Assembly (NCBI RefSeq): GCF_021107415.1
Contig: NZ_JAIOSW010000143.1
Location: 1-32,423 of the forward strand
Length of the DNA: 32,423 nucleotides
Source of the DNA: Desulfobacula sp.
GTDB taxonomy: Bacteria > Desulfobacterota > Desulfobacteria > Desulfobacterales > Desulfobacteraceae
Direction: 5' to 3'
Both the position numbers and the translations under genes were made by a program. The notes under the pieces are model-generated. The model searched no databases. It saw only the letters and a list, made by a program, of their open reading frames with translations, and was not told the origin of the DNA. This document shows positions 1-32,423 of the stretch, one piece after another. The stretch's first letter is position 1. Each line of letters opens with the position of its first letter.

Positions 1-882
1 AGCCGGCAGCAAATGATATTTATCCAGGATATTCAGGATGTCAGCAAATGGAGGAAGTTTTCCAACAGGTGCCATCCTTGGGCTTTTTTTCGTATTGTTA
101 AATTTAAATACTTTTTTATAAAGCATTTGTTTTTTACCAGAACCCTTTTTTTGCATCAAAGGGAAAAGGGTTCCGGAAGGGTGCATAAAAAGAGGGAAGA
201 GGGGGACCGGGCGATCATGTTCTTCTATGATATGACATTTTTTCCCCCTGATGGATTCAAGCCATTTTGCAATCTGAAACGGGTTTCCAATTGTTGCAGA
301 AAGTAAAAGCAGGGGAATTCGAACCGGCAGGTAGATCATAATTTCTTCCCAGACAACACCTCGCTGCTCGTCTCCAAGAAAATGGGCTTCATCCAGGATA
401 ATCAGGTCGCAGGTTAAATTAACACCTGTATACATGGCATCATACAGCTGATTTCTTAAAATTTCCGTGGTACCGATAATAATTGTGGCATCCGGGTTTT
501 CTTTAATATCGCCCGTAAGAATACCGACGTTTTCTTTGCCGAAAAGTTTTGAAAACTGGGCATGGATAGAATTGGTTAAAGCCTTTAAAGGAGTTGCATA
601 CCATACCTTTCCTTTTTTTTGCATCACTTTTTGAGCGACTTGTTCAGCAATCCAGGTCTTTCCGCTGCCTGTAGGTGCTGTGACCAGGCAGTCTGATTTT
701 TTTATGGCTTCAATCGCTTGGATCTGAAACGGATCAGGCTTAAACCGGGTTTCTTCAGGGACACCTATTTTTCTAAACACATGCCTTAAAGACTTGTCAG
801 AGCCCGGCTTCATCGGTTTTATACCTGGATGGTTTCTGGGTGTTTTATAGTATTTTTTTGAAGGATAAAATCTATTTTTCAT
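1..882 (-). CDS. Ski2-like DEAD/DEAH-box helicase, N-terminal part (C-terminus outside window)
   Basis: An open reading frame of 294 codons runs on the minus strand from an ATG at 882-880 to the window edge without a stop. It carries superfamily 2 helicase motifs in order: DPFQIQAI at residues 50-57 ahead of the nucleotide site, Walker A APTGSGKT at 69-76, TPLKAL near 97, TTEILRNQ near 138, DEAHFLGDEQRG at 164-175 (motif II) and SATIGNP at 195-201 (motif III). The DEAHFLGD/SATIGNP combination is typical of the Ski2/Mtr4-like branch, ATP-driven RNA or DNA unwinding enzymes. The second RecA-like domain should lie to the left of the window. No strong Shine-Dalgarno precedes the ATG, so the start is moderately certain; the family call is firm, the substrate is unknown. 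Confidence 0.88.
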   Translation of the reverse strand, partial: MKNRFYPSKKYYKTPRNHPGIKPMKPGSDKSLRHVFRKIGVPEETRFKPDPFQIQAIEAIKKSDCLVTAPTGSGKTWIAEQVAQKVMQKKGKVWYATPLKALTNSIHAQFSKLFGKENVGILTGDIKENPDATIIIGTTEILRNQLYDAMYTGVNLTCDLIILDEAHFLGDEQRGVVWEEIMIYLPVRIPLLLLSATIGNPFQIAKWLESIRGKKCHIIEEHDRPVPLFPLFMHPSGTLFPLMQKKGSGKKQMLYKKVFKFNNTKKSPRMAPVGKLPPFADILNILDKYHLLPA

Positions 883-989
883 ACTTCTATTGACAAAAAG
901 TGAGTTCCTATTATTGAGGACATCCGGGTGGTTGCTGCAAGTGTTGCATTTGGTTGTGACATATGTTACCTAAAAACTAGTTAGTAGCC

Positions 990-1013
990 CCACCGAATGA
1001 TCGGCTGGTTTTT
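990..1013 (+). terminator. Small hairpin plus T-tract in the leader of the plus-strand dhaK
   Basis: CCACCGA (990-996) pairs with TCGG-c-TGG (1001-1008) across a 4-nt loop, with one bulged C, and is followed directly by TTTTT (1009-1013). This is the form of a weak intrinsic terminator. No plus-strand gene ends upstream, because the helicase is on minus, so if real it would act as a leader attenuator 40 nt before the dhaK start. The stem is short and the call is tentative. Confidence 0.3.
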
Positions 1014-1053
1014 ATTCAAATATTGAAATCAGGAATAAAAGTCAAGGCTAAAC

Positions 1054-2073
1054 ATGAAAAACAAGATATCTGAAATAATGTTGAAAAAAATCATAAATAG
1101 TGCCGACACATTGCTAATTGAAAGCATCAACGGATTTGGAAGAGCCAATTTCAGTTTGATTGATGTTCATGAAAATCCATTATATATCAATAGAAAAGAT
1201 GCACCACTTCATGGGAAAGTGGCTCTTGTATCTGGTGGCGGATCAGGCCATGAACCGCTTCATATTGGATATGTTGGTTATGGTATGCTGCATGCTGCGT
1301 GTCCAGGTGAAATATTTTCATCTCCAACCCCTGATCAGATATTAGCTGCCGTAAAAAAGGTTGATGGTGGTGCCGGAGTGCTTTTTATTATTAAGAATTA
1401 CGATGGTGACCGCATGAATTTCGAAATCGCCTCAGAGCTATTGGATATAGAACATTCTACCCTTATTGTCTGCGATGAGGCACTACCCCCTGATTTGGAT
1501 CAGACAATCATCCGCAGGGGACTGGCCGGCACTGTTATAATTGAAAAAATAGTGGGTGCTGCTGCACAGGCTGGCGCGGATCTATATTCCTGCAAACAGC
1601 TTGGCAAACGAGTTAACCGTGTGACGCGAACCATGGGTATGGCGCTGACAGGCTGCAGGATTCCGGCAGCAAGTAAGTCCACCTTTAACCTGGCTGATAA
1701 TGAAGTGGAAATGGGTGTTGGCATTCATGGTGAACCGGGTCGTAAACGTATAAGACAAATGAGGGCCGATGATCTGGTTCATGAACTCATAGAAGCAATC
1801 TGTATTGATTTACCAATACATCCCGGCGTCCCTGTTCTGCTCCATGTGAATGGTTTTGGGGGCACTCCCTTAATCGAGCTTCATGTTGTTTATCAGGCAG
1901 CTTTTAACCTGCTGGAAAAAAGAGGACTTCTTATTGCCCGCTCTTTTGTGGGAAACTATACAACATCTCTTGAAATGAAAGGATGTTCGATTACTGTTAC
2001 CATTTTCGATGATGAACTGCTTCATCTCTGGGATGCTCCTGTACATACAGCCTCTCTGTGTTGGGGATATTAG
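1054..2073 (+). CDS. dhaK: Dihydroxyacetone kinase, substrate-binding subunit DhaK (E. coli-like type)
   Basis: DhaK binds dihydroxyacetone covalently through a histidine and receives phosphate from ADP/ATP held by DhaL, giving dihydroxyacetone phosphate in the cytoplasm. Seen here: GGGSGHEP at 61-68, the NYDGD aspartate at 119 and GIHGEPG with the hemiaminal-forming His225, so all known key residues are present. The 339-residue length is slightly below E. coli DhaK (356). CPGEIFSSPTPDQI and the C-terminal LWDAPVHTASL-CWG resemble the E. coli protein, unlike the other DhaK in this window. AAGG lies 6 nt before the ATG. It stands alone on plus, converging with the minus-strand dha operon 17 bp away, and must borrow a DhaL from it or elsewhere. 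Confidence 0.93.
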   Translation: MKNKISEIMLKKIINSADTLLIESINGFGRANFSLIDVHENPLYINRKDAPLHGKVALVSGGGSGHEPLHIGYVGYGMLHAACPGEIFSSPTPDQILAAVKKVDGGAGVLFIIKNYDGDRMNFEIASELLDIEHSTLIVCDEALPPDLDQTIIRRGLAGTVIIEKIVGAAAQAGADLYSCKQLGKRVNRVTRTMGMALTGCRIPAASKSTFNLADNEVEMGVGIHGEPGRKRIRQMRADDLVHELIEAICIDLPIHPGVPVLLHVNGFGGTPLIELHVVYQAAFNLLEKRGLLIARSFVGNYTTSLEMKGCSITVTIFDDELLHLWDAPVHTASLCWGY

Positions 2074-2090
2074 AAATGCAAAACCAAAAA

Positions 2091-2540
2091 TTACTTCTCT
2101 GCGAGGACAAGTTCAAACAATTGTCGAGCGTAATCTTTAATCATATTTTCTATTTTATTCTGTTTTTCTGAATTTTTCAATAAAGGCGTTTTAATGATTA
2201 ATTGACCTTGAACCCTCCCTTTTGATGACTCCTGTATTTCCATTCGGTACTGGTAGTTAGGATGGGCTAAAGCATAAACTTTTAAAAAGGTTTCCCTCTC
2301 TTTGGTTGAAAATCGACATAAATTAAAAATTTTTTCCAGATGAACAGCCGGCACCGGTATGGAATAAGACGGATTGGTAATTTGAGATACAAAACTTTTA
2401 TTTTTGTTTAATACTTTGGCTATTTTTAGACGTGTTCCCGATGGACGGCGATTGATATACTCCTGCAATAAGGATTTGTATGCAGACACCATTTCTTCTT
2501 TAGGCTGAGCGCTTGACAGCTCGACAATAATTTTATTCAT
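2091..2540 (-). CDS. Small helix-turn-helix protein at the end of the dha operon
   Basis: This 149-residue protein has a helix-turn-helix-like segment at about residues 32-78: RLKIAKVLNKNKSFVSQITN resembles the recognition region of XRE-type regulators, followed by an unusual IPVPAVHLEKIFNLC stretch. The C-terminal third is charged (KNSEKQNKIENMIKD) and could be a dimerisation helix. AGAGG sits 6 nt upstream of the ATG at 2540. It is the last gene of the run dhaK-dhaL-dhaLM on minus, 34 bp after the fusion gene, so a role as local regulator of the kinase/transporter system is likely. I do not recognise a named family, and no ligand domain is visible. Confidence 0.65.
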   Translation of the reverse strand: MNKIIVELSSAQPKEEMVSAYKSLLQEYINRRPSGTRLKIAKVLNKNKSFVSQITNPSYSIPVPAVHLEKIFNLCRFSTKERETFLKVYALAHPNYQYRMEIQESSKGRVQGQLIIKTPLLKNSEKQNKIENMIKDYARQLFELVLAEK

Positions 2541-2574
2541 TATTTACCTCTGTATTGCACTATAGCCATATTAT

Positions 2575-3621
2575 TTATAAGGACATCAGTTCAGCTGTTG
2601 CGCGAACTTCTTCCAAAGATCCCCCGCCGGCAGATTCTGTGGCAGCCATAACAGCACCTTCCACAATCGGAGCATTGCAGATTATTACATTGGACTGTTT
2701 TTCTTCATGAAGCATTTCAATTGCCATTTCCGTATTGGTTTCAGCACCCCCAAGATCAACCAAAACTGCAACACCGGCTGAATTCCAGACCTGTTCAATG
2801 GCGGTTTTAATAGAAGCAACATCTGTACCTAAGCCCCCTTCCGAATTACCACCACAGCAGGATACCGGCACTTCATCTCCCACCATCTGTCGAACCATAT
2901 CAACTATGCCTTTCGCAACATCGGTTGAATGGGAAACAATTACAATTCCCACACAACCAGCTGAAGATTGCTTTGTCTGCATTTGCAATTGGGTCATCTG
3001 TTTTTCAATACTATCACAAACCGCCCGCACCAGAAGTTGGCTTGATTTAGCACCCGGATCAAGGTGCCCAATGGAGCGCTTCCCCAAAAAAGATGCCCTG
3101 CCTTTGGTAGCAACTATGTTAAGAGTAGAGTCCAAGCCCTTATCAGCAGCAGCTCTTAACATTTCTAAAGTTTGTTTAAGATCTGTATTTTTTGAAGCAG
3201 CCAGGTTCAAGGCATTAGAAACAGGGATCAATACATCCAGCATTGTTTTTTCACCCATATCAGATTTGCCTCTTTTCTTAACTGCAGAGACACCTTCTGA
3301 AATAACATGAGCAATGCCGGCGATATCAAGGATGGCTCCTTCACTTGCCTTGCCAGTTGCTATAAATAAAGACCCGTAAAGTGGTCCTGAAGCACCGCCA
3401 ATACGCATGACCAACGTGGTTCCTATTTTCTGTAATGCTTTTGAAAAGGAAAGGACGGAGAGTTCTTCGCGTATGTTGAGAACTGCATTTAAGCCGCGTT
3501 CCATATTGATGCCATGATCGCCATCACCAATGGCTCTGTCCAAATCAGATAACAGCTCACTGTTTGCTATGATGGAACCTGCTACCGAATCAATAATTTT
3601 TATCATCAGTTGTGCAATCAC
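2575..3621 (-). CDS. DhaL-DhaM fusion: nucleotide-binding subunit joined to the phosphoryl-donor (EIIA-Dha) domain
   Basis: Residues 1-210 are a DhaL domain: DRAIGDGDHGINMERG at 28-43 holds the Mg-binding aspartates, followed by GGASGPLYG and the end motif GKRSIGHLDPGA at 180-191. Residues 222-348 are a DhaM/EIIA-Man-like domain beginning GCVGIVIVSHS, in which His231 aligns with the phospho-accepting histidine of DhaM. DhaM normally takes phosphate from HPr and rephosphorylates ADP held in DhaL; here donor and nucleotide carrier are one chain, and the HPr and EI modules of E. coli DhaM are absent. Start: a GTG at 3621 with AGGAAGG 5 nt upstream; the ATG five codons later lacks suitable spacing. 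It is the third gene of the minus operon. Confidence 0.9.
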   Translation of the reverse strand: MIAQLMIKIIDSVAGSIIANSELLSDLDRAIGDGDHGINMERGLNAVLNIREELSVLSFSKALQKIGTTLVMRIGGASGPLYGSLFIATGKASEGAILDIAGIAHVISEGVSAVKKRGKSDMGEKTMLDVLIPVSNALNLAASKNTDLKQTLEMLRAAADKGLDSTLNIVATKGRASFLGKRSIGHLDPGAKSSQLLVRAVCDSIEKQMTQLQMQTKQSSAGCVGIVIVSHSTDVAKGIVDMVRQMVGDEVPVSCCGGNSEGGLGTDVASIKTAIEQVWNSAGVAVLVDLGGAETNTEMAIEMLHEEKQSNVIICNAPIVEGAVMAATESAGGGSLEEVRATAELMSL

Positions 3622-3667
3622 TTGTACCTTCCTGAATAATTATTATATTAACCATTCTCCTTTTTGC

Positions 3668-4309
3668 TTAATCAACTAGTACAACATATTCCAGCATAAA
3701 AGTAAATATCAGGTGGATTGAAATCGCTCCCGGATCCGGATGACCCAATGACCGTTCCCCCAGTGATTTAGCCCTTCCTATGGTTGCAACCATCTCTTTG
3801 GTGCTTTCCATTCCCTCTTTTGCCGCTCCAATAACTGCTAACAGTGCTTCTTCTAAAGACAATTGGCTTGTGGTTTCAGATACAAGTGCCGCAGGTTCCA
3901 GTGCATCTACCATTGTTTTATCTCCCGGTTTAGCCTTGCCGCGTTTTTTAACGGATTCTAGCCCATTGATCAGGATGAGAGAGAGCGCTTTTGCATCAAG
4001 TATTTTCTGGTCTTGGGTTTTTGAAGCAGCACCCAGGAAAAGGGTCCCGAAAATAGCTCCTGAAGCACCACCAATGGAATTCATCAAAGCAAATCCAATT
4101 GTCTTCATCAAAGCGCCCAAGGACTGAAATTCCTTGTCTGTAAGTTCCTTTTGAACCGTTTCAAAACCTATTGCCATGCCAATCCCATGGTCACCATCAC
4201 CAATCACCTTGTCTGCCTGGGTTAATATATCCTTACTTGCAATCATTTTTTCAGATAAGAACAAGAACATCTTTTTGGTTTCATGGAGACTCAGATGTGC
4301 TCTTTTCAT
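3668..4309 (-). CDS. dhaL: Dihydroxyacetone kinase, nucleotide-binding subunit DhaL
   Basis: This stand-alone 213-residue DhaL is the size expected for the family. It holds ADP/ATP through two Mg ions bound by aspartates in KVIGDGDHGIGMAIG (about 35-49); GGASGAIFG near residue 80 and GERSLGHPDPGA close to the C-terminus are further family motifs. It would transfer phosphate to ketose bound on DhaK. The ATG follows AAGGAG by about 11 nt and lies only 7 bp after the stop of dhaK, indicating translation from the same mRNA. The same operon encodes a second DhaL domain fused to DhaM, so one of the two may be partnered with the plus-strand DhaK or have a different substrate. Confidence 0.92.
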   Translation of the reverse strand: MKRAHLSLHETKKMFLFLSEKMIASKDILTQADKVIGDGDHGIGMAIGFETVQKELTDKEFQSLGALMKTIGFALMNSIGGASGAIFGTLFLGAASKTQDQKILDAKALSLILINGLESVKKRGKAKPGDKTMVDALEPAALVSETTSQLSLEEALLAVIGAAKEGMESTKEMVATIGRAKSLGERSLGHPDPGAISIHLIFTFMLEYVVLVD

Positions 4310-4316
4310 TGTGCTT

Positions 4317-5315
4317 TTATCTCCTTGTTAATGCAACCGATTGAACCGGCAGGTTATAGTATTTCTCAAGTTCATCGTCCAATCTCATAAGACTGATGGA
4401 AAAGCCAGCCATCTCAAGAGAGGTGCAATAAGTTCCTGCAAGTGTGTCATATACTTCAATCTCTTTTTCTTTCAAAATCTGACGAACTTTACGATTAATA
4501 ATCAAAATCTCCATTAATGTTGTGCCACCTAAATTGTTTACCAGTAAACACACCCTGTCATTTCTTTTAAACGGCAGATCCGACAGAATTTTTTCCATCA
4601 TTTCTTCAACCAATGCATCCGCAGGCAATAATTTTTTACGCAATACTCCAGGTTCACCATGAATTCCCATGCCGATTTCGATTTCATCATCACCCAACAC
4701 GAAGGTAGGTTCGCCTGATTCAGGAATTGAACCCGCTGAAACTGCGACTCCCATAGACCGTATATTGTCTCTGGTTTTTATGGCAATACGTTCAATTTCA
4801 TCCAGATCACTTGTTTCACTACAGACACCACCAACAATTTTTATGGCAAAGACATACCCTGCAATGCCTCGACGGTCGTCTATCTTTTCTATAGGGGCGG
4901 ATGCCACATCATCCCAGATCTGCACAGAACGAGTTTTAATATTTTCAGCAGCCGCCATTTCCGAGGCTATCTCAAAATTTAGATTATCACCCGCATAATT
5001 TAAAACCAGGTTCACAACCCCTGCTCCGGTATCTGTGGCTTTGATCGTTTTTAAAATCGTATCCGGGGTCGGTGAGGCAAAGACATGACCGCAGGCAGCG
5101 CCATCGGCAAGATTTTCACCGACAAAACCGGCTGAAACCGGTTCATGTCCGCTGCCACCTCCCACAACAAGTCCTACTTTGCCCGGCACCATTTGTTCTT
5201 TGACGATTACATTTACCCCATCCAATTTCTTCAGCTGACCATGACTTGCTTCAACCAAGCCTTCGAGAGCTTCAGGCACGACCTGCCTGGGATTATTTAT
5301 AATTTTTTTAATCAT
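4317..5315 (-). CDS. dhaK: Dihydroxyacetone kinase-type subunit DhaK, first gene of the minus-strand dha operon
   Basis: This 332-residue protein has GGGSGHEP at 52-59, NYAGD ending at Asp110 and GIHGEPG with His219, the covalent ketose-binding residue. It differs clearly from the plus-strand DhaK: ACGHVFASPTPDT replaces CPGEIF and the C-terminus is YYNLPVQSVALTRR, so it belongs to another DhaK branch, where substrates such as erythrulose are also known. A longer frame begins at 5363, but GGGAGG lies 7 nt before the ATG at 5315, so I take that start. It is followed by dhaL after 7 bp and is divergent from the ABC importer. Substrate specificity (dihydroxyacetone versus another short ketose) cannot be read from sequence. 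Confidence 0.92.
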   Translation of the reverse strand: MIKKIINNPRQVVPEALEGLVEASHGQLKKLDGVNVIVKEQMVPGKVGLVVGGGSGHEPVSAGFVGENLADGAACGHVFASPTPDTILKTIKATDTGAGVVNLVLNYAGDNLNFEIASEMAAAENIKTRSVQIWDDVASAPIEKIDDRRGIAGYVFAIKIVGGVCSETSDLDEIERIAIKTRDNIRSMGVAVSAGSIPESGEPTFVLGDDEIEIGMGIHGEPGVLRKKLLPADALVEEMMEKILSDLPFKRNDRVCLLVNNLGGTTLMEILIINRKVRQILKEKEIEVYDTLAGTYCTSLEMAGFSISLMRLDDELEKYYNLPVQSVALTRR

Positions 5316-5388
5316 AATAAAGCCTCCCTGTATAATTGTTAATTTTTTTTTTAATGGTTCCACTTTATTTTTATGACCTTCATTTATA

Positions 5389-5436
5389 TAAACTTAACTA
5401 AATTATTTTTTATATGAAAATAAACAGATATGCAAA
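5389..5436 (-). promoter_or_regulatory. Candidate promoter and regulator element for the minus-strand dha operon
   Basis: Read on minus, TTTGCA (5436-5431), a 16-bp spacer and TATAAA (5414-5409) make a reasonable sigma-70-like promoter, about 90 nt upstream of dhaK. Just downstream is TTTAGTTAAGTTTA (5402-5389), 13 of 14 identical to the element at 5554-5567 before the importer. An alternative -10 (TATATA) overlaps the end of that element. Placement is inferred. Confidence 0.45.
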
Positions 5437-5542
5437 CAATAAATTTATAATTAATATTATTACAGAGCATGACCACTATTGATAGGGATTTTAAAGTATT
5501 AGCTTTAATTCAAATTAAAATCAAAATTGCTTTAAAAAAATA

Positions 5543-5586
5543 TTGACAATAAATTTAGTTTAGTTTACAGATTACTGAACTAAACT
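5543..5586 (+). promoter_or_regulatory. Candidate promoter with operator-like inverted repeat upstream of the ABC importer
   Basis: A perfect TTGACA lies at 5543-5548; 17 bp later is TACAGA (5566-5571), a poor -10. A perfect inverted repeat, AGTTTAGTT (5557-5565) and AACTAAACT (5578-5586), has arm centres 21 bp apart, two helical turns, and covers the -10/+1 zone. That geometry suits a dimeric or tetrameric repressor or activator. The left arm lies within the 14-bp element TTTAGTTTAGTTTA (5554-5567) shared with the divergent dha promoter. It could alternatively form an mRNA leader hairpin. Confidence 0.55.
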
Positions 5587-5627
5587 TATTTGTTTGAATG
5601 ATCAATCCCAAAAAAAGGAGGTTAAAC

Positions 5628-6953
5628 ATGAAAGTTTTAATGAGAAGTTTTTTGGTATTTGCTTTGTTAATCATTGTTGGAATTTCCAGCCCTGCAATCG
5701 CCAAGGAAAAATTTATTACCCTGGGATGGGCGGCCTGGGATCCGGCTAATGCATTGGTTGAGTTATCAAAAGATTTTACAAAAAAAACAGGGATCAAAGT
5801 TCAGTTTGAGTTTGTACCCTGGACTAATTTTGCCGACAGAATGCTGAATGAATTAAATCAGGGTGGAAAAACCTTTGATATTTTGATTGGTGACAGTCAG
5901 TGGATTGGAGGTGGAGCTGTTTATGGTCATTATGTGAAGCTGAACGATTTCTTCGACAAAGAAGGCATCGACATGAACGATTTTCTGGCACCCACCGTAT
6001 ATGGCTATTCAACCTGGCCCAAGGGAACGCCAAATTATTATGCCTTACCGGCTTTTGGTGATGCCAATGCATGGGTTTACAGGAAAGACTGGTTCAACAA
6101 GCCGGAAATCAAAAAGGCTTTCAAAGAAAAGTATGGATATGAGATAGGTCCTCCGGGAACATGGACAGAGCTAATGGATATTGCCAAGTTTTTCCAGGGG
6201 CGTGTTATCGACGGTAAGAAAAGATTCGGTGCTGCAATCTTTACAGAGAGAGGGTCAGAAGGAATTACCATGGGCGTTACTTCAGCCATGTACGCATGGG
6301 GATTTAAATATGAGCATCCTAAAAAACCGTATCATATGGAAGGATACGTTAATAGTCCCCAGGCTGTGGAAGCCTTGGAATTCTATAAAGAACTTTACCA
6401 ATGCTGTACACCTCCTGGGCATTCTGATGCCTACATGGTTGCAGATCTGGATGCATATGATTCCGGTCAGGTTGCCATGCAAATGAACTGGTATGCATTT
6501 TTTCCGGGAATTAACAAGTCTGAAAATGTAGGGTTTGGTAAAACCGGATTTTTTTCCAATCCTGATCAGCTGACCTCCGGAGCCACACTGGGTGGACAGG
6601 GTATGTCGGTTGTTTCCTATTCTGATAAAAAGGATCTGGCGCTTGAGTATATGAAATGGTTTGCCAGTCCTGAAGTACAGAAAAAATGGTGGAAGTTAGG
6701 TGGATATTCCTGTCACAAAGCAGTACTTAACGATCCGGATTTTGTTAACTCACAGCCATATGCCCAGGGCTTTCTCGATTCCATGCAAAAAGTTAATGAC
6801 TTTTGGCAGGAGCCGTTTTTCGTGGAATTGATGCTCCCGATGCAAAAACGTGTTCATGACTATGTGGTTGGCGGTAAAGGGACTGCTAAACAGGCGCTTG
6901 ATTTGTTGATAAAAGACTGGAAAGAAGTTTTTGAAGAAGAAGGTAAGCTGTAA
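5628..6953 (+). CDS. ABC importer periplasmic solute-binding protein (family 1)
   Basis: This 441-residue extracellular binding protein would capture a small carbohydrate or polyol and deliver it to the membrane permeases. The N-terminus MKVLMRSFLVFALLIIVG followed by SSPAIA is a standard signal peptide with cleavage after AIA; there is no lipobox, so it is probably free in the periplasm. The mature region shows family 1 features: TLGWAAWDP, an AFxKKTGIKV-like opening helix (DFTKKTGIKVQFE), FDILIGDSQWIGGG and a C-terminal half with ALEYMKWFASPEVQKKWW. A frame opens at 5598, but AAGGAGG lies 5 nt before the ATG at 5628, which I use. It is the first gene of a six-gene importer operon divergent from dha kinase genes, suggesting a triose or polyol ligand. 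Confidence 0.9.
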   Translation: MKVLMRSFLVFALLIIVGISSPAIAKEKFITLGWAAWDPANALVELSKDFTKKTGIKVQFEFVPWTNFADRMLNELNQGGKTFDILIGDSQWIGGGAVYGHYVKLNDFFDKEGIDMNDFLAPTVYGYSTWPKGTPNYYALPAFGDANAWVYRKDWFNKPEIKKAFKEKYGYEIGPPGTWTELMDIAKFFQGRVIDGKKRFGAAIFTERGSEGITMGVTSAMYAWGFKYEHPKKPYHMEGYVNSPQAVEALEFYKELYQCCTPPGHSDAYMVADLDAYDSGQVAMQMNWYAFFPGINKSENVGFGKTGFFSNPDQLTSGATLGGQGMSVVSYSDKKDLALEYMKWFASPEVQKKWWKLGGYSCHKAVLNDPDFVNSQPYAQGFLDSMQKVNDFWQEPFFVELMLPMQKRVHDYVVGGKGTAKQALDLLIKDWKEVFEEEGKL

Positions 6954-7001
6954 TTGATTTAATTCTTCTTTGACCCGCAAAATATCGAACAGGTATTAAA
7001 A

Positions 7002-7041
7002 AATCAAGAAGCCGGGCAAAACAAGCCTGGGCTTCTTGATT
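7002..7041 (+). promoter_or_regulatory. Strong intercistronic stem-loop between binding-protein and permease genes
   Basis: AATCAAGAAGCC (7002-7013) pairs perfectly with GGCTTCTTGATT (7030-7041); the stem extends by four more pairs (GGGC with GCCT, one G-U and one bulge) around a 7-nt loop. No T-tract follows, so it is not a classical terminator. In ABC operons such hairpins commonly protect the binding-protein mRNA from 3' decay, giving more binding protein than permease. Confidence 0.75.
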
Positions 7042-7061
7042 CCAAAGTCCTGATTTGATAT

Positions 7062-8003
7062 ATGAAATCCATCAAGAAAGTTAATCTTATTGGTATTATG
7101 GTTAATCAAATAAATAAAAAAATCCTGAACATGTCCGATCGTTCTATCGCGTGGCTGTTTACATTACCTACCCTTATTCTCCTGATATTCATCAATATCT
7201 ATCCTTTGATCTGGTCGATTTACCTGTCTTTTACCAATTTTAAGGCAAATCGTCCCGGTGTACCCATCGAATGGGTGGGAACCAAGTGGTATAAGAAAAT
7301 CCTTTTAAGTGAAGATGTCTGGGCAAACATGCAGGTCACAGCGCATTTCCTGCTATGGACTATAGTATTGCAAGCTTTATTAGGGTTATCTCTGGCCCTG
7401 CTGTTAAACAGAAAATTCAAAGGGCATGAGTTGATGACAACTGTGGTTGTATTGCCCATGATGCTGTCTCCGGCAGTTGTGGGGGTTTTTTGGACCTATA
7501 TCTATCAGCCGCAGACCGGTATTTTTAACTATATTGTTAATTTTTTTAAAGATTTTGGTGAGTTCACCATGATCGGGGATTTTATTCTTGCTCCATGGAG
7601 TATCGTCATAGTGGATACATGGATGTGGACACCTTTTGTCATGTTGATGTGCCTGGCGGGGTTGCGGTCAATACCGGATTATCTTTATGAAGCAGCAGAA
7701 GTTGATAGAGCCAGCAAATGGCAGCAGTTTATTCATATCACCTTACCCTCTGTTTTGCCTTTTTTGATGCTGGCGGTTTTATTCAGGGGAATCGAAAATT
7801 TCAAGATGTTTGATATGGTCAATGAGTTGACTGGCGGAGGGCCTGGCTCAATCACGGAACTTGCATCTATTCACCTTAAGAGAGCGGCATTTGAAAAATG
7901 GAGAACGGGTTACAGCTCCGCGTTTGCAGTCATACTTTTTGTAACTATCTTCGGGGCTGGAAATATTTATGTGAAATTTTTGAACAAATTGAAAGAGAAG
8001 TAG
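7062..8003 (+). CDS. ABC importer permease (MalF/UgpA-like)
   Basis: This 313-residue integral membrane protein is an inner-membrane half of the sugar-type importer. Six or so hydrophobic segments are visible, starting with WLFTLPTLILLIFINIYPLI and ending with FAVILFVTIFGAGNIYV. The cytoplasmic coupling loop EAAEVDRASKWQQFIHITLP near residue 213 matches the EAA motif, except that Arg stands where the usual Gly is found. No strong ribosome site precedes the ATG at 7062; Met13 (7098) or Met24 are alternative starts. It is separated from the next permease by 4 bp and certainly cotranscribed. Confidence 0.9.
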   Translation: MKSIKKVNLIGIMVNQINKKILNMSDRSIAWLFTLPTLILLIFINIYPLIWSIYLSFTNFKANRPGVPIEWVGTKWYKKILLSEDVWANMQVTAHFLLWTIVLQALLGLSLALLLNRKFKGHELMTTVVVLPMMLSPAVVGVFWTYIYQPQTGIFNYIVNFFKDFGEFTMIGDFILAPWSIVIVDTWMWTPFVMLMCLAGLRSIPDYLYEAAEVDRASKWQQFIHITLPSVLPFLMLAVLFRGIENFKMFDMVNELTGGGPGSITELASIHLKRAAFEKWRTGYSSAFAVILFVTIFGAGNIYVKFLNKLKEK

Positions 8004-8007
8004 TAAA

Positions 8008-8964
8008 ATGTCTACCCATCCGGATACATCCAGATCACCGCTGGAAGCTTCTTCGCTCAGTAAAAAAATTGCAGCGATTATCGTTATTGTATATGCAACT
8101 ATTGCTTTAATACCCATGCTGTTGATTGTAGCAACTGCATTCAAAAGCACAACCGACGCCATTACATATCCTCCAAAGGTTATTTTTAAACCGTCGCTGG
8201 AAGGAATTGTCAACCTTGCTACCAACAGAACCCGGCAATCTAAAGAGTATCTTGACTCGCTGCCTCCCCCAAAGGCCTGGTATGAAAAAATTGTCCGCAA
8301 ACGTCAAATGGTTATCACCGGGCAATCCAGATTTTTCCATCGATTTACAAACTCCCTGATCATCGGCTTTGGTGCTACCTTTTTTTCTGTATTTTTAGGG
8401 ACTTTTGCCGCGTATGCATTTTCTCGTTTTAAGATACCACTGAAAGACGACCTGTTGTTTTTTATTCTTTCGACACGTATGTTTCCTCCCATTGCAGCTG
8501 CCGTACCAATCTTTTTGATGTACCGAAAATTGGGCTTGAATGATACACACCTTGGAATGATTATTTTATATACCGTTGTTAACTTAAGTCTTTCAGTCTG
8601 GTTATTAAAAGGCTTTATGGATGAAATCCCAAAGGAATACGAAGAAGCCGCCCTGGTTGACGGGTATTCAAGGTTAAGTGCTTTTTTCAAAATCATTTTA
8701 CCCCAGGCAGCAACCGGTATTGCAGCAACCGCCATTTTTTGTTTGATTTTTTCATGGAACGAATATGCATTTGCTATTTTGCTAACCTTTAGAGAAGCAC
8801 AAACACTTCCCCCCTTTATACCGACAATTATCGGAGAGGGCGGGCTTGACTGGCCAGCTATTGCAGCGGCTACAACAATATTCATGTTACCTGTTATTAT
8901 CTTTACTATTGTATTAAGAAAACATTTACTCAGAGGAATAACATTTGGAGCAGTGAGAAAGTGA
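8008..8964 (+). CDS. ABC importer permease (MalG/UgpE-like)
   Basis: This is the second membrane half of the importer, 318 residues. It has a first membrane span AAIIVIVYATIALIPMLLIV, then a periplasmic region of about 90 residues (roughly 45-110, including KEYLDSLPPPKAWYEKI) that is longer than in many MalG-type permeases. After that come the remaining spans and a normal EAA loop EEAALVDGYSRLSAFFKIILP near residue 213. The C-terminal LLRGITFGAVRK is typical for the family. Its stop overlaps the next start by 4 nt (GTGA), so the small downstream protein is translationally coupled to it. The long loop may contact the binding protein. Confidence 0.92.
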   Translation: MSTHPDTSRSPLEASSLSKKIAAIIVIVYATIALIPMLLIVATAFKSTTDAITYPPKVIFKPSLEGIVNLATNRTRQSKEYLDSLPPPKAWYEKIVRKRQMVITGQSRFFHRFTNSLIIGFGATFFSVFLGTFAAYAFSRFKIPLKDDLLFFILSTRMFPPIAAAVPIFLMYRKLGLNDTHLGMIILYTVVNLSLSVWLLKGFMDEIPKEYEEAALVDGYSRLSAFFKIILPQAATGIAATAIFCLIFSWNEYAFAILLTFREAQTLPPFIPTIIGEGGLDWPAIAAATTIFMLPVIIFTIVLRKHLLRGITFGAVRK

Positions 8965-9158
8965 ATACAAATACTAAAAAAGGATGGATCAACAGATTGT
9001 TCCGCCGAGGACCAATGGAAAACATTGCCTCTGTGGTTATTGGTTTGGGAGTTTTTATGTTCATGCAACCCTTTTCTATATTTTTGTACTCCCATTCCTT
9101 TAAATTTATTTTAACCGGCACAATCGCATTTCTTGTTGTTAGTCACTTCCCAAAATAG
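8961..9158 (+). CDS. Small (65-residue) membrane protein inside the ABC importer operon
   Basis: The frame starts at a GTG that overlaps the permease stop (GTGA), a strong sign of real, coupled translation. A basic N-terminus (NTKKGWINRLFRRG) precedes two hydrophobic segments, roughly NIASVVIGLGVFMFMQPFSI and SFKFILTGTIAFLVVSH, so an inner-membrane hairpin is likely. It ends 12 bp before the first ATPase gene. The glycerol ABC operon of rhizobia also carries a small membrane ORF (glpU) among its transporter genes; I see a positional analogy but cannot establish homology. Function unknown; possibly an assembly or gating accessory. Confidence 0.7.
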   Translation: MNTNTKKGWINRLFRRGPMENIASVVIGLGVFMFMQPFSIFLYSHSFKFILTGTIAFLVVSHFPK

Positions 9159-9170
9159 TAATGAGGACTT

Positions 9171-10253
9171 ATGGCTGAGATTGTAATAAAAGATTTGAAT
9201 AAGAAATTTGGTGAGTTTACAGCCGTAAACAATTCCAATCTTACCATAAAAGATGGTGAGTTTTTTGTATTATTGGGTCCGTCAGGATGTGGGAAAACAA
9301 CTACTTTACGGATGATAGCCGGTTTGGAATTGCCCACCACCGGTAAAATTTTTCTCGACAATAAGGACGTCACTTTTTTACGGACATCCCAACGGGATAT
9401 AGCCTTTGTGTTCCAGCTATTTGCACTTTATCCCCACATGAATGTTGAAAAAAATATCGGTTTCCCTTTAAAAATTCAAGGGGTTTCAAAAAGACAGATC
9501 AAGGATAAGGTTATAGAGGTTTCTAAAATGCTTCACCTTGAGCATCTGCTGAAATTAAAGGTATCTGGTCTGTCCGGCGGGGACAGGCAAAGAGTTGCAC
9601 TTGGAAGATCCATCATTAGAAGGCCCAAGGCTTTTTTAATGGATGAACCTCTCGGTGCTTTAGATGCTGAGTTTAGGGAAATGATGTGTTTTGAATTAAG
9701 AAAACTCCACAATGACATTAATGCCACAACAGTTTATGTCACACACGATCAAATCGAAGCGATGTCCATGGGAGACAGGGTCGGCATCATGAATAAAGGC
9801 ATCGTGCTCCAGGCAGATGATCCCTTAACGATTTATAACAAGCCAAAAACCATGTTTGTCGGCAAATTTATCGGCAGCCCGGCTATGAATTTTATTAAAA
9901 TCAATTCCGTCATCCAGAAAGGGAAAAAATCAATTAAAATCAACGATAGAAAGATTGAAATTCCTAAAACCCATGAAGACAGCAAAGCAACCTGTCATTA
10001 TCTGGGAATCAGACCTGAAAATATTGTTATTACGAACGATGGAGAAGTCAGAGGTAAGGTGTTTGGTGTCGAATACCTTGGTGCGCACCAGATAGTTACA
10101 GCAGACACTGAAGTCGGAAGGCTGAAAGTGAGAACTTCAAGTCATATTCAATTAATGATAAATGATACTATCGGGTTACATTTCCTTCCTGATAATATCA
10201 TTATTTTTAATGGTGAGACCGAGGTTGCTTTGAAAAGTCAGTTTATACTATGA
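9171..10253 (+). CDS. ABC importer ATPase 1 (UgpC/MalK-like)
   Basis: This 360-residue nucleotide-binding subunit has Walker A GPSGCGKT at 36-43, Q-loop FVFQ near 79-82, signature LSGGDRQ at 134-140, Walker B FLMDE at 155-159 and switch histidine 192 in VTHD. Residues from about 235 on form the regulatory OB-fold domain found in carbohydrate importers (GIRPENI). GAGGA lies 6 nt before the ATG. All catalytic residues are present, so it is expected to hydrolyse ATP. It is paired with a second, different ATPase 47 bp downstream, implying a heterodimeric motor rather than the usual MalK homodimer. Confidence 0.93.
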   Translation: MAEIVIKDLNKKFGEFTAVNNSNLTIKDGEFFVLLGPSGCGKTTTLRMIAGLELPTTGKIFLDNKDVTFLRTSQRDIAFVFQLFALYPHMNVEKNIGFPLKIQGVSKRQIKDKVIEVSKMLHLEHLLKLKVSGLSGGDRQRVALGRSIIRRPKAFLMDEPLGALDAEFREMMCFELRKLHNDINATTVYVTHDQIEAMSMGDRVGIMNKGIVLQADDPLTIYNKPKTMFVGKFIGSPAMNFIKINSVIQKGKKSIKINDRKIEIPKTHEDSKATCHYLGIRPENIVITNDGEVRGKVFGVEYLGAHQIVTADTEVGRLKVRTSSHIQLMINDTIGLHFLPDNIIIFNGETEVALKSQFIL

Positions 10254-10300
10254 TTATTAACATCATTTTCTATAACTTAATAAATTTAAGAAAAATATAA

Positions 10301-11320
10301 ATGTCTGAAGTAAAACTAAAAAATATAACAAAAAAATTTGACCAAACATTAGCAGTTTCTGATTTATCCTTAACGATTAAGCATGGTGAGTTTGTAGTTT
10401 TACTGGGCCCGACCGGTGCCGGAAAAACGACAACCCTGAGGCTGATAGCAGGTTTAGAATCAGCTGATCAGGGCAAAATTTTTATTAACGGACAAGACAG
10501 TACAAAATCGCAGCCCGCGCAAAGAGATGTGGCTTTTGTGTTTCAACAGTATTCATTATACCCCAATTATTCTGTATATGATAACCTGGCTTTTCCTTTA
10601 CGCTCGCCTTACAGGAAAATGAACAAACAAGATATTGATAAAAAAGTTCGTGATATTGCAACGACTCTGCATATAGAGGACAAACTTAAAAACAAATCCA
10701 CCCATTTATCAGGAGGAGAAATGCAGCGTGTTGCCATTGGCAGGGCGCTTGTACGTGAACCCAATATTTTCCTGATGGATGAACCACTGTCTTCACTTGA
10801 TGCAAAACTCAGAGAAGAATTAAGACTCGAGCTGAAAAATATTCAGGTCAACCTTCAAGCAACCCTTCTTTATGTAACACATGATCATGTTGAAGCGACA
10901 ACAATGGCTGATCATATCGGTATTTTAAAAGAAGGTGAGCTGATTCAGTTTGATACGCCTGATACTATATATAATCAGCCAAATTCCATTTATGTTGCCG
11001 ACAGACTGGGTTCACCCAAAATAAATATCATGCCGTCGCATCTTTTAAACATTGATATTCCTGAAAATGTAAAATATATCGGCGTTCGTCCGGAAAATGT
11101 AACCATTGATGAAACGGCACAAATGCAAGCACATATTGAAACCATACAAAATCTTGGAGTTGAAAAGATCATATCAATGAGTATCAATGGTGAGATTATT
11201 CGTGCGATTGTCAGACCGGATGAATTTCATAAAATTCATGATACGGTCAAAGTTCATATCACAAGAAAAAATATGCTGTTTTTTGATAAAAATTTCCAAA
11301 GGATTCAAATCAAACAATAG
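10301..11320 (+). CDS. ABC importer ATPase 2 (UgpC/MalK-like)
   Basis: This is a second, distinct ATPase of 339 residues: Walker A GPTGAGKT at 36-43, Q-loop FVFQQ, signature LSGGEMQ at 136-142, Walker B FLMDE at 157-161 and His194 in VTHD. The C-terminal regulatory domain is shorter than in ATPase 1 but keeps GVRPENV. Both ATPases look catalytically complete. Two separate ATPase genes in one carbohydrate importer operon are also known from the rhizobial glycerol transporter GlpSTPQV. It is the last gene of the importer unit; the ribosome site is weak and no terminator hairpin follows. Confidence 0.92.
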   Translation: MSEVKLKNITKKFDQTLAVSDLSLTIKHGEFVVLLGPTGAGKTTTLRLIAGLESADQGKIFINGQDSTKSQPAQRDVAFVFQQYSLYPNYSVYDNLAFPLRSPYRKMNKQDIDKKVRDIATTLHIEDKLKNKSTHLSGGEMQRVAIGRALVREPNIFLMDEPLSSLDAKLREELRLELKNIQVNLQATLLYVTHDHVEATTMADHIGILKEGELIQFDTPDTIYNQPNSIYVADRLGSPKINIMPSHLLNIDIPENVKYIGVRPENVTIDETAQMQAHIETIQNLGVEKIISMSINGEIIRAIVRPDEFHKIHDTVKVHITRKNMLFFDKNFQRIQIKQ

Positions 11321-11378
11321 ATTATACTGTGATAAATCATAAAAACTAATATTATGCAACTTCCTTAGTCCGTAATCC

Positions 11379-11512
11379 GGTTGGGTGCGGATTGCGAATC
11401 ACATGCCCTCTGTGACAGTATGAGTGAGACACTTGGCGGTCTTAACGCGCAACTTTCGGTAAGAGCCTGTACAGAATTGCAATCAACCGTTCCCTGCAAT
11501 CCCCACCCAACC
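11379..11512. repeat. GC-richer island bounded by a 17-bp inverted repeat
   Basis: GGTTGGGTGCGGATTGC (11379-11395) and GCAATCCCCACCCAACC (11496-11512) are reverse complements at 16 of 17 positions, enclosing exactly 100 bp. The enclosed DNA is visibly richer in G and C than the surrounding genes. Reading frames cross it on both strands (up to 87 codons) but show no family features. It may be a structured RNA, a miniature mobile element or a relic; identity is not known. Confidence 0.55.
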
Positions 11513-11786
11513 TCCTCGGCATACCCAAACTCAATATTACTCCATCCAATATCTTCAGTATTCTGAATAAATACTTTCGTTGATCTAACCAAAAACAAAC
11601 TTGATGTATAAAAAAATACTATGTGCATGGTTTCATCTGTTAATCAATCTTCTTATTTTTTTACAGGGTTTTTAAATATTGGTAGAGATTGATGAAAATG
11701 AAAATAATTTGGTCGCGTAAGCACCAAAGAGATGAATATGGAAAGTCTGGCATTAGGCAATTTAAGGCATAATTATAATGGGTATC

Positions 11787-11876
11787 ATGACAAGAAAAAA
11801 AATTTCTATCAATGATTTTTACAAAAAAAAATCAACGGGTGAAAAGGTCAGCTGGCTCACCTGCTACGATTACCCA
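11787..11876 (+). pseudogene. N-terminal fragment of a PanB-like (ketopantoate hydroxymethyltransferase family) gene
   Basis: From the ATG at 11787 (or 11778 in the same frame) the translation MTRKKISINDFYKKKSTG followed by EKVSWLTCYDYP matches the start of PanB-type proteins, where a short helix leads into an (L/W)LTAYDYP strand. Similarity stops abruptly within CCCAA near 11875, where IS91 transposase coding begins in another frame. No remainder of the gene is visible downstream. I therefore call a truncated relic, broken by the mobile element. The family call rests on about 30 residues. Confidence 0.5.
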
Positions 11877-12390
11877 ATCCGAGCTATTACCGGCAACTTA
11901 TTTTCATCTGGTGTTTACGCTTCCCCATGACCTGAACCCAAACCATTCTGGATCATTTCCATCTGCATTGCCTCGTTCCCGGAGGCGTGCTGTCAAATGA
12001 CCGGGAGACCTGGACCCCGTCCAAGAAGAACTATCTTTTCAGGACACAGTCAATGGTAAAGGCATTCAAAATCATTTACATCAAAGGTCTCAGGCAATTC
12101 TATGAAGCCGGTGATTTTACCTTCCCCGGCGAGACGGCAAAATATGAAACACCTGCCGGGTTCAACCGACTGATAAAAATCATTAAAAAAAAGAAATGAG
12201 GTTTGAGGCAACAGAATTTATCCGCAGGTTCCTGCTCCATGTTTTACCCAGAGGATTTAAGAAAATCCGGCATTTCGGTTTTTTTTCTCCCCGATATAAA
12301 GCAAAAAACATAAAACTGATCAGAGAATTTTTACAGGATGACTGCAAAGAGTATATTCCTCCTGTTGAGGGACCTCAAATATCAAATTAA
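11875..12390 (+). pseudogene. Decayed IS91-family (HUH) transposase
   Basis: Three fragments in alternating frames match IS91-type transposases in the correct order. Fragment 1 (11875 to about 11944) reads ELLPATYFHLVFTLPHDLNP. Fragment 2 (about 11942-12199) reads HFHLHCLVPGGVLSND, which holds the metal-binding H-x-H motif (11960-11968), and then PSKKNYLFRTQSMVKAF to IIKKKK. Fragment 3 (12196-12390) reads EFIRRFLLHVLPRGFKKIRH, the family C-terminal motif. About 60 residues are missing between fragments 1 and 2. The region carrying the catalytic tyrosines is missing between fragments 2 and 3. The element is dead; ends and target site were not identifiable. Confidence 0.85.
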
Positions 12391-12491
12391 ACAATTGTGA
12401 TCTCTTTTTGGGCGCGACTACTGATAAAACGCTTTTGGTTTTGTTTTTTCTATAGTTGTGTTGCGATCTAAATAAGAAACTTGCCTTGATT

Positions 12492-12502
12492 TTCGGTCCG
12501 AA
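12492..12502 (+). promoter_or_regulatory. Palindrome upstream of the toxin-antitoxin operon
   Basis: TTCGGTCCGAA is a perfect 5+1+5 palindrome lying 34 bp before the antitoxin ATG, in the expected promoter zone. Phd/YefM antitoxins repress their own operons by binding such sites, so this is a candidate operator. No convincing -35/-10 pair could be assigned. Confidence 0.4.
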
Positions 12503-12535
12503 TTTGATACCATATTAAGATTGGAGGATTTAAAA

Positions 12536-12814
12536 ATGAATATTACCAATGACATAAAGTCTGTTACTTATCTTAAATCAAAAGCCGCTGTTTTGTTAAA
12601 TCAAATTAATGAAACTCACCGTCCGGTGATCATCACTCAAAACGGAGAACCTCGTGCAGTTCTTCAGGATCCTGAAAGTTATGAAAATATGCGCAATGCG
12701 ATTGGTTTGTTAAAGCTTTTATCCCAAGGGGAAAATGACGTTCGAAGTGGTAATGTTAAAGCTCAAGAGGAAGTTTTCAAAGGCATTGAGAATTCGCTGA
12801 AAGAAAAGCTCTAA
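12536..12814 (+). CDS. Phd/YefM-family antitoxin
   Basis: This 92-residue protein has the Phd/YefM pattern: an N-terminal DNA-binding part (VTYLKSKAAVLLNQINETHR), the hallmark RPVIITQNGEPRAVLQDPES and a charged C-terminal tail that would wrap the toxin. The frame opens at a TTG at 12521, but GGAGG (12523-12527) sits 8 nt before the ATG at 12536, which I use. It overlaps the toxin start by 1 nt (TAATG), the usual coupled arrangement. Expected role: neutralise the ParE/RelE toxin and autorepress the operon. It lies beside IS91 debris, consistent with acquired DNA. Confidence 0.92.
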   Translation: MNITNDIKSVTYLKSKAAVLLNQINETHRPVIITQNGEPRAVLQDPESYENMRNAIGLLKLLSQGENDVRSGNVKAQEEVFKGIENSLKEKL

Positions 12815-13143
12815 TGAATCCAAAATATCAAGTAATTTGGACCCATGTTGCTGAAAATGATTTAAAAGAAATCATTGAGTATGTTTCAAATGACAGACCT
12901 CAAGCTGCGTTAAAAATTCTTAAAACCATTAAGGATAAAGCTTCAAATCTATATACCCTCCCGGAAAGAGGCCGTATTGTACCGGAACTTAAGGATCAAG
13001 GGATATTACAATATCGAGAATTAGTTATTCCACCATGGCGCCTGTTATACAGGATAATGGATCGGAAAATATTTGTATTATCAGTAATAGATTCTCGGCA
13101 GAATGTTGAAGATATTCTTTTAAAAAGAATGATTAATTTGTAA
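12814..13143 (+). CDS. ParE/RelE-superfamily toxin
   Basis: This 109-residue toxin matches the ParE branch: VIWTHVAENDLKEIIEYV at the N-terminus, the middle LYTLPERGRIVPEL and the C-terminal YRELVIPPWRLLYRIMDRKI with VIDSRQNVEDILLKR. ParE proteins poison DNA gyrase whereas RelE proteins cleave ribosome-bound mRNA; sequence here favours ParE-like but does not settle the target. It is full length with no lesion. Translation is coupled to the antitoxin (1-nt overlap), and its 3' end overlaps the convergent Nudix gene by 11 bp. Confidence 0.9.
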   Translation: MNPKYQVIWTHVAENDLKEIIEYVSNDRPQAALKILKTIKDKASNLYTLPERGRIVPELKDQGILQYRELVIPPWRLLYRIMDRKIFVLSVIDSRQNVEDILLKRMINL

Positions 13144-13672
13144 TTGAGATCGGACCTTCCCTTAACCGGTCAATGACTATTTTGGGAGAATCAAGCCCGA
13201 AACGGTTTATATCAAGGTTGGTAAGTTCCATAAAATAAAAGTCAGAAACATCATCAGAGGCTTTTATGGTATCAAAATCATCAACACTGCATAAAAAGGC
13301 AAAATCTATAATGCTGTATGTGACAGTTTTGTAAACGTATGTATTGGGGACAGAACAAAAATATTTAAGAGAGGTAATTTTTAGGTTGAGTTCTTCTTTT
13401 ATTTCTCTTATCAGACAGGCTTCAATTGTTTCTCCCGGGTCGGTAAAGCCGCCTGGAAAATCCAGCATTCCTTTTGCCGGATCATATCTGCGTTTTGTGA
13501 CCAGCAATTCACCCTTTTTATTGAAAATCAGGGCAATCCCTGCGGCAGCCGTATTTAAATAAAATTTAAAATTGCAGGAACTGCACAAAAAAGATTTTTC
13601 ATCAGATATTACAAGACTTTTCCCTCCACATTGAGGGCAATATTTAAAAAGATAGTCGTTCGGGTTTTTCAA
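13133..13672 (-). CDS. Nudix hydrolase with N-terminal zinc ribbon
   Basis: The 179-residue protein has a zinc ribbon (Cys12, Cys15, Cys30, Cys33 in CPQCG and CSSC) followed by a Nudix domain. The Nudix box at 75-97 keeps G-x5-E-x7-RE-x2-EE (GGFTDPGE, REIKEEL), with Asn in place of the last Gly. Nudix enzymes hydrolyse nucleoside-diphosphate-linked substrates; the zinc ribbon resembles that of NudC-like NADH pyrophosphatases, but the protein is shorter. Start: a TTG at 13672 with AGGA about 11 nt upstream and no nearby ATG, so moderately certain. It is the last gene of the marR-led minus run. Confidence 0.88.
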   Translation of the reverse strand: MKNPNDYLFKYCPQCGGKSLVISDEKSFLCSSCNFKFYLNTAAAGIALIFNKKGELLVTKRRYDPAKGMLDFPGGFTDPGETIEACLIREIKEELNLKITSLKYFCSVPNTYVYKTVTYSIIDFAFLCSVDDFDTIKASDDVSDFYFMELTNLDINRFGLDSPKIVIDRLREGPISITN

Positions 13673-13694
13673 AAAAATTATTTTCCTATTTGGT

Positions 13695-14054
13695 TCAGCA
13701 GGTTAAGTGGAAACAAGCGCCGACCTTCCGGTTTATTTTTATTTTTTGATTGTATAATTCTACAGCCCGCTTATTTGAATCGATGTCGACATTAATGGTC
13801 AAGCGATCGAATAGGGATAACAAATTTTCGTCCACCTGCATCCGGCCTGATGCGCCGGTTCCAATAATAATATCTTCAGGTTCAGCGCTGATGAGTGCTT
13901 TGATGTCATTATATTCCAGAAAATGACCGGTTTTTCGTATCCAGTTGTCAATGACTATACCTGAAGAAAGAATGATCAGATCAGTGGTAAAGGGTTTACC
14001 GTTAATGATCATTCTTCCAAACTGATAAGCATCTATGTTAGGCATCGGCATCAT
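13695..14054 (-). CDS. Mth938-like domain protein (DUF498 family)
   Basis: This 119-residue single-domain protein has the hallmarks of the Mth938/NDUFAF3 family: an N-terminal YQFGRMIINGKPFTTDLIIL strand pair, a central GHFLEYNDIKALI and the conserved DIIIGTGASGRMQVD loop. The fold is known, but the biochemical role in bacteria is not settled. It sits between the acyl-CoA dehydrogenase (32 bp upstream) and the Nudix gene (22 bp downstream), probably in one transcript. The ATG at 14054 lacks a strong ribosome site; Met2 or Met4 are possible. Confidence 0.82.
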   Translation of the reverse strand: MMPMPNIDAYQFGRMIINGKPFTTDLIILSSGIVIDNWIRKTGHFLEYNDIKALISAEPEDIIIGTGASGRMQVDENLLSLFDRLTINVDIDSNKRAVELYNQKIKINRKVGACFHLTC

Positions 14055-14086
14055 CTATTCATCCATACCCGAATGGTATTCAATGA

Positions 14087-15790
14087 TCAAGGATTCATTT
14101 CATAGGAATCCTTTAGTAAAATAACATGATGTTCCCAGATTTTTAAGAATTTTTCTTTATTCACAATTGGTTTTTTTATGATTTTCCGGCAATATTCCAT
14201 CTGGATATCCGAGGTGTCTGTTTTTGAATAGAGGTTTAAAGCAAATTCTGAAAAGTCCCTGATCATAAAGTCAAAGATTTGTTCCAGCAGATCTTCTTCA
14301 AATCGGTCCATATTGAATTTTTCAATGATCAGCTGACCATAGGCCACAAGGGTGAACATTTCACCAAGATATAAAAGAAAGTCCATGTTCCTGGCCTGGT
14401 TTTTATCAGGCGTTGCCTTTAAGAGCATCTCCTGTAACAGCTTTATCTGTTCCTTGAAAATATTAACATTTGGCAGATCCACACTATTGTATGCAATATT
14501 AAAATCATGAAATTGAATTTTTCCAAGACCTTTTGTCGGACCCTGGTTAAACAGGAATTCATCACAGGCCGCATCATCTCTTTGACCGAGTTCAGGAAAA
14601 TCACCAGGATTAAAAAAGTAGTTGGACATGAATTTGATAATCAGTGCCATGTTTACATGTACGGTTCCCTCAAGTTTGGGCAGGGCCCGAATAGCGGTTG
14701 CCGCTATTTCAAAATAGGCATCTTTTTCAAATCCTTTTGCCGCAATTACATCCCATATCAGGTTTATCACTGTTTCACCCTGGGTGGGGACCTTCATTTT
14801 AACCATGGGATTGTATAAAAGATATCTTCTGTCATCCTTGGAAGCACTCCTAAAGTAGTCGGAAGCACGCTGGGAAAACAGTTTCATGGCCATAAGTCTT
14901 GTATATGCATCGACAAACATCTGTTTGATGTGGGGAAAATCCGTAACCCATTTACCATAGAGATTCCTATTGGCAGCATGATTCAGCCCTTCATAAAATG
15001 CATGGGTGCATATGCCGATGGATGCCCAGCCAAGGTTGAATTTTCCCACATTAATGGTGTTTAATGCAGAATCCCAGGCATCCTGTCCTGTTGAAAGAAT
15101 GTCTTTATCCATCAAGGGATAGCCGTTTAAGGCATATTCAGCCACGTAGGATTCCCATTCAACCACATTCTGGACAAGATCATAGTTTTCATGCTCAGGA
15201 TCTACGGCAAAAAAGACATACTCATCGGTTTCACTGTTTTTTCCAAAGGTAGAGACAATACCGGCTATATTGGCATTGCCGATATAGTATTTGCCGCCGT
15301 CCGCCACATATTGTCCATTGCCAAGCGGAGTTAAAGACATATCCGAGGAATAAAGATCAGCACCATGTGTTCTTTCCGACAGGCCGAAGGCAAAAATATG
15401 GCCGTCTTTTAATAATTGTGCTGTTTTATGTTTAATGGCTTCATTGGAACTCATCCAGATGGGGCCTAAGCCCAGAATAGAAACCTGCCATGTATACCAG
15501 TAAGACAGATTGTAAAATCCCAGGATTTCATTAAAATCACAAATTCTTCTGGTATCCCACCGCGCATTTTCATTGTCAATTGCATACTTCGATGGTGTGA
15601 GCAGGGTTGCAAAGATCTGGTTTTCTTTTAAAAACTCAAGAAAGTCGCCATACCATACCTTCTCATGATAGTCTGATTTCAATCTTTTTTTCCCCCGGCT
15701 TTCAAAAAAATTAATGGTTTTTTTCATGATTTTTTTTGATTCCGGATCAAGGTGTTCAAATTTTTGAGTTTTCGGGTTTAATAAAGTCAT
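14087..15790 (-). CDS. Long acyl-CoA dehydrogenase family flavoprotein
   Basis: The enzyme would oxidise an acyl-CoA at C2-C3 using FAD. Seen: FAFGLSERTHGADL at 133-146 (the T-x-E-x-x-x-G-S-D-like FAD loop), a helical core HAANRNLYGKWVTDFPHIKQ at 271-290 that includes the usual Arg, and KLEGTVHVN at 372-380, whose Glu374 matches the catalytic base of the EGT motif. At 567 residues it is much longer than the ~380-residue family norm, with an extra N-terminal domain of about 90 residues and a C-terminal extension of about 130. AAAGGA precedes the ATG, 11 bp after the marR stop, so both are cotranscribed. Substrate unknown; the divergent acyl-CoA ligase and TRAP carrier hint at an imported acid. 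Confidence 0.88.
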   Translation of the reverse strand: MTLLNPKTQKFEHLDPESKKIMKKTINFFESRGKKRLKSDYHEKVWYGDFLEFLKENQIFATLLTPSKYAIDNENARWDTRRICDFNEILGFYNLSYWYTWQVSILGLGPIWMSSNEAIKHKTAQLLKDGHIFAFGLSERTHGADLYSSDMSLTPLGNGQYVADGGKYYIGNANIAGIVSTFGKNSETDEYVFFAVDPEHENYDLVQNVVEWESYVAEYALNGYPLMDKDILSTGQDAWDSALNTINVGKFNLGWASIGICTHAFYEGLNHAANRNLYGKWVTDFPHIKQMFVDAYTRLMAMKLFSQRASDYFRSASKDDRRYLLYNPMVKMKVPTQGETVINLIWDVIAAKGFEKDAYFEIAATAIRALPKLEGTVHVNMALIIKFMSNYFFNPGDFPELGQRDDAACDEFLFNQGPTKGLGKIQFHDFNIAYNSVDLPNVNIFKEQIKLLQEMLLKATPDKNQARNMDFLLYLGEMFTLVAYGQLIIEKFNMDRFEEDLLEQIFDFMIRDFSEFALNLYSKTDTSDIQMEYCRKIIKKPIVNKEKFLKIWEHHVILLKDSYEMNP

Positions 15791-15801
15791 AAATTTTTCC
15801 T

Positions 15802-16275
15802 TTAACCTGACGGGTTTATAATATGGTTAGTACTCAAACTTGTTTGTTCAGAGTTGATGACATCGGCTAAAAATCGTTTGAACAATATTTTTTCTTCTAT
15901 GGAAAAGGTTTTTAATATTTTTTCATTGGCTTTTTGCCGCTCTTTGATCAGAATTTCTTTCAGGTCATCTGCCTTTTGGGATGTGTAGATGGACAGCAGT
16001 CTTTTGTCATTTTTATTGGGTTCTTTTTTAATCCATCCTGCCTTTACCATCCGTTCCAGGACACCGGAAAGTGTGGCCTTGTCAAGAATCAGGAATTTGC
16101 CCAGTTGAGCTGCGGTCATTCCCTGTTTGTACCAAAGACCTTCCAGAACCAGGTGCTGTAAATTTGTTAAACTATATGGGGTCAATTGCTTTTTGAAATT
16201 TGCATGGGCTTTCTGGTATGCTTTAGCTAAAAGAAATACCATGCAATCCGGGACATCATCTGGTAATTTTGTCAT
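15802..16275 (-). CDS. MarR-family transcriptional regulator
   Basis: This 157-residue winged-helix regulator has the MarR layout: dimerisation helices at both ends, a recognition region MTAAQLGKFLILDKATLSGV and the wing with the conserved DKRLLSIYTS (the family D-x-R). MarR proteins usually repress by binding palindromes and release on binding small acids or CoA esters. A frame opens at 16311, but AAGGAG lies 7 nt before the ATG at 16275, so I use the shorter form. It heads the run with acyl-CoA dehydrogenase, Mth938 protein and Nudix gene and is divergent from an acyl-CoA ligase, both likely targets. The promoter carries a palindrome suited to autorepression. Confidence 0.93.
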   Translation of the reverse strand: MTKLPDDVPDCMVFLLAKAYQKAHANFKKQLTPYSLTNLQHLVLEGLWYKQGMTAAQLGKFLILDKATLSGVLERMVKAGWIKKEPNKNDKRLLSIYTSQKADDLKEILIKERQKANEKILKTFSIEEKILFKRFLADVINSEQTSLSTNHIINPSG

Positions 16276-16286
16276 CTTTAAACTCC

Positions 16287-16328
16287 TTCGTATACGAACT
16301 ATATATGTCATGCATTTGATTTTGTCAA
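16287..16328 (-). promoter_or_regulatory. marR promoter with operator palindrome
   Basis: Read on minus, TTGACA (16328-16323), a 17-bp spacer and TATATA (16305-16300) form a near-consensus sigma-70-type promoter. The perfect 12-bp palindrome TTCGTATACGAA (16298-16287) begins 1 bp downstream of the -10, so it covers the expected transcription start, and overlaps the Shine-Dalgarno of marR. This is a classical arrangement for self-repression by a MarR dimer. No second copy was seen nearer the divergent ligase gene. Confidence 0.75.
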
Positions 16329-16355
16329 TTCAATAAGTTTGCGTTTCGGATTACT

Positions 16356-16383
16356 AAGGGATTCCCCCCTCCCTTAATAAGGG
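16356..16383 (+). repeat. Overlapping inverted repeats upstream of the acyl-CoA ligase
   Basis: AAGGGA (16356-16361) can pair with TCCCTT (16370-16375), while CCCTTAATAAGGG (16371-16383) is itself a palindrome with a single central base. The two share bases and are mutually exclusive. They lie about 90 bp before the ligase start. Operator or leader structure is possible; no function is assigned. Confidence 0.35.
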
Positions 16384-16471
16384 TTCTCCCCCATTGAATC
16401 CTTCAGTGTTTTGCCATAAAAATTTATGCAGGATAAATTTATAATCAGCAAAATTGTTGAAAGGAGAAAAA

Positions 16472-18118
16472 ATGTCCGTAAAAATAATTCCCCAGACACA
16501 AAGTTCCTATCCATACCCTTTATTAATCAAACAATTGATAAAGCCGGCTTTAATCCATTCACCCGGCCAGGAAATCATTTATAAGGATAAGGTCCGATAT
16601 GATTATGTCACTTTATCAAAACGGGTGGCACAACTTGCTAATGCCCTTGGCGACATAGGGGTTGAACAGGGGAATACCGTTGCTGTGATGGACTGGGACA
16701 GCCATCGATACCTGGAATGTTTTTTTGCCGTTCCAATGATGGGTGCAGTGCTTCATACCATCAATATCAGATTAACTCCCGAACAGCTTGTTTATACGAT
16801 AAATCATGCTGAAGATGATGTGATTCTGGTAAATTCTGATTTTTTACCGTTACTTGAAACAGTGAAGGATAAGCTTAAGACCGTTAAAAAAATTATCCTT
16901 TTGACAGATGGAAGTACGGCTTTTGAAATCTGTCTGAGCATTGATGACGAATACGAAAAAATGATTGAAAAATGTTCTGATGAGTATGAATTTTCTGATT
17001 TTGATGAAAACGCCATGGCAACCTGCTTTTATACAACGGGTACCACGGGGCTTCCCAAGGGGGTGTATTTTAGCCATCGCCAGATCGTATTGCATACCTA
17101 TGGGTTAATGTCAGCCCTTTGTTCCTATAAAACCCATTATTCTGTGGATTCAGGAGATGTGTATATGCCGCTTACCCCCATGTTTCATGTTCATGCCTGG
17201 GGAATGCCGTATTTATTCACCATGATGGGAAACAAGCAGGTATATCCCGGCAAATACGAGCCTGAAATGCTCCTTAAACTGATTGCTGACGAAAAAGTGA
17301 CCTTCTCCCATTGCGTACCCACAATTATTCATATGCTGTTGAACAGTCCGGTCATAGATAAAATTGATCTTTCAAACTGGACGGTTGTCATTGGCGGTGC
17401 TGCTCTGTCAAAAGGGCTTTGTAAGGCAGCACTTGACCATAATATTAATATTTATGGTGCCTATGGCATGTCGGAGACCTGTCCGTTGCTGACAGTGGCA
17501 AATCTAAAGGAGCGCATGCTTGACTGGGATAAGAATGATCAAACAAATGTCAGGTGCCGCACCGGACTTCCCGTCCCCCTGGTTGATCTTGAAATCATCA
17601 ATACTTCAGGCAAACCGCTTCCCCATGATGGTAAAAATACTGGAGAAGTGGTGGTAAGGTCCCCCTGGCTGACACTCGGTTATATAAAGGCCCCTGATAA
17701 AAGCGAAGAACTCTGGGAAGATGGCTGGCTTCATACCGGAGACATCGGTTCTATTGACAGGGACGGCTATCTCCAGATAACAGACCGGCTAAAGGATGTC
17801 ATTAAAACCGGTGGAGAATGGCTGTCGTCACTTGAACTGGAAGATATCATCAGCCAGCATCCTGCGGTTTCAGAAGCGGCGGCCATAGGCCTGCCAAATG
17901 AAAAATGGGGGGAACGACCTCTGGTTTTTGTTGTGTTAAAAAAAGAATTTGAAAATAAAGTAACACCGGATGAACTAAAAGAATTCTATGTCCAGTATGT
18001 GGAAAAGGGCATTATTCCAAAATATGGAATCCCGGGTGAAATCAAAATTGTTGAAGAAATCGCTAAAACAAGTGTGGGCAAGATCAATAAAAAAGAGTTG
18101 AGAAAATCGTACAGATAA
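16472..18118 (+). CDS. Fatty-acid/carboxylate-CoA ligase (AMP-forming)
   Basis: This 548-residue member of the adenylate-forming family activates a carboxylic acid with ATP and CoA through an acyl-AMP intermediate. Motifs: P-loop YTTGTTGLPKG at 187-197, PMFHVHAWG near 236, YGMSETCP at 331-338, DGWLHTGD at 417-424, DRLKDVIKTGGEW at 438-450 and the catalytic lysine Lys537 in TSVGKI. The HVHAW and IKTGGEW forms are typical of medium/long-chain acyl-CoA ligases of the AlkK type. The frame opens at a TTG at 16454, but AAAGGAG is 6 nt before the ATG at 16472. It is followed closely by a TRAP transporter, so it may activate the imported acid. Exact chain length cannot be read. Confidence 0.92.
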   Translation: MSVKIIPQTQSSYPYPLLIKQLIKPALIHSPGQEIIYKDKVRYDYVTLSKRVAQLANALGDIGVEQGNTVAVMDWDSHRYLECFFAVPMMGAVLHTINIRLTPEQLVYTINHAEDDVILVNSDFLPLLETVKDKLKTVKKIILLTDGSTAFEICLSIDDEYEKMIEKCSDEYEFSDFDENAMATCFYTTGTTGLPKGVYFSHRQIVLHTYGLMSALCSYKTHYSVDSGDVYMPLTPMFHVHAWGMPYLFTMMGNKQVYPGKYEPEMLLKLIADEKVTFSHCVPTIIHMLLNSPVIDKIDLSNWTVVIGGAALSKGLCKAALDHNINIYGAYGMSETCPLLTVANLKERMLDWDKNDQTNVRCRTGLPVPLVDLEIINTSGKPLPHDGKNTGEVVVRSPWLTLGYIKAPDKSEELWEDGWLHTGDIGSIDRDGYLQITDRLKDVIKTGGEWLSSLELEDIISQHPAVSEAAAIGLPNEKWGERPLVFVVLKKEFENKVTPDELKEFYVQYVEKGIIPKYGIPGEIKIVEEIAKTSVGKINKKELRKSYR

Positions 18119-18141
18119 TCTGTTTTGTTTAAGGGTTAAAT

Positions 18142-18654
18142 ATGGAAAAGTTCTGTGATTTTTTAGAAACAATTGTGGAGCGCATAGGGCATATCGCAAT
18201 GTGGAGTAATGCCTTGCTGGTGCTCATCATTATTTTGCAGGTAACCTTGCGTTATGTATTTAATCATGGACTGGTGGCCCTTGAAGAACTTGAATGGCAC
18301 CTTTATGCCGTCGGTATAATGACCGGTGCATCCTATGCAATGGTAAAAGATGTGCATATCAGGGTAGACCTTGTTTATTTAAAGTTCTCAAACAAAACAA
18401 AGGCAGTATCCGAGCTTTTCGGCATACTATTTTTGCTCTTACCTTTTTTGTGGGTGATTTTTCATCAAAGTCTCGACTTTGTGCACGAAGCATGGCGGTT
18501 AAACGAAGGCTCTCCCTCTCCCATGGGCTTACCCTATAGATGGGTGATAAAATCCTTTATCCCCTTTGGCTTTGGCCTGATGATTCTTGTTGCAATGTCT
18601 AAAATGACAAAATTGTTTATCTCATTGTGGAGGCCCGGGCATGGAACTGAATGA
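18142..18654 (+). CDS. dctQ: TRAP transporter small membrane subunit (DctQ type)
   Basis: This 170-residue protein has four hydrophobic spans (from about residues 18, 52, 86 and 130), the typical DctQ layout, including the family-like LRYVFNHGLVALEELEWHLY after span 1. It pairs with the large permease to drive Na+- or H+-coupled uptake of a bound organic acid. AAGGG precedes the ATG by 7 nt; the gene lies 23 bp after the ligase and overlaps the next gene by 14 nt, so ligase and transporter are one transcript. Confidence 0.9.
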   Translation: MEKFCDFLETIVERIGHIAMWSNALLVLIIILQVTLRYVFNHGLVALEELEWHLYAVGIMTGASYAMVKDVHIRVDLVYLKFSNKTKAVSELFGILFLLLPFLWVIFHQSLDFVHEAWRLNEGSPSPMGLPYRWVIKSFIPFGFGLMILVAMSKMTKLFISLWRPGHGTE

Positions 18655-20026
18655 TTATCTGGTTATTTTTATGTTTATTACCTTTATCAGCCTGTTGTTC
18701 ACAGGGTTTCCAATCGCATGGGTGCTCGGTGGTGTGGCTGTGTTGTTTACATTGATCGGATATTGTTCTGATCTCTGGTTTGGTACAATGACAGGCCTTG
18801 ATTACCTCACCTTGAGTATGTCCGTGAACCGGATATTTAAAACCATGAGTAATTGGGTGTTGGTGGCATTACCCATGTTCATTTTCATGGGATTAATGCT
18901 GGATCGTTCCGGTATTGCAGAAAAAATGATGAATGAAATGCAGAAACTTTTTGGAAAAGTCAGGGGAGGGCTGGCCATTACCGTTACCCTGATCGGAATC
19001 ATTCTGGCGGCATCAACAGGGATCATAGGGGCATCAGTCGTTTTGTTGGGGCTTTTGTCACTTCCGGCAATGATGAAACAAGGATATGGTCTTTCATTGT
19101 CCCTGGGTACCATTGCAGGGGCAGGTACTTTGGGGATTTTGATCCCACCCAGTATCATGCTTGTGATCATGGCGGACCAGCTCTCTATATCGGTGGGTGA
19201 TCTTTTCATGGGTGCTCTGCTGCCGGGTATTCTTCTTGGCACACTTTATATCGCGTATATTTTAATGGTCGGTCTGATAAATCCCAAACAGGCGCCGATT
19301 GCTTCGGACAGACAACCCATGGAATTGAGAATGATCTGGAACGTATTTAAAACAATACTGCCGACGGCCATTCTTATTTTCGCAGTACTAGGGTCTATTT
19401 TTGCCGGAATTACAACACCAACAGAGGCCAGTGGAGTCGGTGCCCTGGGAGCAACCATCCTTGCAGGGGTAAATAAGAAATTAAATTTTAAAGTCCTCAA
19501 AGAGGTGCTGGAATCCTGTTTTTCGACAACGGCTTATATCTTTGTCATTTTTATCGGTGCAACTGTTTTTGCCCTTGTTTTAAGAAGTCTGGGTGGAGAT
19601 GAGCTGATCGAAAGGGCATTGTCAAATATCCCCTTTTCAACCTATGGTGTATTGCTGGTGATCCTTGGTGTGATTTTCCTTTTAGGATTTTTTCTTGACT
19701 GGATAGAAATCACCCTGATTGTATTACCCCTGATTGCACCGGCAATCTCAAGCCTTGGTTTTGATGTTAATGGATATGGCGTTATTGATAAGCCGGCATT
19801 ACTCTGGTTTGTGATCCTTGTTGCTGTTACCCTGCAGACATCTTTTCTTACACCCCCGGTTGGACTGGCATTATTTTACTTAAAAGGTGTCTGTCCGCCC
19901 GAGGTCAAGCTCATTGATATTTATAAAGGCGTGATTCCGTATATTATTTTGCAGCTGATCGGTCTTGTGATCATCATCATCTGGCCCCAGCTCGTATTGT
20001 GGCTTCCATCTATCGTTTATGGTTAA
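18641..20026 (+). CDS. dctM: TRAP transporter large membrane subunit (DctM type)
   Basis: This 461-residue, highly hydrophobic permease is the usual size and has about a dozen spans. DctM-type signatures are seen: LVALPMFIFMGLMLDRSGIA, GIIGASVVLLGLLSLPAM, GTLGILIPPSIMLVI near residue 165, TTPTEASGVGALGA near 258 and LTPPVGLALFYLKGV near the C-terminus. It translocates the substrate delivered by the DctP protein using an ion gradient. GGAGG lies 7 nt before the ATG. It overlaps dctQ upstream and is followed by the binding-protein gene after 26 bp. Confidence 0.95.
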   Translation: MELNDYLVIFMFITFISLLFTGFPIAWVLGGVAVLFTLIGYCSDLWFGTMTGLDYLTLSMSVNRIFKTMSNWVLVALPMFIFMGLMLDRSGIAEKMMNEMQKLFGKVRGGLAITVTLIGIILAASTGIIGASVVLLGLLSLPAMMKQGYGLSLSLGTIAGAGTLGILIPPSIMLVIMADQLSISVGDLFMGALLPGILLGTLYIAYILMVGLINPKQAPIASDRQPMELRMIWNVFKTILPTAILIFAVLGSIFAGITTPTEASGVGALGATILAGVNKKLNFKVLKEVLESCFSTTAYIFVIFIGATVFALVLRSLGGDELIERALSNIPFSTYGVLLVILGVIFLLGFFLDWIEITLIVLPLIAPAISSLGFDVNGYGVIDKPALLWFVILVAVTLQTSFLTPPVGLALFYLKGVCPPEVKLIDIYKGVIPYIILQLIGLVIIIIWPQLVLWLPSIVYG

Positions 20027-20052
20027 TAATTAAAATTTTAAGGAGAAAAAAC

Positions 20053-21132
20053 ATGAAAAAAATTTTTCAGATTTCATTTATCGCAACCATTTTTTTGCTT
20101 AGCATTGTTTGCGGGCCAATCCAGGCGGAGACAAAGGAAAAGTCTATCCTTTTAAAAACACCGGCATGTTTTCCCCTGGGGTTGCCCGGGGTGAATACCA
20201 GTTTAAAATGGGTGGCCGAAAACCTTGCAGATATGAGTGGACAAACCCTTAAAATGAAAATTTATGATCCCGGAAAACTCATTGCACCGCTTCAGGTGTT
20301 AGGGGCCGTATCAAAAGGTGCGGTAAATGCAGGTTTCAGTATTTCAGGGTATTGGGAAGGGTCCATTCCGGGGTCGTCGATATTTTCTTCCATCCCCTTT
20401 GGGCCCGAGGCTCCGGAGTTTCTGGCCTGGATGTACTATGGCAACGGCCGCAAACTCTACCAGAAAATGTATGATGATGCAGGATTTAATGTCCATGTCA
20501 TTCCCCTGGGACTGTTTTGTCCTGAATCTGCAGGATGGTTCATAAAACCCATTACCCGTCCAGAAGATTTAAAAGGGCTGAATATCAGGTTTTACGGCCT
20601 AGGCGGAAAAGTGTTGTCAAAAGTCGGGGCCTCGGTCAGCCTGATCCCGGGCGGAGAACTCTTTCCGGCCCTTGAAAAGGGTGTGATTGATGCCACTGAA
20701 TTTTCCATGCCTGCCATTGATTCCATGATGGGGTTTCATAAAATAGCAAAATACAATTATTTCCCGGGCTGGCATCAGCAGGCCACTTTTTTTGAACTGA
20801 TCATCAACAGGGACACCTGGAACAAAATGAGTCCCCGTCAGCAGAATATCCTTGAAATGATGTGTAAAGCAGCCACTTTAGATACCCTTGCCTATACGGA
20901 ATCCATTCAGGCCCAGGCCATGATTGACAGCAGGGAAAAGCATGGTGTGAAAATTGAACACCTGTCCAAAGACATTCTGGATACCCTTGAAAATGCATGG
21001 GAAGAAGTTGCATCTGAGCTGTCGGTGAAGTCACCTATGTTTAAAGAAGCATGGGAAGATATGAGTGCGTTTAGAAAACAGTATGAAATCTGGGGAAACC
21101 ACGGATTTTTATCACGGGCCAAAACCAATTAA
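20053..21132 (+). CDS. dctP: TRAP transporter periplasmic binding protein (DctP, TakP-like)
   Basis: This 359-residue secreted protein has the signal peptide MKKIFQISFIATIFLLSIVC followed by GPIQA and cleavage before ETKEK. The conserved Arg that clamps the ligand carboxylate is Arg179 in LKGLNIRFYGLGGK. The segments IPFGPEAPEFLAWMYYGNG and SAGWFIKPI resemble the alpha-keto-acid-binding TakP subgroup rather than C4-dicarboxylate DctP proteins. A frame opens at 19999, but AAGGAG is 6 nt before the ATG at 20053. Partner genes are dctQ and dctM upstream. The ligand is probably a monocarboxylate or 2-oxo acid, by inference from subgroup resemblance only. Confidence 0.9.
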   Translation: MKKIFQISFIATIFLLSIVCGPIQAETKEKSILLKTPACFPLGLPGVNTSLKWVAENLADMSGQTLKMKIYDPGKLIAPLQVLGAVSKGAVNAGFSISGYWEGSIPGSSIFSSIPFGPEAPEFLAWMYYGNGRKLYQKMYDDAGFNVHVIPLGLFCPESAGWFIKPITRPEDLKGLNIRFYGLGGKVLSKVGASVSLIPGGELFPALEKGVIDATEFSMPAIDSMMGFHKIAKYNYFPGWHQQATFFELIINRDTWNKMSPRQQNILEMMCKAATLDTLAYTESIQAQAMIDSREKHGVKIEHLSKDILDTLENAWEEVASELSVKSPMFKEAWEDMSAFRKQYEIWGNHGFLSRAKTN

Positions 21133-21192
21133 CCATCCCATTTATGAATTGGTCTGATAGATAACCATGGGTTTTGTATAGTTTTTTCAAAA

Positions 21193-21231
21193 AAAGGGAG
21201 ACAAAAGTAAAAAAATATTTTGTCTCCCTTT
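21193..21231 (+). terminator. Intrinsic terminator-like hairpin after the TRAP operon
   Basis: AAAGGGAGACAAAA (21193-21206) and TTTTGTCTCCCTTT (21218-21231) pair perfectly over 14 bp with an 11-nt loop. On plus the stem ends in TTT then AAAA; on minus it is followed by a run of seven T. It should end or reduce transcription from the ligase/TRAP operon before the reductase gene, possibly in both directions. Confidence 0.75.
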
Positions 21232-21285
21232 AAAATCCAGAAAAGTAATGACAATTTTAAGAACATTGAATAAAAGAGGCGTAAA

Positions 21286-22035
21286 ATGACACAGTTTCCA
21301 TTAAAAGATAAAGTCGCTTTGGTTACTGGTGCCGGAAGAGGTATCGGAGAAATGATCGCCCTTGCTCTGGCTGTAGAAGGAGCTGATATTTTTGTTAATG
21401 ATATCGACCGTATTTCAGCTGAAACCGTGGCCAAAAAAATAAATTCAACCGGTCGAAAAACACTCGTCCATACCGCAGATATTGCTGACAGAAACGAAGT
21501 GGGCAACATGTTTTCTCAAGCAATAAAGATATTTGGAAAAATTGATATTCTTGTAAACAATGCCGGAATAACAAGAGACAACTTAATTTTAAACATGACT
21601 GAAGAAGAATGGGACATGGTCATGGATATTAACCTGAAAGGCGTCTTCAATTGTACGCAACAGGCAGCCGTCATCATGAAGGAACAAAAATCCGGTAAAA
21701 TTGTGAATCTTACATCTGTTTCAGCACAAATGGGGAATGTGGGGCAGGTTAATTATACTGCCAGTAAAGCCGGTGTCATCGGAATGACCAAAACACTTGC
21801 CAAAGAACTTGCCAGGTATAATATCAATGTAAACGCCGTGGCTCCAGGGTTTATTCTCACCCCTATGACAAAAAATATTCCTGATACAGTGAAACAGATA
21901 ATCCTTCAGAGCATACCCCTTGGAAGGCCTGGGAAACCGGAAGATGTTGCAAAGGTTGTCAAATTCCTTTCAACAGATGATTCCGCCTATGTAACCGGTC
22001 AGGTGATATCCTGTAACGGTGGAATGTATTTATAG
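21286..22035 (+). CDS. Short-chain dehydrogenase/reductase (FabG-like 3-oxoacyl reductase type)
   Basis: This 249-residue NAD(P)-dependent oxidoreductase shows all SDR motifs: TGAGRGIG at 14-21, NNAG at 91-94, catalytic Ser144 (LTSVSA), Tyr157 and Lys161 (NYTASK), and VAPGFILTPM. The overall pattern is that of FabG/PhaB-type reductases acting on 3-oxo/3-hydroxyacyl thioesters. An acidic residue (Asp39, VNDID) at the end of strand 2 favours NAD(H) over NADP(H). AGAGG precedes the ATG by 6 nt. It lies behind a terminator-like hairpin after the TRAP genes; with the ligase and acyl-CoA dehydrogenase it would fit a beta-oxidation-like pathway, by inference. Confidence 0.9.
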   Translation: MTQFPLKDKVALVTGAGRGIGEMIALALAVEGADIFVNDIDRISAETVAKKINSTGRKTLVHTADIADRNEVGNMFSQAIKIFGKIDILVNNAGITRDNLILNMTEEEWDMVMDINLKGVFNCTQQAAVIMKEQKSGKIVNLTSVSAQMGNVGQVNYTASKAGVIGMTKTLAKELARYNINVNAVAPGFILTPMTKNIPDTVKQIILQSIPLGRPGKPEDVAKVVKFLSTDDSAYVTGQVISCNGGMYL

Positions 22036-22126
22036 ATTCTGCACGGTTCCTTTAGTACCCGGCCGCACTATTTGACTGTAGGGTTAATTTCAGGCATCAA
22101 CTCATTTGTTCCATATATTCATATGA

Positions 22127-22155
22127 TTGACTTTATTTAAAAGCTTGAATAAAAT
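22127..22155 (+). promoter_or_regulatory. Near-consensus promoter for the two-component system
   Basis: TTGACT (22127-22132), a 17-bp spacer and TAAAAT (22150-22155) match sigma-70 consensus at 5 of 6 positions in each box. The start of transcription would fall near 22162, about 55 nt before the histidine kinase ATG. The rest of the 181-bp gap shows nothing further. Confidence 0.65.
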
Positions 22156-22216
22156 CAGGGCGCGGCAAACACTCGATATTTTGAATCATTAACACCAGGT
22201 AACGCATAATATACCT

Positions 22217-23728
22217 ATGAATAATCAATATAAAAAATTAAGTGAAGCGCTTAAAAAAAGCCAACAACACTGTTTGGAAATACAGAAATCCGAAGAAAAA
22301 TATCGGCATTTATTTGAAAAATCACCCGTCAGTATTTATATAACAGACAGAAACGGTGCAATATTAAATATAAACCAGGCTTGTGTTAATTTGTTCGGGT
22401 ATGCATCATCAAATCTTCTATGCGGCAAATCCATAGAAACCTTTTTTGTTAATCCTGATGATTGGAAACAATATATTGCAATTTTAAATAAAAATGGTTT
22501 TATCCGTGAATTTGAAACGCGTCTTTACCACAAGAATCAAAATGTTTTTGATGTGAAAATGACGGCTGCAATCCGTGACAGCCTCACAGGAAAACTCTCG
22601 GGTTATGAGGGGTTCATCATTGATATTACCGAGCTTAAATTCAATGAAAAAGAACATTTAAAGTCCGAAGAAAAATATCGTACTGTTCTTGAAAATTCTC
22701 TTGCAGGTATATACATGTTTCAAGAGGGTGGGAAGTTTTCATATGTTAATTCACGTCTTATAAAAATGCTGGGCCATGGAAACGACCATGATATAATCGG
22801 GAGGCCCTTTTGGGAGTTTATTCACCCTGAAGACAGGGAAATGGTCCAAAAAAGAGGACTTGCAAGGGAAAAGGGTGAGATTTATCCACGCCATTACCCC
22901 TTTAGAATTATTAAAAAGGACGGATCAATTCTCTGGGTTGATATGAGATCTTCACATGCAACATACATGGGACGACCTGCGGTTGTCGGCAATTTTATCA
23001 ATATTACAAAAATCAAGCAGGCAGAAGCACAGATAAGAGATTTGTCTAGAAAATTAATAGATGTAATCGAGGAAGAAAGAAAATCACTTGCCGCTGACCT
23101 GCATGACGAGTTCGGGCAGGCATTAACCTCTCTTCGATTTGATATGGAAAAGCTGCAGCAAACATTTACCGACGAGACAAAAGAAGAGATGAGAATTTGT
23201 AACCGGGTGATTGCAAAGATATCGGACCTTGCTGAAAAAATAAGAACATTCACATCAAAGCTGCGCCCGGATCTTTTAGATCACCTGGGTCTTGTGCCGA
23301 CAATAGAATGGTATATTAAAGATTTTAAAAAAAATATGCCCCAAATTAAAATCACTTTTCAGGCAATGGGGTTTAAAAGAAGGCTTGCGCCAAACATTGA
23401 AATTGTGCTGTATAGAATTTTCCAGGAATCTTTAAACAATGTCTTAAAACATTCAAAAGCAGATCAGATTGATATAAAACTCACCTGCAGCCATCCAAAA
23501 GTGATTTTTTCCTGCAGGGATAACGGCAGGGGATTTAAGGTAACGGAAAACGGATTCCCAAAAGAGGATACCATGGGGATCGGGCTTTTAAGTATGAAAG
23601 AGAGGACAGATTCTCTGAATGGCCGGTTTGATCTTAAATCTGCAAAAAATATAGGAACCATCGTCAGGGTTGAATTACCCGTGCTAAAGGATAACAAAAA
23701 TGAAAAAGATACAAATCCTCATTGCTGA
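22217..23728 (+). CDS. Cytoplasmic PAS-PAS histidine kinase (NarL-system type)
   Basis: This 503-residue sensor kinase has no membrane span or signal peptide, so it senses inside the cell. Order: short coiled coil (1-25), PAS domain 1 (about 25-140), PAS domain 2 (about 150-268, followed by the usual DMRSSH/VVGNFINITK end), HisKA_3 dimerisation domain with the phospho-accepting His296 in LAADLHDEFGQ, and an HATPase_c domain with the N-box QESLNNVLKH (403-412), DNGRGF (435-440) and MGIGLLSM (453-460). All catalytic boxes are intact. The gene overlaps its response regulator by 29 nt. The signal is unknown; no cysteine or heme motif in the PAS domains suggests a ligand. Neighbouring reductase/TRAP genes are possible targets. 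Confidence 0.92.
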   Translation: MNNQYKKLSEALKKSQQHCLEIQKSEEKYRHLFEKSPVSIYITDRNGAILNINQACVNLFGYASSNLLCGKSIETFFVNPDDWKQYIAILNKNGFIREFETRLYHKNQNVFDVKMTAAIRDSLTGKLSGYEGFIIDITELKFNEKEHLKSEEKYRTVLENSLAGIYMFQEGGKFSYVNSRLIKMLGHGNDHDIIGRPFWEFIHPEDREMVQKRGLAREKGEIYPRHYPFRIIKKDGSILWVDMRSSHATYMGRPAVVGNFINITKIKQAEAQIRDLSRKLIDVIEEERKSLAADLHDEFGQALTSLRFDMEKLQQTFTDETKEEMRICNRVIAKISDLAEKIRTFTSKLRPDLLDHLGLVPTIEWYIKDFKKNMPQIKITFQAMGFKRRLAPNIEIVLYRIFQESLNNVLKHSKADQIDIKLTCSHPKVIFSCRDNGRGFKVTENGFPKEDTMGIGLLSMKERTDSLNGRFDLKSAKNIGTIVRVELPVLKDNKNEKDTNPHC

Positions 23729-24368
23729 TGATCACAGTGTCGTTCGAAAGGGCATTTGTCAGATCATTGATGTTCAGGCTGACATGGAAGTAGCCGGGGA
23801 GGCCAAAGACGGGGTTGAGGCCCTTAAGAAAGCAAGGCGGCTGACACCGGATATAGTGCTGCTTGATATTGCCATGCCAAATCTAAGCGGCCTTGAAATC
23901 ATCTCAATGATAAAGGAGGCCGTACCCCGGGCAGGTGTTGTCATTCTTTCAATGCATGCCAAAGAAAGCTACGTACACCAGGCACTTAATTCAGGGGCTC
24001 TCGGATATGTTCTTAAAGCATCCCATGGGTCTGATATTCTTAATGCCATACGATCAGCCCATAAGGGAGAGTACTTTTTAAGTTCTAAAATAAAGGCCGA
24101 TGTCATTGACAGTTATCTGAAAAACAAAAAAAAAGAACCCATCGTCCGGGGGTATGACCTGCTTTCAGAAAGAGAACAACAAATTTTCAGGCTTGTTGTT
24201 GAAGGTAAATCAACCAAAGAAATCGCAGACCTTCTTTTTGTCAGTCCCAAAACTATTGAAAAGCACAGGTCAAATGTAATGAATAAACTCGGTGTCCACG
24301 GAAGACTGGAACTGCTCAAATATGCTATCAAAATTGGTGTTGTTGATCCTGCTCTGTGGGAAGATTAA
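23700..24368 (+). CDS. NarL/FixJ-family response regulator
   Basis: This 222-residue regulator has an N-terminal receiver with acidic pair Asp10-Asp11, phospho-acceptor Asp56 (VLLDIAMP), a switch Ser near 84 (ILSMHA) and Lys106 (YVLKAS). The C-terminal LuxR-type helix-turn-helix reads LSEREQQIFRLVVEGKSTKE and SPKTIEKHRSNVMNKLGVHG. It binds DNA when phosphorylated by the kinase encoded immediately upstream (29-nt overlap). AAAGG lies 9 nt before the ATG. No terminator hairpin follows; a 144-bp gap separates it from the next gene. Confidence 0.95.
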   Translation: MKKIQILIADDHSVVRKGICQIIDVQADMEVAGEAKDGVEALKKARRLTPDIVLLDIAMPNLSGLEIISMIKEAVPRAGVVILSMHAKESYVHQALNSGALGYVLKASHGSDILNAIRSAHKGEYFLSSKIKADVIDSYLKNKKKEPIVRGYDLLSEREQQIFRLVVEGKSTKEIADLLFVSPKTIEKHRSNVMNKLGVHGRLELLKYAIKIGVVDPALWED

Positions 24369-24512
24369 TGGCTTTATGGCTCACTCTTCAATACTTTCAT
24401 AAATTGCAACCCAGCCGAAATTATCTTGCACAAAGCAAATTGTAGTGGTAATCTTATTAATTTTGTTGAAAGGGTTGTTTTTTAATAAAAATTGAAGTTG
24501 GGGTAAAAACTA

Positions 24513-25259
24513 TTGGTGGATTTTTTAAAAAAGAGTTTCATCTGTTGGATTTTCATATATGGAACTCTATGTCTTATGGGCTGTAGTGAGTCTGAAAATG
24601 AAACGGTCCCTCGATTTTTGATCAAAACGCCATCAATGATCATCACCGGTTCAGAATTTTTAGAAGAACTTGATCTGAAAAGGGCGGCATATCCATATAA
24701 CATTGATGAAAATCCGGCAGAATATAATGAAATGGTGATTCATCTTGTTAAAATGCTTTCTGAAGAGATCATCCTTCTAAGTGCTGCAGCTGATAAGGGT
24801 GTGATTGTAACGGATCATGACGTCGAGTCAGCTGAGGATGAATTTAAAAAGGATTATCCCGAAGACAGCTTTGAACAAATTTTGTTAAAAAATGCCGTAT
24901 CATACTCTTTTTGGAAAAGACGATTCAAAAAAAATATGATCATGGATAAACTCATTGATCAGGAACTCAAGCAAAAGATTGAAATCACATCCCAGGATAT
25001 TGTGGAGTTTTACAAAAAGCATAGTATAGCCGATACTCGGAGTCCTGATAACAGCGCACTGGTTTTAAAAAAAATTGAGAATGAAAAAGAATTGGTCTCT
25101 CGTCTTCGGATGCAAAAAACCCAGGATCATTACGATGAATGGATACAACAGCTTGGGAATGATTATCCGGTTGAAATTAATAAGGAAAAACTAAAAACTT
25201 TTTTAATTGATATTGAAAAAAATGAGGAAAGTGAGAATGCTACGGATAAGAACAGGTAA
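24513..25259 (+). CDS. Lipoprotein resembling the SurA N-terminal chaperone domain
   Basis: This 248-residue protein starts at TTG 24513 (or GTG 24516); no clear Shine-Dalgarno decides between them. A hydrophobic leader ends in a lipobox, LMGC, with lipidation at Cys24. The mature part is helical and charged and looks like a SurA_N/trigger-type chaperone domain: a short strand with GSEFLEELDLKRAAYPYN, then EMVIHLVKMLSEEIILLSAA, ADKGVIVTDHDVESAEDEFK and SFWKRRFKKNMIMDKLIDQE. No parvulin catalytic domain is present. It overlaps the SurA-like isomerase gene by 23 nt, so the two probably act together in outer-membrane protein folding. Confidence 0.75.
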   Translation: MVDFLKKSFICWIFIYGTLCLMGCSESENETVPRFLIKTPSMIITGSEFLEELDLKRAAYPYNIDENPAEYNEMVIHLVKMLSEEIILLSAAADKGVIVTDHDVESAEDEFKKDYPEDSFEQILLKNAVSYSFWKRRFKKNMIMDKLIDQELKQKIEITSQDIVEFYKKHSIADTRSPDNSALVLKKIENEKELVSRLRMQKTQDHYDEWIQQLGNDYPVEINKEKLKTFLIDIEKNEESENATDKNR

Positions 25260-26190
25260 AATTAATTTGATTGTTTTTTCTTTGATTATAATGAGCTTTA
25301 GCTTTTGCTGGTCGATATCAGCAGATGTTATCGACAGGATTGTTGCCATTGTAAATAATGATATTGTCACCCTGGTTCAGTTAAGTAAAGAAACAGCTCC
25401 ATATTTAAAAAATATTAAGTCTTCCGGGTATTCGGATGATAAGAAAAAACAGATGATGCAGACAATCGATAAAAAGATGCTCAATGCACTGGTTGACCAA
25501 TCATTAACCCAGCAGGAAGCCAGGAAGTATCATCTCAATGTGTCTGATACTGAGATTAATAATGCAATGGAGAATGTAAAGAAAACCAAATCACTGACCC
25601 GGGAAGAATTTGAAAAAGCTCTTGAACAGGAGGGACTCACATTAGAGGAATATCGTGAAAATATCAAAAAGCAGATATTACAGGCTAAGCTGATTAACCA
25701 TGCGGTAAAGTCAAAAGTGATTATAACGGAATCTGACATAAAAAAATTATATGAAGCCAATCTTGAAAAATATTCCGGCAAAAAGAAATATTATTTAAGA
25801 AATATTCTAATGGACAATGAGGATGAAATCAAAGAAATTAAAAAGAAACTGGATAAAAAAAAGAAATTTATTTTCCTTGCAAAAAAATACTCAATCGCAT
25901 CCAATGCCTCAGATGGTGGTGATCTTGGCACCTTTGATATCAGCAATTTCTCTGAAAGCATTAAAGATAGTATATCAAAATTGAATAAAGGTGATTATAC
26001 CAATGTGATCTCAACCGCACAGGGGTTTCAAATTTTTTATATAGAAGACATTGTTCTGGAAGGTGCCAAAACCTTACAGGAAGCCTATGATGAAATTCAT
26101 GAAATTTTATACCGTGAGCAGGTTGATAAAAAATTTGAAACCTGGCTTGAATCATTAAAGAAAAAGGCGCATATAAAAATAATGCTTTAA
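25237..26190 (+). CDS. SurA-like periplasmic peptidyl-prolyl isomerase
   Basis: This 317-residue chaperone is exported by a signal peptide (about 1-29, ending SFSFCWSISA before DVIDR). Residues 30-190 are a SurA_N domain (VIDRIVAIVNNDIVTLVQLS, LVDQSLTQQEARK, EEYRENIKKQILQAKLI). A single parvulin domain follows, with KKYYLRNILMDNEDEIKEI and the hallmark ASDGGDLGTFDISNFSESIK, ending IFYIED. E. coli SurA has two parvulin domains; this form has one. The frame opens at 25207, but AGGAAAG lies 7 nt before the ATG at 25237. It overlaps the lipoprotein gene and is followed by mgtE after 27 bp. Confidence 0.9.
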   Translation: MLRIRTGKINLIVFSLIIMSFSFCWSISADVIDRIVAIVNNDIVTLVQLSKETAPYLKNIKSSGYSDDKKKQMMQTIDKKMLNALVDQSLTQQEARKYHLNVSDTEINNAMENVKKTKSLTREEFEKALEQEGLTLEEYRENIKKQILQAKLINHAVKSKVIITESDIKKLYEANLEKYSGKKKYYLRNILMDNEDEIKEIKKKLDKKKKFIFLAKKYSIASNASDGGDLGTFDISNFSESIKDSISKLNKGDYTNVISTAQGFQIFYIEDIVLEGAKTLQEAYDEIHEILYREQVDKKFETWLESLKKKAHIKIML

Positions 26191-26217
26191 TTTTAGCCTT
26201 GTTGGACGGGGAAGACC

Positions 26218-27582
26218 ATGCACAATGAGCGGATAAAAATTTTAAATACCAGTTTGAAAAGACTGTTACGGCGCGGGGCAACCAAACAGTTGCTCAATAT
26301 TATTAAAAAAACCCATATGGCAGATCTTTCCATTGCCTTTAAAGATCTTTCTGCCGATAACCGTGAAAAACTGTTCAACCTTATAGATGACCTGGAGCAA
26401 ATCGGTCTTCTTTTTTCCATGCTGGATGAGAACCTTTTTATTGAGTTTGTAAAAAATGTAGAATTTAATAAGCTCGTGGATATATTCGATCACATGCCTT
26501 CTGATGATGCTGCATCTCTTTTAACTCTTCTGGATGAAGAGCTTTCAGATCAAATTCTTTCCAAGATGCGGAAAGAAGAATCAGATAATGTCGAGCAGTT
26601 GATGAGCTATGGAGAAGATACTGCCGGCAGCCTCATGGTAACCGATTTTATCGCACTGGAAGAGGATGTGGGTGCAAAACAGGCCATTGAAACATTACAG
26701 AACAAGTATCTGGATGTTGAAATGCCGTTTTATATTTATGTGGTTGATGAATATGGAAAATTGGTTGGGGTCAGTTCGTTAAGGCAGTTGGTTGTTGTAC
26801 ATCCCCAAAAACCATTAAAAGAATTTATGGCAAAAGATCTTGTCACGGTAAAACCTTATACGGACAGGGAAGAAGTGGCAAAGCTGGTTGCCAGGTATGA
26901 TTACCTGGCAGTCCCTGTTGTGGATGACGATAACAAGATTGTGGGCATTGTAACAGTTGATGATGTTATTGATATCCTCCATGAAGCTGCAACCGAAGAT
27001 ATGCTGAAAATGGCCGGTGTGGGGGAAGAATATATTGAAATCCAGACGATTCTCGGGGGAGCACGGATTCGTCTGCCCTGGTTGTTTGCAAGTTTTTTAG
27101 GGGGTGTGGCTGCTTTTTTCATTATAGGGGGATTTGAGGAAAACCTTGCAAAATTCACAAGCCTGGCTGCGTTTATTCCTGTTATTATGGGAATGGGGGG
27201 TAATATCGGTACCCAGAGTTCCACCATCGTAGTCCGGGGTATTGCCACAGGGAGAATTAATCTTTCCGATTTTTCCAAAGTGGTTTCAAAAGAACTTGCA
27301 GTAGGATTGATTCTGGGTGTCATATACGGTCTTTTCATCGGGGTTATCGCGAGATTTGCTTTTGCAGCAGATTTGTTTGCTTTGCCCTTGGCATTTGCCG
27401 TTGGGCTTGCCATCCTGTCTTCCATGTCCATTGCAGCACTTGTGGGCTCCATGGTCCCTCTTATTTTTGAGCGACTCAATATCGATCCTGCCGTTGCAAC
27501 AGGACCTATTGTCACAACTTCCATTGATATTGTCAGCGTGTATTGCTATTTTATGATAGCTAGTCTTCTTTTGGGCCTTTAG
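26218..27582 (+). CDS. mgtE: Magnesium transporter MgtE
   Basis: This 454-residue protein has the complete MgtE plan: an N-terminal helical gating domain (about 10-130, with DHMPSDDAASLL), two CBS domains (about 136-265, starting AGSLMVTDFIAL and ending GIVTVDDVIDIL), a connecting helix and five membrane spans from about residue 285. The pore motif PVIMGMGGNIGTQSSTIVVR and the following GLILGVIYGLFIG match the family. It lets Mg2+ in and closes when cytoplasmic Mg2+ fills the CBS/N domains. GGGGAAG lies 4 nt before the ATG at 26218. It is cotranscribed with the chaperone genes upstream and recO 9 bp downstream. Confidence 0.96.
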   Translation: MHNERIKILNTSLKRLLRRGATKQLLNIIKKTHMADLSIAFKDLSADNREKLFNLIDDLEQIGLLFSMLDENLFIEFVKNVEFNKLVDIFDHMPSDDAASLLTLLDEELSDQILSKMRKEESDNVEQLMSYGEDTAGSLMVTDFIALEEDVGAKQAIETLQNKYLDVEMPFYIYVVDEYGKLVGVSSLRQLVVVHPQKPLKEFMAKDLVTVKPYTDREEVAKLVARYDYLAVPVVDDDNKIVGIVTVDDVIDILHEAATEDMLKMAGVGEEYIEIQTILGGARIRLPWLFASFLGGVAAFFIIGGFEENLAKFTSLAAFIPVIMGMGGNIGTQSSTIVVRGIATGRINLSDFSKVVSKELAVGLILGVIYGLFIGVIARFAFAADLFALPLAFAVGLAILSSMSIAALVGSMVPLIFERLNIDPAVATGPIVTTSIDIVSVYCYFMIASLLLGL

Positions 27583-27591
27583 GTTCGATAT

Positions 27592-28370
27592 ATGCCTGAT
27601 TTTACGACAGATGCCATATTGCTCAGAAAGATTGAATATGGTGACCATGATTTTATCATCAGTTTTCTGACTAAATCCAAAGGAAAAATATCGGTAATTG
27701 CCAAAAATGCAAAAAAAGTATTAAACGGTTTTCAGGTGCTTTGGATCTTTTTTCCGTCAATCATATTCAATGTACTTTTCTTAAGAAAAAGAAAAATGGC
27801 CTGATAATACTTTCCCAGGCAGATCTTGAAAACGGATTCGCAAATATTCGGTATGATGTATTTAAAACTACCTATGCAAGTTTTTGGGTAGAATTGATTC
27901 ATTTTTGGCTGGAAGAAGATAAAGTTCAGTCTGATTTGTATGATTTGCTGTTTTTTTCTCTTGATGCATTAAATGCAGGAACCATAGAAAAGGAAGTGCT
28001 AAATCTTCTTTTCCAGATCCGGTTTATGAGCATATCCGGATTTTCTCCTAATATTGAAAATTGTGATATATGTAAAACACCGGTTGATCATATTGAACAA
28101 AAAAATCTCAGATTTGATTTTAAAGAAGGCCGGATCATTTGTCAAAATTGTGTTAAAAACAGGTCAAAATATGGTATGACGATTTCAAAAGGCACTTTAA
28201 AGCAGCTCTTCTGGATAAATAACAGCGATATCAGCAGGGCTGACAGACTCAGATTTTCAGGCTTTGCCATAGAAGAGGGAACCAGACTTTTGGAAGCCTT
28301 TATTCCGTTTCATATTGGAAGGGATTTTAAAAGTCTGCGATTTCTTAACCGGTTGAGACAGGATAAATGA
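27592..28370 (+). pseudogene. recO: DNA repair protein RecO, split by a frame change at an A7 tract
   Basis: RecO anneals single strands and loads RecA together with RecR. Frame 1 (27592-27804) encodes the OB-fold start, MPDFTTDAILLRKIEYGDHD to KISVIAKNAKK, then turns to nonsense and stops. The rest is in the -1 frame from 27717 to 28370: SIKRFSGALDLFSVNHIQC, a helical core and a zinc site with CDIC and CQNC. Joined at the A7 run (27711-27717) the product is about 259 residues, a normal RecO length, with no other lesion. The heptamer A-AAA-AAA is a -1 slippery site, so true frameshifting, transcript slippage, a real mutation or a one-base sequence error are all possible. The stop overlaps the next start (ATGA). 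Confidence 0.85.
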
Positions 28371-29407
28371 ATTTAGAAAAACAACTTAAGCAAAATCAGA
28401 TTCAGACTTCAGTCCCCTGCAGGGTGGATTTTGGTGGTACTCTGGATATCAGTACATTGTTTCTGCCGTTAAATCATTTGTCCCCGTCAAGTTTTAATAT
28501 TGCTCTGGACTTAAGAACTGTCGTATCTCTTTCCCCCTGGCAAAAAGGATTTATCAAGGTTTCCTCAAAAGGATTTGAAAGTGCGGTTTTCAAAAAAGAT
28601 GACCCTTTGTTTAATCATCCCATGGGACTGATGTTTGCCTGCGCAGCATATTTTGATGCCCATGGCCTTCATATCCAAATTAAATCTGCATCACCACCAA
28701 GAAGTGCTCTGGGAGGATCTTCTGCTGCTGCGGTAGCCATTATTTCCGCATTCTATAAATTACTTGATAAACCAATAGATCCGGAACAGATTGCCTGGCT
28801 TGCTCATTATATAGAAGCCAGTGTGGCAGGGGTCCCTTGCGGTATGCAGGATCAGCTTGCGGCTGCTTTCGGAGGGGTGAATCAATGGCTCTGGAAAATG
28901 GGAAAAATTTCTCCTGAATTTAAACAGATGCCTGTGTTTGAGCATGAAGACGATATTAAGGCGTTTAATTTAAATATTCTTATTGCATATTGCGGGATTC
29001 CTCATGTCTCAAAAGATATTAATAAACAATGGATTAACTCTTTTGTTTGTGGTGAAACAAGATCGGTTTTTAAAAAAATTGCAAATTTAACAAATCAATT
29101 TTCAAAGGCTGTAAAAAACAGGAGCTTCAGGCTGGCAGCTGATCTTATGAATCAGGAAACTAAATTAAGACTTGAAATGACACCTGATGTGCTTGACAAA
29201 GTAGGGGAAAAGTTGTTTGAAAAGGCGATAAGTTGTGACTGCGGTGCAAGATTTACCGGTGCCGGGGGAGGAGGGTGTCTCTGGGCAGTCGGAGAGGCTT
29301 TAGATATTGAAAACTTAAAACCCTTGTGGCAGGATATACTCAGTGATGTTGAGGCGGGAAAAATTCTTGACACTAAAATTGAGAATAAAGGTATTCTAAT
29401 ACTTTAA
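28367..29407 (+). CDS. GHMP-family sugar kinase
   Basis: This 346-residue kinase has the three GHMP motifs: the N-terminal substrate loop PCRVDFGGTLD near residue 17, the ATP-binding PPRSALGGSSAAAVA near 110 and the C-terminal GARFTGAGGGGCLWAV near 290. GMQDQLAAAFGGVN near 160 resembles the G-x-Q-D-x-x-A-A-A-F-G-G segment of heptose-7-phosphate kinase-like members. It would phosphorylate a sugar or sugar phosphate in the cytoplasm. The ATG overlaps the recO stop (ATGA), so it is translationally coupled, and it precedes glyQ by 33 bp. The exact sugar cannot be given from sequence. Confidence 0.85.
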   Translation: MNLEKQLKQNQIQTSVPCRVDFGGTLDISTLFLPLNHLSPSSFNIALDLRTVVSLSPWQKGFIKVSSKGFESAVFKKDDPLFNHPMGLMFACAAYFDAHGLHIQIKSASPPRSALGGSSAAAVAIISAFYKLLDKPIDPEQIAWLAHYIEASVAGVPCGMQDQLAAAFGGVNQWLWKMGKISPEFKQMPVFEHEDDIKAFNLNILIAYCGIPHVSKDINKQWINSFVCGETRSVFKKIANLTNQFSKAVKNRSFRLAADLMNQETKLRLEMTPDVLDKVGEKLFEKAISCDCGARFTGAGGGGCLWAVGEALDIENLKPLWQDILSDVEAGKILDTKIENKGILIL

Positions 29408-29440
29408 CCATAATTTTTTATTTAAAAAAAGTGGAGTAAA

Positions 29441-30322
29441 ATGAATTTTCAAGATGTAATTTTAAACCTGAATAATTTCTGGGCTCAGCGGGGTTGCATT
29501 CTCATACAATCCTATGACATGGAAGTGGGTGCCGGGACATTCCATCCCACCACACTTTTAAAGGCTCTTGGACCTGAACCATGGAGGGTTGCCTATGTAC
29601 AGCCCTCAAGACGACCCACCGACGGCCGGTATGGTGAAAATCCCAACAGGCTCCAGCATTATTATCAATACCAGGTGATTTTAAAACCTTCTCCTCCTGA
29701 TGTTCAGCAATTATATCTGGATTCCATGAAAACCCTTGGTGTTGATCCCCTTGAACATGATATCCGTTTTATTGAAGATGACTGGGAGTCTCCGACCCTT
29801 GGCGCTTCAGGGCTTGGATGGGAAGTCTGTCTGGACGGTATGGAAGTCAGTCAGTTTACTTATTTTCAAATGACCGGGAGTGTGGAAGTAAACCCTGTGC
29901 CTGTCGAGTTGACATATGGTCTGGAGCGCATCTGCATGTATCTGCAGGGTGTGGATAATGTGTTTGATCTCAAATGGAACAATGACATCACCTACAGGGA
30001 TGTCTATCACCAACAGGAAGTGGAACAGTCCACCTATAATTTTGAAATTGCAGATGTGGATATGCTGTTTGATCTGTTCAAAAAACATGAAACTGAAGCC
30101 CATCGTATTATCAAAAAAGGGCTTGTTATTCCTGCCTATGAATATTGTTTAAAATGTTCCCATACCTTTAATCTCCTGGATGCACGAGGTGCCATCAGTG
30201 TGACCGAGAGAACAGGATATATTAAACGTATCAGGGATATTGCAAGGGTGTGTTCCAAAGCATATCTTATACAAAGACAAGAAATGGGACATCCGTTATT
30301 GAAGAATGGAGGGGCTAATTAA
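29441..30322 (+). CDS. glyQ: Glycine-tRNA ligase alpha subunit
   Basis: This 293-residue catalytic subunit of the alpha2-beta2 bacterial glycyl-tRNA synthetase charges tRNA-Gly in the cytoplasm. Family sequence is clear throughout: [60 protein letters not shown] and [20 protein letters not shown]. Length is normal. GGAG lies 6 nt before the ATG. It ends 1 bp before the glyS start, so the subunits are translated in tandem. Confidence 0.97.
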
Positions 30323-30323
30323 A

Positions 30324-32399
30324 ATGAATACACTTTTAATTGAAATAGGCGCAGAAGAGATCCCGGCCGGTTATATTATCCCTGCTTTGGATGCCTTTAA
30401 AGAGAATATTCTTTCAGCTTTAGACAGATTAAGAATAGAACACGGCAATGCCCGGACATTTGGAACACCCAGACGTCTTGCTTTAATGGTGGAAAATGTC
30501 GCAGATATGCAGAATTTGAAAACCTCAACCATCAAAGGTCCGCCTGAAAGGGTAGGATTTGATGAAAATGGCAACCCAACCATTGCGGCAGAAAAATTTG
30601 CTTCTAAAGCAGGCGTGGCACTGGATCAAATTAAAGTTGAAGACACATCAAAGGGAAGATATCTGACCGCAGTTGTTGAAAAAAAATGTGAGTCATCAGT
30701 GTCCATCCTTGAAAGTATTCTTGAAAAAGAGATATTATCCATTCCGTTCCCCAAACGGATGCGGTGGGGAGACCTGTCCATCAGTTTTGCCCGGCCCATT
30801 ATTTCTCTGGTGGGACTTTTAGGGGAAAAAATTCTTGATTTCAAAGTGGGCAATATAAAATCTTCTTCTAATATTCTGGGACATCAATTCATGTACCCTG
30901 GAAAAGTAAAGATCGAATCAGCAGACAAATATATAGAGGTTGCTGAATCAGCCGGCGTTATTCCGGATATTGAAAAGAGAAAGGCTATTCTGACAAAAGC
31001 TGTTGAAGCTTGCGCAAAAGAGCATCACTCACAGATCCTTGAAGATGATGAGCTGATTAATATTGTGACAAACCTTGTGGAATCCCCTTTCCCTGTTGTG
31101 GGTAAGTTTGATGATGAGTTTCTTGAAGTGCCGGATGAGGTTTTGATCACGGCCATGAGAGAACACCAGAAATATTTTGCCCTGACAGATGAAAACGGCA
31201 ATTTAAAACCCTTGTTCATAGCCGTTAACAACACAAGAGCAAAAGATATGCAGCTTGTGGCAAAAGGACATGAAACAGTGCTGCGTGCCCGTTTGTCCGA
31301 TGCAAAATTTTTCTATGAGGCAGATCTTGAGTCTTCTATGGATGAGTTTGCTTTAAAGCTGAAAAACGTAACTTTTCAGGAAAAACTTGGAACAGTTTAT
31401 AATAAAACTTTGCGACTTGGAAATCTTGCTGAGTATCTTGTAAAAGAATCATCCTATGATGCTAAAGACATTTTGAAACTCAATGTTACCAGGGCCGCTC
31501 AAATTTGCAAGGCAGACCTTGTCAGTCAGGTGGTCATTGAATTTACAAAACTTCAGGGCGTTATCGGCAGGGCCTATGCTTTAAAAGCCGGAGAAAAAGA
31601 AGATGTTGCCTTTGCCATTGAACAACACTACAGACCGGTTTATTCCGGTGGCAAACTGCCTGAAAATCCCACAGCCTGTCTTTTGGCCATTGCAGACAAG
31701 CTGGATACCATTTGCGGATGTTTTTCAGTTGACTTGATTCCAACCGGTGGGACAGACCCTTATGCATTGAGACGTCAGGGAATTGGTATCATCCAGATAA
31801 TGCTGGAAGAAAATCTGGTTTTCTCGTTACCATCCATGATTGATAAAGGGCTTGAGGCATTTGTTGATGATACGACTGAAAAAGCAGAGATGTCTTTGAA
31901 AATTATAGGATTCTTCAAAAACAGAATGGTTAATATCTTAACGGATACGGGCTTGTCAAGAGGAGCGGTTAATTCCGCGCTCTGGGCATCCTTTGATAAT
32001 CTTCCGGATCTTGTTTTAAGGGCCAGGGCTTTGGATTCTTTACGAAAAGAACCGGATTTTGAACCGCTGTCAATTACGTTTAAACGAGTTGAAAATATTC
32101 TTAAAAAAGCAGGTGCGAAAGCTTTGTTACCCGTGGATGAAAGTCTTTTTGAAGATTCGTCGGAAAAAGAGCTGTTCAGTGCTGTCAATGAGGTCAGGCA
32201 AATTGTAGAAGGTTTGATTCAAGAAGGAAATTATGATAAAGCACTCTCGCATATTGCTACGTTAAGACCCAAAGTGGATACCTTTTTTGATGATGTTATG
32301 GTGATGGCAGAGGATGTAAAATTAAGACAAAACAGGATAGCATTGTTATCATCCGTGTCAGGATTATTTAAAAATATTGCAAATTTTTCTATGATATAA
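30324..32399 (+). CDS. glyS: Glycine-tRNA ligase beta subunit
   Basis: This 691-residue subunit binds tRNA-Gly and completes the alpha2-beta2 enzyme. It begins MNTLLIEIGAEEIPAGYI, with TFGTPRRLALMVENV soon after, then EIPFPKRMRWG-type sequence (SIPFPKRMRWGDLSISFARP), EVLITAMREHQKYFAL, GRAYALKAGEKEDVAFAIEQ with HYRP and a C-terminal DALR-like helical domain. A frame opens at 30306, but GGAGGGG there is the ribosome site of the ATG at 30324, 1 bp after the glyQ stop. It is complete, with its stop at 32399. Confidence 0.97.
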   Translation: MNTLLIEIGAEEIPAGYIIPALDAFKENILSALDRLRIEHGNARTFGTPRRLALMVENVADMQNLKTSTIKGPPERVGFDENGNPTIAAEKFASKAGVALDQIKVEDTSKGRYLTAVVEKKCESSVSILESILEKEILSIPFPKRMRWGDLSISFARPIISLVGLLGEKILDFKVGNIKSSSNILGHQFMYPGKVKIESADKYIEVAESAGVIPDIEKRKAILTKAVEACAKEHHSQILEDDELINIVTNLVESPFPVVGKFDDEFLEVPDEVLITAMREHQKYFALTDENGNLKPLFIAVNNTRAKDMQLVAKGHETVLRARLSDAKFFYEADLESSMDEFALKLKNVTFQEKLGTVYNKTLRLGNLAEYLVKESSYDAKDILKLNVTRAAQICKADLVSQVVIEFTKLQGVIGRAYALKAGEKEDVAFAIEQHYRPVYSGGKLPENPTACLLAIADKLDTICGCFSVDLIPTGGTDPYALRRQGIGIIQIMLEENLVFSLPSMIDKGLEAFVDDTTEKAEMSLKIIGFFKNRMVNILTDTGLSRGAVNSALWASFDNLPDLVLRARALDSLRKEPDFEPLSITFKRVENILKKAGAKALLPVDESLFEDSSEKELFSAVNEVRQIVEGLIQEGNYDKALSHIATLRPKVDTFFDDVMVMAEDVKLRQNRIALLSSVSGLFKNIANFSMI

Positions 32400-32410
32400 A
32401 ATTTGAACGT

Positions 32411-32419
32411 GGAGGAAGG
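32411..32419 (+). promoter_or_regulatory. Shine-Dalgarno of the next gene beyond the window
   Basis: GGAGGAAGG lies 12 bp after the glyS stop, at the right edge. With no start codon inside the window, the next gene of this operon must begin within a few bases of the edge on plus. Confidence 0.6.
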
Positions 32420-32423
32420 CTAT

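Follow-up and report, generated by a model that had tools for sequence, protein, structure and literature searches.

In the Desulfobacula sp. contig analysed here (32,423 nucleotides, referred to as the window), positions 1054-11320 contain two DhaK genes, a DhaL gene, a DhaL-DhaM fusion and the gene for a small HTH protein together with a six-gene CUT1 importer, and very strong evidence from other genomes indicates that the importer and the dha genes belong together. Gene content, domain identity and the conserved pairing are directly observed, and the cluster is, on balance, probably a module that takes up and traps a short-chain ketose. The most likely substrate is dihydroxyacetone (DHA), and the next candidate is erythrulose or a ketose like it. 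The cluster consists of the following features:

1054..2073, plus strand: dhaK-a, Dha-binding kinase subunit of the E. coli PTS type (Dak1 9e-112; best PDB match E. coli DhaK, 3e-98)
2091..2540, minus strand: small HTH protein, probable cluster regulator (without a Pfam or NCBIfam family)
2575..3621, minus strand: dhaL-dhaM fusion, nucleotide-binding DhaL plus phosphohistidine-carrying DhaM (TIGR02365 213.5 bits, TIGR02364 138.2 bits)
3668..4309, minus strand: second dhaL, partner of dhaK-b (Dak2 7e-54; TIGR02365 191.4 bits)
4317..5315, minus strand: dhaK-b, divergent DhaK subfamily (Dak1 8e-114, for the ORF 4317-5363)
5316..5627, no strand: intergenic region from the dhaK-b start to the importer start (312 bp)
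5628..6953, plus strand: substrate-binding protein of the CUT1 type, signal peptide recognised by eye (SBP_bac_1/8)
7062..8003, plus strand: permease 1 (BPD_transp_1)
8008..8964, plus strand: permease 2 (BPD_transp_1)
8961..9158, plus strand: 65-aa membrane protein, sixth importer gene, conserved in the importer operon (without a Pfam family)
9171..10253, plus strand: ATPase 1, MalK/UgpC-like (ABC_tran)
10301..11320, plus strand: ATPase 2, MalK/UgpC-like (ABC_tran)

The gene positions given in the initial annotation were all borne out by the ORF list and by the Pfam and NCBIfam matches. Its description of two gene groups lying head-to-head holds for dhaK-b, the second dhaL, the fusion and the HTH gene on the minus strand, which diverge from the plus-strand importer across a 312-bp gap, but not for dhaK-a. 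This plus-strand gene is no part of the divergent region; it converges on the HTH gene (the gene ends are 17 bp apart), and hence has its own upstream region. For dhaK-b, a start at 5315 (ATG, 332 aa) is more likely than the upstream GTG at 5363. A promoter scan returned fewer promoter-like sites than shuffled sequences (16 vs. 29.2) and gave no promoter support for the 312-bp region, while the Rfam and tRNA scans had no matches.

The cluster shares all three subunit types and the conserved DhaK motifs with the PTS-dependent DHA kinase (DhaK-DhaL-DhaM) of E. coli and L. lactis, but differs in the fusion of DhaL to DhaM, in the presence of a second DhaK/DhaL pair and in the attached ABC importer. 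The fusion ORF (2575-3621) has Pfam matches to both Dak2 (2e-50) and EIIA-man (1e-27), and it exceeds the cut-offs of the DhaL model TIGR02365 (213.5 vs. 138.3; the second dhaL scores 191.4) and of the DhaM model TIGR02364 (138.2 vs. 98.25). Both DhaK proteins exceed the Pfam Dak1 cut-off, and dhaK-a (404.0) and dhaK-b (367.5) score below the cut-off of 406.25 for the DhaK model TIGR02363. The motifs GGGSGHEP, KNYxGD and GIHGEPG are retained in dhaK-a; in the dhaK-b subfamily, the Lys before NYxGD is replaced by Leu or Gly (10/10 aligned members). This Lys is present in 93 of 95 DhaK ORFs, which include many near-identical SAR11 copies and were chosen by two short motifs, so that the picking motifs are conserved by construction; the count missed the stand-alone DhaK ORFs of L120, L121, L126, L131 and L132, and the DhaK of L121 and L126 also lacks the Lys. 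The relatives of dhaK-b include one named Desulfoprunum, while a comparison of GlyQ with the 52 SAR324-phylum genomes gave matches in 28 of them (not in G359), none above 60%. Two other assignments of dhaK-b were rejected, namely a DhaQ coactivator, since TIGR02362 gave 228 against 413 bits, and an ATP-type fused DHA kinase, since DhaK (332 aa) and DhaL (213 aa) are encoded by two distinct ORFs.

The importer has the components of a CUT1 carbohydrate ABC importer, with SBP_bac_1/8 in the binding protein, two BPD_transp_1 permeases and MalK-type ATPases with TOBE domains, the TOBE_2 match of ATPase 2 being just under the cut-off (20.2 vs. 21). The binding protein starts at 5628, preceded by GGAGG, and falls, as the initial annotation called for, outside any characterised unrelated sugar family: its best PDB match is a trehalose/maltose-binding protein (4.6e-23), and it is ~25% identical to GlpV-type proteins. 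Its structure model has a mean pLDDT of 60.6, perhaps owing to a shallow alignment. The 65-aa protein has no match in Pfam, including DUF2160. The HTH protein, probably the controller of the cluster, adjoins EI/DhaK in most PTS-type relatives and is absent at L001 and L136; its structure model is helical (pLDDT 83), and its Foldseek matches are mostly lambda-repressor/XRE-like, with none at E ≤ 0.001.

The pairing of importer and kinase was followed in a first scan, from which the best 80 of 571 confirmed hits were taken, and, because these were mostly SAR11, in three further genome sets with a total of 615 genomes, the centres of which (G024, G021, and G018) were picked because they carry the locus and are included in the counts. 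Of the 615 genomes, 32 encode a protein closely related to the binding protein, and DhaK and DhaL adjoin it in 30 of these 32, the other two lying on cut contigs, which supports the view that importer and dha genes belong together. Both genes lie beside the importer in 18/18 loci in the class of G024 (289 genomes), in 8/10 loci in the SAR324 phylum (52 genomes; the other two reach contig ends, one still showing DhaK) and in 4/4 loci in the class of G018 (274 genomes). The 32 loci include the three centres and three loci that share DNA with the first scan (L103, L136, and L138 with L053, L002, and L054, respectively), and without these six the count is 24/26. The DNA of L002, which is titled Neomarinimicrobiota, is also present in the SAR324-phylum genome G339, which makes the lineage labels of metagenome assemblies uncertain. 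In the class of G024, Dak1 occurs in 29/289 genomes, including all 18 importer genomes (Fisher 2e-21, not corrected for kinship). Among the best 80 of 571 hits, DhaK and DhaL are present at 57/57 loci where the downstream sequence reaches 8500 bases or more, a limit chosen after the locus maps had been viewed. Of the 23 loci under this limit, six show both genes, L002 shows DhaK alone, L073 shows DhaL alone and 15 show neither; one of the latter, L057, has 7.8 kb of downstream sequence. As a two-way test, the pairing held in one direction, in that importers without dha genes were not seen on long-enough contigs, but, as expected, not in the other, as 9/289 genomes carry dha genes but no importer.

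The mixture of ATP-driven import and PTS phosphotransfer, initially noted as unusual, does not define the system, as three kinase forms stand beside the importer, namely a PTS chain with HPr and EI, DhaL and DhaK alone (SAR11), and a fused ATP-type kinase. In genomes where the importer is accompanied by DhaK and DhaL but not by DhaM, PF03610 was found in 0/13. The PTS as an essential part is excluded by the importers with DhaM-less or fused ATP-type kinases, and since the phosphoryl donor differs among relatives, the combination of ABC and PTS is one version only. EI and HPr are absent from this window; in the relatives L012 and L148 they lie inside the cluster, and the closest relative for which a neighbourhood was found (L135/L148; 86% for the binding protein) shares the gene set described here and additionally carries HPr and EI, located between dhaM and the HTH gene.

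In the proposed mechanism, the periplasmic binding protein (5628-6953) would capture the ketose, which the two permeases and two ATPases would bring in unmodified at the expense of ATP, and cytoplasmic DhaK-a/DhaL would convert it to DHA phosphate, thereby feeding glycolysis. Here, the phosphoryl group would pass from PEP via EI/HPr, presumably encoded elsewhere in the genome, to the DhaM domain of the fusion, while in relatives it may come from ATP. DhaK-b and the second DhaL may form an additional kinase of divergent sequence, the altered pocket of which would perhaps suit a different ketose. A ketose module is supported by the exchange of the three kinase forms while the importer stays, by the joint induction and repression of such a cluster in Bradyrhizobium diazoefficiens (see below), and by sister importers (41-44% identity), in which dha genes are absent in 4/4 loci. 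On Rhizobium plasmids (L081 and L082), such a sister has an identical six-gene order and a binding protein of 41-42% identity, but adjoins enolase-superfamily, epimerase and dehydrogenase genes. Bacterial uptake of DHA is usually assumed to involve no binding-protein carrier, a point also made in the initial annotation for E. coli. In Haloquadratum, dhaKLM itself is termed a PTS-dependent uptake system (parts of PMC5496347).

Evidence against a short ketose comes from the closest PDB match of the binding protein (a trehalose/maltose binder), from the 3-keto-glucose-type neighbours and from the LacI-type sugar sensors at other relatives' loci. The absence of a ketose-forming enzyme, noted initially, is true in this window, but many relatives' loci carry a Gfo/Idh/MocA dehydrogenase, with distant matches to sugar dehydrogenases, and a TIM-barrel enzyme that matches the '2-hydroxy-3-keto-glucal hydratase' PDB 8ro4 over its whole length (6e-183; SAR11 copy 4e-178). 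Together with the LacI-type sensors, this pair points to a hexose-sized compound, and larger sugars are frequent ligands of CUT1 binding proteins with a length near 440 aa. It is accordingly conceivable, albeit unlikely, that a glucoside, 3-keto-glucose or a related keto-sugar is imported and degraded by the neighbours, and that the Dha kinase handles the released C3/C4 ketose. In several lineages, and in differing orientations, the pair lies close to the importer, at 41/54 loci with room on both sides (first scan, best 80 of 571), its TIM-barrel gene is found in 11/18 importer genomes vs. 14/271 others of the 289-genome set, and the closest PDB match of the binding protein is a disaccharide binder. 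However, the pair is missing at the other 13/54 loci, at 11/18 alphaproteobacterial sample loci (e.g., L078; L106, L112, and L116 are weak cases with <2.5 kb upstream) and in this window, it accompanies other transporters elsewhere, and no lyase or aldolase is a constant partner among the annotated neighbours. The pair was hence rejected as the defining step, yet as a frequent neighbour it lends a larger sugar some weight. We consider it rather doubtful that the importer represents a widespread uncharacterised ABC route for DHA or a keto-sugar (SAR11, SAR324, many Alphaproteobacteria) that is in large part tied to the 3-keto-glucose pair, with the Dha kinase as the last step from a 3-keto sugar or glycoside to triose phosphate.

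Dak-family kinases for erythrulose are known, and the changed active-site motif residue in DhaK-b would suit kinases for erythrulose, imported as such or as a C4 polyol such as erythritol, but this is improbable given that DhaK-a keeps the DHA-kinase motifs and that no tetrulose-phosphate isomerase is among the annotated recurring neighbours. Import of glycerol, with oxidation to DHA by a dehydrogenase encoded elsewhere before DhaK acts, is very improbable, and a GlpSTPQV-type importer was rejected. The importer resembles GlpSTPQV-type operons (L092 and L093) in its general build, with paired ATPases and permeases plus a binding protein and a small membrane protein, but differs in gene order, in the ~25% identity of the binding protein and in the lack of DUF2160 in the small protein. 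Those operons have glpK/glpD as partners, whereas no glpK, glpD or glycerol dehydrogenase is among the scanned ORFs of the cluster.

The initial annotation suggested that the route could be previously undescribed. Our literature search, confined to parts of the articles, found no paper assigning a substrate to such an importer, but the cluster itself was already listed in Bradyrhizobium diazoefficiens, where blr3566-blr3577 were co-induced and co-repressed, with no substrate assigned in the parts of the article considered (PMC5017801). There, the 12 genes encode, in matching order, a binding protein, two permeases, a small gene product, two ATPases, DhaL, IIA-man, HPr, EI, a hypothetical protein and DhaK, a likeness of annotation and order rather than of compared sequences; the cluster differs from the one described here in lying on one strand, as judged by gene names, in containing HPr and EI, and in having a single DhaK and DhaL (parts of PMC5017801). 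Since importer and kinase stay paired across SAR11, SAR324 and further groups, it would seem that capturing a short ketose in free form, or its precursor, is worth ATP in nature, and the identity of the ligand would give a function to an importer found in 18/289 genomes of a class-wide sample.

ORF listing and domain scans of the window confirmed every gene that the initial annotation had named in the divergent cluster of dihydroxyacetone kinase (dha) and ABC importer genes (1054-11320), arranged as follows:

1054-2073, plus strand: dhaK-a (ORF listing and domain scans)
2091-2540, minus strand: HTH gene (ORF listing)
2575-3621, minus strand: dhaL-dhaM fusion (ORF listing and domain scans)
3668-4309, minus strand: dhaL (ORF listing and domain scans)
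4317-5315, minus strand: dhaK-b (a longer GTG start is possible at 5363)
312 bp, divergent: spacer between dhaK-b and the binding-protein gene
5628-6953, plus strand: binding protein, the first importer gene
after the binding protein to 11320, plus strand: two permeases, a 65-aa membrane protein and two ATPases

The minus-strand genes are separated by gaps of 34, 46 and 7 bp and the importer genes by spacings of -4 to 108 bp. As dhaK-a and the HTH gene converge, the divergent region is shared by the dhaK-b-to-HTH side and the importer side. The HTH protein (2091-2540) falls in no Pfam or NCBIfam family and its like lies near EI or DhaK in most PTS-type relatives, loci L001 and L136 excepted; it may represent a third type of dha regulator. 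Elsewhere, the window holds a type II toxin-antitoxin pair (Phd/YefM antitoxin and ParE toxin, 12521-13143), a PAS sensor histidine kinase adjoining an ORF resembling a LuxR-type response regulator (22217-24368), and an acyl-CoA dehydrogenase with a MarR regulator, divergent from an acyl-CoA synthetase-like ORF and a TRAP transporter (DctM, DctP; 14087-21132), perhaps for organic acid uptake and activation.

A cluster in the same order as the one studied here, blr3566-blr3577, is present in B. diazoefficiens, a likeness of gene order and not of compared sequence; the accessible portions of that paper relate it to the uptake of substances and sugars, naming no substrate (PMC5017801), and blr3566 is listed among orthologues in another (PMC8632152). 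Our literature search, covering papers accessible in part, found none assigning a substrate to such an importer, and as far as it shows the module, already reported as a cluster from one organism, is uncharacterised in function.

Searched with an alignment of the binding protein (A1), species genomes yielded 571 confirmed loci. The best 80, mostly SAR11, were kept, and in all those where 8500 bases or more follow the binding-protein gene (57/57) DhaK, DhaL and all five other importer genes were found. To offset the bias of this set, three whole-genome sets were taken, each centred on a genome already found to carry the locus. In the class of G024 (locus L078, Bauldia; 289 genomes, drawn evenly), the binding protein (E <= 1e-60, identity at least 61%) occurs in 18 genomes, DhaK and DhaL adjoin the importer in 18/18 (17 fetched loci and L078), and the small importer gene was detected in 16 of the 17 fetched loci. 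Among 52 genomes of the SAR324 phylum (centre G021, with L067 among its loci), 11 match the binding protein, one at 44%, which is a sister importer type without dha genes, and ten at 67-86%, eight of them with DhaK and DhaL; the remaining two are L137, where DhaK sits at the end of the contig, and L141, cut inside permease 2. The class of G018 (Burkholderiales MAG L055) has the binding protein in 4/274 genomes, each with DhaK and DhaL (4/4). Pooled, DhaK and DhaL lie beside the importer in 30/32 loci, or 24/26 when the three centres and three loci sharing DNA with the first scan are removed. Dak1 occurs in 29 of the 289 genomes, including all 18 with the importer (Fisher p 2e-21, relatedness not corrected). 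Eleven Dak1 genomes lie outside the importer set: nine have DhaK with no importer nearby, in G183 a contig beginning inside permease 2 carries the later importer genes, and G198 has Dak1 on a 4.8-kb contig. The expectation that importer and dha genes always co-occur thus holds in one direction, dha genes adjoining the importer in 30/32 loci and the other two being cut by contig ends, and fails in the other, in those nine genomes: the importer accompanies the kinase, not the reverse. Conservation of the importer-kinase module is real. The same DNA appears in L002, from a record titled Neomarinimicrobiota, and in L136, from a SAR324-phylum genome, raising a binning doubt.

The kinase itself takes several forms. 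Many alphaproteobacterial and SAR324 clusters hold DhaL, DhaM, EI, usually the HTH gene, and DhaK, with an HPr ORF between DhaM and EI in both loci inspected for one (L012, L148); the EI tested, from one relative, passes TIGR01417. SAR11 and L003-type loci have DhaL and DhaK only, and PF03610 (the DhaM domain) was not found in 13/13 such genomes, of unstated completeness, by a search positive in 5/14 controls. Other loci encode one fused chain of 540-549 aa near the ATP-dependent kinase model, the three tested scoring 484-506 bits, below its cut-off of 575; a fused-type kinase gene is also annotated after the importer in a Shinella plasmid record, and L067 and L114 have two kinase sets each, one of the fused type. 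ABC import joined to PTS phosphotransfer, called an unusual mixture in the initial annotation, is therefore one variant beside the DhaL-DhaK-only and fused-kinase loci. Since the kinase form varies across relatives while the importer stays, the phosphoryl donor is exchangeable among them, and the constant part is the importer with a Dha-type kinase.

Among relatives recovered together with their neighbourhood, the closest is genome G359 (L135/L148; identities of 86% for the binding protein, 90% for both permeases and 69% for dhaK-b). It has the same gene set, with dhaK-a likewise convergent to the HTH gene, but carries HPr and EI, not found in the window's cluster, between dhaM and the HTH gene, whereas the window has DhaL fused to DhaM and the importer in the opposite orientation. 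The dhaK-b subfamily, whose best database matches are up to 79% identical, retains both His motifs and the Asp motif, and Leu or Gly replaces the Lys before NYxGD in 10/10 aligned members. This Lys, which we take to be the active-site residue Lys104 of E. coli DhaK, is present in 93 of the loci's 95 DhaK ORFs picked by motif, the exceptions being dhaK-b and L133; outside that selection, the stand-alone DhaK ORFs of L121 and L126 have Gly. By its sequence, dhaK-b may have a different substrate or be a weaker enzyme. DhaK proteins of this Lys-less kind (L121, L126, L133 and window 4317-5315) stand alone with DhaL in some genomes, and in L121 and L126 lie behind an SDR gene.

As to the substrate, a larger sugar is a less likely alternative to a short ketose, and is suggested by a second partner of the importer. 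A Gfo/Idh/MocA oxidoreductase and a TIM-barrel protein share the stretch in 41/54 first-scan loci with room on both sides, in 7/17 fetched loci of the G024 class and in 8/13 further fetched loci (sister locus L144 counted among the 13). Both TIM-barrel proteins tested align along their entire length with PDB 8ro4, '2-hydroxy-3-keto-glucal hydratase', and enzymes of this type turn 3-keto-glucosides into glucose. The TIM-barrel protein occurs in 11/18 importer genomes as against 14/271 others of the 289-genome sample (p 4e-9, kinship not corrected). The pair suggests that part of the family may take up a larger sugar, a direction in which LacI-type regulators at other loci also point. Searched for copies elsewhere, 17 genomes or records without, or nearly without, the TIM-barrel protein in the locus gave eight with a copy at 73% identity or more, the pair there lying beside different transporters, and six genomes and two plasmid records with none or only a distant or partial one (in G015, partial at 54%). 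Loci L094-L102 have an 8ro4-like TIM barrel beside varied transporters, mostly with a MocA partner; in L101 its neighbours include ORFs that resemble sugar kinase and isomerase genes.

The best solved relatives of the binding protein are trehalose/maltose- and other sugar-binding proteins. A sister importer (binding protein 41-44%; L081, L082, L134, L144) has the same gene order, with no dha genes within the fetched stretch; its small gene, not detected by query in these loci, is known by annotation in L081 and L082 only, and in Rhizobium this importer adjoins sugar-acid-like genes. Glycerol importers have the order glpD-ATPase-ATPase-permease-permease-DUF2160-binding protein-glpK (L092, L093), and operons of this type carry glycerol in Rhizobium; one in Ruegeria, SPO0608-0612, is stated to do so (PMC9870897). 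A glycerol importer was rejected, the binding protein of that type being about 25% identical and the window's 65-aa protein having no Pfam match.

Uptake and phosphorylation of a short ketose, most likely dihydroxyacetone, is the reading we lean towards, a preference kept modest mainly because of the MocA/TIM-barrel pair; the initial annotation had seen the cluster correctly, and its short-ketose function was a plausible guess. With importer and Dha-type kinase constant across relatives, the imported compound would be the kinase substrate itself or one quickly turned into it.
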